NCBI RefSeq assembly: GCF_021538675.1
Contig: NZ_JAJUKH010000001.1
Location: forward strand, 434,001-498,000
Reading direction: 5' to 3'
DNA from: Paenarthrobacter sp. AR 02
GTDB taxonomy: Bacteria > Actinomycetota > Actinomycetes > Actinomycetales > Micrococcaceae
DNA length: 64,000 bases
Part shown: positions 1 to 64,000 of the stretch, piece by piece
How the letters are laid out: every line of letters starts with the position of its first letter
Position numbering within the stretch: position 1 is the first letter of the stretch
Program-made: the position numbers and the translations under genes
The notes under the pieces: generated by a model
Told to the model about the DNA's origin: nothing
The model's input: only the letters and a program-made list of their open reading frames with translations
The model's database searches: none

Positions 1-54
1 TTCGCTGATCATAAGGGGTTGCGCTGGAGGGGTCGATAGTGGGGGCACATGTGA

Positions 55-141
55 CGGCCGGAACGTGAGAGAGCGTCCGCCCGAAACGGCCGGAAAGTGA
101 GAGAGCGTCGGCCCGAAACGGCCGGAACGTGAGAGAGCGTT
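55..141 (+). repeat. 32-bp tandem repeat array, 3 copies
   Basis: Three head-to-tail copies begin at 55, 87 and 119, exactly 32 bp apart. Each contains the core GTGAGAGAGCGT (second copy AAGTGAG instead of ACGTGAG). The array stops directly against the stop codon of the minus-strand glycosyltransferase gene. The same core and period recur at 38556-38731 and, on the other strand, at 37417-37530. There are no spacers, so it is not a CRISPR array. Confidence 0.9.
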
Positions 142-1124
142 TAGGCCCGGCCGCCGAGCCTCTTGGCAAGCAGCATGGGCTTCTTCAGGAACTCCCCCAC
201 GCTTGTCCGTGTCACCACCGTCTGGTTCAGGGCGTCGAGGCGGTCAAGGATGTGATCCAGCTTGGCTGTGGTCTCATCCAGCCGCCGCTGCTGGGCAACG
301 ATGAGTTCCTCCTGCTCGGCAAGGACCCGGGTCAGATAGAGCATGGTGCCAAGGCCGTTTTGGGCGACCTCTTCGCGAAGGTGCTCGTCACGTACCAGGG
401 CATCGTAGCGGGCATGCTCCGCTGCTTTGGCGAAAATGCTGTTCCCATCATGGCCCGCGGACTCGGGGCGCTGTGACCAGAAGGCGAGGGGTTCGCCGTC
501 GAGGAATCCCACCCGCGAGTGGCTCAGGACGCGCAAGTGGAACTCCCAGTCACCCACCACCGGCAGGTTTTCGTTGTAATAGCCCACGGCGTCGTGCAGG
601 CTGCGACGGTACAGGAACGAAATCGGGACAGCGCGGTTGATCTTGAGCATGTCCGCGAGCGTTATTTGGCGCATGTTGGCCCAGAAAATCTCACGTCGGA
701 TGGGCTCAATCCTGCCGTTCACAAGCTCCTCGATGACGATTTCCGTCCGCACCATAACCCCGCTTTCGGCGGCGTGCGCGGGATCATCGAGGTAGGCCAC
801 CGTGCGGGCCAGGAAGTCGGGCGCCCAGAAATCGTCGTCGTCGTGGATCACCACGAACTCCCCCGTGCCTGCTTTCACGCCGGCGTTCGACGCCGCTTCC
901 ATGCCCACGGATTCGGCGTGGTGCAAAGTGGTGATGCGGTTCCGCTCAGCCTCGCTCCGCTGGGAGGTGAGGTGATCGACGTCGGCCGGGTCGCCGCCGT
1001 CGTTGACTATCACCAGCTCGAAGTCCCGGAAAGTCTGGCCAAAGATGTCGTCCAAAGCGCGTGCCAGGAAGGTGGGTCGGTTCTTGGTTCGCGTCACGAT
1101 GGTGACGCGGGCGCCGGTAGTCAT
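141..1124 (-). CDS. Family 2 glycosyltransferase
   Basis: A GT-A type glycosyltransferase, expected to transfer a sugar from a nucleotide-sugar donor in cell-wall or exopolysaccharide synthesis. It opens with the family 2 nucleotide-binding strand (VTIVTRTKNRPTFLARAL), followed by VIVNDGG and the acidic metal-binding stretch IHDDDDFWAPDF, the DXD-type motif. The last ~80 residues form a predicted coiled coil (LAEQEELIVAQQRRLDET) and a basic tail, as in glycosyltransferases that act with other envelope proteins. The ATG at 1124 fits the domain start best. An in-frame TTG at 1154 would overlap the phosphatase stop codon (TTGA) and suggest coupling, but has no clear ribosome binding site. The acceptor is unknown. 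Confidence 0.85.
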   Translation of the reverse strand: MTTGARVTIVTRTKNRPTFLARALDDIFGQTFRDFELVIVNDGGDPADVDHLTSQRSEAERNRITTLHHAESVGMEAASNAGVKAGTGEFVVIHDDDDFWAPDFLARTVAYLDDPAHAAESGVMVRTEIVIEELVNGRIEPIRREIFWANMRQITLADMLKINRAVPISFLYRRSLHDAVGYYNENLPVVGDWEFHLRVLSHSRVGFLDGEPLAFWSQRPESAGHDGNSIFAKAAEHARYDALVRDEHLREEVAQNGLGTMLYLTRVLAEQEELIVAQQRRLDETTAKLDHILDRLDALNQTVVTRTSVGEFLKKPMLLAKRLGGRA

Positions 1125-1150
1125 GCGGGTCCATCCAGTTGGGAGATCAG

Positions 1151-1876
1151 TCAACTCTGCATGGTAGCAGCGTCGGTTGCTGCCAGCTTGGCCCGTACTG
1201 TGGCCAGTTCGGATGGGGACACGCCGTTGGCTGCCAGGAAGCCGGGAGCATCGAGCCTCTTAAGGAACGCCCTCAGGCTGGCCCGCCGACGCGTCAACGT
1301 CGCTTCGAGTTCGGCCTCCGAGAGGTAGGGGTCGTGCGCATGTGGGGCCCCGTGCGTGCGATGACGCTCGTTGATACCACGGGCCGCGAGCTCATAACCG
1401 CTGATGATTTCCTCGTCGGTGTAGCCGGCCAGTCGCTGCAGCATCAGGGCGATCACGCCGCTGCGATCGCGTCCCGCCGAGCAATGGACCACCACTTTGC
1501 CAGGCGACGCCGCGATGGCTTTGAACACCGCGGCCACCTTTTCGGCGAAGAGCCGGAGGTAGTCGGCGTACTGTTCGGGATCCTTGAGATACGGGCCGAA
1601 CAGCTCGCTGAAGCGGCTATGGTCCGGATCTTCCGTGGGGCAATGGACGACGGCGATACGCGCCTTCACGTCCTCGGGCACCTGGGGATCGGTGTCGCGC
1701 GAGGTCCGTTCACGATCGGCGCGCAGGTCAATCACGGTGCGGACGCCGTCGTCGAACATCTGCTGCCAACCTGCTTCGGTGACCCACTCATGGCGGCCCA
1801 TCCTGTAAACGTCACCGGCGATCCGCCACGCGTTGACAACTCCGTCCCAGTGCACGCTTTCGTGAGCTGAATCCAT
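1151..1876 (-). CDS. Tyrosine-protein phosphatase (Y_phosphatase3 type)
   Basis: A cytoplasmic dual-specificity/tyrosine phosphatase of the actinobacterial PtpB-like group. The P-loop HCSAGRDRSG at residues 131-140 carries the nucleophile Cys132 and the phosphate-binding Arg (C-X5-R). Upstream are the typical strand TVIDLRADRE and a YADYLRLF helix. An open frame extends to 2023, but the extension overlaps the upstream SGNH gene and is low-complexity. The start is set at MDSAHES (1876), with 1894 (MCLAGS) as the alternative. Neither has a strong Shine-Dalgarno sequence. It ends at the start of the glycosyltransferase gene. Related proteins dephosphorylate tyrosine, serine/threonine or phosphoinositide; the substrate here is unknown. 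Confidence 0.85.
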   Translation of the reverse strand: MDSAHESVHWDGVVNAWRIAGDVYRMGRHEWVTEAGWQQMFDDGVRTVIDLRADRERTSRDTDPQVPEDVKARIAVVHCPTEDPDHSRFSELFGPYLKDPEQYADYLRLFAEKVAAVFKAIAASPGKVVVHCSAGRDRSGVIALMLQRLAGYTDEEIISGYELAARGINERHRTHGAPHAHDPYLSEAELEATLTRRRASLRAFLKRLDAPGFLAANGVSPSELATVRAKLAATDAATMQS

Positions 1877-1931
1877 AGAGCCAGCTAAGCACATTGGCTC
1901 GCCGGAGGTGCTACCCCCGGCGAGCCCAAGG

Positions 1932-2849
1932 CTACGGATTGACGGGCTGCGCCGGGACCACCGATGAGAGCAGGGCGGCGGCGTAAGCCTGGTGTCCGGC
2001 AGCGTTCGGGTGGAAGTTGGCATCCGGAAGCAGGGTCGACGGAGGCACCGGGGGCGCCAGCACGATCCACGGTTCCGGCGAATTCACTGCGTGACCAAGG
2101 AACCGCTGGGTCACATCAACAAAAACCGCCTTGGTCCGGCTGAGCTTGACGGCATCGGCGATCGCCTTATTCAGGGCATCAACAGCGGAATTCACCTGGA
2201 CCTGGTTTTCCACCGGGACCACAGTGACGCCAGGGAGAACCAGGGGGCCTCGGGTCGGATCGAAAAGCCTCGGATATCCCATGACTGCAATGGCTGCCTG
2301 CGGCGCGGAAGCCCGGAGCAACGCGTATGTTCCCGCGAGCCCAAGAGTGATCGCCGGCAGCTTGGCGCGGATTCCCGCCACAGTGGCGGCACATGTGGCC
2401 GTATCGGGGCTGGCGCAGTCGCGCAGGGCGAGCAGGCTCCCGGCGTCGATGGCACCCGCAGTGATGCTCACCAATTCTGCCTTGGCCAGCGCAGATCTGC
2501 CGGTCCTGCTGAGAATCTGTTGAACCACCGACGGGGCACCGTTATAGAAAGGGCCGCCCGGAACAAGCAAAGCTCCATGGCACGCAAGATTGGCCAGCAA
2601 GGTTACCTGTCCGGTGGCTGCAACCAGATCGACGTAGCCGCCCTTGCTTTGCCAGCACCCCGGCGGGGTCGGCGCGTATAAATCCCCCGCACCCGTTCCG
2701 GCCGTGTACGAATCTCCGAGTGCCACATAGTCGGGCAGCGGCGGCGCGGCCGCCGTGGCCGGGCTGGCCGTGAAACCCAGACAAAGAGCCAGGATGGCGA
2801 GACCGCCCGCAAAAGCCGGGCGCCGCCGTCGTGCTTGATGAGTTGCCAT
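1932..2849 (-). CDS. Secreted SGNH/GDSL hydrolase (lipase/esterase)
   Basis: The 305-residue protein starts with a classical signal peptide: a basic QARRRR segment, a hydrophobic core and cleavage near ATAAA (residues ~30-36), so it is exported. Block I is GDSYTAG with the nucleophile Ser47. The C-terminal DANFHPNAAGHQAYA supplies the catalytic Asp/His pair. Between them is the Cys-containing region usual for actinobacterial SGNH hydrolases, whose disulfides stabilise the extracellular fold. It probably hydrolyses acyl esters of lipids or polysaccharides. It is alone in its transcription direction upstream, with a 159-bp gap to the GNAT gene. Confidence 0.87.
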   Translation of the reverse strand: MATHQARRRRPAFAGGLAILALCLGFTASPATAAAPPLPDYVALGDSYTAGTGAGDLYAPTPPGCWQSKGGYVDLVAATGQVTLLANLACHGALLVPGGPFYNGAPSVVQQILSRTGRSALAKAELVSITAGAIDAGSLLALRDCASPDTATCAATVAGIRAKLPAITLGLAGTYALLRASAPQAAIAVMGYPRLFDPTRGPLVLPGVTVVPVENQVQVNSAVDALNKAIADAVKLSRTKAVFVDVTQRFLGHAVNSPEPWIVLAPPVPPSTLLPDANFHPNAAGHQAYAAALLSSVVPAQPVNP

Positions 2850-3008
2850 GGTGAATCCCCTTTTTTACCGCTCGTTGGGGCTCCGGTTCCGCATGCGCGG
2901 AAGTCACGGCTCGCCCACCAGTCGGCCGCGCACCGGGGCAATGTGTTGGCTAGATTACGCCTGCGGCTGCGGAGGGAAAAGACCTTGCGTGCGCATAGTG
3001 CCGAAAGC

Positions 3009-3611
3009 TCACCCCTCGGCGCGGTACTTGGCCAAGCGGAACTCCAGACCATTCCGCACGGCGGGCCATTCGTGCTCCAGGATGGAGAACACCACGGTGT
3101 CGCGGAGCGCTCCATCTGCGCTGCGCGAGTGGTTCCGGAGCACGCCGTCCTGCTTTGCGCCGAGCCGGGCGATCGCCTCGCGGGATTGCTGGTTCAGCCA
3201 GTGCGTGCGGAACTCCACGGCCGGGCAACCCAGCGTTTCGAAGGCGTGCCGCAGGAGCAGCAGCTTGGAATCCGGATTGGTTCCTGTGCCGTGCGCCGAC
3301 ACCGCGTTCCACGTGGAGCCGATCTCGACACGGGGTGTCACGGCGTCGATGTTCATGTACGTGGTCATGCCGATGAGCCTGCCCGTGGCGTTTGAGCGCG
3401 TGGCGAACGGCAGCATGGAACCCTTTGCCTGCAGGTCCAGGCGCCGATCAATCTCGGCGGCCATACCCTCCGGAGCCGGAACCGAGGTGTACCAGAGCTT
3501 CCACAGTTCGCCGTCGCGGGCAGCATCCACCAGCCCGTCATGGTGTTCCTGGCCCAGAGGTTCCAGCGTCACGAAGTTTCCGGTCAGGGTGATGGGTTCA
3601 ATTGAAGTCAC
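3009..3611 (-). CDS. GNAT family N-acetyltransferase (RimJ/RimL-like)
   Basis: A 200-residue acetyl-CoA-dependent N-acetyltransferase. It has the RimL-type layout LTGNFVTLEPLGQEHHDGL at the N-terminus, a central strand IEIGSTWNAVSAHGTGTN preceding the acetyl-CoA loop, and the C-terminal NQQSREAIARLGAKQDG, which packs against the cofactor. This family acetylates protein N-termini or small amines; the substrate cannot be told from sequence. The GTG start at 3611 has no Shine-Dalgarno sequence but lies 6 nt after a TAGGCT -10 box, so the mRNA is probably leaderless. Confidence 0.85.
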   Translation of the reverse strand: MTSIEPITLTGNFVTLEPLGQEHHDGLVDAARDGELWKLWYTSVPAPEGMAAEIDRRLDLQAKGSMLPFATRSNATGRLIGMTTYMNIDAVTPRVEIGSTWNAVSAHGTGTNPDSKLLLLRHAFETLGCPAVEFRTHWLNQQSREAIARLGAKQDGVLRNHSRSADGALRDTVVFSILEHEWPAVRNGLEFRLAKYRAEG

Positions 3612-3617
3612 CCGGCT

Positions 3618-3623
3618 AGCCTA
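3618..3623 (-). promoter_or_regulatory. -10 box of a leaderless promoter (GNAT gene)
   Basis: TAGGCT on the minus strand is separated by exactly 6 nt from the GTG start at 3611. It is one of about ten genes in this window with a TANNNT-like hexamer followed by 6 nt and then the start codon. Confidence 0.5.
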
Positions 3624-3637
3624 ACCGGCCCTGCGCA

Positions 3638-4501
3638 CTAGTCTTTCCAGTCGAAGAAGCCCTTGCCTGACTTGCGCCCCAGCTCGCCACGCGCCACCTT
3701 GTCACGGAGGATCTGCGGCGGCGCGAAGCGATCGCCCAGCGTTGAATGCAAGTACTCGGCAATGCCCAGGCGGACATCCAGCCCCACAATGTCAGTGGTC
3801 TTCAGCGGTCCCGTGGGGTGTTTGTAGCCAAGAACCATGGCGGCATCGATGTCCTCCGCCGACGCCACGCCCTCCTCCACCATGCGCATCGCCTCCAGCG
3901 CAATCGCCACACCCAAGCGGGAGGATGCGAAGCCTGGAGCGTCATTGACGACGACGGCGGTCTTGCCGAGTGCCTCGGTCCAGCTTTTCGCCGCAACAGC
4001 CAGTTCGGGAGACGTCTTTTCGCCCAGCACCACTTCAATCAGGGTTGATGCGGGCACGGGATTGAAGAAGTGGAGCCCCACAAAATGGGTGGGCCGACGA
4101 AGCTCGTTTGCGAGGCCGGAGACGGACAGCGAGGAAGTGTTGGAGGCCAGGAATGCGTCCGCGGACAAGTGCTCCTCCACAGCCTTAAGGGCGCCGACCT
4201 TGAGTTCGTAGTCCTCCGGGACTGCTTCCACCACAAGCCCACAGTGGACGAAGGAAGCGTAGTCAGTGGAGGTGCTGAAGCGTGCCAATGCTTCCTCGGG
4301 CGTCCCCTCCAGGGTGCCGCGGGCGGCGGACTTGGCCACGGCCTCCGCCACCCGGCCCTGGGCTCCGGCGGCAGCCTCATGGTCACGCTCAACGACGATC
4401 ACTGTGGCGCCCTTGGTCAGGAAGGCGTGTGCGATCCCGGCACCCATGCGGCCGCCGCCCAGGACTCCAACAACGTGCGGTAGGGCGGTAAGGTCGGTCA
4501 T
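3638..4501 (-). CDS. 3-hydroxyacyl-CoA dehydrogenase (PaaH/Hbd-like)
   Basis: A 287-residue NAD-dependent dehydrogenase that oxidises a (3S)-hydroxyacyl-CoA to the 3-oxoacyl-CoA. The N-terminal Rossmann loop is GVLGGGRMGAGIAHAFL. The active-site region GLHFFNPVP carries the catalytic His, and NDAPGFASSRL and HPTGPLKTTDIVGLD are the usual C-terminal helical-domain motifs. The length fits the short single-domain HBD family. The gene is third in an operon: its ATG overlaps the stop of the enoyl-CoA hydratase (ATGA). With a 3-oxoadipyl-CoA-type thiolase upstream, the likely substrate is 3-hydroxyadipyl-CoA from phenylacetate degradation. 3-hydroxybutyryl-CoA is the alternative. Confidence 0.88.
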   Translation of the reverse strand: MTDLTALPHVVGVLGGGRMGAGIAHAFLTKGATVIVVERDHEAAAGAQGRVAEAVAKSAARGTLEGTPEEALARFSTSTDYASFVHCGLVVEAVPEDYELKVGALKAVEEHLSADAFLASNTSSLSVSGLANELRRPTHFVGLHFFNPVPASTLIEVVLGEKTSPELAVAAKSWTEALGKTAVVVNDAPGFASSRLGVAIALEAMRMVEEGVASAEDIDAAMVLGYKHPTGPLKTTDIVGLDVRLGIAEYLHSTLGDRFAPPQILRDKVARGELGRKSGKGFFDWKD

Positions 4502-5301
4502 TTCTGGGTCCTGTCCTGCGTGGGAGCGTCTGTGTCTTGCGAAGCTTTGGCCGATTTTTTGTCGAGGAACGCCTGCATCCGGTCGAACTTGGCCTGGGAC
4601 TCGAAGAGGATGCCCTGGGCGAGGGTGTCGATCAACGGGTGGGCTTCAGCCGGGGCATGGAATACGGACTTGGTGATCCGCACGGCCAAGGGGTCCTGAC
4701 GACCGATCTTGTCAGCAAGGGTGTGGGCCGCGTCCATGAGCTCAGGTGCCTCGACGATGGCGGTGATGAGGTTGATCCGCAGGGCTTCCTCTGCCCGCAG
4801 GACCGCACCGGCCAGGAGAATCTCTTTGGCCTTTGGTTCACCCACGAGTTCCTTGAGCCGCCAGGTGGCGCCGGCCGCAGCCAGGATCCCCAGACCCGTC
4901 TCCGGGTTTCCGATCCGGATGCTTGGAGTGCCGATCCGGAAGTCCGCGGCGTAGGCGAGTTCGGCGCCCCCGCCCAGGCAATACCCGTCCAATGCCGCGA
5001 TGACGGGCATGGGAAGTTTGGCGATGCGGGCGAAAATCGTGGAGTTGATTCCTTGGAGGGCATCGTCTCGGCGGCGTTCGCGCAGCTGGCCGATGTCAGC
5101 ACCCGAGGCGAAGACGCCGTCCGTGCCGGCGATGATCAGGACCTTCGGGCTCCGTTCCAGCTCGGCGCAAACGAGGTGGAGCTCATCGACCATCTGCTGG
5201 TCGATGGCGTTGCGGACCTCGGGCCGGTTCAACAGGACGGTGAGCCGGTCTTCGCGCTCCTCGATAAGGAGGGTGGAGAAATCTTCCGGGTTCAGTGCCA
5301 T
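4498..5301 (-). CDS. Enoyl-CoA hydratase/isomerase family protein (PaaF/PaaG-like)
   Basis: A 267-residue crotonase-fold enzyme that hydrates or isomerises an enoyl-CoA. The oxyanion-hole segments are visible as FASGADIGQLRER and ALDGYCLGGGAELAYAADFRI, and NPETGLGILAAAGATWRL carries the usual catalytic-loop region. The C-terminus has a lysine-rich tail (DKKSAKASQDTD). The start is ATG 5301, sharing one base with the stop of the thiolase (TAATG). The ORF could open upstream, but only inside the thiolase. It is the middle gene of the three-gene beta-oxidation operon. Confidence 0.88.
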   Translation of the reverse strand: MALNPEDFSTLLIEEREDRLTVLLNRPEVRNAIDQQMVDELHLVCAELERSPKVLIIAGTDGVFASGADIGQLRERRRDDALQGINSTIFARIAKLPMPVIAALDGYCLGGGAELAYAADFRIGTPSIRIGNPETGLGILAAAGATWRLKELVGEPKAKEILLAGAVLRAEEALRINLITAIVEAPELMDAAHTLADKIGRQDPLAVRITKSVFHAPAEAHPLIDTLAQGILFESQAKFDRMQAFLDKKSAKASQDTDAPTQDRTQK

Positions 5302-6527
5302 TACACGCCTTCCAGCAGCATCGCAGTTCCTTGCCCGACGCCGATGCACATGGTCGCCAGGCCCAGCTTCGGTCCGGTTGTGGAAGCGAGTTCGCGCTCC
5401 ATCCGGCCCAACAGGGTGATGGCAATCCGCGAGCCGCTGGAACCCAGCGGGTGTCCCAAACTGATGGCACCGCCGTCGTTGTTCACGATATCCGGGTTCA
5501 ATCCGAGACGGCGCATGCTGGCCAGGGACTGCGTAGCGAAAGCCTCGTTGAGTTCCACGGCACCGAGCTTGTCCACGGTGAGGCCCGTGCGTGCCAGGAT
5601 CTTTTGGGTTGCCGGCACCGGGCCGATTCCCATGATCTCCGGTTCGCAGCCCGCTGACGCGTCATCCACAATGCGGGCACGCGGCGTCAGGCCGAACTTT
5701 TTGATGGCTTCTTCAGAGGCGACGATGATGGCGGAGGCGCCGTCGTTCAGGGTGGAGGAGTTGCCGGCCGTGACCACGGAGCCGCCGGGGACCACGGGAC
5801 GAAGCCCGGCAAGGACATCCATGGTGGTGCCCAGCCGGGGGCCTTCGTCCATATCCACGACTGTCTCGGATTTCCGCGTCTTGACGGTGACCGGAACGAT
5901 TTCGTCCTTGAACCGGCCCCCGGCAATGGCGGCCAATGCCCGTTCGTGCGAGCGGACCGCGAAAGCGTCGGCGTCCTCACGGGAGATGTTGTCCACACGG
6001 GCCACTTCCTCGGCCGTTTCCGGCATGGAGTAGGTCATCTTGCCGTCGCGGGAGAGCTCGCCCTTGGTGAAGCGCGGGTTGGTGAAACGCCAGCCGATCG
6101 AGGTGTCGAAGATCTGGCCCGGCTTGGCGAAAGCCGTCGTCGGCTTTTCCTGGACCCAGGGCGCACGGCTCATGGACTCGACGCCACCGGCCACCACGAT
6201 GTCCGCGGCACCGGATTTGATCATCTGGCCGGCCATGATGATGGCGCTCAGCCCGGAAGCGCACAGCCGGTTCACTGTGATGCCCGGGATGTGGAGGGGA
6301 AGTCCGGCCAGGATGGTCGCCATGCGTGCGACGTTGCGGTTTTCTTCACCGGCGCCGTTGGCGTTACCGAGAATCACCTCGTCAATGGTGTCAGGATCGA
6401 CGCCGGCACGCGCCACTGCTTCCAGGACCACCAATGCTGCGAGGTCGTCGGGACGGACAGAGGACAGCGCCCCACCGTAGCGACCTACAGGCGTACGGGC
6501 GCCACCAACAAGAAAAGCCTCGACCAT
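5301..6527 (-). CDS. Thiolase, 3-oxoadipyl-CoA/acetyl-CoA acyltransferase type (PaaJ/PcaF-like)
   Basis: A 408-residue thiolase that cleaves a 3-oxoacyl-CoA with CoA. The acyl-accepting cysteine is Cys89 in NRLCASGLSA. The C-terminal GHPLGSSG and CIGVGQG motifs give the catalytic His and second Cys. NANGAGEENRNVARMA and the DTSIGWRFTNPRF segment are characteristic of beta-ketoadipyl-CoA thiolases (PaaJ/PcaF), not of the generic AtoB type. The start ATG 6527 has AAGGA 6 nt upstream; an ORF extension to 6620 runs into the promoter. It is the first gene of the operon with the hydratase and dehydrogenase. Exact substrate specificity remains an inference. Confidence 0.88.
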   Translation of the reverse strand: MVEAFLVGGARTPVGRYGGALSSVRPDDLAALVVLEAVARAGVDPDTIDEVILGNANGAGEENRNVARMATILAGLPLHIPGITVNRLCASGLSAIIMAGQMIKSGAADIVVAGGVESMSRAPWVQEKPTTAFAKPGQIFDTSIGWRFTNPRFTKGELSRDGKMTYSMPETAEEVARVDNISREDADAFAVRSHERALAAIAGGRFKDEIVPVTVKTRKSETVVDMDEGPRLGTTMDVLAGLRPVVPGGSVVTAGNSSTLNDGASAIIVASEEAIKKFGLTPRARIVDDASAGCEPEIMGIGPVPATQKILARTGLTVDKLGAVELNEAFATQSLASMRRLGLNPDIVNNDGGAISLGHPLGSSGSRIAITLLGRMERELASTTGPKLGLATMCIGVGQGTAMLLEGV

Positions 6528-6572
6528 GAGAACATCCTTCGCGAAGTGAAAGGGACCGGTCGAGAATAATCT

Positions 6573-6586
6573 ACCGACCGTTCGTT
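6573..6586. promoter_or_regulatory. Candidate TetR-family operator upstream of the thiolase operon
   Basis: ACCGACCGTTCGTT is an imperfect inverted repeat (5 of 7 base pairs match around the central CG). It sits ~46 bp before the thiolase start, in an AT-rich promoter segment. TetR regulators of phenylacetate and acyl-CoA catabolism in actinobacteria bind similar ACCGACCG-type palindromes. No TetR gene lies in the window. Confidence 0.4.
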
Positions 6587-6646
6587 CTATAAAGATTACA
6601 CGGACCGGCTGGACGGTCAACAGATGAAGACCGGCCCAACCCCGAT

Positions 6647-7303
6647 TCAGACCACCCGGATCCCCACGTGCCCAGCCAAGAGCGGCGCCAGCAAGCTCAG
6701 TTGGTAGTCATCAATCACGACGCCGGCCAGACCGGCCAGGCCGTTGACTCCGCGGAACTCGGAAGTCCGCAGATCCACGTCCTTCAGCTTGGCACCGGTG
6801 ACATCCAAGGTGCCGATGGTGCAGTTCTTCAACGCCAGCCGTGTCCCGGTGCATCCACCGAGGTCAAGCTCGTTGATGATGCAGTCGGAGATCTGAACAT
6901 CCATGAGTTTGGAGCCCCGGAGGTTCACGTAATCAAGCTTGCCGCCGTCGATGCGGACCGAACGCCAGTTGCCTTCGTAAAGTTCGGCTGATCCCCACCG
7001 GGGGTTGCTGATCTCCACGTCCTGCCACGATGTCCGGGCAGCCATGAAGACCGGTGCGTAGGGTTCGGCCAGGACGCACTCCCTGAACGTGGCGCCGCGC
7101 AGTTGGGCCTCGTTGAAGGACACGCTGTTGAACTCGCACTCGATGAAATCTGCGCCGCTCAGTTCCTCTCCCTCCGCAGATACGCGGGTGAGGCGGACGC
7201 CGTCGTACCTTTCACCCCGCTGGAAGTCCGGGGCGTCGTCATCACGAAGTTCGTCCAACCGCACTGGGGAAATTTTGGGGGCTGCAACCTTGGCCACCGG
7301 CAT
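6647..7303 (-). CDS. Pentapeptide repeat-containing protein
   Basis: A 218-residue cytoplasmic protein. From about residue 45 it has successive A(D/N)LXX-like pentapeptides: LSGADFIECEFNSVSFNEAQ, LRGATFRECVL, LDYVNLRGSKLMDVQISDC, LDVTGAKLKDVDLRTSEF. This predicts a right-handed quadrilateral beta-helix. Some family members mimic DNA and protect gyrase, but most have no known role and none can be assigned here. The start at MPVAKVAAPK (7303) is preferred; the open frame continues to 7531 with unlikely Cys/His-rich sequence that overlaps the divergent dienelactone hydrolase. Confidence 0.82.
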   Translation of the reverse strand: MPVAKVAAPKISPVRLDELRDDDAPDFQRGERYDGVRLTRVSAEGEELSGADFIECEFNSVSFNEAQLRGATFRECVLAEPYAPVFMAARTSWQDVEISNPRWGSAELYEGNWRSVRIDGGKLDYVNLRGSKLMDVQISDCIINELDLGGCTGTRLALKNCTIGTLDVTGAKLKDVDLRTSEFRGVNGLAGLAGVVIDDYQLSLLAPLLAGHVGIRVV

Positions 7304-7523
7304 CAGAGGGTTTCCCGCGTGGTGATCAGGGACAGTTCGGGCCAAACCCTCGTTGGTCCGGCGGTGATGTGCTGCGTCAATGTGGTGGATAGTTCCATGC
7401 CTCGAGCCTATCCCCGGCTGCCGACAAAGACCGACGGCCGGTCCTTGCCTGAACGGTTCCGATGGCGAAAACTGACTTGAGTCGGCGCACTCCATGGCGC
7501 TGCACGCACAGCGAAAGGCCCCC

Positions 7524-8249
7524 ATGGTCACTATCGATTTGAGCGCAACGAGCCAGGCGTCCGGAGGTTCCTCCGCGTTGCAGGGCTACTTGGCCGAGCC
7601 CGACGGCGTTGGACCGTTCCCGGGAGTGGTGATGATCCACGAGGCCTTCGGACTGGATGATGTGATGCGTCGCAACGCAGACCGGCTCGCAGAGGCGGGC
7701 TACCTGACGTTGGCAGTGGACCTATACAGTGACGGCGGCCCCCGGCGCTGCCTGGTGGCCACCATGCGCGCCATGCTCGCGGGCGAAGGCCGGGCCTTCA
7801 CCGACATCTCCACCGCCAAAGCCTGGTTGCGGGCGGACGGCAAGTGCACGGGGAAGGTGGGCGTCATTGGCTTCTGCATGGGCGGTGCGTTCGCGCTGCT
7901 GGCCGCCAACGACGGTTTTAATGCCGCGTCCGTGAACTACGGCCAATTGCCCCGGGACCTGCACAGCGCCCTCGAAGGCTCCTGCCCGATGGTCGCGAAT
8001 TACGGCGGCAAGGACCGGACCTTGCCCGGAGCGGCAGCGAAATTGGAGGCGGGCCTCACCAGCCTGCGCATTGAGCACGACGTCAAGGAATTTCCGACGG
8101 CGGGCCACGCCTTCATGAACGACGCCCCCATTGGCCCGAAAGTGCTCCGTCCACTGATGCGGGTCATGGGCATCAAACCCGATCCTGCCTCCGCCCCGGA
8201 AGCGTGGCGCCGTATCGAGGACCATTTCGCCAAGCACCTGACGGACTGA
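7524..8249 (+). CDS. Dienelactone hydrolase family protein
   Basis: A 241-residue alpha/beta hydrolase of the dienelactone hydrolase family, with a cysteine nucleophile. Cys118 lies in the elbow GFCMGG. The acid is Asp in YGGKDRTLPG and the base is His in AGHAFMN near the end. The N-terminal FPGVVMIHEAFGLDDVM region is the usual oxyanion strand-loop. Such enzymes open the lactone of dienelactones in chloro- or hydroxy-aromatic degradation, but many act on other esters. The start is ATG 7524, with AAAGG 10 nt upstream. It is transcribed divergently from the pentapeptide gene and ends at a strong two-way terminator. Confidence 0.88.
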   Translation: MVTIDLSATSQASGGSSALQGYLAEPDGVGPFPGVVMIHEAFGLDDVMRRNADRLAEAGYLTLAVDLYSDGGPRRCLVATMRAMLAGEGRAFTDISTAKAWLRADGKCTGKVGVIGFCMGGAFALLAANDGFNAASVNYGQLPRDLHSALEGSCPMVANYGGKDRTLPGAAAKLEAGLTSLRIEHDVKEFPTAGHAFMNDAPIGPKVLRPLMRVMGIKPDPASAPEAWRRIEDHFAKHLTD

Positions 8250-8268
8250 ACCGGCAACGGAAGCAAAA

Positions 8269-8325
8269 ACGACGGCGGGCGCCGCCTGGGGTGAACTGGT
8301 CACCCAAGGCGGCACCCGCCGTCGT
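8269..8325. terminator. Long bidirectional hairpin terminator
   Basis: An 11-bp stem (8269-8279 with 8315-8325), one mismatch, then a 7-bp stem (8281-8287 with 8307-8313), one mismatch, then a 6-bp stem (8289-8294 with 8300-8305) closed by a 5-nt loop. On the minus strand it is followed by GTTTTTG, giving a U-tract for the permease transcript. It also faces the end of the dienelactone hydrolase gene. Confidence 0.85.
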
Positions 8326-8341
8326 GCGTTCTGTAGAACCG

Positions 8342-9805
8342 TTAGCTGAAGAGCTCGCTCTTGGGCTCGTTGTTCTTGACCTTCTGCCAGCCCAGCCAAA
8401 GGATCAGGGCGAAGAAAGGAATGGTTGCCAGGGTCCACAGGCCCAGCAGGAAGACCTCGCCGGTCTCCTTGTTGGTCATGGAGTCAAAACCGATCAGCAC
8501 GGTAATGGCCAGCAGGGCCACGAGGCCCAACCAGCTGGTCCACGGCGAACCGGGCATCGGCAGGCTGGAGACCTTTCCGCGCTTCTTCCGCAGGGCGATC
8601 TGGCTGGCAAAGATTGAACCCCAGGTGAAGATCACGCCGATGGATGCGGTGTTCAGGGCGAGGTCGAATGCATGGGAGCCACCCAGCCAGATGTTGAGCA
8701 GAATGCCCACGAGGTAAACGGCGCCGATGGCCAGGATGGCTGCGTACGGCACGTGGCGCGCGGACATCCGGGTGAGCCACTGCGGTGCGTGGCCGTTGTT
8801 TGCCATGGTGCGGAAAATTCGGCCGATCGAGTACAGGCCCGAATTGCAGGACGACAGGGCAGCGGTGATGACGATCATGTTCATGACATCGCCCATCCAG
8901 CCCAGGCCCATCTGCCCGAATACGGTAACAAACGGCGAGGTGCCGGCCACGTACTGGTCGGACGGGAGCAGCATCGCGAGCAGCGTCACCGAACCGACGT
9001 AGAAGACCACAATGCGGATCACGACGGCGCGGATCGCCTTGGGGACTTCGCGTTCCGGGTTTTCCATCTCGCCAGCGGTAATGCCGACCAGCTCGATGGC
9101 GTTGTAAGCGAAGATCACGGCGTTGAGGACCAGGATCATCACCAGGCCGCCCTTGGGGAACATGCCGCCGTCCGCATGGAACAGGTTTGCAACAGACGCG
9201 TGCCCCTCGCCCACCTTGGCGTTGGTGACAACCATGAACGTGCCCACAGCCAGGAAGATCACGATGGCCGCGACCTTGAGGCAGGATGCCCAGAATTCGA
9301 ACTCACCGAAGGCTTTGACGCTGAACAGGTTCACGGCCACCAGCAGCACCAGCGCTGCAATGGCGGACATTTCGATGGGTACGTTCGGGAAGAAGAACTG
9401 GAAGTAGAGGCCGATCGCGATGAGCTCGGCGATGCCGGTCATGGCCCAGTTGATGAAGTACATCCATCCGGAAAGGTAGGCGCCCTTCTTGCCGAACATC
9501 TCACCGGCGTAGCTCACGAAGGAGCCCGAGGTCTGGCGGTACATGATGAGTTCGCCAAGGGCGCGCATCAGCAGGTAAGCGATGACGCCTGCAATGGCGT
9601 AGGAGAAAATCAGGGCCGGGCCCGTGGAGGCCAGGCGGCCACCGGCGCCCATGAAGAGGCCGACGCCGATGGCGCCACCCATGGCGATCATGGTGACGTG
9701 GCGGCGGCTCAGGCTCTTCTGGTAACCCTCAGCACTGAGGGTCGAACCCGTGGCACCGGATGAGGCCGGGGAGTTCTTGAGATCTGTGGGAGTACTTTGC
9801 GGCAC
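8342..9805 (-). CDS. ansP: Amino acid permease, L-asparagine permease type
   Basis: A 487-residue APC-superfamily H+/amino acid symporter with about 12 membrane segments. The TM1 motif GGAIGVGLFMGAGGRL and the TM2-TM5 stretch RALGELIMYRQTSGSFVSYA and GWMYFINWAMTGIAELIAIG closely resemble AnsP rather than GabP or LysP, so L-asparagine uptake is the best guess. The start is set at GTG 9805, with AAGGA 6 nt upstream. The frame continues to 9952 but with Cys-rich sequence in the promoter region. The segment 9806-10008 upstream shows no other gene. Confidence 0.82.
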   Translation of the reverse strand: MPQSTPTDLKNSPASSGATGSTLSAEGYQKSLSRRHVTMIAMGGAIGVGLFMGAGGRLASTGPALIFSYAIAGVIAYLLMRALGELIMYRQTSGSFVSYAGEMFGKKGAYLSGWMYFINWAMTGIAELIAIGLYFQFFFPNVPIEMSAIAALVLLVAVNLFSVKAFGEFEFWASCLKVAAIVIFLAVGTFMVVTNAKVGEGHASVANLFHADGGMFPKGGLVMILVLNAVIFAYNAIELVGITAGEMENPEREVPKAIRAVVIRIVVFYVGSVTLLAMLLPSDQYVAGTSPFVTVFGQMGLGWMGDVMNMIVITAALSSCNSGLYSIGRIFRTMANNGHAPQWLTRMSARHVPYAAILAIGAVYLVGILLNIWLGGSHAFDLALNTASIGVIFTWGSIFASQIALRKKRGKVSSLPMPGSPWTSWLGLVALLAITVLIGFDSMTNKETGEVFLLGLWTLATIPFFALILWLGWQKVKNNEPKSELFS

Positions 9806-10008
9806 AGCTGTTCCTTGTGGGTCGGGGTGTTGCTGTAGGTGTTTTCGCCCAGTGCCGGAACACAGGCGGGTTTGGCACACATAATTCGGGGTTTCCCGCT
9901 TTAGGGATCCCGAAGTGTGACAAAGAACGCAGAACGCCGAAGCTTCGCGCAACCCGTCTATCTTACGGGATTAACCGGAATGCCCGTGACGCAGGCAACA
10001 ACGCATGG

Positions 10009-11700
10009 CTAGTGCAGTGCGCCGTCCGCCATCCGGCGGCGCACCCAGCTGCCGGCTCCGGCTGAAGTGGAGGCTCCGGCTGTGGCGCTTGCTGAGGCCC
10101 TGGCTGAGGCGTCGAACCACTCCCCCAACGCCCGGTCATGGCTGACGATCAGCACAGTACCGGCGAAGGCAGCGAGCGCGGCCTCGAGTTGCTCCACGAG
10201 CGCTGGTGCCAGGTGGTTGGTGGGCTCGTCCACGATCATGGTCCCGTAGCCGCCCAGCAGGAGCCGGGCGAGGGCGAGCCGCCGTTGTTGCCCCGCGGAC
10301 AAACTGCCGACAGGCACGTGGAACTCCGCGGGACGGAACAGGCCCAACCGGAGGAGGCCCTCGGCATGTTCGTCGATGTTTCCGCCCAACCCAGCGGCGA
10401 ACGCAGGCAGCAGCCGCAAGCCGGGCCTCGCCGGCACATGGATTTCCTGCTGCAGGTACCCCACGGAGCCATTGATGGCCACAGCACCCGTGGCCGGCTC
10501 CAGGTCACCCACCAGGACTGAGAGCAGGGTGGATTTCCCGGCGCCGTTAGGGCCGGTGATCAACACCTTTTGGCCCTTCTCCACGGAGAAATCAGTGGGC
10601 TGCAGACGCCCCGGGACGCTGACTCCGCTGGCTTTCACGGCCGGTTCGGACGCCTCTACGGCCGCTGGACCGGAGGTCATCAGGGGCGCCGCCAGGGTCA
10701 GGGGCACGGGCGGGCGGTCCACGGGATTCTCTTCCAGCCGGCGGAGCCGCTCCTGCGCGTTTCGGACCTTGCTGGCAGCAGCACTCTGCCAGGTTCCAGT
10801 CTTGAAGCCGAAAGCCATCTTGTCGTTGTCGCGCTTCCGGCCATAACCCATGCCATCGGCCACGGTGGCAGCCTGAAGGCGCTCCGCTGCCATGGCGTCG
10901 AGCCAGCCCTCATACTGCTGAACCCAACGGGCGCGTTCGGCCGCCTTTTCGCGGAGGTACCCGTCGTACCCATTGCCGTAGCGGTTCACAGAGCGGCGCT
11001 CAGCGTCCACTTCCACAATGGTGGTGGCCACTTTGCGCAGAAGGACACGGTCGTGGGACACCACCACCACGGTTCCGCGATGTGCGGCCAGCCGCGATTC
11101 GAGCCAGCTGGTTCCCTCGGCATCCAGGTGGTTGGTGGGTTCATCCAGCAGCAGGGCCTCGGCCGGATCGGCCAGGAGGCAGGCCAGGGCAACCCGCTCC
11201 TGCTCGCCTCCTGACAACGATCCAAGCGTTCGACGGCGGGCCAAGCCTCCCAGCCCCAGCTTGTCCAGCGCTGCTTCCACCCGCGACTCGGCCGCGTACC
11301 CTTCGCGGAGCTGGTACTCCGTCTGCAGGCTTCCGTAGAGTTCCAAGGCATCGGGATCGGCGTCGGCGAGGTCGCGCTCAAGCTCCGCGATGCGATCTTC
11401 GAGGTCGCGGAGGGCACCAAGGGAAGCATCGATGACCTCCCCCACGGTCAAGGACTCGGGGAAGCCGTGGGTTTGCGCGAGGTAACCCACGCGGTAGCCG
11501 GAGTCACCTGCCAAACCGGCAGAGCCGTCGTCGGGCGCCTCGACGCCGGAGAGAAGGCGCAGGAGCGTGGACTTGCCTGCGCCGTTCTCGCCCACGATTG
11601 CGACGTGCTCTCCGTGATGAATCACGAGGTGGGCATCGTTGAAAAGTTTGCGGTCCCCATAGCTGTGGGAAACGCCGGAAAGGTAAAGGTGGTCAGTCAA
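10009..11700 (-). CDS. ABC-F family ATP-binding protein
   Basis: A 563-residue protein with two ABC ATPase domains in one chain and no membrane segments, the ABC-F architecture. Walker A motifs are GENGAGKST (~residue 37) and GPNGAGKST (~380). Signature motifs are LSGGEQERVALA and LSAGQQRRLALA, each followed by LLDEPTNHLD or IVDEPTNHLA. The inter-domain linker (YDGYLREKAAERARWVQQ to YGRKRDNDKMAFG) would reach into the ribosomal E/P site. ABC-F proteins relieve ribosome stalling or protect against ribosome-targeting antibiotics. The C-terminus has an unusual Ala/Ser/Gly-rich tail. The TTG start at 11700 has GAGG 8 nt upstream; an earlier TTG at 11715 is possible. Confidence 0.87.
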   Translation of the reverse strand: MTDHLYLSGVSHSYGDRKLFNDAHLVIHHGEHVAIVGENGAGKSTLLRLLSGVEAPDDGSAGLAGDSGYRVGYLAQTHGFPESLTVGEVIDASLGALRDLEDRIAELERDLADADPDALELYGSLQTEYQLREGYAAESRVEAALDKLGLGGLARRRTLGSLSGGEQERVALACLLADPAEALLLDEPTNHLDAEGTSWLESRLAAHRGTVVVVSHDRVLLRKVATTIVEVDAERRSVNRYGNGYDGYLREKAAERARWVQQYEGWLDAMAAERLQAATVADGMGYGRKRDNDKMAFGFKTGTWQSAAASKVRNAQERLRRLEENPVDRPPVPLTLAAPLMTSGPAAVEASEPAVKASGVSVPGRLQPTDFSVEKGQKVLITGPNGAGKSTLLSVLVGDLEPATGAVAINGSVGYLQQEIHVPARPGLRLLPAFAAGLGGNIDEHAEGLLRLGLFRPAEFHVPVGSLSAGQQRRLALARLLLGGYGTMIVDEPTNHLAPALVEQLEAALAAFAGTVLIVSHDRALGEWFDASARASASATAGASTSAGAGSWVRRRMADGALH

Positions 11701-11872
11701 GAGGGATCCTCGCAAGTCCGCAGCGGTTGGCAGACAGCCATGTGGGCACTGGGATGCAGCCGAAAGTGGGGGCTGCGCTCAAGACTTCATCGCTCCAGCC
11801 TGCCGGGCGTACCGCGTCGAGTCAAGCCGCGGGTGGCCCGAGAGGCGTCAACGGGTGGCCTAAATAATACTT

Positions 11873-11886
11873 TTCGGTATGCCTAA
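11873..11886. promoter_or_regulatory. Candidate DtxR/MntR-type metal-responsive operator
   Basis: TTCGGTATGCCTAA is an imperfect palindrome of the TTNGG...CC(T)AA type seen upstream of actinobacterial Nramp genes. A further TTCGG half-site follows at ~11890. It lies 49 bp before the mntH start, where a Mn-dependent repressor would block transcription. This is inferred from the target gene and motif shape. Confidence 0.45.
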
Positions 11887-11934
11887 CTTTCGGTTATCCT
11901 CGTTATCAGAGCACCCCCAACGATGAGGACCACC

Positions 11935-13185
11935 ATGGCTGCACCAACCCTGCAAACACGCGTCACGCCTGCCAAGGTCTGGTCCCGCCTGCTGCTGCTG
12001 GGCCCCGCTTTCGTGGCTGCCATCGCTTACGTGGACCCAGGAAATGTGGCCGCGAACCTCACTGCGGGCGCCAAGTACGGATACTTGCTGGTCTGGGTCC
12101 TGGTGGCCGCCAACGCCATGGCCGTCCTGGTGCAATACCAGTCCGCCAAGCTCGGCCTGGCCACGGGACTGAGCCTTCCTGAAATCCTGGGACAACGGCT
12201 GGGCACAAAACGCCGGCGCCTTTACTGGGCGCAGGCCGAGATCGTTGCCGGAGCTACCGACATGGCCGAGGTGATCGGCGGCGCCGTGGCCCTCAACCTG
12301 CTGTTCGGGCTGCCCCTGCTGGCGGGCGGAGTGATCGTCGGCGTCGCATCCATGCTGCTGCTGGCCCTGCAGTCGAGGCGGGGACAACGCTCCTTTGAGT
12401 ACGCCATCCTGGTTCTCCTGGGAATCATTGCCGTCGGATTCGTCTCGGGGTTGTTCGTGAATCCGCCCGATGCCGGCGAAGCGTTGGGCGGCTTGCTTCC
12501 GCGGTTCGAAGGCCCGGACACCGTACTCCTCGCTGCAAGCATGTTGGGCGCCACCGTGATGCCCCACGCGATCTACCTTCACTCCGCCCTTGCCCGGGAC
12601 CGGCATGGCTTCTCCAAAGACCCCCTGGTCCGGACCCGGCTGATCCGGACCACCCGGGTGGACGTCGTTGGCGCTTTGCTGCTCGCCGGCATCGTCAACA
12701 TCTCCATGTTGCTGCTGGCGGCCTCCAGCCTTCGCGGGATCGAGGGAACCGACACCATCGCCGGAGCCCACGCCGCTGTTACAGCGGCCTTGGGTCCCAC
12801 CATTGGAGTCGTGTTCGCCATCGGGCTGCTGGCCTCGGGGCTGGCGTCGACATCCGTGGGCTGCTATGCCGGTGCAACCATCATGGGTGGGCTGCTGAAG
12901 GTAAAGATCCCACTGCTGACCCGCCGGGTCATTACCCTGGTTCCCGCCTTGGTCATCCTGGGAGCCGGGGTTGAACCGACACTCGCATTGGTCCTCAGCC
13001 AGGTGCTGCTCAGCTTCGGAATACCCTTCGCCCTGATCCCCTTGATCCGTTTGACCGGCAAGCGTGAGGTGATGGGAATCCACGCGGACACCCTTCCCCT
13101 GAAAATTGCCGGCTGGACCAGTGCCACCCTGATTGTCGGGCTGAACTGCGTACTTATCGCCCTGACCCTTGGCGGCCAATCCTGA
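11935..13185 (+). CDS. mntH: Nramp family divalent metal transporter (MntH-like)
   Basis: A 416-residue proton-coupled Mn2+/Fe2+ importer of the plasma membrane with about 11 membrane segments. The TM1 metal-binding motif DPGN is at residues 34-37 and the TM6 motif reads GATVMPHAIYLHSA, so both halves of the substrate site are present. The start ATG 11935 is chosen because GAGGA sits 5 nt upstream; the in-frame ATG 11923 has none. The gene is monocistronic behind the 11873-11886 palindrome, consistent with manganese-responsive repression. Confidence 0.92.
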   Translation: MAAPTLQTRVTPAKVWSRLLLLGPAFVAAIAYVDPGNVAANLTAGAKYGYLLVWVLVAANAMAVLVQYQSAKLGLATGLSLPEILGQRLGTKRRRLYWAQAEIVAGATDMAEVIGGAVALNLLFGLPLLAGGVIVGVASMLLLALQSRRGQRSFEYAILVLLGIIAVGFVSGLFVNPPDAGEALGGLLPRFEGPDTVLLAASMLGATVMPHAIYLHSALARDRHGFSKDPLVRTRLIRTTRVDVVGALLLAGIVNISMLLLAASSLRGIEGTDTIAGAHAAVTAALGPTIGVVFAIGLLASGLASTSVGCYAGATIMGGLLKVKIPLLTRRVITLVPALVILGAGVEPTLALVLSQVLLSFGIPFALIPLIRLTGKREVMGIHADTLPLKIAGWTSATLIVGLNCVLIALTLGGQS

Positions 13186-13229
13186 GGCCATACCCGCCAT
13201 GCGGGATGAAAATCGCCAAACGGCAAAGC

Positions 13230-13235
13230 TAGTCT
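13230..13235 (+). promoter_or_regulatory. -10 box of a leaderless promoter (CPBP protease gene)
   Basis: TAGTCT is followed by exactly 6 nt and the ATG at 13242. No Shine-Dalgarno sequence is present, so transcription probably starts at the start codon. Confidence 0.5.
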
Positions 13236-13241
13236 GGTCCT

Positions 13242-13970
13242 ATGGGCACCGTCACCAGCAAGGCACGTTTGTACCGCTTTACCGCACTCGATGCCTTGGC
13301 CGTGGCCGCGTACCTGGGATTCACCATCTACTTCACGGTTTCCGGCGAGACCGTCGAACGGCTGATGCTTCAGCTGTTCCACGACCCGGCCACCGCATCC
13401 TACGCCGTCAACGCACTCTTTTATGCCGGCGTCGGAATATTCGCGATAGCGTCCGCTTGGCGGGTAGCCGGACGCGACCTCAGGATTCTTGGCACCCGGC
13501 CGTGGTTCACGTTGGGGATGGTCCCGCTGGCCATCGTGGTGATGCTCATCCTGACAGCGATCCTGGTCGCAGCGTTTGGAACCGCCGCAACCTCGGAGAA
13601 CCAGCTGGGCATCCAGGGCCTGCTGCAGCATGTGCCGGCATGGCTCATGGTTCCGCTGCTGGTGTTGCTTGGCCCCTTTGTTGAGGAATACCTGTTCAGG
13701 CACCTGCTGATCGGCAAATTGTCCGGGTACGTGAACATCTGGGTCTGTTGCATCATCTCCGTGCTGGTGTTCGCTTCCATCCACGTGATTGGCAGGGAAG
13801 GACTGGTGCTTTCCGCGCTCGCTCCCTACCTGGGCATGGCGGTGGTGCTGGTGGCGGTTTATGTGTGGACCGGAAAGAACCTGATGTTTTCCTACTTTGT
13901 CCATGCAGCCAAGAACCTCATGGCCGTGGTCCTTATCTACGCCGTCCCACCCGAATTGCTCCCAACATAA
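13242..13970 (+). CDS. CPBP family intramembrane metalloprotease (CAAX protease-like)
   Basis: A 242-residue integral membrane protein with six to seven hydrophobic segments. The family motif EEYLFR (Glu148-Glu149, Arg153) lies in a membrane helix. It is followed by VFASIHV (second motif, His) and HAAKNLM (third motif, His), which complete the intramembrane metalloprotease site. Homologues are Rce1-like prenyl-protein proteases and bacteriocin-immunity proteins; the substrate is not evident. The ATG start lies 6 nt after TAGTCT with no ribosome binding site. It precedes menB by 45 bp, but menB has its own promoter. Confidence 0.85.
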   Translation: MGTVTSKARLYRFTALDALAVAAYLGFTIYFTVSGETVERLMLQLFHDPATASYAVNALFYAGVGIFAIASAWRVAGRDLRILGTRPWFTLGMVPLAIVVMLILTAILVAAFGTAATSENQLGIQGLLQHVPAWLMVPLLVLLGPFVEEYLFRHLLIGKLSGYVNIWVCCIISVLVFASIHVIGREGLVLSALAPYLGMAVVLVAVYVWTGKNLMFSYFVHAAKNLMAVVLIYAVPPELLPT

Positions 13971-14003
13971 GTCCACGAGTTCTGCATCAGCTGACGCCAT
14001 TAC

Positions 14004-14009
14004 TAGACT
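14004..14009 (+). promoter_or_regulatory. -10 box of a leaderless promoter (menB)
   Basis: TAGACT is followed by CGGACT (6 nt) and the GTG start of menB at 14016. No ribosome binding site is present. Confidence 0.55.
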
Positions 14010-14015
14010 CGGACT

Positions 14016-14966
14016 GTGAACAACCAACTCCCTGCCAAGGTTTCCGACGTCTTCGACCCCTCACGCTGGCGCACAGTATCCGGCTTCGATGACTTCAAAG
14101 ACATGACTTACCACCGGCAGGTTGAGCGTTCGACGGACGGCACGTCCAAGGACCTCCCCACGGTCCGGATCGCCTTCAACCGCCCCGAAGTCCGCAATGC
14201 GTTCCGTCCCGGCACCGTGGACGAGCTCTATCGGGCCATGGACCACGCCCGCATGACACCTGACGTGGCCACGGTCCTTCTCACCGGCAACGGGCCTTCC
14301 GAAAAGGACGGCGGCCACTCGTTCTGTTCCGGCGGCGACCAGCGCATCCGGGGCCGCGACGGCTACCGGTACGCAGACGGTGAAACGCAGGAAACCATAG
14401 ACCCCGCCCGCGCCGGCCGGCTCCATATCCTCGAAGTCCAGCGGCTGATGCGGACCATGCCCAAGGTGGTTATCGCCGTCGTCAATGGTTGGGCAGCCGG
14501 CGGCGGCCACTCCCTGCACGTGGTCAGCGACCTCACCATCGCCTCCCGAGAGCACGGCAAATTCAAGCAGACCGACGCCACGGTGGGAAGTTTCGACGCC
14601 GGATACGGCTCCGCGTTGCTGGCGCGCCAGATCGGGCAGAAGGCTGCGAGGGAGATCTTCTTCCTGGCCCGCGAATATTCCGCGGACGACATGGTCCGCA
14701 TGGGCGCCGTTAACGAGGCCGTGGACCACGAAAGGCTTGAAGAAGTCGCCTTGGAATACGCCGCCGACATCGCGCGCCAGTCCCCCCAGGCCATCCGTAT
14801 GCTCAAGTTTGCGTTCAACCTGGCCGACGATGGCCTTGCCGGGCAGCAGGTCTTCGCCGGCGAGGCTACCCGGCTCGCCTATATGACGGACGAGGCCGTT
14901 GAGGGCAAGGAAGCTTTCCTCCAGAAACGCGACCCGGACTGGTCCAACTTCCCCTACTACTTCTAG
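14016..14966 (+). CDS. menB: 1,4-dihydroxy-2-naphthoyl-CoA synthase
   Basis: MenB catalyses the intramolecular Claisen ring closure of o-succinylbenzoyl-CoA in menaquinone synthesis. At 316 residues it has the long actinobacterial form. Family motifs include IAFNRPEVRNAFRPGTVDEL, the oxyanion/active-site segment HSFCSGGDQRIRGRDGYRY, VVNGWAAGGGHSLHVVSDLT and the TDATVGSFDAGYGSALLAR segment that binds the substrate. It ends with the conserved PDWSNFPYYF. It is the first gene of menB-menE-menA, 9 bp before menE. The GTG start is probably leaderless. Confidence 0.95.
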   Translation: MNNQLPAKVSDVFDPSRWRTVSGFDDFKDMTYHRQVERSTDGTSKDLPTVRIAFNRPEVRNAFRPGTVDELYRAMDHARMTPDVATVLLTGNGPSEKDGGHSFCSGGDQRIRGRDGYRYADGETQETIDPARAGRLHILEVQRLMRTMPKVVIAVVNGWAAGGGHSLHVVSDLTIASREHGKFKQTDATVGSFDAGYGSALLARQIGQKAAREIFFLAREYSADDMVRMGAVNEAVDHERLEEVALEYAADIARQSPQAIRMLKFAFNLADDGLAGQQVFAGEATRLAYMTDEAVEGKEAFLQKRDPDWSNFPYYF

Positions 14967-14975
14967 GACCGGCCC

Positions 14976-16115
14976 GTGGACATCGATCCCGTACTCAAAG
15001 CACTCGCCGCTGCCCTGCACGGTGAGGGTCCCGCCGTCGAAATCGTCACCCAGGAAGACGGCGGCTTGGCCGCAGTCCCGGTTGAGACCGGCATCGAGGA
15101 CGCAGCCGTGGTGGTCCGGACTTCCGGTTCCACCGGCGCGCCCAAGGCAACGGTCCTGACGATTGACGCCCTCGCAGCTTCCTCCGTATCCACGGCGATG
15201 GCGCTTCGCGGCGAAGGTCAATGGCTGCTGGCCCTTCCCCTGCAGTACGTGGCGGGCGTCCAGGTCCTGGTGCGTTCCCTCTATGCCGGGACGCGTCCGT
15301 GGGTGATGGACCAGTCGAACGGTTTCACGCCCGAGGCCTTCACTGCCGCAGCCGGGGAACTCACGGACAAAATCCGCTTCACCTCCTTGGTGCCCACCCA
15401 GCTGCAACGGCTCCTGGACTCCCCCGCGCCGGAGACCCTGGCCGTGCTGCGCCGCTTCAACGCGATTCTCCTGGGCGGTGCACCGGCGTCGGCTGAGCTG
15501 CTTTGTGCTGCGCGGGACAAGGGGCTCTCGGTCGTCACCACGTACGGCTCGGCCGAGACCTGCGGCGGGTGCGTTTACGACGGCGAGCCGCTGGACGGCG
15601 TCGAGGTCCGCATCGGTGAGGGCGAGCTGGAAGGCCGCATCCTCCTCGGTGGCGCCACGGTGGCGGCCGGCTACCTGGACGCCGCCCGCGCCTCCAAAGC
15701 AGCGTTCTTCGAAGAGGACGGGGTCCGCTGGTACGTCACGGGCGATCTCGGAGAACTGGCCGACGACGGCAAACTCACCGTGCTGGGCCGCGCCGACGAC
15801 GTCATCATCACCGGCGGGATCAAAGCCTCCGCTTCATACATCCAAAGCAAGCTCGAAGCGCTCGACGGCGTGAACGCGGCTTTTGTGGCCGGCGTCCCTT
15901 CGCGCGAGTGGGGGCAAGCCGTGGCGGCGTACGTTGCCGTGGCTGATCCTTCGCCCGAGGGTGTGAAGGGATTCACCGCCCGTCGCGAGGAAGCACTGGG
16001 CGTCCTGGCCCCCAAGACAGTGTTTGCTGATAAGGATTTGCCCATGCTTCCGAACGGAAAACCGGACCGCATGGCCATGATTGAACTGCTTTCCAACCTG
16101 CATCAGGGACAATAG
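14976..16115 (+). CDS. menE: o-Succinylbenzoate-CoA ligase
   Basis: MenE activates o-succinylbenzoate to its CoA thioester through an acyl-adenylate. The 379-residue length is the compact actinobacterial form of the ANL superfamily. The P-loop is RTSGSTGAPKATVLT, followed by YGSAETCGGCVYDG (adenine/substrate loop), YVTGDLGEL (ribose-binding Asp) and ITGGIKASASYIQ at the hinge into the C-terminal lid. PNGKPDR carries the catalytic Lys near the end. The GTG start at 14976 has AGGA 7 nt upstream, overlapping the menB stop region. It supplies the substrate of MenB. Confidence 0.93.
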   Translation: MDIDPVLKALAAALHGEGPAVEIVTQEDGGLAAVPVETGIEDAAVVVRTSGSTGAPKATVLTIDALAASSVSTAMALRGEGQWLLALPLQYVAGVQVLVRSLYAGTRPWVMDQSNGFTPEAFTAAAGELTDKIRFTSLVPTQLQRLLDSPAPETLAVLRRFNAILLGGAPASAELLCAARDKGLSVVTTYGSAETCGGCVYDGEPLDGVEVRIGEGELEGRILLGGATVAAGYLDAARASKAAFFEEDGVRWYVTGDLGELADDGKLTVLGRADDVIITGGIKASASYIQSKLEALDGVNAAFVAGVPSREWGQAVAAYVAVADPSPEGVKGFTARREEALGVLAPKTVFADKDLPMLPNGKPDRMAMIELLSNLHQGQ

Positions 16116-16176
16116 ACACGTTCTTACCCCACACCCCTGACGAACGATCAACCGCGAAATACACGAGGTACTACAC

Positions 16177-17055
16177 GTGGCGACAGCTGCACAATGGATT
16201 CAAGGAGCCCGGCTCCGCACACTGCCCGCGGCCATCGCGCCCGTCCTCATCGGTTCGGCAGCGGCGTACGAGCTCCATTCGTTCCGGCTGCCGAACGCGA
16301 TCCTGGCGGCGCTCGTTGCCCTGCTGCTTCAAGTTGGCGTCAACTACGCCAATGACTACTCCGACGGCATCCGGGGCACGGACGAGGACCGCGTTGGCCC
16401 GCTGAGGCTGGTTGGTTCGGGCGCGGCCAAACCCGAGCAAGTGAAGTGGGCCGCGTTCGGCCTTTTCGGCTTGGCGATGGTGTGTGGCCTGATCCTGGTA
16501 ATCATCACGCAGTCCTGGTGGCTGATCCTGGTAGGCATCGGCTGCGTCCTGGCGGCGTGGGGCTACACCGGCGGCAAGAACCCCTACGGCTACATGGGTC
16601 TGGGCGACGTGTTCGTGTTCGTCTTCTTCGGACTGGTTGCCACCCTTGGCACCACGTACACGCAGGCCGGGCAAGTGAGCCTGGCTGCCGTGATCGGCGC
16701 GATAGGGACCGGCCTGATCGCCTGCGCCCTCCTGATGGCCAACAACGTCAGGGACATTCCCACGGATACGGTAGCGGGCAAGAGAACCCTGGCTGTTCGG
16801 CTGGGAGACAGGCACGCACGCGAGAGCTACGTCCTGATGCTGGGTGTCGCCATCCTCCTGGTGGTAGTCCTCGCACCCACCAAGCCATGGATGCTGATCG
16901 TGTTGTTGCTGATCCCCGCCTGCCTCATGCCGGCCTGGCTGATGATCAACGGCAAGAAGCGTAAGAGCCTCATCCCGGTGCTCAAGCAGACCGGCCTGAT
17001 CAACCTGGGTTACAGCCTGCTCTTCTCGTTGGGCCTGATCCTGACCCGCATCTGA
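16177..17055 (+). CDS. menA: 1,4-dihydroxy-2-naphthoate polyprenyltransferase
   Basis: MenA attaches the polyprenyl side chain to 1,4-dihydroxy-2-naphthoate, giving demethylmenaquinone in the membrane. The 292-residue UbiA-family protein has eight or nine hydrophobic segments. The first Asp-rich motif is NDYSDGIRGTDEDRVGP and the second is NNVRDIPTDTVAGKRTLAV; both bind prenyl diphosphate through Mg2+. The GTG start has GAGG 8 nt upstream. It closes the men cluster and is followed by a perfect hairpin terminator. Confidence 0.95.
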   Translation: MATAAQWIQGARLRTLPAAIAPVLIGSAAAYELHSFRLPNAILAALVALLLQVGVNYANDYSDGIRGTDEDRVGPLRLVGSGAAKPEQVKWAAFGLFGLAMVCGLILVIITQSWWLILVGIGCVLAAWGYTGGKNPYGYMGLGDVFVFVFFGLVATLGTTYTQAGQVSLAAVIGAIGTGLIACALLMANNVRDIPTDTVAGKRTLAVRLGDRHARESYVLMLGVAILLVVVLAPTKPWMLIVLLLIPACLMPAWLMINGKKRKSLIPVLKQTGLINLGYSLLFSLGLILTRI

Positions 17056-17067
17056 GTTTTCATACAA

Positions 17068-17102
17068 CTAACGCCCCTAAAACGCGGTTTTAGGGGCGTT
17101 AG
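17068..17102. terminator. Perfect 16-bp hairpin between menA and the DUF4229 gene
   Basis: Bases 17068-17083 pair perfectly with 17087-17102 across a 3-nt GCG loop. It sits 12 bp past the menA stop and 14 bp from the convergent DUF4229 stop, so it can terminate both. The plus strand continues CTGTTTAG; the minus strand continues with TTGTATG. Confidence 0.9.
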
Positions 17103-17116
17103 CTGTTTAGAGACGC

Positions 17117-17425
17117 CTATTTGGTGCCGGGGCGCTTGTCGTTGTTGACGGCGATGTCCGGGTTCTGCTCCACGAGTCCGTCCTCGGCCGCAGCATCTTC
17201 GACCTCCCCGGCGGTCCGGATGGGCTTGGCCCGTCCGGAGAAACGTTCGTGCATGGACGCCGTAGCAGCGTCACGCTGCTTCTGGAAGAACAGGTAGCTG
17301 ATGGCGAAGGCAATCAGTCCGGCAAAGATGACCGCCAGGAACCAGCCCACCCCCAAAAAGACGAACAGCACGAACAACGGCGCGAACAGCGCCAGACGGA
17401 TGAGGGAATACTTCAGGAAAGCCAC
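17117..17425 (-). CDS. DUF4229 domain-containing membrane protein
   Basis: A ~102-residue protein with two adjacent hydrophobic helices (ALFAPLFVLFVFLGVGWFLA and VIFAGLIAFAISYLFF), then a basic/acidic soluble tail. This is the DUF4229 layout, commonly found beside menA in actinobacteria. No function is known. The ATG at 17428 is possible. The GTG at 17425 is exactly 6 nt after a TAAACT -10 box, matching the other leaderless genes here, so it is preferred. It converges on menA. Confidence 0.8.
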   Translation of the reverse strand: MAFLKYSLIRLALFAPLFVLFVFLGVGWFLAVIFAGLIAFAISYLFFQKQRDAATASMHERFSGRAKPIRTAGEVEDAAAEDGLVEQNPDIAVNNDKRPGTK

Positions 17426-17431
17426 CATCCA

Positions 17432-17437
17432 AGTTTA
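17432..17437 (-). promoter_or_regulatory. -10 box of a leaderless promoter (DUF4229 gene)
   Basis: TAAACT on the minus strand stands 6 nt before GTG 17425 and 3 nt before ATG 17428. The fixed 6-nt spacing elsewhere favours GTG. Confidence 0.45.
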
Positions 17438-17503
17438 GCCGCCCGGATGGTTGCACTCTGATCACGGCCAAAAGTGGGCATCCGGTGAATGCCTTGCGGA
17501 GAC

Positions 17504-17509
17504 TAGACT
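17504..17509 (+). promoter_or_regulatory. -10 box of a leaderless promoter (PLDc_N gene)
   Basis: TAGACT is followed by TGATGC (6 nt) and the ATG at 17516, with no Shine-Dalgarno sequence. Confidence 0.5.
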
Positions 17510-17515
17510 TGATGC

Positions 17516-17956
17516 ATGCCCCGCGTTATAGGTGTCGTCGTAGTCCTGGTCATCTTCGTCTATGCCCTGGTGGATGTCATCCGCACGGACCGCCACCAGA
17601 CCCGCGGCATTTCCAAAACCGCGTGGATCATTGTGATGATCCTCCTGCCATTGCTGGGCGCGATCCTCTGGTTCATCTTCGGACGCCCCTACGGCAGGCA
17701 GGCCGCGCAGCCTGTCCGCCGCCAGCCCACTGCCCCTGACGACGACCCCGAGTTCCTTCGAAACCTGGAAGCGCGCCGCCGGAACCAAGCCGAAGATGAG
17801 CGACTGAAAAAGCTCAAGGCTGAACTGGAAGCCAGGGAGCGCAAAGCCGGAGAGAATCCCCCCGACGGCAAGAACAAGGGCGCGAAACCAGGTTTCACCG
17901 CCGGCGAGGCCAAGCACGGCGAGCCGGATCCGCATGATACCGACGAGCTGAAGTAG
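17516..17956 (+). CDS. PLDc_N (phospholipase D nuclease N-terminal) domain protein
   Basis: A 146-residue membrane protein. Two hydrophobic helices (VIGVVVVLVIFVYALVDVI and TAWIIVMILLPLLGAILWFI) flank the conserved basic loop RTDRHQTRGISK and end in FGRPYGR. This is the PLDc_N module that forms the membrane anchor of cardiolipin synthases but also occurs alone. A highly charged, probably disordered cytoplasmic tail follows. No catalytic HKD motif is present, so it is not itself a phospholipase. Small PLDc_N proteins are often neighbours of menA. Function unknown. Confidence 0.8.
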   Translation: MPRVIGVVVVLVIFVYALVDVIRTDRHQTRGISKTAWIIVMILLPLLGAILWFIFGRPYGRQAAQPVRRQPTAPDDDPEFLRNLEARRRNQAEDERLKKLKAELEARERKAGENPPDGKNKGAKPGFTAGEAKHGEPDPHDTDELK

Positions 17957-17962
17957 GCGAAC

Positions 17963-18565
17963 ATGGCCCAGCAAGCTGATGGTTCACGGCAGTCACCCTC
18001 CCCCACACCATCAGCCAGCGGGCCAAAAGCCGAACCCGCGCCTCCACCCCGCCCCGGGATCACCCTGTCCAGCGCGCCGCCGATAGCCTCAGCCACCAAA
18101 CCACCCACGTTTGCAACGGTCTCCCGTTCGCTGTGGGTGGCAAGCTTCCTGGCCGGACTTGGTGTTGTGGTGACTGGCTTCCTGGCTCGGGATTCGCATT
18201 TTGAACGCCTAAAGGGCGTCATAGGGACCATGGTTCCTGACGGTGACGCGAAAGCGGTTGACGGTGCCACCGCCGTCGTATTTCTTGGGAGCCTCGCCAT
18301 GCTGGCGCTGGTCATGGCCATGGAGGCAGTACTCTTGGCCGTCCTCTTCAAACGCCGGCTGTGGGCGCGATGGGCACTGGCTCCGGTGGTCCTCCTCCAC
18401 GCCATCGTCACAGTCATCACCCGGGACTTCGTGGTGGCACCAGGCTCTGAAGGTGTCCTGGCAACACTGCTGCTGGCTGCGCAGTTTGTCTTGGCGGCGG
18501 CGGGCCTGATCCTGCTGTTCCTTCCGTCCACCACATCCTGGCTGCTCAGCGAACGGCGGCAGTAG
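17963..18565 (+). CDS. Hypothetical four-helix membrane protein
   Basis: A 200-residue protein of unknown function. The first ~50 residues are Pro/Ser/Ala-rich and probably disordered. Four hydrophobic segments follow at roughly 55-75, 100-125, 135-155 and 168-190. It starts 6 bp after the PLDc_N gene and is likely co-transcribed. Its 3' end overlaps the convergent dynamin-like gene by 20 bp, with no space for a terminator between them. No recognisable family motif was seen. Confidence 0.7.
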   Translation: MAQQADGSRQSPSPTPSASGPKAEPAPPPRPGITLSSAPPIASATKPPTFATVSRSLWVASFLAGLGVVVTGFLARDSHFERLKGVIGTMVPDGDAKAVDGATAVVFLGSLAMLALVMAMEAVLLAVLFKRRLWARWALAPVVLLHAIVTVITRDFVVAPGSEGVLATLLLAAQFVLAAAGLILLFLPSTTSWLLSERRQ

Positions 18566-20021
18566 GAGCCATCATCCCCTCACAGCTGCGCATCACGACG
18601 CGGCAAGCCTCCACCGCGCGCGGTTCGGTCAAGGGGTTCTCCGCAGCCAGCCGCCAGCGCTGAAGGCTGTCCCTTGCAGTTTCGCTGATAAGGCGGTCAT
18701 CCGCGTCCCGGGCAAGGCCAAGCCGCAGCGCAGGGCTGCTGCCTCGCCCGCCCACCAGCCGTTCCGCTTCGGCCGACGCTGAGGGTCCCAGGCCCACCCC
18801 GCCCGTCCTCAAGTCCGCCAGGAGCTTCAACTCCCGGAACTCGTGGGCACCGGCCTGAAGCCTCTCCAACGCTGCTTCCACTGGTGCGGCGCGTTCCTTC
18901 GGCGCCCCTCTTACCAAGGCTTCCACACCCACGACGGCGGCACGCGCCTTCAGTGCCTCGGCCCGCGTTTGGAAGAGGTGCTCGACGGTGTCGAGCAGTT
19001 GGCCAAGGCCGCTGCGGCGTGCCAATTCATGGGCAAGGTCGGTGGGGTTGTTGGTCCCGCCACGGATGAGGGCCACACCGAGCCGGATGCCGAACAAGCC
19101 GAACCTGCTCACCAGGGAGGACTTCGTTTCCGGGTCGAGTTGCCCGGGGCCGTCGCTGCGGATGAAACGGTCCACGGACAGCATGAGCCTTTCCCTTGAA
19201 TTCCTGTCCATGCTTGCCAACAATTGCAGGGCCTCGACATCTGATTGGCGCATGGTCCTGGAGCTTTGTGCCAGAAGGCCTGCCACTGGGACCACTCCCA
19301 AAGCCAGGGGCCTGAGGTTTTGGTCCTTGCTGTACCTCTCGGCGATCACGGCCGCGGAGATCAACGAATCGATCCTCCCGGCACCGATTTCATCGGCCCG
19401 GGAGAGCACGGCCAAGGCGTTGACCGTTCCCGACTGTCCGGCCGCAGTGTCTTTGAATGACTCAAGGAACCTCACATCGGAGGCGTGCAGGTGCCGCATG
19501 AGGTAGATGACAGCGTCAGCGGCCGCCGGCGAGTCCTCGGGCAGCAGAAACGCCGTGGACCGGGCGGACACCTCCTGGGACAGGGAGGCAATCCCGGGCG
19601 TATCTATCAGGGTGAGATCACGCAGGCTGGCTGCCGGCCAGTCCACCACCAGCCGTTCCACTTCCTCGGGCCGGACCTCACCCAGGGTAAAGACCAGCCG
19701 ACCGTCCACCCGTGTGACCGGGAGTCCTTTGGGCTCACCTGTGAGGGGGTAAAGGGTGATCCGTGGGGTGTGTCCGAAGCGGTACCACGTGACAATGCGG
19801 GTGCACTCCCCTGCATCGGTGGGCGCTATTTCTTCGCCGATGATCGCGTTGAGGAGGGTTGATTTGCCGGCTTTGACCATCCCGGCCACGGCAATACGAA
19901 GTGGCCCGGCAAGTCTGGCATCCAGCTCATCCAGCACGGCGAGCGCATCGGCGTCGTCGTGGAAAGCCCCACGGGCCAGCCCCAGCAGCTCCGTCGCTCC
20001 AGCAATACCGGACGGAATCAT
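18546..20021 (-). CDS. Dynamin-like GTPase, IniC-like (second of a tandem pair)
   Basis: A 491-residue dynamin-superfamily GTPase. The P-loop GMVKAGKST is at residues 47-55, switch I carries TDAGECTRIVTWYRFG and the G3 motif is DTPGIASLSQEVSARS. The G4 motif is degenerate (LSRADEIG instead of N/TKxD). The rest is helical with no obvious membrane paddle, the reduced architecture of mycobacterial IniC. Bacterial dynamin-like proteins tubulate, fuse or repair membranes and often act as pairs. Its ATG overlaps the stop of the upstream GTPase (ATGA), implying translational coupling and a 1:1 complex. It is the last gene of the module. Confidence 0.83.
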   Translation of the reverse strand: MIPSGIAGATELLGLARGAFHDDADALAVLDELDARLAGPLRIAVAGMVKAGKSTLLNAIIGEEIAPTDAGECTRIVTWYRFGHTPRITLYPLTGEPKGLPVTRVDGRLVFTLGEVRPEEVERLVVDWPAASLRDLTLIDTPGIASLSQEVSARSTAFLLPEDSPAAADAVIYLMRHLHASDVRFLESFKDTAAGQSGTVNALAVLSRADEIGAGRIDSLISAAVIAERYSKDQNLRPLALGVVPVAGLLAQSSRTMRQSDVEALQLLASMDRNSRERLMLSVDRFIRSDGPGQLDPETKSSLVSRFGLFGIRLGVALIRGGTNNPTDLAHELARRSGLGQLLDTVEHLFQTRAEALKARAAVVGVEALVRGAPKERAAPVEAALERLQAGAHEFRELKLLADLRTGGVGLGPSASAEAERLVGGRGSSPALRLGLARDADDRLISETARDSLQRWRLAAENPLTEPRAVEACRVVMRSCEGMMAPTAAVR

Positions 20022-21883
20022 CCCGCGGGGACCGTGGACGGTGTCGGCTGGGGATCCGGACTTCTGTCCAGCAACTGCCGGGCGCCTGAGCTGAGGGCAT
20101 CGACCACCCTGAGTTGGTTCCGGATCTCCTTGATCCGCATGTCACGTTCCACGGCGTAGGTGGCCGCAGCTTTTTGGGCGGCGGCAACAGATTCAGTGAG
20201 GGAACGGTGATGCTCTTCAGCGATGTCAGTGAAGTGGTCGCGGGTGGCCCGCTGGACCATCCGCAGCCTGTCCTTCAGCTGCTTTCCTACCTGGAAGACG
20301 ACGTCGTCCACCTGCTTGCGGACAAGCATCTTGGCTTCGGCCTGGCGCCGTTTCAGCCGGGCTTCCTGTTCTTCGCGGTAGGCCTTCCGGCCCAGCATGA
20401 GGCCCGCACCCACGGATAGCGGATTGATCAGCGCGAGGCCGAACAGCCCTGTCAGCAACCCGAACATCAGGACTCCCCCATAGGACCCCCGCATCCCGAT
20501 CAGGATCTTCTGGACCGCCCCCATGCGGCCGTCTTCCATCTGTTGGATGTCCGCCACCGGGTCCAGCACACCTCCCGTATCTGAAACCTGCAACGTCGGC
20601 AGCGCCACCTCGTCTTCGGAGAAGTGCACGGCCACCTGGCGAGCCAGCCATTGTGCCCTTTCGTTGGTCCACACGAAGGTGTCCGAAACTGCGGCGGCCG
20701 TGCTTTGTTCCAACCACGAGGTGAACTGCTCCCATGCCGGCCCGGGGTCCCCTTGGTCGATGGCGGTTTCGGCTTCGCGTTGGATCCGGCGGAGTCTGTC
20801 CTTCAGGTCGTACTCCATGTCCGCGATGAGGTCTCCAATCCCGTCGTTGAGGGTGATCTGCCACCGGGCCGATCGTTTACGGAGGGCGTCGGCGTCCTCC
20901 TTCGCCGCCTTCAGACCGGCAATCATGTGCGGTGTGCCTTCGGGATTCTCCAGGGCACCCAGCTCCGATTGCAGCGCAAGCCTCAGGTGTTCGGTGACGG
21001 AAAGGACGTCGTGTGCTACGGATCGGCGTTGCAGCCTGGCAGCCTCGCCCACAATGTTGGTGCGAAGGTGCGAGATCAGCGCCGGGAACCCTGATTCGTC
21101 GTTGAGTTCTGTGTCCTGGAGCCTGGCCGCCTGCAACCGCAGTTCGGAGGAGACAGGGAACAACGGGATGCCGGGTGCGACAGCTTCCAGGTGGCCTTTG
21201 TCCAGGTCAGCTATTTGCCGCCAGCTGGGATAGAGGTCCGTTTTGGAGAGTACGCAGAGCACGTTGGGGCTGATCCGCAGTGCTTGATGGAGGAACCGGA
21301 TTTCCGGTTCCGTGTATTCCTGCGAAGCATCAGAGACGAACACCATCGCATGGGCTGATGGCAGCGCCGTCAGGGTGGTGAGCGTATGGGAGGAGCCCAG
21401 CCCGCCGACACCCGGAGAGTCAACCATGGTGAGGCCCCCGGCGAGCAGTTTGCGGGGAAGCGATACTTCGGCCGCCACGATGTTCCTGGCGTTTCCCGGA
21501 TTTCCCTTCTCGGACACATAGTCTGCAAGCTCATCGAGCCCGATCGATTGCCGCTCCACGGGCGCCTCAGGTCCGCCGTCGGATTCCGTGACGCTGCCGC
21601 CATGGCGGGGAACAAGGACGACGGCCGACGCCGGGTCCCCTTGCCGTACGACGGTTGGGACCGTCGTGGCAATGTCGTCGTCTACGGGACAGACCGGGGC
21701 ATTGACCATGGCGTTGATCAGCTGGCTTTTGCCTTGCTTGAATTCCCCAACAACAATCACACGGACACTGGGGTCCCGGAGCCGCTCCAGGGTGTTTTCC
21801 AGGCGCCGCCTGAGGTCGTTCCGTTCCCCCACGACGGCAATGCCTTGCTCCACCAGTGTGGTCATACGTACTGTTTCCGCCAC
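20018..21883 (-). CDS. Dynamin-like GTPase, IniA-like (first of a tandem pair)
   Basis: A 621-residue dynamin-superfamily GTPase. The P-loop is GEFKQGKSQ (46-54), with Gln in place of the usual Ser/Thr. Switch I has DDIATTVPTVV, G3 is DSPGVGGLGSSH and G4 is LSKTDLYPSW. A long helical stalk follows, then a hydrophobic hairpin around residues 465-500 (GGVLMFGLLTGLFGLALINP), the probable membrane-inserting paddle, then charged coiled coil (REEQEARLKRRQAEAKML). This matches IniA, the membrane-remodelling GTPase of the mycobacterial isoniazid-inducible operon. The GTG start at 21883 has AAAGGA 7 nt upstream. It lies 128 bp after the IniB-like gene, with a strong hairpin between. Confidence 0.87.
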   Translation of the reverse strand: MAETVRMTTLVEQGIAVVGERNDLRRRLENTLERLRDPSVRVIVVGEFKQGKSQLINAMVNAPVCPVDDDIATTVPTVVRQGDPASAVVLVPRHGGSVTESDGGPEAPVERQSIGLDELADYVSEKGNPGNARNIVAAEVSLPRKLLAGGLTMVDSPGVGGLGSSHTLTTLTALPSAHAMVFVSDASQEYTEPEIRFLHQALRISPNVLCVLSKTDLYPSWRQIADLDKGHLEAVAPGIPLFPVSSELRLQAARLQDTELNDESGFPALISHLRTNIVGEAARLQRRSVAHDVLSVTEHLRLALQSELGALENPEGTPHMIAGLKAAKEDADALRKRSARWQITLNDGIGDLIADMEYDLKDRLRRIQREAETAIDQGDPGPAWEQFTSWLEQSTAAAVSDTFVWTNERAQWLARQVAVHFSEDEVALPTLQVSDTGGVLDPVADIQQMEDGRMGAVQKILIGMRGSYGGVLMFGLLTGLFGLALINPLSVGAGLMLGRKAYREEQEARLKRRQAEAKMLVRKQVDDVVFQVGKQLKDRLRMVQRATRDHFTDIAEEHHRSLTESVAAAQKAAATYAVERDMRIKEIRNQLRVVDALSSGARQLLDRSPDPQPTPSTVPAG

Positions 21884-21927
21884 AAATTCGTCCTTTGCTC
21901 TGCCACCCTTGGACGGGAGGCCACGAC

Positions 21928-21960
21928 GTGCCCGGCAGGTGTGTACGACCTGCCGGGCAC
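21928..21960. terminator. 13-bp perfect hairpin between the IniB-like and IniA-like genes
   Basis: Bases 21928-21940 pair perfectly with 21948-21960 around a 7-nt loop. There is no U-tract on the minus strand. It could be a partial terminator or an mRNA-stabilising 3' structure giving more IniB-like protein than GTPase from one transcript. Confidence 0.7.
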
Positions 21961-22011
21961 TGCCTGGGGACTTCGCGGTGCAGCATTTCGCTGCGCCGTT
22001 TGGTGCACTGG

Positions 22012-23361
22012 TTACTGGTCGATGTCCACGTCGTTCTTGGCGACGACGATCGAGTCGTCGATGTTGTTGTACTCGACATCGAGGTCGTTGTCGGCGATCA
22101 CTGTGTTGTCCTCGACGTTGGTGTAGTCCACGTCCACGTCGCCCACTGTGGTGGAGTTGTCCTCCGTGTAGGTCAACTCGTTGTCCTGCGCCACCACCGA
22201 GTCATTGATCACCTGGACGTCTTTCAGGTCCACATCAACGTCGGTGGAGTTGAAGGAGTCCGTCGCGTTGAAGGAGTTGTTCGAGTTGTCCGTGTTCGTG
22301 GTTGTGTTGTTCGTCGTCGTGGACGAGTTGTCCGTGTTGAAGGAGTCCGCGATGTCAACATCGATGTCCGCATCAACATCCACGGAGTTGTCCTGCGAAT
22401 TGTCGTTGAACGAGTCCGAGACGTTGTTCGTGGTGTTGTGGACCGAGTTGTCGGTCTCCTCGTTGAAGGAGTCCTTGATATCGACGTCGACATCCGTGTC
22501 GGTGTTGTAGGAATCCTTCGTTACCGAGTGGTCGTCGTTGAAAGAGTCCCTGACATCGATGTCCGTGTTGCCCACCTCAACATCGCCGTCGCCCGACTCC
22601 GTGATGTTGACCGAGTTGTCCGTGGAGTGGTCATCGGTGTGGGTCGTCGTCGTGGTGGTTGTCGTGTTCCCGGAATCCCTCACGTCTCCGCCGGCCGCGA
22701 TGGCCCCATCCCCCGAAGCAGTCACGGCATCCTGGTTGAAGAACTGCGTGACGTCGCCATCGGCCCAGATGTTCTGGTTGACCGACTGATCGGTGATGGT
22801 GTCGCGGTCGTCGATGGTGGTGGTGTACGAGTAGTTGTTCACCACATGGATCAGCTGCTGGACGGCGTGGGCGTGATCATCATAGTCGCCGCCACCGGCA
22901 CCGCCATGCCCGCCGCCGTCGTGCTCATGGTCGTCGCCACCATCATGGCCGTCCCAACCACCGCCGGCACCGCCATGCCCACCGCCGTCGTGCTCGTGGT
23001 CGTCGCCACCATCATGGCCGCCCCAACCGCCACCGGCACCGCCATGCCCACCGCCGTCGTGCTCATGGTCGCCGCCACCGGAATTGTGGGGGCGTCCGCC
23101 GCCTTGGCCACCGCCTTCCCAGCCGCCGGTGGAAGCGTGGTTGCCGCCAGTGTTGTATTCGCGGTCGAACGAGGAGCGGGCGTTGATGGGTGCGTAGTCC
23201 AGGACCACGGGCCGTGCGGCGTCGACGTCTGCCGAGGAGACGTGCCGCAGGCCGGCCGCGGAAAGGGCCGCTTCCGGGTTACGTACGAACTCTTCGGCTG
23301 CGTCAGGATCGTTGAACAGGCTCATCAGGAACTGCACGAGCTGTTGTGCGAGTGTAGGCAT
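22012..23361 (-). CDS. IniB-like protein with Gly/His/Asp repeats and a long Asp/Asn/Ser/Thr repeat domain
   Basis: A 449-residue protein of very biased composition. Residues 1-50 (QFLMSLFNDPDAAEEFVRN, PEAALSAAGL) resemble the N-terminal domain of mycobacterial IniB. Residues ~65-145 are Gly/His/Asp-rich with 23-residue repeats containing DDHEHDGGGHGGAGGG. From about 170 to the end, motifs such as DSFN, DNSV, VDVDI and NNT recur, with almost no Lys, Arg or bulky hydrophobics. This suggests a beta-solenoid or fibre. No signal peptide or membrane helix is seen. It is first in a presumed operon with the two dynamin-like GTPases. Biochemical function unknown. Confidence 0.75.
   Translation of the reverse strand: MPTLAQQLVQFLMSLFNDPDAAEEFVRNPEAALSAAGLRHVSSADVDAARPVVLDYAPINARSSFDREYNTGGNHASTGGWEGGGQGGGRPHNSGGGDHEHDGGGHGGAGGGWGGHDGGDDHEHDGGGHGGAGGGWDGHDGGDDHEHDGGGHGGAGGGDYDDHAHAVQQLIHVVNNYSYTTTIDDRDTITDQSVNQNIWADGDVTQFFNQDAVTASGDGAIAAGGDVRDSGNTTTTTTTTHTDDHSTDNSVNITESGDGDVEVGNTDIDVRDSFNDDHSVTKDSYNTDTDVDVDIKDSFNEETDNSVHNTTNNVSDSFNDNSQDNSVDVDADIDVDIADSFNTDNSSTTTNNTTTNTDNSNNSFNATDSFNSTDVDVDLKDVQVINDSVVAQDNELTYTEDNSTTVGDVDVDYTNVEDNTVIADNDLDVEYNNIDDSIVVAKNDVDIDQ
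22903..23085. repeat. 69-bp in-frame tandem repeats in the IniB-like gene
   Basis: The segment GTGCTC(A/G)TGGTC recurs at 22921, 22990 and 23059, exactly 69 bp apart. It encodes 23-residue Gly/His/Asp repeats on the minus strand. The copies are nearly identical, so copy number may vary between strains. Confidence 0.85.
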
Positions 23362-23399
23362 TGGAGTGCTCCCTCAAATTCTGTGGTGGGTGGTAAATG

Positions 23400-23419
23400 G
23401 CCCGGCGCCTTTGCCGGGC
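23400..23419. other. Hairpin in the iniB-like leader
   Basis: GCCCGGC (23400-23406) pairs with GCCGGGC (23413-23419) across a 6-nt loop. It lies in the 175-bp gap between the LuxR-type gene and the IniB-like gene. It may end the upstream transcript or fold in the iniB-like 5' leader. Confidence 0.5.
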
Positions 23420-23468
23420 TCCCACTCAACGTATGGCCCGGGCCAGGGGCGGGGCATCGGGGGCGGTC

Positions 23469-23519
23469 CCCCTACCGGCCACCCCGGCGTTAGGGGATCC
23501 GGTGCATTCCCGTTAGGGG
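23469..23519. promoter_or_regulatory. Candidate LuxR-type operator cluster upstream of the iniB-like gene
   Basis: Two direct copies of CGTTAGGGG at 23488-23496 and 23511-23519, 23 bp apart, plus an inverted CCCCTA at 23469-23474. They lie ~110-160 bp upstream of the iniB-like start and next to the gene for the LuxR-type regulator, a natural autoregulatory or operon-activating position. This is inference from position and repetition only. Confidence 0.4.
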
Positions 23520-23536
23520 GTGGAGGGGGTGACCGA

Positions 23537-25588
23537 CTACGGAGGTGGGTACCCCTCCCCCAAGGCCAGGCGGAGCCGGACCAGCAGTTCGGAACGGTTT
23601 TCGGCCCCCAGCCGGCGGCGCATCCGGGCTACATGATGCTCTGCGGTGCGGGGCGAGATGTAGATGGCTTCGCCGATTTCGCGGTAGGTTTTGCCCTCCA
23701 GAAGCAGTCGGCCCACTTCCCGTTCCCTGACGCTCAGGCCTGAAGAGTCAGGTATGCCTGGGGCCTCTCCCGCATCCGGCAGCGGCGCGCCTGGGTCCTG
23801 ACGCCCGGCAGCTTCGGCCCGCTCGGAAGACCCCGCAGTGGTGCCCGTGATGGTGGTTGCCCCCTGCGGATGGATATCCCTGGCACACGCCAGCAGCCGT
23901 ACCATGTCGCGCCGTTCATCGGCGTGCGCGGCGGCGTGGCCGGCCAACCGCGCACCTTCCCATGGCATGCCTACCGCAGCCAGCCCACGGGCCGCTGTTT
24001 CGACGTCGGACGCTTCGAACCTGCTGGCGAGTACGGAAACCCAGGCCTTTCCGCCAGCGGCTAGGACAGAGGCCAGATGGCTGTGTTCGGACGCGCGCAC
24101 CAATGCCGCAGCATGCGGAGCAAGTTCAGCGGGGCTTTCGCCCAGCAATGCGGCCTGCACCCCCGCCCAGTGCAGCGGAACCGACCACAATGGCGGATTT
24201 CCCAAGCGGCCCAACAACTCCCACGCACTGTCCATGGACGGCGAGATTCGTCGCGTCTCCCGTAGCCTCGCTGCGGCTATGGCCAGTTCTCCCCAGGGCA
24301 GCAGGCTGAAGAGGTCCACGGATACGTGCATCATGGCCTCACGGGCCCTGTCCCAGGCGAGCACCAGTTCGTGCACCTCGCTGCCGCGCCGCGCCAAGGC
24401 CACCTCCAGTGCCGCCAACAGGAAGGTATCCCGTGGAGCCAGGGGCCAGTGGTTGGCCTTGACGGCCTCATTGATGGCCAAGCGTGCTTCTTCGGGGTTG
24501 TCCTGTTGCATTGAGCACCAAGCCTGAAGCAGGAACAGCCTGGGCCTGCAAGCATCTCCGCCCTGGCCGGCGGCGAGGGCAGCACTGAGCACCGTGTCCG
24601 CCACCGCGGGTTCCCCACTGTGGATCGCACAGAGAGCCGCCAATGCTGCAGGGGTCTCCGGCAAGGGAATCGATGCGCCGGCCGCGTTCATCATGTCTGA
24701 CGCCCGGATGAGTTCCGGCAACGCCCGCTGTGGTTCCCGCCCCAGGGTGTGCCTGAGCCCCTGCTGGGACAATGTCAGCGCCACCGCCAAGAGCGTAGGC
24801 GAGCCCGCCAACGGTGTGGCGCCGAGGATTTGCTCGGCGCCGCTTGCATCACCGGCGCCGATCATTGCCACTGCTGCCAGCGGCGCGGAATCGTCGATCC
24901 TGTCAGGGCCAACCCACCTGTAAGTGTCCGCGCTACGGGCCAGCATGCCGCGGTGCGCCCACACGGCAGCGGCAACGTCCGCACCCAGGCGAAGCCCAGG
25001 GGCATCGGGCATGGCCAAAAGCCTGTCCACGATTCTTCCCGCAGCGTCCAAGTCGCCGATAGCTGCAGCGGCTTGGGCCCGCCGCGCGGCGGTGGGAAGC
25101 TCCGGAGCTCCGGCAAGGAGTGCTTCGGCGAAGAGATCGGCGGCCAACTGTGGATCAGCATCCAGCACCAGGTCCGCCCAGCGTTCCAGCTCCTCCGCCA
25201 CACGGGGGTCCTGCAATCCGCTCCGTGCGAGCTCACGGGCAACATCACCCAGGCCCGTCTCTTCCTGCAGGATCTTCCCTACCAGCTCCCGCTGCAGTGC
25301 ACGGAGTTGCGGCTTGGGTGCATTGTTCAACAGCGCATATTGGACGGTCCCCACCACGGTTCCATCCGGAGAAAGCAGCCCGGCTTCCTTACCGGCTGCC
25401 ACTGCGTCTTCAAGCCCGTCCCGGGTCTCCAGGTCATCCGGCAGCGGCCCAGGCAGGGTGAAGCCTACTGACAACGCAAGGAGCAACTCCCGGAGCAATG
25501 CATTGTGTCCGGCAAGGACCACGTCGGGCCGATCAGGAGTTGCGTCCTTGCTGGTGGTGGGTTGGGAAGCATGGTCTGGCCCCGTCAT
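23537..25588 (-). CDS. LuxR-type helix-turn-helix regulator with helical-repeat N-terminus
   Basis: A 683-residue transcriptional regulator. The C-terminal 67 residues (GLSVREREVGRLLLEGKTYR, SPRTAEHHVARMRRRLGAEN) are a GerE/LuxR DNA-binding domain. The preceding ~600 residues are Ala/Leu-rich helical repeats resembling TPRs. No Walker A motif and no receiver domain were found, so it differs from classical MalT-type (LAL) regulators and from response regulators. It begins 2 bp after the Hsp70-like gene and is presumably co-transcribed with it. It sits upstream of the iniB-like/dynamin genes, which it likely controls. The inducing signal may come through the Hsp70-like partner. Confidence 0.82.
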   Translation of the reverse strand: MTGPDHASQPTTSKDATPDRPDVVLAGHNALLRELLLALSVGFTLPGPLPDDLETRDGLEDAVAAGKEAGLLSPDGTVVGTVQYALLNNAPKPQLRALQRELVGKILQEETGLGDVARELARSGLQDPRVAEELERWADLVLDADPQLAADLFAEALLAGAPELPTAARRAQAAAAIGDLDAAGRIVDRLLAMPDAPGLRLGADVAAAVWAHRGMLARSADTYRWVGPDRIDDSAPLAAVAMIGAGDASGAEQILGATPLAGSPTLLAVALTLSQQGLRHTLGREPQRALPELIRASDMMNAAGASIPLPETPAALAALCAIHSGEPAVADTVLSAALAAGQGGDACRPRLFLLQAWCSMQQDNPEEARLAINEAVKANHWPLAPRDTFLLAALEVALARRGSEVHELVLAWDRAREAMMHVSVDLFSLLPWGELAIAAARLRETRRISPSMDSAWELLGRLGNPPLWSVPLHWAGVQAALLGESPAELAPHAAALVRASEHSHLASVLAAGGKAWVSVLASRFEASDVETAARGLAAVGMPWEGARLAGHAAAHADERRDMVRLLACARDIHPQGATTITGTTAGSSERAEAAGRQDPGAPLPDAGEAPGIPDSSGLSVREREVGRLLLEGKTYREIGEAIYISPRTAEHHVARMRRRLGAENRSELLVRLRLALGEGYPPP

Positions 25589-25590
25589 GC

Positions 25591-27717
25591 CTAAACCACC
25601 GAGGTCGACGCGGTATCCAGGCTCGGGCCGTTATCCGTGGTGGCAGGCGGCGGGACAGGTGGCGGGTCGGTGACCGGGGCGGGATCCAGCGTCGGGGCCG
25701 GATCACCCAGCGGCGCGGTTGGTTCGGGAGACGGCGGTGCAGGGTCAGGTGCGGGTGGCGGAGTCACAGGGTCCGTGGCCGGTGGCGGGGTGGTCCCCGG
25801 GTCGGTGGCCGGTGGCGGGGTGCCAGGACCGGTTGGCGGCGCAGGTGTCCCGGGGTCCGTTGCCGGTGGCGGGGTGCCAGGACCAGTGGCCGGTGGCGGG
25901 GTCCCGGGGTCCGTTGCGGGCGGAGGTGTAGGGCCACTCGCCGCGCCACCGGGGTCCGTGGGTGTGGAGGGCGTTCCCGTTCCAGGCGTCGTTCCCGTCC
26001 CCGGCGTCGTGCCCGTTCCCGTCCCCGGCGTCGTGCCCGTGCCCGAACCCGGCGTCGTGCCCGTTCCCGTCCCCGGCGTCGTGCCAGTGGTCCCACCAGC
26101 GGCTGCTCCAGCCTGACTCTGAGCCCCAGCCGAGGTACCGGAGCCGGTTCCAGCGGGTCCGTTCGCTACCGAACCACGTCCTGTCCCGGTCGCCCTCTGC
26201 ACTGGGCTTCTTCCGGCTCCTGCTCCGGCTCCGGCCGGGCCGGCACCTGTTCGTGCACTGGCTTCAAGTCCCGTCGCCGGCGCCCCGGTCAACGGAGCGG
26301 CCGCGGCTGGGCCGCCACCGGACGCACCGTCACGTGTTCCGGAATCCTGGGCACCGCCGTCGCGCATTACGTCAGCGGCTTGAGTCCCGAACATTGATGC
26401 GAGCAGTCCGTTGCCGTCCGGGCTCTGGGCCGCAGTGGCGGTGGCGATGGCCAGGGCTGTCGCGGCGGTAGCAGCGGCCGCAGCCATCCGGACGCGGGGC
26501 CGGGGCGCGTGCCTGCCGGGACGTCCAGGGGCCGCCTTCACGACGCCCGCAACGGGGACACGGGCGACGACGCGCGGCCGAGTGGCCTCCGGTTCCGTAG
26601 GTGTCGCAGCCGGTGCATCGGCCGCCACAGCGTCTGCCACCTTGCTGAGACCTGCAAGCGCGGCGCCGCGGCAGATGGACGACTTCGGATCGGCGTCAAC
26701 AGCTATCGGGCGGCCCAGTTCAACGGAAATCAACTCGGCCACGAGCGGAATACGCGAGGACCCTCCGATCAGCAGCACAGCGCTCAGGTCCTGAGGCTCA
26801 AGACGGTTGCTCCGCAGGCTGCGCTCCAGGGCGTCCACGGTCTCGCGGAGGGGCTGCTCGACCATTGCTTCGAACTCGGAACGGACCAGCCTAACCGACT
26901 GCTGCGTCCAGGGAAGCGCCACCGCAACGCTCGCTTCGCTGTCCATGGAGAGGGCTTCCTTGGCTTCGCGGCATTCCCGCCTCAGCCGCGAAAGGGCGGC
27001 CAAGGTCTCCGGCGATGCGGGGTCCAAACCCTCTCCGGCGTTGCCCAAGTGGCCCATCACCTGACGCAAGACAGCGGCGTCGAAATCGGCGCCGCCAAGG
27101 GTTTCTATGCCATCCGGCCGCCCGAGGAGCTCGAAGTTCCCCGCACCCACCTTGCGCAGGATGGCCGTGTCGAAAGTGCCACCACCGAGGTCGTACACGG
27201 CGATGACGCTTCCGTCCTCCACCCTCGTCTGGGAGGCGTAGTGCAGTGCGGCCGCTTCAGGCTCGCTGAGCAACGTCACCGCTTCGAGGCCCGCGACGTT
27301 CAACGCGGCCTGCACCACTGACGTGCGGTGCGCACCCCACGCCGCCGGGTACGTCATGACGATCGACGACGGCGAACTTCCCTCCCGCTCTTCGGCGCGG
27401 TCCACCACCCACCGCGCCATGGAGGCGTAGACGTCCTCGGGTGCCAACCAGTTGTCCCCTACGGAAAGGGGGACGGAATCCCCGATCCTGCGTTTGAACT
27501 CCCGGACCATCCGCTGGGGGTCGTCCAGCCCCCGCCGCTCGGCGGGTTCTCCCACCAAAACCCGGCCGTCGTCGGCGTAGTAAAGCACGGATGGCACGGC
27601 GCTGCCGTGCAATCCCAAGGGAAGGATTTCCGGTGGTGATAGCGGCGCCTGGTGGGGCCTGGCCAGTGCTGCTGCGGTAAAACTTGTCCCGACGTCAATG
27701 GCGAGAACATAGCTCAT
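25591..27717 (-). CDS. Membrane-anchored Hsp70-like protein with Pro/Thr/Gly-rich C-terminus
   Basis: A 708-residue protein. Residues 1-360 form an Hsp70/actin-fold ATPase with the phosphate-1 loop AIDVGTSFTAAAL, phosphate-2 motif YDLGGGTFDTAIL (~175-187) and the adenosine motif LIGGSSRIPLV (~316-326). A normal DnaK substrate-binding domain is absent. Instead there is a basic linker, one hydrophobic segment at ~410-430 (Ala-rich, preceded by RPRVR) and a ~270-residue tail of TTPGTGTG and PPPATDPGTP repeats likely to extend outside the membrane. The start ATG has GAGGT 6 nt upstream. It is the first gene of the pair with the LuxR-type regulator and is plausibly an envelope sensor. It is not a general chaperone. 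Confidence 0.8.
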   Translation of the reverse strand: MSYVLAIDVGTSFTAAALARPHQAPLSPPEILPLGLHGSAVPSVLYYADDGRVLVGEPAERRGLDDPQRMVREFKRRIGDSVPLSVGDNWLAPEDVYASMARWVVDRAEEREGSSPSSIVMTYPAAWGAHRTSVVQAALNVAGLEAVTLLSEPEAAALHYASQTRVEDGSVIAVYDLGGGTFDTAILRKVGAGNFELLGRPDGIETLGGADFDAAVLRQVMGHLGNAGEGLDPASPETLAALSRLRRECREAKEALSMDSEASVAVALPWTQQSVRLVRSEFEAMVEQPLRETVDALERSLRSNRLEPQDLSAVLLIGGSSRIPLVAELISVELGRPIAVDADPKSSICRGAALAGLSKVADAVAADAPAATPTEPEATRPRVVARVPVAGVVKAAPGRPGRHAPRPRVRMAAAAATAATALAIATATAAQSPDGNGLLASMFGTQAADVMRDGGAQDSGTRDGASGGGPAAAAPLTGAPATGLEASARTGAGPAGAGAGAGRSPVQRATGTGRGSVANGPAGTGSGTSAGAQSQAGAAAGGTTGTTPGTGTGTTPGSGTGTTPGTGTGTTPGTGTTPGTGTPSTPTDPGGAASGPTPPPATDPGTPPPATGPGTPPPATDPGTPAPPTGPGTPPPATDPGTTPPPATDPVTPPPAPDPAPPSPEPTAPLGDPAPTLDPAPVTDPPPVPPPATTDNGPSLDTASTSVV
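25760..26090. repeat. GC-rich microrepeats encoding PPATDPGTP and GTTPGTG tracts
   Basis: Within the Hsp70-like gene, imperfect units of ~15-33 bp recur. They encode PPPAT(D/G)PGTP (about six copies) and TTPGTGTG (about five copies). Such tracts change length easily. Confidence 0.75.
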
Positions 27718-27781
27718 AGCTACCTCGAAAGTTCACATGGCACCGCGCTGCGGTCTTCATCACAAGCGGGTCCTGAACAAG

Positions 27782-27795
27782 TTAGCACCTGCTAA
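27782..27795. promoter_or_regulatory. Perfect palindrome TTAGCA-CC-TGCTAA upstream of the Hsp70-like gene
   Basis: The 14-bp palindrome lies 65 bp upstream of the Hsp70-like start codon. Its arms equal the outer arms of the HrcA/CIRCE element (TTAGCACTC-N9-GAGTGCTAA), but the spacing is far shorter, so HrcA itself is doubtful. It could be an operator for the module. Confidence 0.4.
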
Positions 27796-27866
27796 GCATG
27801 TGCAAAAGGCTCAGTTGCTACAGCGATTTGTTGATTTCGAGGCCGACACCGACCATCCTGGGCATC

Positions 27867-27886
27867 TTTCCTGCTCAGGCAGGAAA
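27867..27886. terminator. Hairpin after the cytochrome c maturation operon
   Basis: TTTCCTGC (27867-27874) pairs perfectly with GCAGGAAA (27879-27886) over a TCAG loop, 5 bp past the ccsB stop. No clear U-tract is present, so termination strength is uncertain. Confidence 0.55.
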
Positions 27887-27891
27887 TGGGC

Positions 27892-28959
27892 CTAAAGTCC
27901 CGAGTAGGAATGCAGGCCCTGGAAAACAGTGTTGACGAGCGTGAAGTTGATAATGACACACGCGTAACCCACGATCGACAACCACGCAGCGCGGGTTCCG
28001 GTCCAGCCACGGGTGGCACGTGCGTGCAAGTAGCCTGCGTAGACAACCCAGATCACGAACGTCCAGACTTCCTTCGGGTCCCAGCCCCAGAACCTGCCCC
28101 AGGCCTTCTCGGCCCAGATGGCACCGAACATCAAGGTGAAGGTCCAGCCGATGAAGGCAATGGCGTTGATGCGGTAGGAAAGGTTCTCAAGGCTCAGCGC
28201 GTTGGGCACCACCCGCATGAACGAGAGGTTGTCCTTGCGGCCGGCCGCGAGGTTCTTCTGCCTGTAGGACTGAAGCAACTGCAGCACGGACATGGCGAAA
28301 GTCAGCGTGAACAGTGCCGAGGACAGGACCGCGATGGAGACGTGGATGATCAGCCAGTAGCTCTGCAGGGCCGGAACCAGGTGGCCCACCGGGGTCCAGA
28401 ATGAAACGGAAGCGGCAACCAGCATGATGATGGCCAGGCCAAGGACGAAGGTGCCCAGGAACCGCAGGTCGCGGCGGATCAAAGTAACAAGGAAGACGGC
28501 GACAGCCACGAAAGCACCCGTGGTGAGGAACTCATACATGTTGCCCCACGGCACCCGGCCGGCACCCAGTGCGCGGGTGATAACGCCAGCGGCGTGGATC
28601 AGCACACCCAGGACCGTCAGCGCCACGGCAATGCGCGCGGGTACGCGCCGTTCAGCGGCGTACTTCATGTCGCCAGCCGCGGTTCCGCCCTCAAAGGTGA
28701 GGCTCGACGTCGGCCGCTCGGCGCGGCCTGCCGGCCCACCGGCGTCGGCACCGCCCAGGGCTGCACCTACGCGACCAGCTGCAACCGTCACCTTTTCGCC
28801 AGCCGAGCTGGCCGCCGCCTTGAGGTCCACGGCCTGGAACGTCTTGCTGCTTTTCGCCAGGTCCCAAGCGAAGGCAATGAACGCCACGGTGTACGTGCCG
28901 GCGGCCAACAGCATGAACAGTTCGCTGTACTGGCCCAGGGTTTCGTTGATGGCTGGCAT
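27892..28959 (-). CDS. ccsB: Cytochrome c biogenesis protein CcsB/ResC
   Basis: The 355-residue membrane component of system II cytochrome c maturation. It forms the haem channel/ligase with ResB. The tryptophan-rich haem-binding WWD motif is WGWDPKEVWTFVIW, with conserved histidines in flanking helices (LIIHVSIA, LHARATRGW). About eight membrane segments are visible, with a soluble loop after the first. The start is ATG 28959, sharing one base with the ResB stop (TAATG); the open frame to 29031 lies inside resB. It is the last gene of a five-gene operon. Confidence 0.93.
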   Translation of the reverse strand: MPAINETLGQYSELFMLLAAGTYTVAFIAFAWDLAKSSKTFQAVDLKAAASSAGEKVTVAAGRVGAALGGADAGGPAGRAERPTSSLTFEGGTAAGDMKYAAERRVPARIAVALTVLGVLIHAAGVITRALGAGRVPWGNMYEFLTTGAFVAVAVFLVTLIRRDLRFLGTFVLGLAIIMLVAASVSFWTPVGHLVPALQSYWLIIHVSIAVLSSALFTLTFAMSVLQLLQSYRQKNLAAGRKDNLSFMRVVPNALSLENLSYRINAIAFIGWTFTLMFGAIWAEKAWGRFWGWDPKEVWTFVIWVVYAGYLHARATRGWTGTRAAWLSIVGYACVIINFTLVNTVFQGLHSYSGL

Positions 28960-30680
28960 TACTGGTCCTTCGAGGTTGAGGAAGAGACTGCTGTTGTGGG
29001 GGGTGCCTGAGGCGTTTCCGGGAGGTTCCATTCCCGGGCAAAGAGTTCACGGAGGGCCGCGGCCTCGCCGGCCAACCTGTGGTCTTCACCGCGGGCAAGG
29101 AGACCGTATTCCACCATGGTGCGGCCGTCGGCGTGGGTTCCGGTGCGTACCCAGACGCGGCGTCGGTTGACGTACAGGGACGTCATGAGCCCTGCGACTG
29201 CCAGGAGGCCGAAGATCAGGGCATACAACTGGCCGGGGTTGTGGTGGATATCCACGCCGATGTACTTCTTGACGCCGTCGAACGTGATGCTGCCCTTGCC
29301 TTCGGGCAGGTTGACGGTTGCTCCGGGAGTCAGGGTGATGCCGCCTGCCGCGAGGTTGCGGCTGTTCAACGGCTTGAGCTTCTCGACATCCAGTTCAAAC
29401 ACGTTCTGGGGCACGCCCTTGTCCAGGCCAAGGTCACCGTAGAACGAGTTGAGGCTCAGCTGCGGGTTGACCAGTTCGGGGGCCCCGCTGAAGGAGATCC
29501 CGTCACTGGTGACCAACGCCGTGGGGAGGAAGAAGCCCACGAATCCGAGCTGTTCAGGCTTGGCATCCGGCACCTTGATGACCACGGAGGAGTAGTAGTT
29601 GTCGCCTTGGACCTTGGCGATGACCGGGCCTTGGAAGGACACGTTGCCCTCGCCGTCGCGGACGGTCACCATGGGTGCGTAGCCGTTTCCCGTGAGGTAC
29701 AGGCTGGTTCCGCCCAGGGAAACGGGATCGTTGACCTTCAGGGTTTCCTTCTTGGCCGGCGAATCGGGGGTTTCCTTGGTGGTGACTTCGGCGGTGTAGT
29801 CGATGGGCTGGCCGGCCTTGCCCGGTGATTCGCGGTCGAACTTTGCATTGAACTTGTCCAGCTGCATGGAGTAAGGCTGCAGGGAACTGCTCTGGAAGTT
29901 CGTGCCGGGCGTGAATTGGTCGTAGCCCACCAGGGTGTTCACGAACGTATCGCCCTCAACCAGGATGCGCTGGCCGCTGTAGCCGAAGAGGCCGCCAATT
30001 GCCACGGACACCAACACCCCGATCAGGGACGTGTGGAACACCAGGTTGCCCACCTCCTTCAGGAAGCCGCGCTCGGCACCCAAGGACGGAAGGTCGCCGT
30101 CGGCGTTCCTGACCTCGACGCGGTAGCCGCGCTTCTTGAGCAGTCCAGCGGCATCGTTGATGGCCTTCGACGCCGGGATCCCGGCGTCGGCGGGCAATGC
30201 GAGGGTGCCGTACTCCGGCAGGCGGGAAAGGCGCTTGGGAGTGCGCGGGGGCTGCGACTTCATGGCCTTGTAGTGGGCGATCGCGCGCGGAGTGACACAG
30301 CCGATCAGCGAGATGAACAGCAGGATGTAGATCGCAGAGAACCAGGCAGACGAGTACACGTCGTAAAGCTGCAACGCATCCAGGAACTGGCCGTAGGACG
30401 GGTTGTCCTTGATGTATTGGGTGACCACGGCAGGGTTGGCCGGCCGTTGCGGGAACAAGGACCCGGGCACGGCCCCCACTGCGAGCATGAGCAACAGGAA
30501 AAGTGCCGTCCGCATGCTGGTGAGCTGCGTCCACGCCCAACGCAGCATGCCCTTGAAGCCAAGCGCGGGAAGCGCGGCCTCGGACTTTGCCTGCTGGAGT
30601 TTGCCTTCGCCTGCTGCGCCTTCTGCGGTGGCGCTTTCAGCGGAGGGCGACTTCTTCTTGGCTTTCACGGACTCACTCAT
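28959..30680 (-). CDS. resB: Cytochrome c biogenesis protein ResB
   Basis: A 573-residue ResB/Ccs1 protein, partner of CcsB in delivering haem to apocytochrome c outside the membrane. After a Lys/Ala-rich cytoplasmic tail come membrane helices (TALFLLLMLAVGAVPGSLFP, IYILLFISLIGCVTPRAIAH and a third near VFHTSLIGVLVSVAIGG). A large extracytoplasmic domain (FVNTLVGYDQFTPGTNF to LTPGATVNLPEG) and a final helix (LYALIFGLLAVAGLMTSLYV) follow. ATG 30680 overlaps the CcdA stop by one base. An upstream open frame to 31034 is a shadow inside ccdA. Confidence 0.93.
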   Translation of the reverse strand: MSESVKAKKKSPSAESATAEGAAGEGKLQQAKSEAALPALGFKGMLRWAWTQLTSMRTALFLLLMLAVGAVPGSLFPQRPANPAVVTQYIKDNPSYGQFLDALQLYDVYSSAWFSAIYILLFISLIGCVTPRAIAHYKAMKSQPPRTPKRLSRLPEYGTLALPADAGIPASKAINDAAGLLKKRGYRVEVRNADGDLPSLGAERGFLKEVGNLVFHTSLIGVLVSVAIGGLFGYSGQRILVEGDTFVNTLVGYDQFTPGTNFQSSSLQPYSMQLDKFNAKFDRESPGKAGQPIDYTAEVTTKETPDSPAKKETLKVNDPVSLGGTSLYLTGNGYAPMVTVRDGEGNVSFQGPVIAKVQGDNYYSSVVIKVPDAKPEQLGFVGFFLPTALVTSDGISFSGAPELVNPQLSLNSFYGDLGLDKGVPQNVFELDVEKLKPLNSRNLAAGGITLTPGATVNLPEGKGSITFDGVKKYIGVDIHHNPGQLYALIFGLLAVAGLMTSLYVNRRRVWVRTGTHADGRTMVEYGLLARGEDHRLAGEAAALRELFAREWNLPETPQAPPTTAVSSSTSKDQ

Positions 30681-31435
30681 CAGATCGGCAACTTCACGTC
30701 GTTTTGGAACCAGTACTGCAACTCGGTCACCCAGGTCCCCCACACTCCGGTGGCCATCAGGATGCCGAGCAAAATCAGGATGCCTCCGCCGATCCGCTGG
30801 ATAGCCAGGCGGTGCTTGCGGAAGAAGGACATGACGCCCATACCGCGGCGAACGGCCAAAGCGATCAGGAGGAACGGAATGCCCAGGCCAAGGCTGTAGA
30901 TGAAGGCAAGGAGTGCACCCTTGGCCGCCGACGAACCGCCGGACAGGCTCAGCAACTGTACCGCGGAGTAGGTCGGGCCGATGCAGGGTGCCCAGCCAAG
31001 GCCGAACGTGAGCCCCAGCAGAGGTGCACCCCACAGGCCCGCCGGCGGTTTGGCGTGGATTTTCGCGTCACGCTGGAGCCAGCCGAAACCGCCCATGAAC
31101 ACCACGCCCATGACAATCACCAGGAGGCCAAGCACCTGGGTGATCCAGGCGTTCTGCGGACCGGTCAGGAGGGTACCCAACTGGCCGAAGGCACCGCCGA
31201 GCAGGACGAAAATCACCGAGAAGCCAAGGACGAACAGGCCGATTCCGGCCAGCATGCGGCCACGCCGCTGCTTTTGCAGGTCGACGCCGGTCAGTCCAGT
31301 GACGTAGCCAAGGTACCCGGGCACCAGGGGCAGCACGCATGGCGAGAGGAAGGAGACCAGCCCGGCGAGCAATGCCACGGGCACAGCCAGCAGCAGGGAT
31401 CCGTTGAGGATGGTCTCGGCGAAGGGACTGTTCAC
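30680..31435 (-). CDS. ccdA: Cytochrome c biogenesis protein CcdA
   Basis: A 251-residue, six-helix thiol-disulfide transporter of the DsbD transmembrane family. It passes electrons from cytoplasmic thioredoxin to the extracytoplasmic ResA-type protein. The two redox cysteines lie in LSPCVLPLVPGYLGYVTG (first helix) and LGWAPCIGPTYSAV (fourth helix). It starts 4 bp after the resA-like gene. Its substrate is the CAPC thioredoxin encoded immediately upstream. Confidence 0.94.
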   Translation of the reverse strand: MNSPFAETILNGSLLLAVPVALLAGLVSFLSPCVLPLVPGYLGYVTGLTGVDLQKQRRGRMLAGIGLFVLGFSVIFVLLGGAFGQLGTLLTGPQNAWITQVLGLLVIVMGVVFMGGFGWLQRDAKIHAKPPAGLWGAPLLGLTFGLGWAPCIGPTYSAVQLLSLSGGSSAAKGALLAFIYSLGLGIPFLLIALAVRRGMGVMSFFRKHRLAIQRIGGGILILLGILMATGVWGTWVTELQYWFQNDVKLPI

Positions 31436-31439
31436 GGTT

Positions 31440-32045
31440 CTACTCAGCCACTGCGGAAGTGATGAGGGCTTTCAGGGTGCTCTTTTCAATTTCGCCAAGC
31501 ACGCGGGAAGCAACCTTGCCCTCCTTGTCCAGGACCAGGGTTGTGGGCACCGCTCCTGGTGGGACGATTCCCGACACGGAGAGCAGCACTGCCCCGTCCT
31601 TGTCGTTGAAGCTCGGGTAAGTGAGGTTGAACGTCTTGTCGAATGCCTCAGCCGTTGGCTGTTCGTCGCGCAGGTTCACGCCGAAGAACTGGACGCCCTG
31701 GTCCTTGAATTCCTGGTGCAGGGCTTCAAGCTGCGGAGCTTCGATGCGGCAGGGAGCGCAGGCGGCAAACCAGAAGTTCAGGACCGTGACCTTGCCCAAC
31801 AGGTCTTCGGGCTTTACTTCCGCGCCGGTGAACAGTGTGCCTTTGAGTGCCACAGGAGCCGAGCGGTCAGCTTTGGCGAACTCGGTCACGGAGCCGTCGC
31901 CTGCTACGTAGTTCTTGTTATCGCCCTTCCGGGCCTGTTCTGCCAGGGAGTCCTTTTGGGCGCACGCTGAAAGGCCCATGGTGAGTCCAGCCAGCAGGAC
32001 ACCCCCTGCAGTCAGTACTCCTCGGCGTGAAAGATTCTTGTCCAT
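31440..32045 (-). CDS. resA: TlpA/ResA-type thioredoxin lipoprotein
   Basis: A 201-residue extracytoplasmic thioredoxin-like protein that reduces the CXXCH cysteines of apocytochrome c. The leader MDKNLSRRGVLTAGGVLL has an Arg-Arg pair and ends in the lipobox GLSAC, so it is a lipoprotein and may use the Tat route. The active site is CAPC in NFWFAACAPCRIEAP, and a cis-Pro occurs in PPGAVPTTLV. ATG 32045 is chosen; the open frame to 32171 is within the phosphatase gene. Electrons come from CcdA, encoded next. Confidence 0.92.
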   Translation of the reverse strand: MDKNLSRRGVLTAGGVLLAGLTMGLSACAQKDSLAEQARKGDNKNYVAGDGSVTEFAKADRSAPVALKGTLFTGAEVKPEDLLGKVTVLNFWFAACAPCRIEAPQLEALHQEFKDQGVQFFGVNLRDEQPTAEAFDKTFNLTYPSFNDKDGAVLLSVSGIVPPGAVPTTLVLDKEGKVASRVLGEIEKSTLKALITSAVAE

Positions 32046-32050
32046 GGTCC

Positions 32051-32716
32051 TTAGGCTCCGGGGGTGCTTGCGGCGCCGGGGAGCAACGCTGCGGCAGGCT
32101 CGCTGTATTCGACGCGGACGATCTTGCCGTCCTGGTCCAGGGTCAGGGAAGTCAGGGAGGTGAGGGTGCATTCACGCTTGCGGGGGTCGTGCGCCAGCCG
32201 GCGGCCTTCGGCCGTCAAACGGGTGGACCAGATGGGGAGTTGGTGGCTCACCAGGATGGCCTCGGCGCCGTCGCCTCCCACCTCGATGGCTTTGACGCGG
32301 GCATCCTCAACTGCAGCCAGGACACGGGCAGCCTGCTCCTTGTAGGGCTCACCCCAGGACGGCCGCAGTGGATTGCGGAAGTAGAACCAGTGCTTCGGCT
32401 TCAGGAACTCGCTCTTGGTGGGGTGCAGTCCCTGGAAGTGGTTCTCTGCCTCGATGATCCGGGGTTCTGTGTGGATCTCAAGTCCCAGTGCCTCAGCCGT
32501 GGGCAGCGCCGTTTCCTGCGCGCGGGTCAGCGGAGAGGCCGCCAAGTATACGATCTTGGCGCCTTGGGCAGCCTGCGCCGAGAAGTGCTCGGCCAGCATG
32601 CGGGCCATCTCACGGCCGCGTTCGGAGAGGTGGAATTCCGGCAGGCGACCGTACAGGACGCCGTCGGGATTGTGGACCTCGCCATGGCGAAGGAGGTGGA
32701 CAGTTGCTTGGGGCAT
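32051..32716 (-). CDS. Histidine phosphatase family protein (phosphoglycerate mutase-like)
   Basis: A 221-residue branch-1 histidine phosphatase. The catalytic RHG motif is LLRHGEVHN at residues 8-16 (His11), with YGRLPEFHLSERG following and the second His in LVSHQLPIW. The mycobacterial counterpart (Rv0525) holds the same position before the ResA-CcdA-ResB-CcsA genes. It is probably translated from the same operon, 5 bp before resA. Its substrate in this context is unknown. It is divergent from yceI across a 204-bp promoter region. Confidence 0.88.
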   Translation of the reverse strand: MPQATVHLLRHGEVHNPDGVLYGRLPEFHLSERGREMARMLAEHFSAQAAQGAKIVYLAASPLTRAQETALPTAEALGLEIHTEPRIIEAENHFQGLHPTKSEFLKPKHWFYFRNPLRPSWGEPYKEQAARVLAAVEDARVKAIEVGGDGAEAILVSHQLPIWSTRLTAEGRRLAHDPRKRECTLTSLTSLTLDQDGKIVRVEYSEPAAALLPGAASTPGA

Positions 32717-32814
32717 GTTTACCAGTTTCTCAAAGAAGCGGGGCGATCCGAAATCTTCTACCGCTAGTAGAACTCAAAGTTTTGCAGAAATGTTCCGTGG
32801 AGTTGGAATAAAAG

Positions 32815-32826
32815 ATGCATATGCAT
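32815..32826. promoter_or_regulatory. Perfect palindrome ATGCATATGCAT in the yceI promoter
   Basis: The 12-bp palindrome sits just before a TATACT -10-like box (32830-32835), 95 bp before yceI and between the divergent phosphatase and yceI genes. Placement in the promoter spacer suggests a repressor site. MarR-family proteins often regulate yceI-type genes, but no regulator gene lies nearby. Confidence 0.4.
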
Positions 32827-32920
32827 GTTTATACTAGACACGAAGCTCGGTTGACGCTTCAAGCAATGAGTTCAGCCGGGCAAGCACGCAGTACCTTCCA
32901 CTACCCATAGGAGCAACACC

Positions 32921-33475
32921 ATGATGACCCTTCCCGCTTCCGTCACCACCGGCACCTGGACCCTCGACGCTTCGCACAGCGAAATCGGCTTCACCGTCCG
33001 CCACGCAGGCATCAGCAAGGTCCGCGGCCAGTTCAAGGACGCCTCGGCCACCTTGGAGGTTGGCGAAACCCTGGCTGACTCCAAGGTCTCCGCAACCATC
33101 CAGACCGCCAGCTTCGACTCCGGCGACGTCAACCGCGATGGCCACGTCAAGGGCGAAGACTTCTTCGATGTCGAGAAGTTCCCGGAAATCACGTTCGTTT
33201 CCCGCCACGTCAAGGCCAACGGAAACAGCTTCGACCTCGTGGGAGATCTCACAATCAAGGGCGTGACCAAGGAAGTTTCCATCGAGACCGAGTTCAACGG
33301 CGTGGCCGTGGATCCGTTCGGCAACACCCGCGCAGGCGTTTCCGGCGAAACCACCATCAGCCGCAAGGAATTCGGCCTCACCTGGAACGCAGTCCTCGAA
33401 GCCGGTGGCGTCCTGGTCAGCGACAAGGTAGTCATCAACCTGGAACTCGCGTTCATCGCACCGGCTGCCGCCTAA
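32921..33475 (+). CDS. YceI family protein
   Basis: A 184-residue lipocalin-like beta-barrel that binds polyisoprenoid-type lipids. Family landmarks are WTLDASHSEIGFTVRHAGIS near the N-terminus, FDVEKFPEITFVS in the middle and GNTRAGVSGETTISRKEFGL near the end. There is no signal peptide, so it should be cytoplasmic, as for most actinobacterial YceI proteins. GGAG lies 7 nt before the ATG at 32921. It is monocistronic, followed by a terminator, with a palindrome in its promoter. Physiological role unclear; related proteins respond to stress or isoprenoid quinones. Confidence 0.9.
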   Translation: MMTLPASVTTGTWTLDASHSEIGFTVRHAGISKVRGQFKDASATLEVGETLADSKVSATIQTASFDSGDVNRDGHVKGEDFFDVEKFPEITFVSRHVKANGNSFDLVGDLTIKGVTKEVSIETEFNGVAVDPFGNTRAGVSGETTISRKEFGLTWNAVLEAGGVLVSDKVVINLELAFIAPAAA

Positions 33476-33513
33476 GTCCAGCCTGGACCCTGCACACATA
33501 GCGGGACCCACAC

Positions 33514-33552
33514 AACGGCGCCTCCTCAGCATCACGCTGTGGGGGCGCCGTT
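33514..33552 (+). terminator. Terminator-like hairpin after yceI
   Basis: AACGGCGCC (33514-33522) pairs with GGCGCCGTT (33544-33552). The loop contains a nested CAGC/GCTG stem. TTT then GGCTG follows. Confidence 0.75.
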
Positions 33553-33650
33553 TGGCTGTCTCGAAGATCACCCGCCAATTATTCGGCAGATACCCCCTGA
33601 TTAGCTGCGAGTTGGCTCCGAATTTCCTATGCATCCTTCAACCACCGGTC

Positions 33651-33656
33651 TAAAGT
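33651..33656 (+). promoter_or_regulatory. -10 box of a leaderless promoter (Pro-rich membrane protein gene)
   Basis: TAAAGT is followed by GATGCC (6 nt) and ATG 33663; no Shine-Dalgarno sequence is present. Confidence 0.5.
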
Positions 33657-33662
33657 GATGCC

Positions 33663-34361
33663 ATGAGTACCCCAGACGAAGCACCACAGCCTCAGCAGCC
33701 CGGCTCACAGCCTCCGCAGCCCGGCAATGTTCCTCCTACGGGTTACCAGCCACCGCAGGGCTACCAACCACCCCAGGGCTATCAGCCCCCATCGCAACCG
33801 GGGCAATACTCCCAGCCCGAAGCGTCCCAACCTGGCCCGGGGCAGCCCGGACCAGCCCAGCCCGGGTTCCACTTCGAAATGCCCACCGACGGCCCACGCA
33901 ACTTCAACGACGTCATGCCGCAGGGCGGCTTCTCGGGAATGTTCAAGACGCAGGGCCTTCCCACGGAGTTGAAGGTTTCCTACTTCATCTGGGTTATCTC
34001 CGGACTTCTGGGCCTGCTGTTTGGGCTCATCGGATTCTTCGCCGTCATCGCAGCTTTCGCTTTTGCTCCGGCGTTCGCCGCGATCGCCCTGGTCCTGCTC
34101 CTGTTGGCCCTCGCTGTTGCAGCCGCCCAAGTAATCCTTGCCATGAAGATGAAGGAAGGCAAGGAATGGGCGCGGCTCGCCTTGACCATCGTGGCCGCCG
34201 TTTCACTGTTGCTCGCCATCTTCGGGGCGGCCAACGGTGGAGGTTCCGGCATGGGCCTGGGCGGTAACTGGTTCGGTTTCCTGGTCAGCGCAGTCGCCGT
34301 CGTCTTGATGTGGCTGCCCAACTCGCAGCTCTGGTTCAAGGCAGGCAAGGGCCAGGTCTAG
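33663..34361 (+). CDS. Proline/glutamine-rich N-terminus membrane protein
   Basis: A 232-residue protein of unknown function. Residues 1-~75 are Pro/Gln/Gly-rich with repeats such as GYQPPQGYQPP, probably disordered and cytoplasmic. From ~100 there are four hydrophobic segments (VSYFIWVISGLLGLLFGLIG, FAAIALVLLLLALAVAAAQV, LALTIVAAVSLLLAIFG, FLVSAVAVVLMWLPNS), with a KMKEGKEWAR loop between the second and third. The same plan (disordered YG/QP-rich head, four helices, a K-x-x-K-x-WAR loop, a final LPNS or LPAS) occurs in the gene at 34614, so the two are probable diverged paralogues. The start appears leaderless. Confidence 0.75.
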   Translation: MSTPDEAPQPQQPGSQPPQPGNVPPTGYQPPQGYQPPQGYQPPSQPGQYSQPEASQPGPGQPGPAQPGFHFEMPTDGPRNFNDVMPQGGFSGMFKTQGLPTELKVSYFIWVISGLLGLLFGLIGFFAVIAAFAFAPAFAAIALVLLLLALAVAAAQVILAMKMKEGKEWARLALTIVAAVSLLLAIFGAANGGGSGMGLGGNWFGFLVSAVAVVLMWLPNSQLWFKAGKGQV

Positions 34362-34397
34362 CGTCCACGCTGGTTCCGTCGTCGGGCTTTACCGACG

Positions 34398-34439
34398 TGA
34401 AGGCCGCGGTGCAATCCCTCCGGATTCCCGCGGCCTTCA
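34398..34439 (+). terminator. 12-bp stem hairpin after the Pro-rich membrane protein gene
   Basis: TGAAGGCCGCGG (34398-34409) pairs perfectly with CCGCGGCCTTCA (34428-34439) over an 18-nt loop. The T-tract is poor, so it may be Rho-assisted or an mRNA end-stabiliser. Confidence 0.65.
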
Positions 34440-34613
34440 TCATGAAGGCGTAAGCCCAGATGATGATTTTCGCCCGTAGCCATGGAATTCCTGCGTGTGT
34501 TTGGCTATAGCGTCACACCCGGGATGTACGGTGTAACCAGAACCACGCTGGGGGCAGGGTCATTTTGCTGATCCCGGCGGCCGAACCAGCAGTCGAACAA
34601 GCAAAGGAATGCC

Positions 34614-35399
34614 ATGAGCAACCCTCCTTACCCGCCGTCGAACCCGGGTGACGCCAACCAGCCCGAGCAGGCCGGCTCGCAGCCGTCCGCACCTCAGTAC
34701 GGCCAGCAGTCCCCGCCCGCCGCGCCGCAGTACGGGCAGCAGGCGCCGCAGTACGGGCAGCAGGCGCCGCAGTACGGGCAGCAGTCGCCGCCCGCCGCGC
34801 CGCAGTATGGGCAGCAGTCGCCCCAGTATGGCCAGCAGGCCTCCCCGTACGGCCAAGCCCCGTCCGCGCCCCAGTATGGCCAGGACACCAACTGGCCGAG
34901 CCAGCAGCCCGGCCCCACTACGGTTCCGCCGATGGTCAACTACGCCTTCTGGATGATCATCGCAGCCGGCGTCCTCTCAGCTATCAGCTCGCTGCTCCTT
35001 GCCACCACCGGTGCTGACGCCTTCATCAACGCCATGAACCAGCAGGCTGCGCAGCAAGGCACCGACCTTCCCGCAGGCTCTATGGAGGGTATGCGGGGCG
35101 TCATCTCCGTGAGCGCCATCGTTGGCGCCATCATCTCCCTGGGCCTCTACGCGCTGGTGGGCTTCAACGTCCGCAAGGGCAAGAACTGGGCAAGGATCCT
35201 GGGCACCGTATTCGCCGCCATCTCAGTCCTCGGCCTGACCAGTCTCTTCCAGTTCGGCCCCACCTACGGCGTGCTGCAGCTCGTGGTGATCCTGCTGGGT
35301 GTTGCAGCAATCGTCATGCTGTACCTGCCGGCGTCGGCTCCGTATTTCCGGAAGCCCCAGCCGTTCGGCAACCCGTACCAGACTCCGTACGGCCGCTAA
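34614..35399 (+). CDS. QYGQQ-repeat membrane protein
   Basis: A 261-residue protein of unknown function. The first ~105 residues contain about eight copies of a QYGQQ(S/A)P unit with PPAAP insertions: low-complexity and probably disordered. Four hydrophobic segments follow (VNYAFWMIIAAGVLSAISSL, VSAIVGAIISLGLYALVGF, ILGTVFAAISVLGLTSLF, LQLVVILLGVAAIVMLYLPA), with a soluble stretch and a VRKGKNWAR loop. AAAGGA lies 5 nt before the ATG. It resembles the product of the preceding gene in layout. It converges on rex. The repeat DNA (34700-34870) should be prone to length variation. Confidence 0.78.
   Translation: MSNPPYPPSNPGDANQPEQAGSQPSAPQYGQQSPPAAPQYGQQAPQYGQQAPQYGQQSPPAAPQYGQQSPQYGQQASPYGQAPSAPQYGQDTNWPSQQPGPTTVPPMVNYAFWMIIAAGVLSAISSLLLATTGADAFINAMNQQAAQQGTDLPAGSMEGMRGVISVSAIVGAIISLGLYALVGFNVRKGKNWARILGTVFAAISVLGLTSLFQFGPTYGVLQLVVILLGVAAIVMLYLPASAPYFRKPQPFGNPYQTPYGR
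34700..34870 (+). repeat. Tandem CAGTA(C/T)GGGCAGCAG-type coding repeats
   Basis: 21-bp and 33-bp units encoding QYGQQAP and QYGQQSPPAAP repeat about eight times at the start of the 34614-35399 gene. Confidence 0.8.
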
Positions 35400-35449
35400 A
35401 CCGGCGGGCCTGTCATAAGGCAACCCAACGGGCGTAGCCCCGGCGAAGG

Positions 35450-36157
35450 CTAAACGGCCTGGCCCGGTGTCTGCGCCCGTTGTGCGTGGTAAGCCAGGAT
35501 TTGAAGCTCCGTGGCCATGTCCACCTTGCGGAGGTTGACGTGCGGCGGGACCTGCAGCAGCACCGGAGCGAAACTGAGGATGCTTCGGATTCCAGCGGCG
35601 ATCACGCGGTCGCAGACTGCCTGCGCCACAGTGGCCGGCAACGCGAGCACCACCATGTTCGTGTGCGTACGCTCCAGCACCCGCTCCAACTCGGCTGAGT
35701 CGCTGACCCGCAGCCAGCCCACCTCGTTGCCGATCACCATGGGGTCGGCGTCAAAGATAGCGACAACGTCGAAACCCCTGGACTCGAAGCCGCCGTACCG
35801 GGCCAATGCCTTGCCGAGGTTACCGGCACCGACGATCGCGACCTTCCAGTCATGGGTCAAGCCCAAGGCCGCGGCGATGTGACGGCTCAAGTATTGGACC
35901 TCGTAGCCCACGCCGCGGGTGCCATACGAGCCGACGTAGGAGAGGTCTTTGCGGAGAGTGGAGGAACTCACGCCGGAGGCTTCGGCGAGGGCTTCGGATG
36001 AAACCCGCTCCACGCCTTCTGCCAGCAAAGAGTTGAGCGCACGCAAATAGAGAGTCATCCGGGCCACAGCCGCGGGTGGGATCTGCTTGGCGGCAGGTTC
36101 GTTGTCCTCGGAAGTTGCTTCCGCGGACGGTTCCAGCGCAGTCACGGTATTCTCCAT
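35450..36157 (-). CDS. rex: Redox-sensing transcriptional repressor Rex
   Basis: A 235-residue NADH/NAD+-responsive repressor. The N-terminal winged helix (VARMTLYLRALNSLLAEGVE, SSSTLRKDLSYVGSYGTRG) binds DNA. The Rossmann domain has VAIVGAGNLGKALARY, DVVAIFDADP and the conserved SFAPVLLQVPPHVNLRKVDM that closes over NADH. In actinobacteria Rex controls respiratory and fermentative genes such as cydABCD and nuo. ATG 36157 is preferred; an upstream ATG would add a 15-residue tail. It lies 76 bp after the glutaredoxin gene, the usual neighbour, but the hemA often found downstream is absent here. Confidence 0.94.
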   Translation of the reverse strand: MENTVTALEPSAEATSEDNEPAAKQIPPAAVARMTLYLRALNSLLAEGVERVSSEALAEASGVSSSTLRKDLSYVGSYGTRGVGYEVQYLSRHIAAALGLTHDWKVAIVGAGNLGKALARYGGFESRGFDVVAIFDADPMVIGNEVGWLRVSDSAELERVLERTHTNMVVLALPATVAQAVCDRVIAAGIRSILSFAPVLLQVPPHVNLRKVDMATELQILAYHAQRAQTPGQAV

Positions 36158-36233
36158 TGCGTCGCTTTGTTGTTCCACTCTATGACCCCCGGGCGGGCTC
36201 AACCAAAGCGATTACTTACGGGTAACCGCACCC

Positions 36234-36488
36234 TCAGCCCGCCAGGGCTTTCTTCAAGGTACGGGTCAGCCGCTCCTCGTCGATCTTCCAGAAATCCCGC
36301 TGCACGCCGTCAACAAGGACCACGGGAATCTCCTCCGCAAAGCGCTCCCGCAACTGCGGATCGCCGTCGATACTCTGTTCTTTCCACTCCAGGCCGAGGC
36401 TTGCGGTGACACGCTCGACGGCGGCACGCGCCTCCGTGCAGAGGTGGCAGTCAGCTTTGGTGAGGAGGACGACGTCGGGAGTAGCCAT
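36234..36488 (-). CDS. Glutaredoxin family protein
   Basis: An 84-residue DUF836/glutaredoxin-like thiol protein. The redox motif is CHLC in TKADCHLCTEARAAVER, and the conserved cis-Pro lies in EIPVVLVDGVQ. The short all-in-one thioredoxin fold fits the family. It is upstream of rex in the same direction and probably co-transcribed. ATG 36488 is preceded by TACCGT at 6 nt, so the transcript is probably leaderless; a longer frame to 36536 overlaps the divergent promoter. Confidence 0.88.
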   Translation of the reverse strand: MATPDVVLLTKADCHLCTEARAAVERVTASLGLEWKEQSIDGDPQLRERFAEEIPVVLVDGVQRDFWKIDEERLTRTLKKALAG

Positions 36489-36494
36489 GGGACA

Positions 36495-36500
36495 ACGGTA
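36495..36500 (-). promoter_or_regulatory. -10 box of a leaderless promoter (glutaredoxin-rex)
   Basis: TACCGT on the minus strand is followed by TGTCCC (6 nt) and the ATG at 36488. Confidence 0.45.
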
Positions 36501-36510
36501 ACCTCCCCAC

Positions 36511-36534
36511 CAACCCTCACTCACATCCCACCCC
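36511..36534 (-). repeat. Single copy of the 32-bp-repeat family
   Basis: CAACCCTCACTCACATCCCA and the following CCCC match the unit of the array at 37417-37530 with one base change (CTCACTCAC for CTCGCTCAC). It lies in the divergent glutaredoxin/HAD promoter region. Confidence 0.75.
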
Positions 36535-36583
36535 ACCGGAGCGTGTGCCAGTGCGCCACAAGCGAGGTGCAGCAGCCATTGAC

Positions 36584-36589
36584 TAGACT
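36584..36589 (+). promoter_or_regulatory. -10 box of a leaderless promoter (HAD-IB gene)
   Basis: TAGACT is followed by CAAGTC (6 nt) and the ATG at 36596. No ribosome binding site is present. Confidence 0.55.
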
Positions 36590-36595
36590 CAAGTC

Positions 36596-37414
36596 ATGCC
36601 CGAGGAGAAGAACGCCGTGGTCGCCGCAGCTGCCAAAGCGCAGAAGCACACCGGCGAAGCTGCTTTCTTCGACGTCGACAACACGTTGATGAAGGGCGCC
36701 AGCCTCTTCCATGTGGCCCGAAAGATGTATGAACGCAAGGCGTTCACCTTGCAGCAGGCTGCTGGTTTTGCTTGGAAGCAGTTCAAGTTCGTGATGCGCG
36801 GCGAGAACATGGAAGATGTTCATGCTGTAAGGGATTCCGCACTCACTCTTGCGGCAGGCATCACCGTTGATGACATCAAAGCCTTGGGCGAAGAGGTCTA
36901 CGACGAGATGATCGAGTCGCGGATCTGGCCGGGAACCAAGGCTCTGGCTGAACAGCACCTCAGAGTGGGACGCAAAGTGTGGCTGGTGACGGCAACCCCG
37001 ATCGAGGTTGCCACCGTTATCTCAACCCGGCTGGGATTGACCGGTGCGCTGGGGACTGTCGGTGAAGTGCACGACGGCATGTACACGGGGAAGCTCGTGG
37101 GCGACATCCTGCACGGACCCGCTAAGGCAGTCGCGGTCCAACTGGTCGCCGACCGCGAGGGCTTGGATCTGGATCACTGCTGGGCCTACAGCGATTCTGC
37201 CAACGACATCCCGCTGCTGACCATGGTGGGGCACCCCGTCGTCATTAACCCCGACGCGAAGCTGCGCCGGCACGCGCGCGACAACAATTGGCCCGTCTAC
37301 GACTTCCGCTCCGGCCGCCGGGCTGCAACGTTGGGGCTCAAAGCAGCTACCGTGGGCGGCGCGATTTACGGCTTGTGGCGGGGCTTCTCCAGGTTCCGCG
37401 GCCCCCGCATCTGA
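36596..37414 (+). CDS. HAD-IB family hydrolase (SerB-like)
   Basis: A 272-residue haloacid dehalogenase-superfamily phosphatase of subfamily IB. The nucleophile motif is FFDVDNTL with Asp26 and Asp28. Motif II/III regions are VTATPIEVA and the Mg-binding YSDSANDIPLL near residue 200. The helical cap around 40-90 contains KMYERKAFTLQQAAGFAWKQ. It ends with a weakly hydrophobic segment and a basic tail that may associate with the membrane. Such proteins, divergent from the glutaredoxin-rex pair in many actinobacteria, are related to phosphoserine and lyso-lipid phosphatases. The substrate is unknown. Confidence 0.88.
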   Translation: MPEEKNAVVAAAAKAQKHTGEAAFFDVDNTLMKGASLFHVARKMYERKAFTLQQAAGFAWKQFKFVMRGENMEDVHAVRDSALTLAAGITVDDIKALGEEVYDEMIESRIWPGTKALAEQHLRVGRKVWLVTATPIEVATVISTRLGLTGALGTVGEVHDGMYTGKLVGDILHGPAKAVAVQLVADREGLDLDHCWAYSDSANDIPLLTMVGHPVVINPDAKLRRHARDNNWPVYDFRSGRRAATLGLKAATVGGAIYGLWRGFSRFRGPRI

Positions 37415-37416
37415 TC

Positions 37417-37530
37417 CTCTCTCACATCCCACCCCCTTCAAACCACCCCTCGCTCACATCCCACCCCCTTCAACCCAACCCTCGCTCACATCCCACCCCC
37501 TTCAGGCCAGCCCTCGCTCACATCCCCAGG
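37417..37530 (-). repeat. 32-bp tandem repeat array, 4 copies, minus orientation
   Basis: CTC(T/G)CTCACATCCCACC begins at 37417, 37449, 37481 and 37513, exactly 32 bp apart. The reverse complement carries GTGAG(A/C)GAG, the same core and the same period as the arrays at 55-141 and 38556-38731, but with a different remainder. It fills the gap between the HAD-IB gene and the AbiEi/DUF559-like gene. Confidence 0.9.
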
Positions 37531-37582
37531 ACGTGGTCCGTGTCCCTGTGGATAACTTCTGCAGCTCCAGCGGGATCTGGGT

Positions 37583-37588
37583 CAGAAT
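37583..37588 (+). promoter_or_regulatory. Possible -10 box of a leaderless promoter (AbiEi/DUF559-like gene)
   Basis: CAGAAT is followed by GCCGGT (6 nt) and the ATG at 37595. The first base departs from TANNNT, so confidence is lower. Confidence 0.4.
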
Positions 37589-37594
37589 GCCGGT

Positions 37595-38560
37595 ATGCAG
37601 ATTCCCATACCCGTGCCCTCCAAGCTGGCATCCGCCCCGTTTACACTTTCGGAGGCCAAAGCGGCCGGCCTCGCCCATCCGCAACTCTGGAAACGCGTCA
37701 GTATCGAGGCTGTAAGCAAGGGCATATACCGGCCGCAGGACTGGGCCTTTGATCTGGAATCGGCTGCTCGCTCGCTCTCGGCTGCGAGCCCTGGCGCTTG
37801 GATCTCACATGTCACTGCCGCCAAGATCCACGGATTTTCACTCCCACCTTGGCTGTCAGATTCCAATGAGCTGCATCTGAGCAAGCCGCGGAGTCTGCCT
37901 GCGGTGCGGCGAAAAGGTGTCACCGGCCACACGGTTGTGGTCTCGGAGGGTGAAGTAGAGCTCAATCACGGCATGTGGATCAGTACACGTTCCAGGACCT
38001 GGTTGGACTTGGCCCGAATGCTTCCGCTGAATGAACTGGTCAGTGTTGGCGACGAACTCATTCGCATCCCCAGGCCCGAATTTGAGCAAAGGGACGCGCC
38101 GTTCACGACCATCCACGAACTACGCACCATGGTGGATCGCCACAAGAACCTGCAGGGCGTTGTCCGTGCGAGGGAAGCACTGGACCTGATGCGGGTCGGT
38201 GCCGACTCGGCGCCGGAGACTGCGCTCCGTCTGGCTATGTTCGATGCTGGGCTTCCCGACCCGGAACTACAGGTGCGGCTCTACGTCAACGATCCTTTCT
38301 CGCCTTCAGCCGACCTCGGCTACCGCGAGCGTCGGGTCGCTATCCAGTACGACGGCGGTCATCACCTTGCGCAGGAACAGATCCTCAGTGATCGGCGAAG
38401 GGACAAGGCATTCGAGGCAGCGGGGTGGACGGTGCTCATCTTCGGTAAGTCGGACCTCGCGGACAACTTCGCGAATGCCACCCGTCAGATCAAAAGGACT
38501 CTAAGAAACGGCTGGGTAGACCCATCGGTCCAGGCGGGCTTCGCGCGGCCCCACGCGTGA
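37595..38560 (+). CDS. AbiEi antitoxin-like N-terminus fused to a DUF559/VSR-like nuclease-fold domain
   Basis: A 321-residue protein. The N-terminal half has the winged-helix and helper-domain pattern of type IV AbiEi-like proteins (FTLSEAKAAGL, WKRVSIEAVSKGIYRPQDW, WISHVTAAKIHGFSLPP). The C-terminal ~100 residues match the DUF559/very-short-patch-repair endonuclease fold: SADLGYRERRVAIQYDGGHH, SDRRRDKAFEAAGWTVLIFG. The usual Glu of the nuclease core appears as Gln in AIQYDG, so cleavage activity is uncertain. Families of such proteins are expanded in actinobacteria with unknown function. The gene lies between 32-bp repeat arrays, and its TGA stop is inside the first copy of the downstream array. 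Confidence 0.75.
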   Translation: MQIPIPVPSKLASAPFTLSEAKAAGLAHPQLWKRVSIEAVSKGIYRPQDWAFDLESAARSLSAASPGAWISHVTAAKIHGFSLPPWLSDSNELHLSKPRSLPAVRRKGVTGHTVVVSEGEVELNHGMWISTRSRTWLDLARMLPLNELVSVGDELIRIPRPEFEQRDAPFTTIHELRTMVDRHKNLQGVVRAREALDLMRVGADSAPETALRLAMFDAGLPDPELQVRLYVNDPFSPSADLGYRERRVAIQYDGGHHLAQEQILSDRRRDKAFEAAGWTVLIFGKSDLADNFANATRQIKRTLRNGWVDPSVQAGFARPHA

Positions 38561-38731
38561 GCGAGCGTCCGCAGGAAACAGCCGGGACGTGAGAGAGCGT
38601 CCGCAGGAAACAGCCGGGACGTGAGAGAGCGTCCGCAGGAAACAGGCGGGACGTGAGAGAGCGTCCGCAGGAAACAGGCGGGACGTGAGAGAGCGTCCGC
38701 AGGAAACAGGCGGAACGTGAGAGAGCGTCCG
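38556..38731 (+). repeat. 32-bp tandem repeat array, 6 copies
   Basis: The core CGTGAG(A/C)GAGCGTCCG starts at 38556, 38588, 38620, 38652, 38684 and 38716, each 32 bp apart, separated by CAGGAAACAG(C/G)CGGGA. The first copy has GAGCGAG and contains the stop codon of the preceding gene. There are no unique spacers. Confidence 0.92.
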
Positions 38732-38740
38732 GGGCGCAAA

Positions 38741-38772
38741 AATGCCCGCCACCTCGAAAGGCAACGGGCATT
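38741..38772 (-). terminator. Intrinsic terminator of the bS22 gene
   Basis: AATGCCCG (38741-38748) pairs with CGGGCATT (38765-38772). On the minus strand the stem is followed by TTTTTG, a clear U-tract, 20 bp past the bS22 stop. Confidence 0.85.
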
Positions 38773-38791
38773 CACGCTTGGTGAAGTATCT

Positions 38792-38890
38792 CTACTTCTT
38801 ATTGCGGCGCTGGTGGCGGGTCTTGCGAAGCAGCTTGCGGTGCTTCTTCTTGGCCATACGCTTGCGGCGCTTCTTAATAACTGAACCCAC
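38792..38890 (-). CDS. 30S ribosomal protein bS22
   Basis: A 32-residue, extremely basic protein starting MGSVIKKRRKRMAKKKHRKL and rich in Lys, Arg and His to the end. It matches the AURKAIP1/COX24-domain mini-protein found in mycobacterial and other actinobacterial 30S subunits (bS22), where it binds 16S rRNA near the decoding region. The GTG start at 38890 has AAGGA 6 nt upstream, and an intrinsic terminator follows. It is too short for ordinary gene finders. The BldC-like gene is its upstream neighbour. Confidence 0.93.
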   Translation of the reverse strand: MGSVIKKRRKRMAKKKHRKLLRKTRHQRRNKK

Positions 38891-39053
38891 GAAAGTTCCT
38901 TACAAACTAGAAGGTCCTGTCTGTTGGAACGGATCCGCGGAAGCAGACAGTACAACTGACAGATTCTTACATTGACGTAAAACGTTCCTTAACAGAGTAC
39001 CGCTTCAAAGAGGCACCCCGTGACCACGGTCCGTGAGATGGACTGCGGCAGGC

Positions 39054-39266
39054 TCAGGCGGTCTCGGATTGCCCGTCCACGACAGCACCCTTGAGGTACT
39101 GGGATACGGCCTCTTCCGGAACCCGGAACGAACGGCCGAACCTGACGGCGGGCATTTCCCCCGAGTGAACCAGGCGATACACGGTCATTTTGGAAACACG
39201 CAAGACGTCGGCCACTTCAGCCACCGTCATGAAACGCGCATTCGAGAAGTTAGTCTCCGCGGACAT
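39054..39266 (-). CDS. BldC-like MerR-type helix-turn-helix protein
   Basis: A 70-residue DNA-binding protein made almost entirely of one excisionase/MerR-type winged helix: FMTVAEVADVLRVSKMTVYR, LVHSGEMPAVRFGRSFRVPE. It has no effector domain. The size and sequence fit BldC, the developmental regulator of Streptomyces that binds direct repeats as head-to-tail oligomers. In Arthrobacter the role is unknown. The start ATG 39266 is preceded by AAAGGA about 9 nt upstream; the open frame to 39575 is an extension into aroG. Confidence 0.87.
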   Translation of the reverse strand: MSAETNFSNARFMTVAEVADVLRVSKMTVYRLVHSGEMPAVRFGRSFRVPEEAVSQYLKGAVVDGQSETA

Positions 39267-39405
39267 TTCCCATATTCCTTTGCTCTCAGACAGTAGGACA
39301 CCCCCAGTAGAACGGTGTGCCGATGCTGAGCCATCCAACAACCATGTGCTAGATACTCTAGAGGCTGATGGGGCCAATGTGAAAGCATTTCCGGAAAGTG
39401 GGACC

Positions 39406-40554
39406 CTACTCCCCCGATGCCGCCCGGCGCTTCCGGGCCGAGGCTGCGAGCTGCTCCAACACCGAGGCAGTAACGTCCCACTCCATGCAGGCGTCGGTGA
39501 CGCTCTGGCCGTAGACGAGTTCCTGTTCTCCGGCCAACTGCTTGGCCGTATCAAGGTTTTGCGCCCCACCGACAAGGAAGCTCTCCAGCATCACACCTGC
39601 AACAGGCGAAGAAGACCCGGTCTCCAGCTGCGCACCGATTTCCAGCGCAACCTCTGCCTGCCGGTGGTGGCTCTTGCCGCTGTTGGCGTGGGAAGCGTCC
39701 ACGATGAGGCGCGGGTTGAGTCCCTTGGCAGCGAGCTTGGCCGAGGCCGCTGCGACGTCGTCGGCAGAGTAGTTGGGGCCCTTGCGCCCACCGCGCAGGA
39801 TCACGTGGGTATCGGGGTTACCGGACGTAGCCACCAAAGCCGCGCGGCCGTCGTCGTCGATTCCCAAAAAAGCCTGCTCAGCGGCAGATGCGCCGCACGC
39901 GTCGATCGCTACCTGCAGGTCGCCGTCGGTCCCGTTCTTGAAGCCAATGGGCATGGACAGGCCGGACGCCAACTGGCGGTGGATCTGGCTTTCGGTGGTG
40001 CGCGCACCGATGGCGCCCCAGGACACGAGGTCCGCCATGTACTGCGGGCTGATGGGCTCCAGGAATTCGGTGGCGGTGGGCAGGCCCAGGGCTGTGACCT
40101 GCTTGAGGAAGCCGCGGGCGGCGCGCAATCCTGCAGCGATGTCGTGGCTGCCGTCCAGGTGGGGATCGTTGATGAGGCCCTTCCAGCCCACGGTGGTGCG
40201 CGGCTTCTCGAAGTAGGTCCGCATGACGATCAGCAGGTCTTCCTTGTGCTTCTCGGCCTGGCTGACCAAACGGCGGGCGTATTCAAGCCCAGCCTTGGGA
40301 TCATGGATGGAGCACGGTCCCACAATGACCAGCAGGCGATCGTCCACGCCGTCCATAATGGCGCGGACCTGGTCACGCCCACGGTCGACGACGGCAGCTG
40401 AGCGGGCGTCCAGCGGCATCTCAGCGATGAGGTCCTGGGGAGCCGGCAGCGGCTCGAACCGCGCTACCCGCAAGTTGGAGGTTGAGGGCTGCGCGGCGTC
40501 AGCGGCGCCTGAAGCTGAAAGCGATTCAGTGGGTTCTGCGGCAATGCTGGTCAT
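39406..40554 (-). CDS. aroG: 3-deoxy-7-phosphoheptulonate synthase (class I DAHP synthase)
   Basis: Condenses phosphoenolpyruvate with erythrose 4-phosphate, the first step of the shikimate pathway. The 382-residue protein is of class I (AroFGH type): VIVGPCSIHDPKAGLEYA with the PEP/metal Cys, MRTYFEKPRTTVGWKGLIND, WGAIGARTTESQIHRQLASG, and IVDASHANSGK with metal-binding His near the C-terminus. The N-terminal ~45 residues are an Ala/Ser-rich extension. AGGA lies 8 nt upstream of the ATG. A leader peptide with Trp-Tyr-Ala-Tyr-Phe and tandem hairpins precedes it (40555-40739), indicating attenuation by aromatic amino acids. Confidence 0.94.
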   Translation of the reverse strand: MTSIAAEPTESLSASGAADAAQPSTSNLRVARFEPLPAPQDLIAEMPLDARSAAVVDRGRDQVRAIMDGVDDRLLVIVGPCSIHDPKAGLEYARRLVSQAEKHKEDLLIVMRTYFEKPRTTVGWKGLINDPHLDGSHDIAAGLRAARGFLKQVTALGLPTATEFLEPISPQYMADLVSWGAIGARTTESQIHRQLASGLSMPIGFKNGTDGDLQVAIDACGASAAEQAFLGIDDDGRAALVATSGNPDTHVILRGGRKGPNYSADDVAAASAKLAAKGLNPRLIVDASHANSGKSHHRQAEVALEIGAQLETGSSSPVAGVMLESFLVGGAQNLDTAKQLAGEQELVYGQSVTDACMEWDVTASVLEQLAASARKRRAASGE

Positions 40555-40579
40555 GTCTGGGTCCTGTCCGGGATACGGA

Positions 40580-40698
40580 GCGGGCCCCTTTTCAGAACCC
40601 GCCGGATATGGCGAAGGGCAGAGAATGATCTCTGCCCTGTTGGCTCTGAAGGAAAGTTGGATGCGTGTCAGTTAGACGCGGGCCCCTCCAGAGCCAAC
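40580..40698 (-). promoter_or_regulatory. Attenuator-like hairpins in the aroG leader
   Basis: Three structures lie between the leader peptide and aroG. GTTGGCTCTG (40639-40648) pairs perfectly with CAGAGCCAAC (40689-40698), whose second arm lies inside the leader ORF. Bases 40615-40624 pair perfectly with 40629-40638 over a 4-nt loop, directly abutting the first stem. GCGGG (40580-40584) can pair with CCCGC (40598-40602) nearer the aroG start. Ribosome stalling in the leader ORF would block the first stem. Confidence 0.65.
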
Positions 40699-40727
40699 GA
40701 AAAATACGCATACCAACGGTTTGTCAT
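40668..40727 (-). CDS. aroG leader peptide
   Basis: A 19-codon ORF, MTNRWYAYFSLALEGPASN, containing Trp, Tyr, Tyr and Phe within five residues, ends ~114 bp before aroG. Its ATG is 6 nt after a TATGGT -10 box, so it would be the first codon of the mRNA. This is the composition and position of a transcription-attenuation leader sensing charged aromatic tRNAs. Confidence 0.7.
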   Translation of the reverse strand: MTNRWYAYFSLALEGPASN

Positions 40728-40733
40728 AGCCAC

Positions 40734-40763
40734 ACCATAACCATGCCCAGTCAAACCCGGCAA
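40734..40763 (-). promoter_or_regulatory. Promoter of the aroG leader transcript
   Basis: On the minus strand TTGCCG (40763-40758) and TATGGT (40739-40734) are separated by 18 bp. The leader ATG follows 6 nt after the -10 box. Confidence 0.5.
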
Positions 40764-40773
40764 ATTTTGTCCA

Positions 40774-41781
40774 CTATGAGGACAACAGCTTGCGGAGGTA
40801 CTGCAGCTGCCTGACCCAGTGGTGTTCCTGGCCGCCTTCGTGGTTGTTGAAGCGGTAGACCTCTATGTCCTTCTCCGGCGCCCCAGCATCCAGACCGTAG
40901 TTGTTGTAGCTCGCGAACACCGTAGAGGGCGGGCAAATATCGTCCATCTGGGCGGCGGAAAAGAGCGCCGGGACGGTGGCCGCCCGGCCCAAGTGGACGC
41001 CGTCGAAGTAGTTGAGCACTGCGAGCATGGCGTCGTAGCGGTCCCGGTGCCGGCCGAGGAACGAGGCGATCTCGGGGTAGGGCCCCCGCGGGGTGATGTC
41101 GATGGCACGCGGGAAGTCCTGCAGGAACGGGACGTCGGGCAGCGCGGCAATAACGCCGTCGAGCCGTCCGGCCACAAGGCCGGCGGTAGCGACGGTGATG
41201 CCGCCGCCTTGGCTCACGCCGGTCAGGACTACTTTGGAGGGGTCGACGGCGGGATGGTCCTGTGCCGCTTCCACCGCCCGGAAGGCGTCCACGTAGACAC
41301 GTCGGAAGTAGTAGTTGTCCGGATGGTCGGCGCCCCGGGTCATGAGGCCGGCATAGTTGACCCCGCCCGCCGAGGGATGTGGATCCGGGGTATCGCCGGA
41401 GACACCGCCATAGCCCTGGCCGCGGGTGTCCATGATGAAGTGTGCGTAGCCTGCCTGCGCCCAGCGCGTGTTCTGGTTGGCCAGTCCACGGCCGCCTGAA
41501 TAGCCGATGTACTCCACCACTACCGGGAGTTGAGCACCGGGTTCACGATCCGCCGGCACGTGGAGCCAGCCCTTGATGCGGTCTCCCCCGAAGCCGGAGA
41601 AGGTGACATCGAAGGTGTCGATCACCGTGAGGTAGTTGTCCACAGGCTCGAACACCGCGTCCAGCGGCAGGGTCCTTGCTTCGGTGATAGTGCGGTCCCA
41701 GAAAGCGTCAAGGTCAGCCGGCGCCACAGCTGTGGAGGTGTAGTCGCGAAGCTGTTCGAGGGGCAGGTCAAAAAGAGGCAT
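40774..41781 (-). CDS. Acetylxylan esterase / cephalosporin-C deacetylase family hydrolase
   Basis: A 335-residue carbohydrate esterase family 7-like alpha/beta hydrolase that removes acetyl groups from short oligosaccharides in the cytoplasm. The nucleophile elbow is LTGVSQGGGITVA. The acid is near SAAQMDDICPPSTV and the base His is in FNNHEGGQEHHW. GYSGGRG and MDTRGQGYGG are typical CE7 loops. No signal peptide. It is the last gene of polysaccharide cluster 1, 14 bp after the DUF1961 gene, so it probably deacetylates the imported oligosaccharide. AGGA lies 7 nt upstream of the ATG. Confidence 0.88.
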   Translation of the reverse strand: MPLFDLPLEQLRDYTSTAVAPADLDAFWDRTITEARTLPLDAVFEPVDNYLTVIDTFDVTFSGFGGDRIKGWLHVPADREPGAQLPVVVEYIGYSGGRGLANQNTRWAQAGYAHFIMDTRGQGYGGVSGDTPDPHPSAGGVNYAGLMTRGADHPDNYYFRRVYVDAFRAVEAAQDHPAVDPSKVVLTGVSQGGGITVATAGLVAGRLDGVIAALPDVPFLQDFPRAIDITPRGPYPEIASFLGRHRDRYDAMLAVLNYFDGVHLGRAATVPALFSAAQMDDICPPSTVFASYNNYGLDAGAPEKDIEVYRFNNHEGGQEHHWVRQLQYLRKLLSS

Positions 41782-41795
41782 GAGGAGATCCTACG

Positions 41796-42509
41796 TCATA
41801 GGTTAGTGTGCGCCGTCACAGGGCGTAGCGGCTGGAGCGGGCTGATGGTGAGGTTGCGGTACGCGGCTTTGAGCGGAGCCATCTGGCGGATCCCAAAGTA
41901 GCCGCCGCCCAGCGGCTCCGGGCCGGGGTCAACCCAGTCGAACAACGGCAGGCCATTGATCGAAAAGGCCACACGTGGCCCGTCCTTGAGCACTTCCAGC
42001 TGGTAGAAACCGTCGGCATCCTCGGCCGGAGGAAGCGGGTCGGCGCCTTGGGCCACGAGTTCAAACCCCGCACTTTTGCGGAGATTGCAGGTGCGGAAAG
42101 CTCGCTCCGAGGCGTGCTTGTGCCGGAAGTAGGAAACGTGGAGGGCGTCGATATCCCCCGAGTGGTATTGCGGGTAATAGCCGGTCCGTGGAGCAAGGGC
42201 CGTGGAGAACAGGTCCTCGCCGCCGTGCCCCCTGGCCGCGAAAAACACCATGGCCAGGCCGGGTTCCTCCAGCGGCCGGAACTCCCACGCGATCCGGACG
42301 GAATCCGGGATTTCTTCCGGGCACCACAGGGTCCAATGGGCGTGGTCGCCGTGTACTTCAGCGTCAAGGGCGCCCGAGAGGACCAGCGCGCTGGTGCCGT
42401 CGCCGCGGGAAGCCGGCCCGCCGTCGTCGTACGCTTGGAACTGGACCGGCCCCTCCGCGATCCAGGTCCGAACGTCAGCAGGTCCCCGCAAGGGGTTGGA
42501 GTAGATCAA
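41796..42509 (-). CDS. DUF1961 family protein
   Basis: A 237-residue protein of the LamG/concanavalin-like DUF1961 family. Characteristic segments are LWCPEEIPDSVRIAWEFRPL, EEPGLAMVFFAARGHGGEDL and YPQYHSGDIDALHVSYFRHK. DUF1961 genes accompany pectin, rhamnogalacturonan or ulvan utilisation genes, but no firm activity is known to me. The TTG start at 42509 overlaps the stop of the acetylesterase gene (TTGA), indicating translational coupling. The frame runs upstream only inside that gene. Confidence 0.8.
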   Translation of the reverse strand: MIYSNPLRGPADVRTWIAEGPVQFQAYDDGGPASRGDGTSALVLSGALDAEVHGDHAHWTLWCPEEIPDSVRIAWEFRPLEEPGLAMVFFAARGHGGEDLFSTALAPRTGYYPQYHSGDIDALHVSYFRHKHASERAFRTCNLRKSAGFELVAQGADPLPPAEDADGFYQLEVLKDGPRVAFSINGLPLFDWVDPGPEPLGGGYFGIRQMAPLKAAYRNLTISPLQPLRPVTAHTNL

Positions 42510-43156
42510 GCGCGCGCCCCAACAAAGCCGAGGGTTTCCAGCTGTTCCGCCACGTATCCGGCAATCATTGTGGCCCCCTTCTGGTGGAAGTGCGTGTTGT
42601 CCTCCAGGCCGCCGGCCCAGTGCGCATGCGCGCCGGGGGCAAAGTGGAAGAACAGCTCCTTGGACTTCTCCTCCCCAAGCTCTTCGTACAGTGTCCGGGT
42701 CCACTGATTGAGGTCGATGACATCGAGCCCAAGCTCGCTTCCGAGTTCACGCACGACGGCGGGATACTCACCGAGGGTGGCCTGCAGGGCGCCGGCGAGG
42801 AAGTGCCGACGCTCCACCGACGTGCACAGGATGGGCACGCCACCCTTGGCGCGGACCTCGGCCACCATGCGGCGAAGGTTGTCGGAGTAGCCCGTCCGCG
42901 CCGCGAGGTGTTCACGCTTCTGGTCGTTGTGCCCGAACTGGATGAGCACCACGTCGCCTGCCACCGTCTGGTGAAGCAGCTGGGTCCAGAGCCCCTCCTC
43001 GCGGAACGACTCCGTTGTGGCACCGCCCTTCGCGAAATTGTGGACGGCGGCCCACCAGTAGGTCTCAGGGGCCAGGTGGGCTCCCCAGCCGCTCATCGGG
43101 TATTCGTAGCTGGGGCAGGCGGCCACGGTGGAGTCACCCGCGAGGAGGATTTTCAT
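42506..43156 (-). CDS. Rhamnogalacturonan acetylesterase-like SGNH hydrolase
   Basis: A 216-residue SGNH hydrolase of carbohydrate esterase family 12 type. Block I is LLAGDSTVAACP with Ser9; the Asn motif is IQFGHNDQ; the catalytic Asp/His pair is in LEDNTHFHQKGA. YPMSGWGAHLAPE after block I is typical of RhgT/YesT enzymes that deacetylate rhamnogalacturonan. No signal peptide, so it acts inside the cell on imported oligosaccharides. AAAGG lies 7 nt before the ATG at 43156. It follows the permease gene by 21 bp. Confidence 0.88.
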   Translation of the reverse strand: MKILLAGDSTVAACPSYEYPMSGWGAHLAPETYWWAAVHNFAKGGATTESFREEGLWTQLLHQTVAGDVVLIQFGHNDQKREHLAARTGYSDNLRRMVAEVRAKGGVPILCTSVERRHFLAGALQATLGEYPAVVRELGSELGLDVIDLNQWTRTLYEELGEEKSKELFFHFAPGAHAHWAGGLEDNTHFHQKGATMIAGYVAEQLETLGFVGARA

Positions 43157-43177
43157 GGTTGCACCTTTCAATGCGCC

Positions 43178-44050
43178 TCAGCCCTTGACCGAGCCGATCA
43201 GCATGCCCTTGGCGAAGTGCTTTTGCAGGAAGGGGTAGAAGATCAGGATGGGAAGGGTAGCCACTACGATCACGGCGAACTTTATGCCTTGCTCGGGCGG
43301 TATGTAGCTCGGGTCCACGTTGCCGGTGCCAAGAAGGTCGGACGCTGCGGTGACCTGGCGGAGGTACATCTGCAGCGTCCACATGTTGTTGTCGCTCAGG
43401 TAGAGCAGTGGGGACATGAAGTCGTTCCAGATTCCCACCGCGTAGAAGAGGGCGAACGTGGCCAGCACCGGTTTGGACAGCGGCAACAGAATCCGCCAGA
43501 GGATCCCGATTTCCGTGGCGCCGTCCATCTTTGCCGACTCTTCCAACTCATCCGGGAGTTCCTGGAAGAAGTTCTTGATGATGATCAGGCTGAACGGGTT
43601 GATGGCCGCTGGCAGGATCAGGGCCCAGTAGGTGTTCAGCAGGCCCAGGTCCTTGACCAGCAGGAACGTGGGAATCATGCCGCCGGAGAACACCATGGCG
43701 AAGACCTCCAGGGACATGATCAGCTTCCGGCCGCGCAGGTTCTTCTTCGCCAGCGGGTAGGCCATGGTGACGGTCAGGATCAACTGGATCAAGGTACCCA
43801 CAAGGGTTACCAGCACTGTGGTGACCAGTGCCTTGGTGAACGCCGGGGTGGAGAAGATGTACTCGTAAGCCGAGAGGGTGAACTGTTCGGGCCAGACGAA
43901 GAACGCACGCCGGGTGATTTCGGCTTCGTTGGCGAAGGAGCCGGCCAACACGTAGATGAACGGCAGCAGCGTGATGATGCCGACCAGGCTGAGGAAAACG
44001 TAGTTGGCGGCGTCGAAAACCCGGCCGCCGCGGGTGTTGTGAATCTTCAT
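43178..44050 (-). CDS. Carbohydrate ABC transporter permease (LplC/YtcP type)
   Basis: A 290-residue inner-membrane subunit of a CUT1 sugar importer with six predicted helices. The EAA loop that contacts the ATPase reads ELEESAKMDGATEIGILWRI. The N-terminal FVWPEQFTLSAYEYIF and long first periplasmic loop are typical of the YtcP/LplC branch that imports complex uronate or rhamnogalacturonan oligosaccharides. It starts on the last base of the upstream permease stop (overlap at 44050). The partners are the YteP-like permease and the 509-residue lipoprotein. Confidence 0.92.
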   Translation of the reverse strand: MKIHNTRGGRVFDAANYVFLSLVGIITLLPFIYVLAGSFANEAEITRRAFFVWPEQFTLSAYEYIFSTPAFTKALVTTVLVTLVGTLIQLILTVTMAYPLAKKNLRGRKLIMSLEVFAMVFSGGMIPTFLLVKDLGLLNTYWALILPAAINPFSLIIIKNFFQELPDELEESAKMDGATEIGILWRILLPLSKPVLATFALFYAVGIWNDFMSPLLYLSDNNMWTLQMYLRQVTAASDLLGTGNVDPSYIPPEQGIKFAVIVVATLPILIFYPFLQKHFAKGMLIGSVKG

Positions 44051-45024
44051 TAGAACAGTCCGCTCTGGTTGAACCGCTTGGACAGCCAGTTGGTGCCGAA
44101 GATCAGCACGATGCCCACCAAGGACTTGAAGAGTCCGACGGCGGTGCTGTAGCTGTAGGCGCCCTGGGTGATTCCCACGAAGTAGACGTAGGTATCGAAG
44201 ACGTCGGCCACGCTGCGGTTGAGGGCGTTGGTCATGAGGTAGATCTGCTCAAAGCCGGTATTGAGCATCTGCCCGATGGCCAGGATCAGCATCACGATGA
44301 TGGTGGACCGGATGCCAGGCAGGGTGATGTGCCAGACGCGCCGGAACCTGCCTGCGCCGTCGATGATGGCCGCCTCGTACTGGTCCTGGTCCACCGTGGC
44401 CAGCGCCGCCAGGAAGATGATGGTTCCCCAGCCGGTGTTCTTCCAGATCTCCTGGAGCACGATCAGTGGCCGGAACCAGTTGGGATCGGACAGGATATCC
44501 ACATTGGTCCCGAAGAGCCCGTTCACGAACTGGAACAGCGGGCCGATGTCCAGGGCAAAGAGCAGGAAGCTCAAGGACGCCACGATGGTCCACGACAGGA
44601 AGTGCGGGATGTACACGAGTGTCTGGACAGTGCGCTTGAGCACTGACAGTCGGACCTCGTTGAGCAGCAGTGCCAGGATGATGGTCAGGGGAAACGCGAT
44701 CCCCAGGTTCAGGAACGCAAGGATCAGGGTGTTTCCGAGCAGCCGCGGGAAATCGGGGTTCGCGAAGAAATCCGTGAAGTTCGTGACACCCACCCACGGG
44801 CTGCCATTGACGCCCAGGAAGGGAACGTAGTCCTTGAACGCAATGGACACGCCGTACATGGGTCCGTACCGGAATACCGCAAAGTACAGGACACCCGGAA
44901 GCAGGAGCAGGTAGAGCCACTTGTAGTGCGCAAAGTGGACGGCGAACCCACGCCGCCGCCGCGGGGCGGGTGGCTTGGCGGCCACCCGCTCCGAGGCCTT
45001 GGCTTCAACAACCGGCGCGGTCAC
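44050..45024 (-). CDS. Carbohydrate ABC transporter permease (LplB/YteP type)
   Basis: The first permease of cluster 1, ~324 residues and six helices (YKWLYLLLLPGVLYFAVFRY is the first). It contains FRYGPMYGVSIAFKDY, typical of the LplB/YteP group, and the EAA loop QYEAAIIDGAGRFRRVWHIT. A basic, Ala/Pro-rich N-terminal tail precedes helix 1. The GTG at 45024 overlaps the SBP stop (GTGA) and is preferred for coupling; an earlier GTG at 45042 is also open. Together with the next gene it forms the transmembrane channel. No ATPase gene is present. Confidence 0.9.
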   Translation of the reverse strand: MTAPVVEAKASERVAAKPPAPRRRRGFAVHFAHYKWLYLLLLPGVLYFAVFRYGPMYGVSIAFKDYVPFLGVNGSPWVGVTNFTDFFANPDFPRLLGNTLILAFLNLGIAFPLTIILALLLNEVRLSVLKRTVQTLVYIPHFLSWTIVASLSFLLFALDIGPLFQFVNGLFGTNVDILSDPNWFRPLIVLQEIWKNTGWGTIIFLAALATVDQDQYEAAIIDGAGRFRRVWHITLPGIRSTIIVMLILAIGQMLNTGFEQIYLMTNALNRSVADVFDTYVYFVGITQGAYSYSTAVGLFKSLVGIVLIFGTNWLSKRFNQSGLF

Positions 45025-46550
45025 TTCTTGTTGTCCTGCCACAACTTGTTGATTTCTTCCTTGACCTTGTCACCGCCGCTGGTGTTCCACAGCTTGATGG
45101 CGTCCTTCAGGCCCTGTTCGTCGGTCTGGCCTGCCAAGTACTTGATCCGGGCATCGGCCACGATGTTGTCCAGTTGGGCACCCTTGGCAACATAGGTGGG
45201 CGACACGAACGCCGCTGCCGGGTTGTAGACGGCGCTCTTGAGGTCCTTGGCCATGACGGCAACACGGTCATCGAAGACCTTCTGCTCGTACTCGGAGGCC
45301 TGCTTGACGGGGTAGAAGTTGTTGCCGGTGACGTTGGTTCCGAGCTGGGCGAAGCTCTTGATGTCGGTATTGACGGCCTTGCCCTCAGGAGTTTCAGGCT
45401 TGATGGTGGCGGCCAGGCCGTCCACGACGTTGAAGTTCACGCCCTCGATCCCGTTGTTGATCAGGACGGCTGCTTCTTTGCTGTTCAGCTTGTCCAGGAA
45501 GGTCAGGACGTTCTTCAGGTCTGCCTCGGTTTTGACGCTGGACTTGGGGATGGCCAGGAAACCGGAGTAGCCATCGGTGGGGTGGGCGTGCAGTTCGCCG
45601 TCGGGGCCCTTAAGGCTGCCCACGAAGCCCACCTTGTTTTGGAAGTCGTTGGGGTTGGCCTGCTTGAACAGGTTGATCAGCACGCTCGCCCGGGAATCGA
45701 CGTCGATGATGATTCCACCCTTGCCGTTGAAGAACGGCTCGTTCCACTTGGTGCTGTCGAAGGTGGCGAAATCGGGGTTGATCAACTTCTCGTCCACCAT
45801 TTTCTTGATGAAACGGTTGGCCTCGAGGAATTCGTCGGTTTCAAAGCTGGGAACGAGCTTTCCGTCGCGTTCGGCCCAGCGGTTTCCTGCTCCATACCAG
45901 GTTTCGACGAGGTCGTAGGGGCTGTTGGTGCCCAGCCCGCCCCACTTGGGGATGGTGATTCCGTAGGTGTCGTTCTGGCCGTTGCCGTCCGGGTCCTGCT
46001 CGGTGAACGCCTTGGCTACTTTGTAGAGGTCCTCTGTGGTTTCTGGTGCCTTGAGGCCGAGTTTGTCCAGCCAGTCCTGGCGGAACATCACGGCAGCACG
46101 GATCGGGTTGCGGCCGCGGTAGACGCCGTAGACCTTGCCGTTGACGCTGGCGTTTTGCTGGACCTCCGGGAAGGTGGTTTTGAGGTTCGGGTAGTCCTTG
46201 AGTTTGTCTGTCAGGTCCCAGAATGCTCCGGCTTCGGCGTTCTTCACGAAGCCGGGCGTCTTGCCTTGGACCACCAGCACATGCGGGATGTCGGAGGACG
46301 CCAGCGTGATGTTCATCTTGTCTTCGTAGGATGCGTTGGGCGTCCACGTGATGTTGACGTCTTTGCCCGTGAGCTCCTCGAGCTTTTTCTGGACGGCGCC
46401 GTCGGCTGTTGGCGGTTGCGCCTCCAGGAACGGTGCCATGATCTTGACGGATGAAAGGTCCGACGCCGGCGCTTCGCCACCGCAGGCGGTCAGCGCCAAG
46501 GCAGCGGATACGACGACGGCGGCGGCCAGCGTGTGTTTTCTACGGATCAT
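45021..46550 (-). CDS. Extracellular solute-binding lipoprotein, cluster 1
   Basis: A 509-residue family 1 binding protein for a large oligosaccharide, in the LplA/YtcQ size class. The signal peptide MIRRKHTLAAAVVVSAALAL ends in the lipobox LTAC, then GGE. Typical family segments are EDKMNITLASSDIPHVLVVQ, KGKVYGVYRGR-like NGKVYGVYRGRNP, and FRQDWLDKLGLKAPETTEDL, which lines the sugar site. It would capture rhamnogalacturonan-type oligosaccharides for the two permeases. A short AGGA lies close to the ATG. It follows the yesL-like gene and a possible small ORF. Confidence 0.92.
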   Translation of the reverse strand: MIRRKHTLAAAVVVSAALALTACGGEAPASDLSSVKIMAPFLEAQPPTADGAVQKKLEELTGKDVNITWTPNASYEDKMNITLASSDIPHVLVVQGKTPGFVKNAEAGAFWDLTDKLKDYPNLKTTFPEVQQNASVNGKVYGVYRGRNPIRAAVMFRQDWLDKLGLKAPETTEDLYKVAKAFTEQDPDGNGQNDTYGITIPKWGGLGTNSPYDLVETWYGAGNRWAERDGKLVPSFETDEFLEANRFIKKMVDEKLINPDFATFDSTKWNEPFFNGKGGIIIDVDSRASVLINLFKQANPNDFQNKVGFVGSLKGPDGELHAHPTDGYSGFLAIPKSSVKTEADLKNVLTFLDKLNSKEAAVLINNGIEGVNFNVVDGLAATIKPETPEGKAVNTDIKSFAQLGTNVTGNNFYPVKQASEYEQKVFDDRVAVMAKDLKSAVYNPAAAFVSPTYVAKGAQLDNIVADARIKYLAGQTDEQGLKDAIKLWNTSGGDKVKEEINKLWQDNKK

Positions 46551-46554
46551 TTTC

Positions 46555-46770
46555 CTACTGCTCCACTTCTTCGGGGTTGTTATGGTCCGACGACGTTCCC
46601 GGAAACCTTTTGATGGTCCACAGGTGCTCGCCGTTCATGCCTTGATACGTTTCATTAGCGCTCTCGCCAGAGGCGTTCCGAACAAGCTCCGCATGCCCCT
46701 GGACATCCAGGGGGCGGTGGAGGATCTGGTTCCCGCCTGGTCCGGGCCGCGCCGGGTTGATGTCAGGCAA
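46555..46770 (-). CDS. Possible small ORF between the yesL-like and SBP genes
   Basis: A 71-codon frame begins with TTG overlapping the stop of the yesL-like gene (TTGCCTGA region) and ends 4 bp before the SBP start. The product is hydrophilic, Asn/Gly-rich and resembles nothing I know. It may simply be the 3' end of an untranslated spacer. It is listed because both junctions would give coupling. Confidence 0.25.
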   Translation of the reverse strand: MPDINPARPGPGGNQILHRPLDVQGHAELVRNASGESANETYQGMNGEHLWTIKRFPGTSSDHNNPEEVEQ

Positions 46771-47464
46771 TGCCGGCTCCCCTCGTCACAACAGCTGCCG
46801 TTGCCCCGGCCGCTGGTGTCCCCGCGGCCGCATCTGCTGACAGGGCACCCGCCATTGCTTCATCGTTGGCGGTGAAGAAGCGGTCGCATAGCCAACCAGT
46901 GACATACAGCCACGCTCCGATCCCGAAGAACGGAATCAGCCCTGGAACGGAACGGCATACGAACAGGGCGACTGCCATGACGAATACGAGGATTACGGTT
47001 CCGGCCAGGTGGCGCATGGCGAAGCGGGACGACATCAGGAAGTACTGGGGCACGGAAAGGTTGTAGCGGGCAAACATCGGGAAGAGGTAGCAAGCTACCC
47101 CCGCCCCGAACAGCGCCATCATGAACAGCCCCGCCGAGGCGATCTGCGAGCCAAGGTCCCATCCTGCCGAAAAGTAGTCCCAGTTGAGCGTTAGGGCCAC
47201 CCCGACTGCCACCAAGGGCAACCCCAAGGCATTACCCTTACCGAAATTCCTGGCGTACTCCCTGGCGAAGCGCCGCACCAGTGATGCGGCACCGCCCCGT
47301 ACCTTGTCCCGTACCAGCAGCTGCGCTGCAGCAGTACTGGGACCGAATCCGAAAACAACGCCACCCAAGACCGTGAAGATGATCCACAAAACGTTCAGGC
47401 GGGCTATCCAGACGAGCGTGTCGAACAGTGAGTAGGCCTTGAAACTAAATCCACCAGACGCCAT
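46763..47464 (-). CDS. YesL (DUF624) family membrane protein
   Basis: A 233-residue membrane protein with about five or six hydrophobic helices. SLFDTLVWIARLNVLWIIFT and GFGPSTAAAQLLVRD at the N-terminus, FAREYARNFGKGNALGLPLV in the middle and a C-terminal Ala/Gly-rich tail match YesL. YesL proteins are nearly always encoded next to CUT1 importers of plant cell-wall oligosaccharides; their function is not established. AAAGGG lies ~6 nt upstream of the ATG at 47464. It is the first gene of cluster 1, facing a divergent promoter region with two LacI-like operators. Confidence 0.86.
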   Translation of the reverse strand: MASGGFSFKAYSLFDTLVWIARLNVLWIIFTVLGGVVFGFGPSTAAAQLLVRDKVRGGAASLVRRFAREYARNFGKGNALGLPLVAVGVALTLNWDYFSAGWDLGSQIASAGLFMMALFGAGVACYLFPMFARYNLSVPQYFLMSSRFAMRHLAGTVILVFVMAVALFVCRSVPGLIPFFGIGAWLYVTGWLCDRFFTANDEAMAGALSADAAAGTPAAGATAAVVTRGAGIA

Positions 47465-47590
47465 GGCTCCCCCTTTCTCCATCGTTGCAGAACAGGCCCA
47501 GGGTTCCGGCGGCATTGGTTCTTTCGAGTGGCACCGGAAGGCGGCGTGGGCCGGCTGAGTGGGCGCGGCCCGGGTGGGCCACATCACAGA

Positions 47591-47604
47591 GTAAACGCTT
47601 TCCC
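47591..47604. promoter_or_regulatory. LacI/CRE-like operator 1, cluster 1 divergent region
   Basis: GTAAACGCTTTCCC is the reverse complement of the GGGAAAGCGTTTAC form of LacI-family operators. It overlaps a TACTCT -10-like box (47593-47588, minus) for the yesL-like gene. Confidence 0.65.
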
Positions 47605-47653
47605 GAAAACTTAGACGCTGCACATGGACCGCGTCAAGCGACTTCTTGAATCG

Positions 47654-47682
47654 TTACATTTCTACCTGGAGCGGGTTACACT
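47654..47682 (+). promoter_or_regulatory. Promoter of the Gfo/Idh/MocA-DUF6807 gene
   Basis: TTACAT (47654-47659) and TACACT (47677-47682) are spaced by 17 bp, with a LacI-like operator just downstream at 47699. Confidence 0.45.
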
Positions 47683-47698
47683 GGGCTGAACCGAAGGT

Positions 47699-47712
47699 GG
47701 GAAAGCGCTTGC
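47699..47712. promoter_or_regulatory. LacI/CRE-like operator 2, cluster 1 divergent region
   Basis: GGGAAAGCGCTTGC lies just downstream of the plus-strand promoter. It shares the AAAGCG core with the other five operators in the window. Confidence 0.65.
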
Positions 47713-47802
47713 TGGGTATAGCCTGAACCCGCCGGACCACATGAAATGCAACCCGGACGACGGCGTCACTCGCCTTCGCCGCATCGCCAGCAGAGGAGAG
47801 CC

Positions 47803-49932
47803 ATGGAAGCCCGCTCCGTCGAGTCCGCCAGCAGCCAACACCACGGTGACGCTCCGCAGTTGCGCAGCGAAGGAGCAGCGCATGGAGCAACGCATGGAGC
47901 AACGCCACCGTCAGCACCGACGCCGCGGACGACACTGGCGCGGATCGCCTTGGTAGGGGTGCATGGCTTCGGCGTCCATCACCTGCACAATCTCGAAAGG
48001 CTACGGGCGGAGGGCCTGGTGGACTTGGTCGCTGTGGCCGATCCCAACCCTCCGGCCCCGGGAACGCTGCCCGCGACAACGGCCGTGCATTCGAATCTGG
48101 GAGACCTGCTGGCCGGCAACCACTCCCCGGACGTCGTCATCGTGGCCACCCCCATCCAGACCCACGCACCCTTGGCCCTGTCCGTGCTGGCCGCCCAGGC
48201 CGACCTCTACCTGGAGAAGCCCCCGGTCGCCTCCATGAAGGACTTCCTCCATCTCCAGGAAGCTGCGAGCGCGGCCGGTCGAAGTGTTCAGATCGGTTTT
48301 CAGAGCCTGGGCTCGCACGCCCTGGCCGCACTGGACAAGCTGGCGAATGGCCAATCCTCGCCCGAACTTCCCCGAATAGGGACCCTCAAAGGCATCTCCG
48401 CCACCGGCCGATGGGTTCGGGATCGCGCCTATTACAAGCGCTCCCGTTGGGCGGGCAAGCGGAGTCTGGACGGCGTGGATGTGGTGGACGGCGTGGCAAC
48501 GAATCCGTTGGCCCACGCCATCGCTACGGCGCTGCGAATTGCCGGTGCACGGCACGCTGAGGATCTGGCCGTTGTGGACACCGATCTCTATCGCGCGAAC
48601 GACATCGAGGCGGACGACACCTCGGTAATCCGGATGCGTACCACCGCTGGATTGCCCATCACGTGTGCCCTCACGCTGTGCGCCACGGAGTCTGTGGAAC
48701 CGTACGTGACGCTTCACGGCACGGAAGGAACGGCGGTGTTCCATTACACGGAGGACCGCGTGACGGTTCGCACGGAAGACGGTGAAACCTCGCATATCTT
48801 TGGTCGCGATGACCTCACCGAAAACCTCTTGCAGCACCTGTCCGAAGGCACGCCGCTGCTCAGTCCGCTCGATCACAGTGGCGCGTTCATGCGCGTCCTG
48901 GAAGCCATCCGCACGGCCGATGAGCCGGCCCTCATCCCCACGGAAAACGTGGTCTGGGTGGGATCGGGCGATCAAGCACACGCCGTGATCCCTGGCATCG
49001 AGGACATCCTGGACCGCGCCACCCGTGCGCACGCCACCTTCTCCGAGCTGGGTCTGTCCTGGGCGCGGCCGGTCACGTCAGGGGCCGAGGCCCTGTTCGC
49101 CAACCCCGCCGACCAGCAAACCGCCCAGCCCGCCATCCCGGCTGCCGTCCTGCGCAGCGGAAGCGGCCTCCAGCCAAGCCTCTCCCCCCGGCCTTACCTG
49201 CACCCGGTGTCTACCCGGGCCGGAATTGTGGTGACCGACCAGCTGGCGTCGGACCACGCCTGGCATCTGGGTGCCGGATTCGCGCTGCAGGATGTGAACG
49301 GCAGCAACTTCTGGGGTGGTCGCAGCTATCGGAGGACCGCCGGAAAGTATGTTGACCTAGACGATCACGGCCGGGTGGACATCGCTGGCATAACCCGCGG
49401 GCACGACTACACGGAACTGGAGCTTGAGTGGTTCGGGGCCGACGGCAGCCTGCTCCTCAAGGAGCATCGCACCTTCAGTCGCAGCCTCATCAGCCCCACC
49501 ACGTGGCGGCTGGACATTCAGACCCAGCTGACCGCCGTCGTCGATGTCACGCTGGGGAGCCCGGGTTCGCATGGTGCCGCCGGCAGCGGCTACGGTGGCT
49601 TCTTTTGGCGGCTGCCTGTCAACGCTTCGCCGCGCGTCTTCTCCTCCACAGCCGAGGGTGAGCCGGCCGTGCATGGTTCCGTTTCGCCGTGGCTGGCTTG
49701 GTCGGGAGAGTTCGACGGCGGTCCGGCCACCTTGGTGTTCGGCGCGCCCCTGGAGTCCCCCGACCCGTGGTTCGTGCGGTGCAACGGTTACCCGGCAGTG
49801 GGTTCCGCCTTGGCCTGGGACACGGCGGTGGAACTGGCCCAGGGCACCTCCCTGGCGCGCACCAACACGGTGTGGATCAGTGATGGGTCTTTGGACGTGC
49901 ACCAGATCGAAGAGCTGGTAGCCAGCCGCTGA
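47803..49932 (+). CDS. Gfo/Idh/MocA oxidoreductase fused to a DUF6807 (PmoA-like) domain
   Basis: A 709-residue two-domain protein. Residues ~45-390 are an NAD(P)-dependent Gfo/Idh/MocA dehydrogenase: the dinucleotide loop LVGVHGFGVHHLHNL, ADPNPP at the second strand, the EKP motif YLEKPPVASM, and the sugar-binding helix DVVDGVATNPLAHAIATAL. Residues ~420-709 resemble DUF6807: RPYLHPVSTRAGIVVTD, DHAWHLGAGFALQDVNGSNF, WGGRSYRR. Probably it oxidises a sugar or uronate from the imported polysaccharide; the C-terminal domain's role is unknown. The start ATG 47803 has GAGGA 5 nt upstream. A close paralogue with the same fusion begins at 62413. Confidence 0.82.
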   Translation: MEARSVESASSQHHGDAPQLRSEGAAHGATHGATPPSAPTPRTTLARIALVGVHGFGVHHLHNLERLRAEGLVDLVAVADPNPPAPGTLPATTAVHSNLGDLLAGNHSPDVVIVATPIQTHAPLALSVLAAQADLYLEKPPVASMKDFLHLQEAASAAGRSVQIGFQSLGSHALAALDKLANGQSSPELPRIGTLKGISATGRWVRDRAYYKRSRWAGKRSLDGVDVVDGVATNPLAHAIATALRIAGARHAEDLAVVDTDLYRANDIEADDTSVIRMRTTAGLPITCALTLCATESVEPYVTLHGTEGTAVFHYTEDRVTVRTEDGETSHIFGRDDLTENLLQHLSEGTPLLSPLDHSGAFMRVLEAIRTADEPALIPTENVVWVGSGDQAHAVIPGIEDILDRATRAHATFSELGLSWARPVTSGAEALFANPADQQTAQPAIPAAVLRSGSGLQPSLSPRPYLHPVSTRAGIVVTDQLASDHAWHLGAGFALQDVNGSNFWGGRSYRRTAGKYVDLDDHGRVDIAGITRGHDYTELELEWFGADGSLLLKEHRTFSRSLISPTTWRLDIQTQLTAVVDVTLGSPGSHGAAGSGYGGFFWRLPVNASPRVFSSTAEGEPAVHGSVSPWLAWSGEFDGGPATLVFGAPLESPDPWFVRCNGYPAVGSALAWDTAVELAQGTSLARTNTVWISDGSLDVHQIEELVASR

Positions 49933-49953
49933 TTACCCGCTCCACGTCCCCGC

Positions 49954-50008
49954 GAGTTGGCATTTGATGACAATCCCAGCCCTTGTAATTGCCATCAAAT
50001 GCCAGCTC
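49954..50008. terminator. Convergent terminator hairpin overlapping the MFS stop codon
   Basis: Bases 49954-49969 pair with 49993-50008 (16 bp, one G-T wobble). After one A/C mismatch, CAAT (49971-49974) pairs with ATTG (49988-49991) over a 13-nt loop. The MFS stop codon and last codons lie in the right arm. It separates the convergent oxidoreductase and MFS genes. Confidence 0.8.
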
Positions 50009-51293
50009 GACGGGAACAGCGCCACAGCAGCAGCCCGATCACCGTGGCAGACGCCATGCCCAGCGCACCGGTGATGACCAGCCCCGTACGGACACCGAAA
50101 TCCTCGGTCAGCCAGCCGGCCAACAACCCACCCAAGGCGTGACCACCCAGGAGCAAGGGGAAGTAGAGGGCGAGGACCCGGCCGCGCACACTGGCCCCGG
50201 CTTCGAGCTGGACGGCAGTCGCTGCGCTGGTGAGGAATACCAGGGTCATGAAGCCCACCACCACCAGCATCACCACAAAGGACTCCTGGCTCGGCATGAG
50301 GGCGGCCACCAACTGGCTCAGGCCAAAGAGCCCGGCGCTGGCAACGATCCCCTTGCGGCCAAACCTCTTGATCCTGGTCGCGATCAAGGCACCAGCCAGG
50401 GCTCCGAGCGCGCTGACGGTGTTGAAGAGGCCGAACCCGGCCGGACCGCTGTGCCACACCCGGTCAGCGAAGGCCGCCAGGACAACGGGCCCGTTCATGC
50501 CGAAGGCGCCCAGCAGACCGGCCAGGAGCATGGTGAGGAGAAGTGGTGGACGGGCACGGACGAAGCGGAATCCGGCCAGAACCTGGCCGCGGCCTTTCCT
50601 GTGGCCGTGCGGTTCCGGGGTGTGGTGGAGCTCCCCCGGACGGATGGACCCGATCAACACCAGGACCGTTGCGCCAAGTCCCGCGTTGGCGGCGAAGGCA
50701 GCGGCCGGTCCTGCATGGGCAATCACCACACCCGCCAGCGCCGGACCGGCCATGGCGCCCAGTTGCCCGATGGCACTGTTCAGCCCGATGGCCGCCGGCA
50801 GTCCGGCGTCGCCTACCACTTCATTGACGAAGACCTGCCTGGCCGGCCCGTCGATGGCACTGGTGATTCCCAGAGCGACGCAGGAAGCGTAGACCACCCA
50901 CACGTCCGTGCCGCCCGCCGCATTCCACACCGCAAGGCCGGCAGCAAGCACCACGGCGACGGACTGGCATAGCAGCAGGATTCGACGTTTGGGGAAGATG
51001 TCCACCAGCACCCCGCTGACGGGGCCCACCACCAGCATCGGAAGGAACTGAAGCGCAACGGCCAGGCCTACCGCAGCCGGGCTGCCAGTGAGCTGGAGGA
51101 CCAACCAGTCCTGAGCGAGCCGCTGCATCCAGACGCCACCGCTTCCCACCAAGGAGAGGGTGACGAAGATCCGGTAATTGTGGTGCCGCAGCGGGTAGTG
51201 CCAGGACTCCGTGGAGCGGGCACGCGCGGTGCGGGTCCTGGTGGATTGGGGGCGGGGTGGGAACGGGCGGGGTGGGAACGGGCGCGGCGACAC
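49995..51293 (-). CDS. MFS transporter
   Basis: A 432-residue major facilitator protein with about 11-12 helices, of the enterobactin-exporter-like (MFS_3) group. The helix 2-3 loop VLVDIFPKRRILLLCQ is the family motif A, and IDGPARQVFVNEVVG is typical of the group. Drug or metabolite efflux is usual for this group; given its place at the end of polysaccharide cluster 2, sugar or product transport is possible. The N-terminal PRPFPPRPFPP repeat has no ribosome binding site upstream of its GTG, so the real start may be further in (near the ESWHYPLRHHNYR segment). It starts 30 bp after the DUF624-like gene. Confidence 0.83.
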   Translation of the reverse strand: MSPRPFPPRPFPPRPQSTRTRTARARSTESWHYPLRHHNYRIFVTLSLVGSGGVWMQRLAQDWLVLQLTGSPAAVGLAVALQFLPMLVVGPVSGVLVDIFPKRRILLLCQSVAVVLAAGLAVWNAAGGTDVWVVYASCVALGITSAIDGPARQVFVNEVVGDAGLPAAIGLNSAIGQLGAMAGPALAGVVIAHAGPAAAFAANAGLGATVLVLIGSIRPGELHHTPEPHGHRKGRGQVLAGFRFVRARPPLLLTMLLAGLLGAFGMNGPVVLAAFADRVWHSGPAGFGLFNTVSALGALAGALIATRIKRFGRKGIVASAGLFGLSQLVAALMPSQESFVVMLVVVGFMTLVFLTSAATAVQLEAGASVRGRVLALYFPLLLGGHALGGLLAGWLTEDFGVRTGLVITGALGMASATVIGLLLWRCSRRAGI

Positions 51294-51323
51294 GGGGAGG
51301 TCTGCTCGATTCAGCGGGTTGGC

Positions 51324-51965
51324 CTAGCGGTGGGATCGGATCTTGATGGCGGCTGCCGCGAGCACCAGGGTTCCGGGCACAATCACGAACAGCGCCTGCA
51401 GCATCCAGACAAAAACAACGGCCATCAACAAGGCGGCGAGAAGGAGCAGCGAGCCACTCCAGTCACGCAGCGAATCGCTCTTCGCGCCGGCATACGCCGC
51501 CGCCCAGCGCTGGGTACCCGGAACGTCCGCGGGCACATCGCCCTCGTCCTCGTTCCATGCCAGCTGGCCACTCCAATTGGCCGTGGTGCGCAGCAGGAGC
51601 ACCGCACCGGCTGCCGCCAGAATGACTGTGGCGGGCAGGATCGCAGCCCGTCCCGGCAGTTGCCCCACCAGCGCGAGCAGCAGGTTCAGGACAATCACGA
51701 CGGCGGCTGCCGCCGTCGTGATTCCCAGCTTCCAACTGCCGGGCAGCGCCTTACGGAAGTTCCCCCACAAGCTGCGCAGGGAATCGTCCCTGCCGCTGAG
51801 GTGCCTTTCCAGATGCGCGACGCCAGCTGCATAGGCAGCCGGCGCCGTCACCAGAGGGACGGAGAGCAGGAGCACAATGACTCCGGCCAGGATGGTTTCG
51901 GAGAACAGCGCAAAACGGTTGACCGGGATGCCTGGTGTTCCGGTTGACGTGCCAATGGTGCTCAT
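51324..51965 (-). CDS. DUF624/YesL-like membrane protein
   Basis: A 213-residue membrane protein with about five hydrophobic helices (FSETILAGVIVLLLSVPLVT first, LLLLAALLMAVVFVWMLQAL and a final FVIVPGTLVLAAAAIKIRS). The first helix followed by TAPAAYAAGVAHLERHLSG and SLWGNFRKALPGSW parallels YesL proteins, though identity is weak. It follows the permease gene by 11 bp in cluster 2, the same kind of position that the yesL-like gene has in cluster 1. Function unknown. Confidence 0.68.
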   Translation of the reverse strand: MSTIGTSTGTPGIPVNRFALFSETILAGVIVLLLSVPLVTAPAAYAAGVAHLERHLSGRDDSLRSLWGNFRKALPGSWKLGITTAAAAVVIVLNLLLALVGQLPGRAAILPATVILAAAGAVLLLRTTANWSGQLAWNEDEGDVPADVPGTQRWAAAYAGAKSDSLRDWSGSLLLLAALLMAVVFVWMLQALFVIVPGTLVLAAAAIKIRSHR

Positions 51966-51976
51966 TGCCCGTTCCC

Positions 51977-52897
51977 CTAGCCCTTGAGTCCTTGGGTGGA
52001 AACACCCTCGACGATGTAGCGCTGGAACACCAGGAAGAACACCAGCACGGGAAGGAGCGCCAGCACGGACATGGCGATCATGGCGCCATAGTCGGAGCTC
52101 TGGGTCTGGTCCACGAAGAGCCGCAAAGCCAGGGGCAATGGGTACTTCTCGGGAGTGTTCAGGTACAGCAAGGGGCCCAGGAAGTCGTTCCAGCTCCAGA
52201 TGAAGGAGAAGATCGAGGTGGAGATCAGCGCGGGCTTCATCAGCGGCAGCATGATGGACCCGAAGATCCGGGCGTGCCCGGCACCATCAATGCGCGCCGC
52301 TTCGTCCAGTTCGGCCGGGAGGCCTCGCATGAACTGGACCATGAGGAACACAAAGAAGGCATCCGCGGCAAGGAACTTACCGATCAGCAGCGGCACGTAG
52401 GTGTCCACAAGGCCGAGCTGTTGGAACACGATGTACTGCGGGATGATCACCACGTGGAACGGCAGAAGCAAGGTAGCGATCATCATGCCGAAGAACAGCC
52501 CGCGGCCGGGGAAGTTGATCCGGGCGAAAGCGTAGGCGGAAACGGAGGCGGACAGTACGGTGCCCACTACAGCGCCAACAGCCAGGATCAGGGAGTTGGT
52601 GAAGAACGTCAGCGTGGAGACACCACCGATGCCGTCCATGGCGGTGGCGAAGTTGTCGAAGCTGAAGTTGGCTGACCAGAGGGCGTTGTTGGCCCCGCCG
52701 ATCTCGGAGTTCGGCTTGAAGGACGAAGCGATCATCCAGATAGCCGGGTAGAGAACCATTACCACCAGCGCCAAGGCAACGATGTGGAAGATGGCGCTCT
52801 TGATCCGCTTGGCCGTGACGGACTCGGACTTCGGGTTGTACACCGGAGCCTGCGTGGCCGCCGGAGTGGACTGGGTGGGGGTTGCCATTGTTGTCAC
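51977..52897 (-). CDS. Carbohydrate ABC transporter permease (MalG type), cluster 2
   Basis: A 306-residue CUT1 permease with six helices. The EAA loop is ELDEAARIDGAGHARIFGSI. The protein ends in the conserved FQRYIVEGVSTQGLKG. The GTG start overlaps the stop of the partner permease (GTGA), giving coupled translation. It forms the channel with the 52894-53844 product and receives substrate from the lipoprotein encoded at 53876-55162. Confidence 0.92.
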   Translation of the reverse strand: MTTMATPTQSTPAATQAPVYNPKSESVTAKRIKSAIFHIVALALVVMVLYPAIWMIASSFKPNSEIGGANNALWSANFSFDNFATAMDGIGGVSTLTFFTNSLILAVGAVVGTVLSASVSAYAFARINFPGRGLFFGMMIATLLLPFHVVIIPQYIVFQQLGLVDTYVPLLIGKFLAADAFFVFLMVQFMRGLPAELDEAARIDGAGHARIFGSIMLPLMKPALISTSIFSFIWSWNDFLGPLLYLNTPEKYPLPLALRLFVDQTQSSDYGAMIAMSVLALLPVLVFFLVFQRYIVEGVSTQGLKG

Positions 52898-53844
52898 TTT
52901 GAATCACCGCTGTAGTGGACCCAGGACTTGGAGGTCTTGAAGAAGATCAGCGTGATGATGCCGACCGCGATCACTAGGAGCCAGGCCATTGCCGAGGCAT
53001 AGCCCATCCGGAAATCGCTGAACCCGCGCAAGTACAGGTAGAGGGTATAGAAAAGGGTGGAGCCTGCGGGACCGCCTTCACCGTTGGAAATGATGTAGGC
53101 CGAGGCGAAGATCTGGAACGCGTGGATGGTTTCCATGAGCAGGTTGAAGAAGATCACCGGGGAGAGCATGGGCCAGGTGATGTTGATGAACTTCCTGACC
53201 GGCCCGGCACCGTCCATGGACGCGGCCTCATAAAGGTCTGCGGGAATCTGCTTGAGACCGGCCAGGAAGATCACCATCGGTGCCCCGAACTGCCACACGG
53301 TCAGCAGGATCATCATGCCCATGGTCATGTTGGGGTTGCCCACCCAGCCCCCGAGGTTGATGCCGAAGAACGACAACCCTTGGTCGACGGGACCGGAGTC
53401 ACCGAACATTGCTTTCCACACGATCGCGATGGACACGCTGGCCCCGATAAGGGACGGCGCGTAGAACGCTGACCTGTAGAAGCCCTGGCCTTTGCGCTTG
53501 CTGTTGAGGAGCATCGCGATCGCCAAGGCTGCGGCGAGCTTCAATGGCGTTCCGAACACCACGTACTGCAGGGTGACTCCCACTGATTGGAGGAAGCGCT
53601 CGTCCTGCAAGAGGGTGGTGTAGTTGTCCAGCCCGATCCATTTGGGGGCATCGAACAGGTTGTAGTTGGTGAAGGAGAGGTACAACGAGGAAATCATCGG
53701 ACCCACGGTCAGGGCGATGAATCCCAGCAGCCACGGCAACAGGAAGGTGTATCCGGCGCGGGCGTCCGCTCCCCGCCGCCGCGACGTGCGCGGTTGCGGG
53801 GCTGCGGACGAGGCACGCCTGCTCAGGGTTGGGCTTTGAGTCAC
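52894..53844 (-). CDS. Carbohydrate ABC transporter permease (MalF type), cluster 2
   Basis: A 316-residue CUT1 permease with six helices (GYTFLLPWLLGFIALTVGPM is the first). The EAA loop is DLYEAASMDGAGPVRKFINI. WIGLDNYTTLLQD is a typical first periplasmic segment. The N-terminus carries a basic SAAPQPRTSRRRGADAR tail. It starts 31 bp after the SBP gene with GTG. The permease pair is closely similar in plan to the pair at 58972-60832, suggesting related substrates. Confidence 0.92.
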   Translation of the reverse strand: MTQSPTLSRRASSAAPQPRTSRRRGADARAGYTFLLPWLLGFIALTVGPMISSLYLSFTNYNLFDAPKWIGLDNYTTLLQDERFLQSVGVTLQYVVFGTPLKLAAALAIAMLLNSKRKGQGFYRSAFYAPSLIGASVSIAIVWKAMFGDSGPVDQGLSFFGINLGGWVGNPNMTMGMMILLTVWQFGAPMVIFLAGLKQIPADLYEAASMDGAGPVRKFINITWPMLSPVIFFNLLMETIHAFQIFASAYIISNGEGGPAGSTLFYTLYLYLRGFSDFRMGYASAMAWLLVIAVGIITLIFFKTSKSWVHYSGDSK

Positions 53845-53875
53845 AAGATCAGTCCGTCAGTTGGGAAAGCCTGGA

Positions 53876-55162
53876 TCAGGCGTTCTGCTTGATGAGGTCT
53901 TCGGCTTCCTTGAACCACGCATCAGCTGCGCCGTCGATGGTCAGCTTGCCGTAGTTCAGGTCCGAACTGACCCGCTTGAACGTGGACTCCAGGGTGCCGA
54001 ATCCCACGATGGGCGGCTCGGGAGCGTCCTTCAGGTACTTCTCGATGGACTTCTCGTAATCCACCACCAACTTGTCCGTTCCTTCGAACGTGGTGCCGTC
54101 GCGCTGGGTCTTCGACGCCGGGACGCCGCGGGAGGTCTTGAAGATCTGGCCAACCTCGGGATCGTTGACCATGAAGTCGATGAAGCGGGCCGCAGCATCC
54201 TTGTACTTGGTCTTGGCGCTGGCCACCATGAGCATCGAGGGCTTCAGGAAGAGACCCAGGTTGTCGGGATCGTCGGAGGGCACGGGAACAAGCTTCAGTT
54301 CCTTGGCACCGCTGTCCGCGAGGTAACCGGCCATGAAGTTGTCCCAGGTGACTTCCGTTGCGGTGACGTTGGAACCGAACGGGGACTTTGGCAGCAACTG
54401 GGTGGTCTTGTCTTCGCCGACGATTGCTCCGGTGCCGCGCAGGTCCGCGCTGAGGTTCCACCACTTCTTCAGGTCGTCCTTGGAGAAACCAAGCTTTCCC
54501 TCATCGGTGAAGGCCTTGATGTTGTTCTGCCGCAGCCAGATGTTGAAGTTCCACCAAACACTGGTGTAGTCGGTGCCGCCGAAGAGCGTTCCGTTGCCCT
54601 TCTGTCCAACCTCGGCGAGGAAGGCGTTGAACTCCTTGTAGTTCCAGGAACCGTCCGGCTCGGCAATACCCAGCGAAGCGAGCTTCGCGGGATCGTAGTA
54701 GACAGCGAAGGCGTTGGTGCTGGTGGGGATGCCGAACGTCTTGCCCTTGATCTGGCCGGACGGAAGGAGTGACTTGTCGAATCCGTCGGTGTTGATCTTG
54801 ACCGTGCCGAGGTCCAGGAGCTGGTTCCGCTGGCCGTAATCGCGGAGGTATGAGAGGTCCCACTGCATGACGTCCGGGAGGCCACCGCCGGCGGCTTCGG
54901 TGGCGCGCTTCTGCCAGTAGCCTGCGAAGTCGGAGAAGTTGCCGTTGACTTTGATGTCCGGGTTCTTGGTCTCGAAGAGCGCAATGGCCTTGCGGGTCCG
55001 TTCTGCACGGTCGTCATTGCCCCACCAGGTGTAGGTGATGGTGACGGGCTTGTCCGCGGAACCGGTCTGGCCAGAGGACGAGGACTGGCCACAGGCCGAG
55101 AGGAACGCGGCAGATGCAGTGCCGAGAGCCACCGTGGTGAGGAATTTCCTTCTATCGATCAT
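53876..55162 (-). CDS. Extracellular solute-binding lipoprotein, cluster 2
   Basis: A 428-residue family 1 sugar-binding protein. MIDRRKFLTTVALGTASAAF and the lipobox LSAC give a lipoprotein signal with an Arg-Arg pair, possibly Tat-exported. Family segments include TITYTWWGNDDRAERTRKAI, DVMQWDLSYLRDYGQRN and RFIDFMVNDPEVGQIFKTSR. AAGGAGG lies 5 nt before ATG 55162, a near-perfect ribosome binding site. It is the first gene of cluster 2, divergent from the GH42 beta-galactosidase, so the ligand is probably a beta-galactoside or galactan oligosaccharide. Confidence 0.93.
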   Translation of the reverse strand: MIDRRKFLTTVALGTASAAFLSACGQSSSSGQTGSADKPVTITYTWWGNDDRAERTRKAIALFETKNPDIKVNGNFSDFAGYWQKRATEAAGGGLPDVMQWDLSYLRDYGQRNQLLDLGTVKINTDGFDKSLLPSGQIKGKTFGIPTSTNAFAVYYDPAKLASLGIAEPDGSWNYKEFNAFLAEVGQKGNGTLFGGTDYTSVWWNFNIWLRQNNIKAFTDEGKLGFSKDDLKKWWNLSADLRGTGAIVGEDKTTQLLPKSPFGSNVTATEVTWDNFMAGYLADSGAKELKLVPVPSDDPDNLGLFLKPSMLMVASAKTKYKDAAARFIDFMVNDPEVGQIFKTSRGVPASKTQRDGTTFEGTDKLVVDYEKSIEKYLKDAPEPPIVGFGTLESTFKRVSSDLNYGKLTIDGAADAWFKEAEDLIKQNA

Positions 55163-55247
55163 GAGAGCCTCCTTGCTCAGTTGGTGCAAGCTTGTGGAGT
55201 TCTCTACAACGTGGCAGTGATCTCGCTTACACTCGTTCTGAATCGAT

Positions 55248-55276
55248 ACAATAGCGGCAATACGGAATGTGGGCAA
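55248..55276 (-). promoter_or_regulatory. Promoter of the cluster 2 importer operon
   Basis: On the minus strand TTGCCC (55276-55271) and TATTGT (55253-55248) are exactly 17 bp apart. The -35 box overlaps the LacI-like operator at 55272-55285. Confidence 0.6.
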
Positions 55277-55285
55277 GCGTTTTCC
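55272..55285. promoter_or_regulatory. LacI/CRE-like operator between the SBP and GH42 genes
   Basis: GGCAAGCGTTTTCC matches the AAGCGTTTTC core seen at 58855 and 61075. It overlaps the -35 box of the importer promoter. A further AACGCGTT palindrome lies at 55290-55297. Confidence 0.65.
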
Positions 55286-55369
55286 AAAGAACGCGTTTTG
55301 ACCGATATTCTGCATTCATACGTTCAGCAGCACCCGCACCAGTTCGGCCAACCTGACGAAGGAGTCCCC

Positions 55370-57388
55370 TTGACCTCCCCCTCTATTCCCCGCAGCCCCT
55401 CGGTCTGGAACAGCATTGGCGGCCTCGCTTACGGGGGCGACTACAACCCCGAACAGTGGCCCCGGGACGTCAGGCTCGAGGACATTGAGCTCATGAAGGA
55501 AGCCGGCGTCAACTTCCTCAGCGTTGGCATCTTCTCGTGGGGCCTCCTGGAACCCAGCGAAGGCAATTACGACTTCGGGTGGTTGGACGAGGTCATGGAC
55601 AACCTCCACGGAGCCGGCATCAAGGTAGCCCTCGCCACGGCCACCGCTTCACCGCCGGCCTGGCTGGTCCGCAAGTACCCGGAAATCCTTCCCGTCACGG
55701 CGGAAGGCATCCGACTGGAGCGCGGATCGCGACGTCACTACACGCCGTCGTCAGCTGTTTACCGCCGGTATGCCACCGGCATAACGCGCGTGATCGCCGA
55801 GCGCTATAAGGACCACCCCGCGCTGGCGCTCTGGCACGTGGACAACGAACTCGGCTGCCACGTTGGGGAGTTCCACGGCGAAGAAGACGCCGCCGCTTTC
55901 CGCGCTTGGCTGGAACGCCGTTATGGCACCATCGAAGACCTGAACGAGGCTTGGGGAACGGCATTCTGGTCCCAGCACTACGCCTCATTCGACGAGATCA
56001 TCCCACCCGGAGCGGCCCCCACTACGCTCAATCCGGGCCAGCAACTGGACTTCGTCCGATTCAATTCGTGGGCCTTCATCGACTTCTACAGGGAACTATT
56101 GGCCGTGATCCGCGAAGTCACTCCCAACGTGCCGGCAACCACCAATTTCATGGTCTCCAGCGCCACGAAAACCCTGGACTACTTCGACTGGTCCAAGGAC
56201 ATGGACGTCATCGCCAACGACCACTACCTGGTGGCGGCAGATCCTGAGCGCGCCATCGAACTCGCCTTCAGCGCCGACCTCACCCGTGGCGTGGCGGGCG
56301 GAGATCCGTGGATACTCATGGAACACTCGACGTCGGCGGTCAACTGGCAGCCCCACAACCAGCCGAAAATGCCCGGCGAAATGCTCCGGAACTCACTGGG
56401 GCATGTGGCCCGCGGCGCAGACGGGGTGATGTTCTTCCAGTGGCGCCAAAGCAAGGCAGGCTCCGAGAAATTCCACTCGGCCATGGTTCCCCACGCCGGC
56501 CGCGACACCCAGGTGTGGCGGAACGTCGTGGAACTCGGCGATGCCCTGGACAAGCTCGAACCTGTCAAGGGGTCCCGGGTGGAATCGCGCGTTGCGATCG
56601 TCTTCGATTACGAGGCCTGGTGGGCTTCCGAACTGGACTCGCACCCGAACAACTCCCTGAAATACCTCGACACGATGCGCGCTTTCCACCGCTCTTTGTA
56701 CCTCCGTGGAGTGACTGCGGACTTCGTCCACCCCTCCGCCGACCTGTCCGGATACGACCTCATCCTGGTCTGCACGCTTTACTGCGTGACGGACGCCGCG
56801 GCAGCTTCGATCGCCGCGGCAGCCGAGGGTGGCGCTACCGTCCTGATCAGCTACTTCAGTGGCATCGTCGACGAACGGGACCATGTCCGGCTGGGCGGTT
56901 ACCCGGGCGCTTTTCGGGATTTGCTGGGCGTCCGCAGCGAGGAATTCCATCCGCTTTTCCCAGGCGCTTCGGTCACGCTGAGCGATGGAACTGTTGGCAC
57001 GGTCTGGAGCGAACACGTATCTGCAGGCGCCTCCACAGACGTCCTGGCAACGTTCACCGGCTACCCGCTCGATGGTGTGCCCGCACTGACCCGGCGCACC
57101 GTCGGCAGTGGTTCGGCCTGGTACCTCGCAACGCTTCCGGACAACGACGGCATCGACGCACTGGCCGCCCGACTCATCGAGGAAGCAGGGGTGACGGCCG
57201 TGACCGAGTCCTCACCCGGCGTCGAACTGACCAGGCGGCGTGCCGAAAACGGCCGCAGCTTCCTGTTCGCCATCAATCACAGCCGCGAGGACCAGGCCGT
57301 CAAGGCCGACGGCGACGAGCTGCTCAGCGGGGCCCGCTTCACTGGCGTGGTTCCCGCCGGGGCGGTGGCCGTCATCGCGGAGGACTGA
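55370..57388 (+). CDS. Beta-galactosidase, glycoside hydrolase family 42
   Basis: A 672-residue cytoplasmic GH42 enzyme that releases galactose from beta-galactosides, often galactan oligosaccharides. The TIM barrel starts GGLAYGGDYNPEQWPRDV. The acid/base is Glu160 in LWHVDNELGCHVGEF, preceded by the substrate-binding Asn. The nucleophile is Glu318 in PWILMEHSTSAVNW. The trimerisation domain (~400-610) and C-terminal beta domain follow at normal length. The TTG start at 55370 has GAAGGAG 5 nt upstream, and the frame before it is promoter sequence. It is divergent from the cluster 2 importer and shares its operator region. Confidence 0.94.
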   Translation: MTSPSIPRSPSVWNSIGGLAYGGDYNPEQWPRDVRLEDIELMKEAGVNFLSVGIFSWGLLEPSEGNYDFGWLDEVMDNLHGAGIKVALATATASPPAWLVRKYPEILPVTAEGIRLERGSRRHYTPSSAVYRRYATGITRVIAERYKDHPALALWHVDNELGCHVGEFHGEEDAAAFRAWLERRYGTIEDLNEAWGTAFWSQHYASFDEIIPPGAAPTTLNPGQQLDFVRFNSWAFIDFYRELLAVIREVTPNVPATTNFMVSSATKTLDYFDWSKDMDVIANDHYLVAADPERAIELAFSADLTRGVAGGDPWILMEHSTSAVNWQPHNQPKMPGEMLRNSLGHVARGADGVMFFQWRQSKAGSEKFHSAMVPHAGRDTQVWRNVVELGDALDKLEPVKGSRVESRVAIVFDYEAWWASELDSHPNNSLKYLDTMRAFHRSLYLRGVTADFVHPSADLSGYDLILVCTLYCVTDAAAASIAAAAEGGATVLISYFSGIVDERDHVRLGGYPGAFRDLLGVRSEEFHPLFPGASVTLSDGTVGTVWSEHVSAGASTDVLATFTGYPLDGVPALTRRTVGSGSAWYLATLPDNDGIDALAARLIEEAGVTAVTESSPGVELTRRRAENGRSFLFAINHSREDQAVKADGDELLSGARFTGVVPAGAVAVIAED

Positions 57389-57412
57389 CACAAACCCCGC
57401 CTTAAACGAAGC

Positions 57413-57445
57413 GCCCCGGGCGGATCACGAATGATCGCCCGGGGC
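57413..57445. terminator. Bidirectional terminator between GH42 and the cluster 3 SBP
   Basis: Bases 57413-57427 pair with 57432-57445 (14 bp with one bulged G) over a CGAA loop. It lies between two convergent stop codons. Confidence 0.85.
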
Positions 57446-57463
57446 GGTTCCCGCGGATTAGGA

Positions 57464-58816
57464 CTAGCTGATGGCGGACTTCATTTCGTCCACGGCTTTC
57501 TTGCCCGCTTCGTCGGTGGAGAGCCTGTTGAACAGGACTTCGGAGGTGTAGCGCTTCACGATTTCCTGGATGGCGCCGGCACCCTTCGGCGGTGCGGCCG
57601 GAGCATCCCCGAGTTCGCCCTTGATCTGGTCGATGAAGGTCACTACCTTGACATCGGCCTTGGCGAGCTTGGGCGCAATGGCATCACGCACATCAGAGTT
57701 CGGGTAGACGCCGCGATCAGCGAGGAGGGCTTCGCCGGCCTTGACGTTGTTGGTCAGGAAGTCGATGAACTTCGCTGTTTCTTCAGGGTGCTTGGTGCGG
57801 GAGGAAGCGGACCAGAACTGGGAGGCCTTGTACCAAAGCTTGGCGTCGGCAGCCTTGCCGGTCTTGGACGGGAAGCGCAGGATCTGCAGCTCACCGCCGG
57901 CAGCCTTTTCGAGGGCCGGAAGCTGGTTGGACCACCAGAAGGCGAGACCGTTCTTGCCGGTTGCGAGCCCACTCTGGTCCAGCGGCGCAGCTTCGGCTTC
58001 AACTACCTCCGAGGCGGACGGGACCGCCTTCTTCTCGCTGAGTTCCTTCAGGAAGCTCCACCACTGGGCAATATCGGAGGGTTCGAAGCCCAGTTTGCCG
58101 TCATCGGTGTAGAGGGACTTGCCGTTTTGCCGGAGCCATACTCCAAGGGAAGCCTCATCGGTTCCATACGCCGCGGCTCCATAGGTGCCCTTGGGCGACT
58201 TGGCGGTGACCTCGGCCGAGATCCGCTCGAAGTCTTCCCAGGTCCAGGTTTTGTCATCGGGCAGTGCCACGCCTGCCGCCTTGAAGACGGCGGGATTGGC
58301 CAGGATGGTCGCAGCGTTGATGCCTGCCGCGATACCGGTCAGGCCCTTCTCGCTCTTACCCGCATCCAAGGCCGCCGCGTCCAGCTTGGATGTATCAATC
58401 TTGTACTTGGAGAGGTCCAGCAGTGCGCCACGAGTGGAGTACTCGGTGATGTACTTCTCGTCCATCTGGATGATGTCCGGGGCGTCATTGGCGGCAACCT
58501 GGGTGGCCAGCTTGTCCCAGTAGCCGCTCCAGTCTCCATACTCGGGCTTGATCTTGATGTTGGGGTTTTCGGCTTCGAAGGCCGCGATGGCTGCCTGGGT
58601 TACCTGGGCCCGCTTGTCGCCGCCCCACCAGGCGAAGCGAAGCTCCACTTTTCCGTCGGCGCTCTTGGCTTCCGAGCCGCCACCGCAGGCGGTGAGCGCC
58701 AGGACCGCGGCGGCCGTTGCCGCGACGAGGGCCGAGGCGCGGAGCCTGCGCTTGGTTCGGCGGGGGGCTCCTGTTGTTGCGAGGGCGACTGCTTCACCCT
58801 TGGGTTGTGCGGGCAC
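57464..58816 (-). CDS. Extracellular solute-binding lipoprotein, cluster 3
   Basis: A 450-residue family 1 sugar-binding protein. A long basic N-region (GAPRRTKRRLRASALVA) precedes the hydrophobic core and lipobox LTAC at residues ~40-43. Mature segments ELRFAWWGGDKRAQVTQAAI, PDIIQMDEKYITEYSTRG and KFIDFLTNNVKAGEALLADR are typical. It resembles the cluster 2 protein. The GTG start has GGAG 6 nt upstream. Unusually, it is encoded after its permeases, 155 bp downstream, and has its own promoter with a LacI-like and a GntR-like palindrome. Confidence 0.92.
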   Translation of the reverse strand: MPAQPKGEAVALATTGAPRRTKRRLRASALVAATAAAVLALTACGGGSEAKSADGKVELRFAWWGGDKRAQVTQAAIAAFEAENPNIKIKPEYGDWSGYWDKLATQVAANDAPDIIQMDEKYITEYSTRGALLDLSKYKIDTSKLDAAALDAGKSEKGLTGIAAGINAATILANPAVFKAAGVALPDDKTWTWEDFERISAEVTAKSPKGTYGAAAYGTDEASLGVWLRQNGKSLYTDDGKLGFEPSDIAQWWSFLKELSEKKAVPSASEVVEAEAAPLDQSGLATGKNGLAFWWSNQLPALEKAAGGELQILRFPSKTGKAADAKLWYKASQFWSASSRTKHPEETAKFIDFLTNNVKAGEALLADRGVYPNSDVRDAIAPKLAKADVKVVTFIDQIKGELGDAPAAPPKGAGAIQEIVKRYTSEVLFNRLSTDEAGKKAVDEMKSAIS

Positions 58817-58854
58817 TGTTGTCTCCGATCTTCATTGATCCTGATGCGATGTGG

Positions 58855-58866
58855 GAAAGCGTTTTC
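58855..58866. promoter_or_regulatory. LacI/CRE-like operator upstream of the cluster 3 SBP
   Basis: GAAAGCGTTTTC is a near-perfect palindrome 39 bp before the SBP start, just downstream of its promoter. Confidence 0.7.
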
Positions 58867-58878
58867 TTGGTTGTGATT

Positions 58879-58907
58879 ATGATACGAGTCACATTCTTGT
58901 ATTACAA
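58879..58907 (-). promoter_or_regulatory. Promoter of the cluster 3 SBP gene
   Basis: On the minus strand TTGTAA (58907-58902) and TATCAT (58884-58879) are separated by exactly 17 bp. Confidence 0.6.
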
Positions 58908-58909
58908 GA
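58895..58909. promoter_or_regulatory. Perfect palindrome TCTTGTATTACAAGA, GntR-like operator
   Basis: A 15-bp perfect palindrome overlaps the -35 box of the SBP promoter. A second ACTTGTATTA half-site follows at 58915-58924. The CTTGTAnTACAAG shape is typical of GntR-family operators. No GntR gene lies in the window. Confidence 0.55.
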
Positions 58910-58971
58910 TAGCGACTTGTATTAGTTGCTGGAACTTACGACGGCGCACCGGTCGGCCGTCGACGGCCGGC

Positions 58972-59895
58972 CTACTTGATACCGGTGGTGGCGATGCCCT
59001 TGATGAGGAATCGCTGGCCGAACAGGAACACCAGGAACACCGGGAACAACGACACGATGGACATGGCGAAGAGTGATCCCCAGCTGGTTGCGGACTGCGA
59101 ATCGACGAAGGCGCGCAGTGCAACGGGGACTGTGAACATGTCCGGATCCGTCAGGTAGATCAGGGCTCCGAAGAAGTCGTTCCACGTCCAGATGAACGTG
59201 AAGATGGTGGTGGTGGCCAAGGCCGGCACCATCAGGGGCAGGATCACGCGGAGGAAGATCCGCGGGTGTCCGGCGCCGTCGATGCGGGCCGCCTCGTCAA
59301 GCTCCTTTGGAATGCCGCGGATGAACTGGACCATGAGGAACACGAAGAACGCATCGGTGGCCAGGAGCTTGGGAACGATGAGGGGCCAGAAGGTGTTCAC
59401 CCAGCCGATCTGGGAGAACAGGATGTACTGGGGCACGATCACCACGTGGAAGGGCAGCATGATGGTCAGCAGCATGATGCCGAAGAACAGCTTCTTGCCG
59501 GTGAACTGCAAACGGGCGAACGCATAGGCGGCCATGGAGCACGAGACCAGGTTGCCCACGATCGAGCCCAAAACCACAATCGCCGAGTTGATCATGTAGT
59601 GCCCGAACGGGTGGGTCAGGGCCGACCAGCCGTCGGTGTAATTTGTCATGTCCAGGCTGTTCAGCCAGAGGCCCGGTTCGCGGAAGATCAGGTCATTGGG
59701 CCGCAGGGAAGAAACCACCATCCACAGGAGCGGGTAGATCATGACAAGCCCCACCACGATCAGGATGGCGTGCTTGACCAACCCTTTGACGCGGGCACTA
59801 CGGCTGAAGGCCAGGTTTCCGGGCGATTCACGGCGGCGCGGAGCCTTGCCCGGCTCGGTGGTTTTTGCTGCGGGAAGGCTCTGGAGTTTAGTCAT
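58972..59895 (-). CDS. Carbohydrate ABC transporter permease (MalG type), cluster 3
   Basis: A 307-residue CUT1 permease with six helices. The EAA loop is ELDEAARIDGAGHPRIFLRV. PFHVVIVPQYILFSQIGWVN and the ending FGQRFLIKGIATTGIK are conserved. The start ATG 59895 overlaps the upstream permease stop by 8 bp. It is close in sequence to the cluster 2 MalG-type permease, so the two importers probably arose by duplication and handle related oligosaccharides. Confidence 0.92.
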   Translation of the reverse strand: MTKLQSLPAAKTTEPGKAPRRRESPGNLAFSRSARVKGLVKHAILIVVGLVMIYPLLWMVVSSLRPNDLIFREPGLWLNSLDMTNYTDGWSALTHPFGHYMINSAIVVLGSIVGNLVSCSMAAYAFARLQFTGKKLFFGIMLLTIMLPFHVVIVPQYILFSQIGWVNTFWPLIVPKLLATDAFFVFLMVQFIRGIPKELDEAARIDGAGHPRIFLRVILPLMVPALATTTIFTFIWTWNDFFGALIYLTDPDMFTVPVALRAFVDSQSATSWGSLFAMSIVSLFPVFLVFLFGQRFLIKGIATTGIK

Positions 59896-60832
59896 CGTAG
59901 AACACCCAATACTTTGAAGCGATGAAGTTGATGGCGGTGAAGACGCCGATGATGACCAGCAGGACCCAGGCCATCGCTGAGGCGTAACCCATGTCGAACT
60001 GGCCGAAGCCCTTTTGATACAGGTACAGCGTGAAGAACATGGTGGAGTCGGACGGTCCGCCGTTGCCGCCGGAGACGATGAACGCCTGAGTGAAGGACGG
60101 GAACGAACCGATGATCTGGAGCACCAGATTGAAGAAGATGATGGGGCTCAGCAACGGGAGGGTGATCCGCCAGAACCGCTGGAGGGTGGTGGCGCCGTCA
60201 ACTTCCGCGGCTTCGTAGTACATGTTGGGGATCTGGCGCAGGCCGGCCAGGAAGATGATCATCGGAGCGCCAAACGTCCACACATGCAGGAGGATGATCG
60301 AGCCAAGAGCTGTGCTGGGATCCGAAATCCAGCCGGGTCCTTCGATGCCCACCATGGCCAGGACCTGGTTAACCAGGCCCGTGGTGCCGAAGATCTGCTT
60401 CCAGAGGATGGCAACGGCGACGGAACCACCAAGGAGTGACGGCAAGTAGAAGATGGAGCGGTAGAAGGGCAGGCCGCGAAGACCCTTGTCCAGGACCAGC
60501 GCGATCAGCAGGGCAACGGCCAACTGCAGGGGAACACCCACCAGTACATAGGTGAAGGTGACCCGCAATGAGTTGTGGAGGCGGGCGTCGCCGAACATCC
60601 GGACGAAGTTGTCCAGGCCCACCCATTCCGGAGGCTGCAGGAGGTTGTAGTCCGTAAAGGACAGGTACAACGACATCAGCATGGGGCCCACCGTGATGGC
60701 AACCAAGCCAACGAGCCAAGGAAGAAGGAAGATGTAGGCCGCTTTGTTGTCGCGGCCGTTAGCCTTCTTCTCTTCCTTGGTCATGGGGCCCTTGCGGCGG
60801 GTCATCGTTGAGAGTTCCCCAATGGCACTCAT
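59888..60832 (-). CDS. Carbohydrate ABC transporter permease (MalF type), cluster 3
   Basis: A 314-residue CUT1 permease with six helices (AAYIFLLPWLVGLVAITVGP first) and EAA loop YYEAAEVDGATTLQRFWRIT. WVGLDNFVRMFGD parallels the cluster 2 partner. The start ATG 60832 has GGGGGA 4 nt upstream; the open frame to 60979 is Arg/His-rich and unlikely. It is the first gene of cluster 3, divergent from the esterase gene across a 369-bp region with two LacI-like operators. Confidence 0.91.
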   Translation of the reverse strand: MSAIGELSTMTRRKGPMTKEEKKANGRDNKAAYIFLLPWLVGLVAITVGPMLMSLYLSFTDYNLLQPPEWVGLDNFVRMFGDARLHNSLRVTFTYVLVGVPLQLAVALLIALVLDKGLRGLPFYRSIFYLPSLLGGSVAVAILWKQIFGTTGLVNQVLAMVGIEGPGWISDPSTALGSIILLHVWTFGAPMIIFLAGLRQIPNMYYEAAEVDGATTLQRFWRITLPLLSPIIFFNLVLQIIGSFPSFTQAFIVSGGNGGPSDSTMFFTLYLYQKGFGQFDMGYASAMAWVLLVIIGVFTAINFIASKYWVFYDD

Positions 60833-61030
60833 GGATTCCCCCTCTCCGGACCGCGAACGCCCTGCGGCGTCCCCGTGTGTACTACAGCGGCCATGTGGTC
60901 TCCTTTGGTCATCGTGGCCATCCACGGAGTTCGAGTCTGTTGATGCTTGCCTTCCGGGATGCCGTCGATCTTCCGGCACTCCCCTGAGTTACCGGGATTG
61001 GCTCCCGATGTTCAGCGGCTCCGTACCAAA

Positions 61031-61042
61031 GTAAACGTTTTC
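61031..61042. promoter_or_regulatory. LacI/CRE-like operator O1, cluster 3
   Basis: GTAAACGTTTTC ends 1 bp before the TTGACC -35 box of the esterase promoter. Its centre is 45 bp from O2. Confidence 0.65.
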
Positions 61043-61071
61043 TTGACCCATGTACAGCCTTTTGCTAATTT
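61043..61071 (+). promoter_or_regulatory. Promoter of the esterase/oxidoreductase operon
   Basis: TTGACC (61043-61048) and TAATTT (61066-61071) are exactly 17 bp apart and are bracketed by the two LacI-like operators. Confidence 0.6.
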
Positions 61072-61074
61072 TTG

Positions 61075-61088
61075 AGAAAGCGTTTTCT
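61075..61088. promoter_or_regulatory. LacI/CRE-like operator O2, cluster 3
   Basis: AGAAAGCGTTTTCT is a near-perfect palindrome placed at the expected transcription start of the esterase operon. Confidence 0.72.
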
Positions 61089-61201
61089 TACGAAGCCGCC
61101 AGCATCGATTTCCCACGCTGAAGAAGCCCGGCGTGCGCCTCCGCACACCCTCCCGCATCGATAAGGCAGGACACCATTGTCAACCAACCCCAGCGCCTGC
61201 C

Positions 61202-62416
61202 ATGACTCCCGCTGACATGGCCGGAACTGCTTTTCGTCCGAGTGCGCTGGCCGGGTATGAGGACTGGCCAGGCTACGCGCCACACTTTCACCGGGCCGGG
61301 TCGGCCACCGCCCAGGAACTCAGCGACGTGCTTGGCATACCGGCTGTCGTCCCGGACCTTGGATACACGATCCACTCCGAAACAGCGCACGACGACGTCA
61401 TCACCACCCGCCTCTCCTGGCAGTTGGGCTTCGGGCCGAGGACGTCCGCGTGGCTCGTGCGCCCAGCCCACAGCACCGGCCCGCTGCCGGGACTCCTCGC
61501 GATGCACTGCCACGCCGGCATCAAGTCGTATGGCGCCGAACGGCTCGTGAAGCTTCCTGCCGGGGTCGAAGACCACGACGCCGATAGCCCTTTCCCGGGT
61601 GGCTTCGGCCCCGTGCCGCCAGGGTTGCAGGCGAAGCTCTACGGCGGCCGGGCCCTTGCCACCTGGTTGGCCCTACAGGGCTTCGCGGTCCTTGCCCACG
61701 ACGCCTTCATGTGGGGCAGTCGTCGTTTCGGGCTCGACCCCCTGCCCTTCCGCTCTGCCACAGCGGTAAGCGGCCAGCAGTCGCTCTGGCGGGAGGCCGG
61801 CGTCGAACCTTCCGCGTCGGCGCTCTACGACGCCGCGGCCGCAGCCCACGAGGAAACCGTGGCGAAAGCTGCGACGCTGCTGGGCAGCAGCGTCGCCGGG
61901 ACGGTGGCCCATGACGACCTCGCGGCGCTGGACATCCTCTCCTCGCTCCCGGGAGTGGACCAACACAGGATCGGGTGCCTCGGCTTTTCCGGCGGCGGCG
62001 GGCGGGCGATGCTGCTCGCGGCCCTCGATTCCAGAATTCGCAGCTACGTGGTGACGTGCATGATGACCACGTTCGCCTCGCTGTTGCCGTCGTACCTGGA
62101 TGCGCACTCCTGGTTGCTGCACTCCCCCGGCCTCGCCCAGCTGGGCGACTGGCCGCACCTTGCCGCCCGGTCCAGTGCACGCGCGCTGGTCCAGTACGCC
62201 CTCGATGACCAGCTCTTCCCGGAACAAGGAATGGGCGACGCCCACGCCCACCTCTCCAGCGCACTACCGGAGCTGTACACCGGTACTTTCTGGCAGGAAC
62301 CACACGTCTTCAGCAGAGCCATGCAAGACGAGGCAGCAGCTTTCCTCACCGAGGCCCTGCAGTTATCGGCCACCAAAACAACCCACGAACCTGACCCCGC
62401 TAGGACAGCATCATGA
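61202..62416 (+). CDS. Acetyl esterase-like alpha/beta hydrolase
   Basis: A 404-residue dienelactone-hydrolase/acetylxylan-esterase-like enzyme. The nucleophile elbow is CLGFSGGGGRAMLL, the acid is Asp in QYALDDQLFPEQG and the base is His in TFWQEPHVFS. HCHAGIKSYGAERL early in the fold and LAHDAFMWGSRRFGL are typical of this large-esterase group. There is no signal peptide, so it acts in the cytoplasm, probably deacylating imported oligosaccharide. The start is set at ATG 61202 (MTPADMAG); no good ribosome binding site is seen, and the frame is open from 61133. Its stop overlaps the next gene (ATGA). Confidence 0.82.
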   Translation: MTPADMAGTAFRPSALAGYEDWPGYAPHFHRAGSATAQELSDVLGIPAVVPDLGYTIHSETAHDDVITTRLSWQLGFGPRTSAWLVRPAHSTGPLPGLLAMHCHAGIKSYGAERLVKLPAGVEDHDADSPFPGGFGPVPPGLQAKLYGGRALATWLALQGFAVLAHDAFMWGSRRFGLDPLPFRSATAVSGQQSLWREAGVEPSASALYDAAAAAHEETVAKAATLLGSSVAGTVAHDDLAALDILSSLPGVDQHRIGCLGFSGGGGRAMLLAALDSRIRSYVVTCMMTTFASLLPSYLDAHSWLLHSPGLAQLGDWPHLAARSSARALVQYALDDQLFPEQGMGDAHAHLSSALPELYTGTFWQEPHVFSRAMQDEAAAFLTEALQLSATKTTHEPDPARTAS

Positions 62417-64000
62417 CGCAACAATTGGCCACCACAACAGCGGAGGGCCCAACACGGCTTCCCCGCGTCGCACTGGTAGGTGTGCACGGCTTCGGCGAAC
62501 GGCACCTGGAGAACCTGGATCGGCTGAGTGCTGCAGGTGCCTTGGAGCTGGTGGCAGTCGCCGATCCGAACCCACCGGCCAAGGACACACTCGAACCGGG
62601 AGTGGATATCCACGCCTCGCTCGACGAACTCCTGGCCGCCGGAGTGGCCCCCGACGTCGTCATTATCTCCACGCCCATCCAGACCCACGCGCCGTTGGCC
62701 ATTGCTGCACTCAACGCCGGAGCCAACGTGTACCTCGAGAAACCGCCGGTGGCCTCCATGGTGCAGTACCGGGAAGTCATGGCGGCGGCCGCGACCGCCG
62801 GCCGCCTGGTCCAGGTAGGGTTCCAGAGCCTGGGTTCGGACGCCCTCCCCGCGATCGAAGCACTGGTGGGGGCCGGTGCCATCGGAGAGGTGCGAGGCTT
62901 CAGCGCCACAGGCTTGTGGCTCCGGACCAAGGCTTATTTCAAACGGTCCCGGTGGGCCGGCAAGCGCAGCCTGAACGGTACGGACGTGGTGGACGGAGTG
63001 GCCACCAACGCCTTGGCGCACGCAGTGGCCACCGGGTTGTGGCTGGCCGGGGCAAGGACCGTGGCGGATGTCGAATCCGTGGACACCGATCTTTACCGTG
63101 CCAACGACACCCAGAGTGACGACACCTCCGTGGTGCGGGTACGCACCACCCACGGCACGGTACTGACGTGTGCACTGACGTTGTGCGCGCCGGAGCAGTC
63201 CGCACCGTCGGTCACCGTGTACGGCACCGAGGGCCAGCTGACCCTCTTCTACACGGAGGATCGGTTGGAGATCACCACGGCTGGGGGTGTCCGGACTGAG
63301 ACGTTTGGGCGGAAGGATCTCCTGGAGAACCTGCTTGCCGCACGCACCCACGAGGACCTGCTCAGCCCTCTCGGTGGGGTTGGCGCCTACGTGTCAGTGC
63401 TCGAAGCCATCCGGACAGCGGATTCGCCTCGAGCGATCCACCCCGACTTCATCACGTGGGACGGCGACGGCGACGATGCCCACCCCGTGGTGCACGGCAT
63501 CGAGTCCCTGATCCGTCGCGCTGCCTTGGGGCATGCCACCTTCGCCGAGCTCGGAGCGCCGTGGACTGCAGCAGGTGGTCCGGCGTTGGAGATCGACGGC
63601 GCTCCCGTCGCTACCGTCCAGGACGGGACCCGCATCCGGCCGACCTCGTCCCCCCGCCCCTACCTGCACCCGGTGCGGACCCTTGCCGGCACTGTAGTCA
63701 CCGACCACATCCCGGAAGACCACGTGTGGCACCTTGGCGCAGGTGTTGCCCTCCAGGACGTGGATGGCGTCAACTTCTGGGGCGGCCGGACCTACACCCG
63801 CGACGCCGGCGCGTACGTCTGGCGCAAGGACCACGGCCGCATCGTCACCGAATCCGCGGAGCACAGTAACGGGCAGCGGCGCGAACAGCTGGGCTGGATA
63901 GGGCCCGACGGCACCCGGCTGCTCCGCGAACAGCGCGAGTGGCGCTGGGCCGCCGTCGGGAATTCAACGTGGAAGCTGACGCTCGACTTCACGCTTGAGT
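62413..64000 (+). CDS. Gfo/Idh/MocA-DUF6807 fusion protein, second copy (cut by window end)
   Basis: The reading frame opens with ATG overlapping the esterase stop (ATGA) and is still open at base 64000, giving ~529 residues. It starts MTQQLATTTAEG, then the dinucleotide loop LVGVHGFGERHLENLDRL, ADPNPP, PIQTHAPLAI, YLEKPPVASM and DVVDGVATNALAHAVATGL. The DUF6807-like part begins with RPYLHPVRTLAGTVVTD, DHVWHLGAGVALQDVDGVNF and WGGRTYTR. It is a clear paralogue of the 47803-49932 product, with the same motifs in the same order. About 180 C-terminal residues lie outside the window. Likely a sugar/uronate dehydrogenase acting on products of the neighbouring esterase. Confidence 0.85.
   Translation, partial: MTQQLATTTAEGPTRLPRVALVGVHGFGERHLENLDRLSAAGALELVAVADPNPPAKDTLEPGVDIHASLDELLAAGVAPDVVIISTPIQTHAPLAIAALNAGANVYLEKPPVASMVQYREVMAAAATAGRLVQVGFQSLGSDALPAIEALVGAGAIGEVRGFSATGLWLRTKAYFKRSRWAGKRSLNGTDVVDGVATNALAHAVATGLWLAGARTVADVESVDTDLYRANDTQSDDTSVVRVRTTHGTVLTCALTLCAPEQSAPSVTVYGTEGQLTLFYTEDRLEITTAGGVRTETFGRKDLLENLLAARTHEDLLSPLGGVGAYVSVLEAIRTADSPRAIHPDFITWDGDGDDAHPVVHGIESLIRRAALGHATFAELGAPWTAAGGPALEIDGAPVATVQDGTRIRPTSSPRPYLHPVRTLAGTVVTDHIPEDHVWHLGAGVALQDVDGVNFWGGRTYTRDAGAYVWRKDHGRIVTESAEHSNGQRREQLGWIGPDGTRLLREQREWRWAAVGNSTWKLTLDFTLE

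Follow-up and report, generated by a model that had tools for sequence, protein, structure and literature searches.

A five-gene iniR-iniBAC-type locus in Paenarthrobacter sp. AR 02 couples an Hsp70-like ATPase gene with an IniR-family regulator lacking its N-terminal ATPase domain

Judged by its sequence, a block of five minus-strand genes in Paenarthrobacter sp. AR 02 is a five-gene homolog of the mycobacterial iniR-iniBAC cell-envelope-stress locus. The block lies in a 64,000-nt stretch of contig NZ_JAJUKH010000001.1 (here called the window; all coordinates refer to it). The sequence shows the gene identities and order, the tight spacing of the Hsp70-like gene and iniR, the loss of the P-loop domain from IniR, the retention of its helix-turn-helix and of the ATPase residues of the Hsp70-like protein, and conserved boxes before iniB. 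For this block, we propose, with a probability of roughly 45%, that a predicted membrane Hsp70 ATPase replaces the lost ATP switch of IniR and would thereby gate the action of IniR on iniB, iniA, and iniC, its predicted binding site being a CCCCTAA operator.

RESULTS

Composition of the block

Reading along the minus strand, the first gene (25591..27717; 708 amino acids [aa]) encodes an Hsp70-like protein with an ATPase domain only, a predicted membrane helix, and a Pro/Thr/Gly-rich tail. Its stop is separated by 2 bases from the start of a LuxR-type regulator gene of the IniR family (23537..25588; 683 aa). An iniB-like gene (22012..23361; 449 aa) and two genes for dynamin-like GTPases follow, namely, iniA (20018..21883; 621 aa, GTG start) and, directly after it, iniC (18546..20021; 491 aa), with the two reading frames overlapping by ATGA. 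Pfam profiles matched HSP70 (163.8 bits), GerE (43.2 bits), and, in IniA and IniC, the dynamin GTPase domain (Dynamin_N, PF00350; 67.4 and 50.0 bits, respectively). These coordinates and family matches bear out the gene order and the ATGA overlap reported in the first-pass annotation, which was also right to link the block to iniBAC.

The IniB-like protein matched IniB_NTERM (NF038175) at 68.3 bits against a cutoff of 40. Its AlphaFold model (mean pLDDT, 42.7) was confident only near residues 4 to 56, which form a helical N-terminal domain, and the model suggests that the remainder is probably disordered. IniA of the window aligned with IniA of Mycobacterium smegmatis (PDB 6j72) over nearly its whole length (467.5 bits; residues 14 to 599). 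Membrane cutting in vitro is reported for the M. smegmatis homolog, which belongs to the bacterial dynamin-like proteins (PMC6715688). The block shares with mycobacterial iniR-iniBAC an IniR-type regulator, the IniB N-terminal domain, both GTPases, and CCCCTAA boxes. It differs in that its regulator has no N-terminal ATPase, its Hsp70-like gene has an intact active site, its iniB encodes an acidic Asn/Ser/Asp-rich tail, and all five genes are codirectional.

Conservation of the block across actinobacteria

We examined 121 IniR loci, i.e., 120 stretches spread over genus codes (a subset of the matches listed) plus the window, which together span 14 family codes and 45 genus codes. Hsp70-like, IniB, IniA, and IniC genes were present in 114, 114, 111, and 107 loci, respectively, and all five genes were present in 101. 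An Hsp70-like gene was missing from seven loci: L084 and L102 (in both of which IniR lies at a contig end), L090 (none nearby), L104, L137, L139, and L140. When the best 80 of 571 named IniA loci were used as anchors instead, IniC was found in 80, IniR in 75, IniB in 72, an Hsp70-like gene in 67, and all five in 65, the complete sets including loci from Pseudonocardia, Lentzea, a Sporichthya metagenome-assembled genome (MAG), Cellulomonas, Agromyces, Microbacterium, and Arthrobacter. For 12 of the 13 IniA loci without an Hsp70-like gene in this set, less than 4.1 kb of contig precedes IniA; the other (L206) has 9.1 kb. Because the block recurs in several actinobacterial families, the five-gene arrangement is beyond chance, and the co-occurrence search that the first-pass annotation had named as a check supports a conserved unit made up of these genes.

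The module is nevertheless patchy even within the genus of the window, where a strong IniR match (E value, <1e-100) was found in 22 of 37 genomes and not in the other 15; the 22 genomes examined from the rest of the order had none. At E values up to 1e-30, IniR matches occurred in 38 of 394 genomes of the class, 19 of 396 of the order, 5 of 5 and 60 of 200 of two other orders, 80 of 151 of one family, and 8 of 296 of the phylum.

Gene order varies while the set stays mostly intact: the genes may all be codirectional, iniA and iniC may converge, iniBAC may diverge, and the Hsp70-like gene may lie beyond iniB or iniC. This gene is upstream of and codirectional with iniR in 105 of 114 loci, and in 90 of the 105 it ends -20 to +30 bases from the nearest possible iniR start (a 4-base overlap in 30 of the 90), a spacing biased towards 0 by taking the nearest in-frame start. 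It lies on the far side, away from iniR, in 9 loci and beyond iniC in 2 more (L089 and L091), and in the IniA-anchored set, Pseudonocardia-type loci likewise do not have it next to iniR. Two Mycobacterium-like loci (L093 and L094) have one Hsp70-like gene before and one after iniR.

An IniR-family regulator without its ATPase domain

The regulator matched NF038181 (IniR) at 361.3 bits, below the curated cutoff of 750 bits, with model positions 279 to 824 aligned and the first 278 unaligned. An N-terminal P-loop ATPase domain was not found in the window protein. Because the match starts at position 279, we read the regulator, from its sequence, as an IniR-family relative that has lost its NTPase; it is neither an IniR equivalog nor the new type of LuxR regulator proposed at first, although the absence of receiver and NTPase domains had been seen correctly. 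Two further domains are present: a helical repeat domain resembling MalT domain III (23858..24904, minus strand; residues 229 to 577), whose fold comes from a predicted model, and a LuxR/GerE helix-turn-helix (23579..23740, minus strand; residues 617 to 670). The likeness to MalT was obtained with VIA-align run over Foldseek candidates; the top 50 hits of Foldseek alone were generic repeat proteins. Unlike MalT and other STAND-type LuxR regulators, the protein has no P-loop NTPase domain. Its nearest named relatives are Paenarthrobacter and Arthrobacter proteins (up to 78% identity).

The system had initially been called uncharacterized, which is not supported: IniR-family members activate iniBAC in Mycobacterium marinum and Mycobacterium tuberculosis, the mycobacterial iniR gene being Rv0339c, and a dnaK-like gene was noted beside iniR in M. 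smegmatis (PMC5760070). That M. smegmatis remark was the only mention of an Hsp70-like gene by iniR in the parts of the open-license literature consulted. The same source reports functional IniR proteins for M. marinum and M. tuberculosis, and its relevant passages show no Hsp70-like gene for these two species. Among the literature matches listed for iniBAC in other actinobacterial genera, no title concerned the operon.

Two ATPase sites

Both ATPase sites were scored in the 114 loci with an Hsp70-like gene, so that the four-way counts leave out the other seven. The IniR P-loop, for which we looked with a motif pattern in those frames that matched the ATPase profile, was kept in 72 loci and absent from 42; 31 loci had an intact Hsp70 active site and 83 a degenerate one. 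A P-loop accompanied a degenerate Hsp70 site in 64 loci and an intact one in 8, and loci without a P-loop had an intact site in 23 cases and a degenerate one in 19. Eight of the 44 loci counted as having no P-loop (L086, L104, L111, L112, L113, L169, L182, and L183) keep an ATPase-like domain without the pattern. Six of these eight (all but L104 and L113) have Arg instead of the P-loop Lys, as determined by alignment for L086, whose sole match to the P-loop pattern was dismissed as a chance hit.

The raw counts strongly suggested a see-saw rule, by which an intact IniR ATPase goes only with a degenerate Hsp70 site. When the two traits were placed on a tree built from the C-terminal part of IniR, no fewer than 13 changes were required for the P-loop and 6 for the Hsp70 site. 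Among 12 independent pairs differing in the P-loop, 2.0 on average differed in the trade-off direction, none differed in the opposite direction, and 10 showed no difference (P = 0.5); the reverse test (5 pairs) gave 2.3 in the trade-off direction (P = 0.5). Loci with both sites intact were also frequent in the named IniA-anchored set. On these grounds, the rule was dropped. What holds is that the IniR ATPase is dispensable and that the Hsp70-like gene is present where this ATPase is gone (42 of 44 loci without a P-loop; L104 and the contig-end locus L102 are the exceptions). Genome G033 fits this picture, with one module of each kind (L064 and L065) and an Hsp70-like gene in each. In the window, the Hsp70 site is the only one of the two ATPase sites left, and the Hsp70 catalytic residues examined are also kept in near relatives without the IniR ATPase.

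The Hsp70-like protein

The nucleotide-binding domain (26617..27717, minus strand; residues 1 to 367) is of the Hsp70 type and retains all of the catalytic residues examined (D8, K75, E152, and D176), together with the GGGT and GGSSR motifs. In contrast to DnaK/Hsp70 chaperones, the protein is without a substrate-binding domain: its best Pfam HSP70 stretch stops at model position 372 of 599, and the listed PDB matches stop at the ATPase domain. A helix is weakly predicted at residues 411 to 429 (26431..26487, minus strand; mean Kyte-Doolittle value, 1.53), just after a basic stretch, and is followed by a predicted outer tail of 279 residues (25594..26430, minus strand), 82% of which are P, T, S, G, or A. 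The membrane anchoring claimed for this protein at first depends on this single weak helix, which a stricter threshold missed; the helix is clearer in several relatives.

A membrane helix was predicted in 95 of the 114 loci with an Hsp70-like gene, and the median tail length was 180.5 residues. The 19 proteins in which none was found belong to family codes f53 (7), f58 (10), f19 (1), and f61 (1); 4 domain matches were partial. One related protein (a single locus) carries a YVTN beta-propeller after the helix, an architecture that would suit a receptor. A quick tree of 71 rows placed the ini-type Hsp70-like proteins in a single clade, separate from DnaK; six Hsp70-like proteins encoded away from iniR also fell in this clade. 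Two dnaK genes are present in the window genome, and besides the module's own Hsp70-like gene nothing else there gave an Hsp70 match that stops with the ATPase domain. Upstream of the gene, a GTGCTAAC block (27781..27788, minus strand), conserved in 8 of 9 near relatives aligned with the window, is probably part of the gene's own promoter region.

A single frame apparently fusing the Hsp70-like protein to IniR in L229 (Arthrobacter sp. RIT-PI-e) was considered as a "Rosetta-stone" fusion. It was rejected because the tail becomes arginine-rich and out-of-frame-like before the iniR start, and we attribute it to a slipped reading frame within the repetitive tail.

A candidate operator before iniB

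Aligned iniB promoters of nine near relatives and the window share repeated CCCCTAAC boxes. In the window, two CCCCTAA boxes (23513..23519 and 23490..23496, both on the minus strand), 23 bases apart, form the candidate IniR operator, followed on the same strand by an inverted half-box, GTAGGGG (23469..23475), a conserved CCCCGATG element (23455..23462), and TACGTT (23428..23433), a putative -10-like site (TANNNT). The inverted half-box was present in all but one of the aligned promoters, and the CCCCGATG element and the TANNNT site were also found in this set.

Across all loci, CCCCTAA or its complement was found in 153 of 226 regions upstream of iniB, compared with 1.8% of random stretches from the same loci and a mean of 7.9 regions in dinucleotide-preserving shuffles. 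Counted by locus, the box was present in 141 of 185 and missing in 44, including module L064 of G033; by genus code, it was found in 30 of 39 (shuffled mean, 3.7; maximum, 7) and not found in 9. No box preceded iniA (0 of 188) or iniC (0 of 181). The count was likewise 0 of 165 upstream of the point at which the IniR profile match begins. Where the ATPase is kept, this point falls inside the gene, which makes the count a control within the gene and not a test of a promoter. The box did occur before 60 of 148 Hsp70-like genes, in particular where these diverge from iniB (7 of 7 in f53, 5 of 5 in f59, 12 of 13 in f58, and 20 of 28 in f22), compared with 4 of 63 in the mostly codirectional f1 loci and L208 to L263. 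In genus code g34, which we take to be Mycobacterium because its IniR frames exceed the NF038181 cutoff, both iniB-type genes are preceded by the box in 9 of 9 loci.

A double box (1 to 30 bases apart) occurs once in the 4.42-Mb window genome, at iniB. The reversed control pattern likewise occurs once, and the uniqueness of the double box therefore proves little; conservation carries the weight. In eight loci with convergent iniA and iniC where iniA is not behind iniB, iniA has no box, and the candidate operator therefore cannot explain iniA-iniC control there. Taken from their sequence conservation, the CCCCTAA boxes before iniB are likely IniR binding sites. Chromatin immunoprecipitation (ChIP) in M. 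tuberculosis placed an IniR peak directly before iniBAC, and the passages on ChIP in that report give no IniR binding motif (PMC5760070). Titles listed for the CCCCTAA box together with iniB were off target, the matches falling within drug names.

DISCUSSION

If the Hsp70-like ATPase does replace the switch of IniR, damage to the wall would alter the load on its Pro/Thr-rich outer tail or the partners of this tail, which may read the state of the wall, and the nucleotide state of the Hsp70 domain would decide whether IniR is held or freed and armed. Once freed, IniR would bind the CCCCTAA boxes, perhaps while its MalT-like domain holds a sugar (trehalose, for example), and would start transcription of iniB-iniA-iniC; IniA and IniC may then cut or patch the damaged membrane. 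Several observations weigh against this reading: the trade-off between the two ATPase sites is not significant on the tree, and some loci have both sites intact or neither; 19 of the Hsp70-like proteins show no membrane helix; the Hsp70-like gene lies away from iniR in some loci and is missing near L090; IniR functions in M. marinum and M. tuberculosis, for which PMC5760070 shows no such gene; and the box is missing from 44 of 185 loci and before iniA where iniA does not follow iniB. The co-occurrence and close spacing of the Hsp70-like gene and iniR speak for it, as does work in Mycobacterium bovis BCG, in which iniBAC induction followed the ATP level; its authors suggested, as yet as a hypothesis, that the sensor is the IniR ATPase (PMC6104191), the very domain absent from the lineage studied here. 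A wider reading, which we put forward with more reserve, is that a transmembrane Hsp70-type ATPase is the missing iniBAC transducer across actinobacteria, its tail reading the wall and its nucleotide state holding or freeing IniR. The well-known mycobacterial system, whose study has been in species that seem to be without this Hsp70-type ATPase, would then be a reduced one and the IniR ATPase a dispensable second switch. Should an Hsp70 ATPase indeed serve a transcription factor as its signal transducer at the membrane, this would, to our knowledge, be a new use of the fold.

The Hsp70-like protein may instead serve the effectors, placing or disassembling IniB or IniA/IniC polymers, with IniR controlled by a ligand in its MalT-like domain alone. 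The position of the Hsp70-like gene beside iniB rather than iniR in f31 and Pseudonocardia-type loci, its place after iniC in L086, L111, L112, and L183, and the induction of mycobacterial iniBAC by trehalose (PMC5760070) all favor this idea. We nevertheless hold it to be somewhat unlikely, given a protein without a substrate-binding domain whose gene so often immediately precedes iniR, even with the nearest-start measure. A role as a membrane-to-wall tether or scaffold, in which ATPase activity is irrelevant, would agree with the long Pro/Thr-rich tail and with the many degenerate active sites (by our own criterion) among the Hsp70-like domains scored, but the catalytic residues kept in the window and in its near relatives without the IniR ATPase make it improbable.

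Two further explanations seem more remote. Another factor may bind the boxes before iniB, the block being kept for general envelope upkeep with no dedicated switch. Binding of the boxes by IniR is a prediction, and M. bovis BCG has a separate regulator, HpoR, that binds its iniBAC promoter; however, the HpoR motif, CAGAC-N7-TGTCTG, differs from the CCCCTAA box (PMC13413693), and the ChIP peak in M. tuberculosis belongs to IniR, so that we regard this as very improbable. Least credible of all is a Leo-type dynamin defense against phages, to which PADLOC gave weak matches (LeoBC at 48.5 bits and LeoA at 43.6 bits for IniA; LeoA at 41.3 bits for IniC), far exceeded by the match to M. smegmatis IniA and set against the adjacent IniR-family regulator.

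Drugs that target the cell wall are detected with the iniBAC promoter as a reporter. For the sensing of damage by iniBAC, roles have been proposed for trehalose and for ATP, the latter through the IniR ATPase (PMC5760070 and PMC6104191). A lineage that is naturally without this ATPase and has the effectors, a candidate operator, and an Hsp70-type partner would bring the sensing question within reach of direct tests in a harmless soil bacterium.

Genes flanking the module in the window

On the plus strand, a gene for a small membrane protein of the PLDc_N type (17516-17956) is followed by a frame without a Pfam match (17963-18565), which is convergent with iniC, so that their 3' ends share 20 bases. 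Immediately upstream of the module (27892-32171) are genes for cytochrome c biogenesis (Cytochrom_C_asm and ResB) and one for a thioredoxin-like protein. The candidate IniR operator box, CCCCTAA, also recurs away from iniB, where it forms an inverted repeat with TTAGGGG across a 9-base gap (17074-17096), directly 3' of a UbiA-family gene (16177-17055, plus strand); this repeat is probably a terminator hairpin rather than an operator. Elsewhere in the same genome (G000), Dynamin_N had two more matches outside the module (contigs C2:38118-38528 and C35:19218-19322).

Variation in gene content and domain arrangement at other actinobacterial loci

Four Mycobacterium-like loci each carry a second Hsp70-like gene, located after iniR in L093 and L094 and after iniC in L087 and L095. 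At locus L086, an Hsp70-like protein (1936-4398, minus strand) carries a YVTN beta-propeller C-terminal to its membrane helix, and another Hsp70-like gene adjoins it. A single open frame spans Hsp70-like and IniR at L229 (3922-8061, plus strand), probably through a frame slip within the repetitive tail. In Pseudarthrobacter sp. Fe7 (L243), the Hsp70-like gene and iniR are both split, into two frames each. The second IniR copies at L137 and L139 are each accompanied by an iniB-type gene, with no Hsp70-like gene, iniA, or iniC within the examined stretch around them.

At two loci, IniR is followed by a second frame whose match is confined to the ATPase part of the IniR model, NF038181 (L084, G161:C37:3034-4029, model positions 3-325; G1077:C15:13287-14297, model positions 5-334). 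Judged from these matches, the second frames represent the ATPase domain detached from, and adjoining, the regulator.
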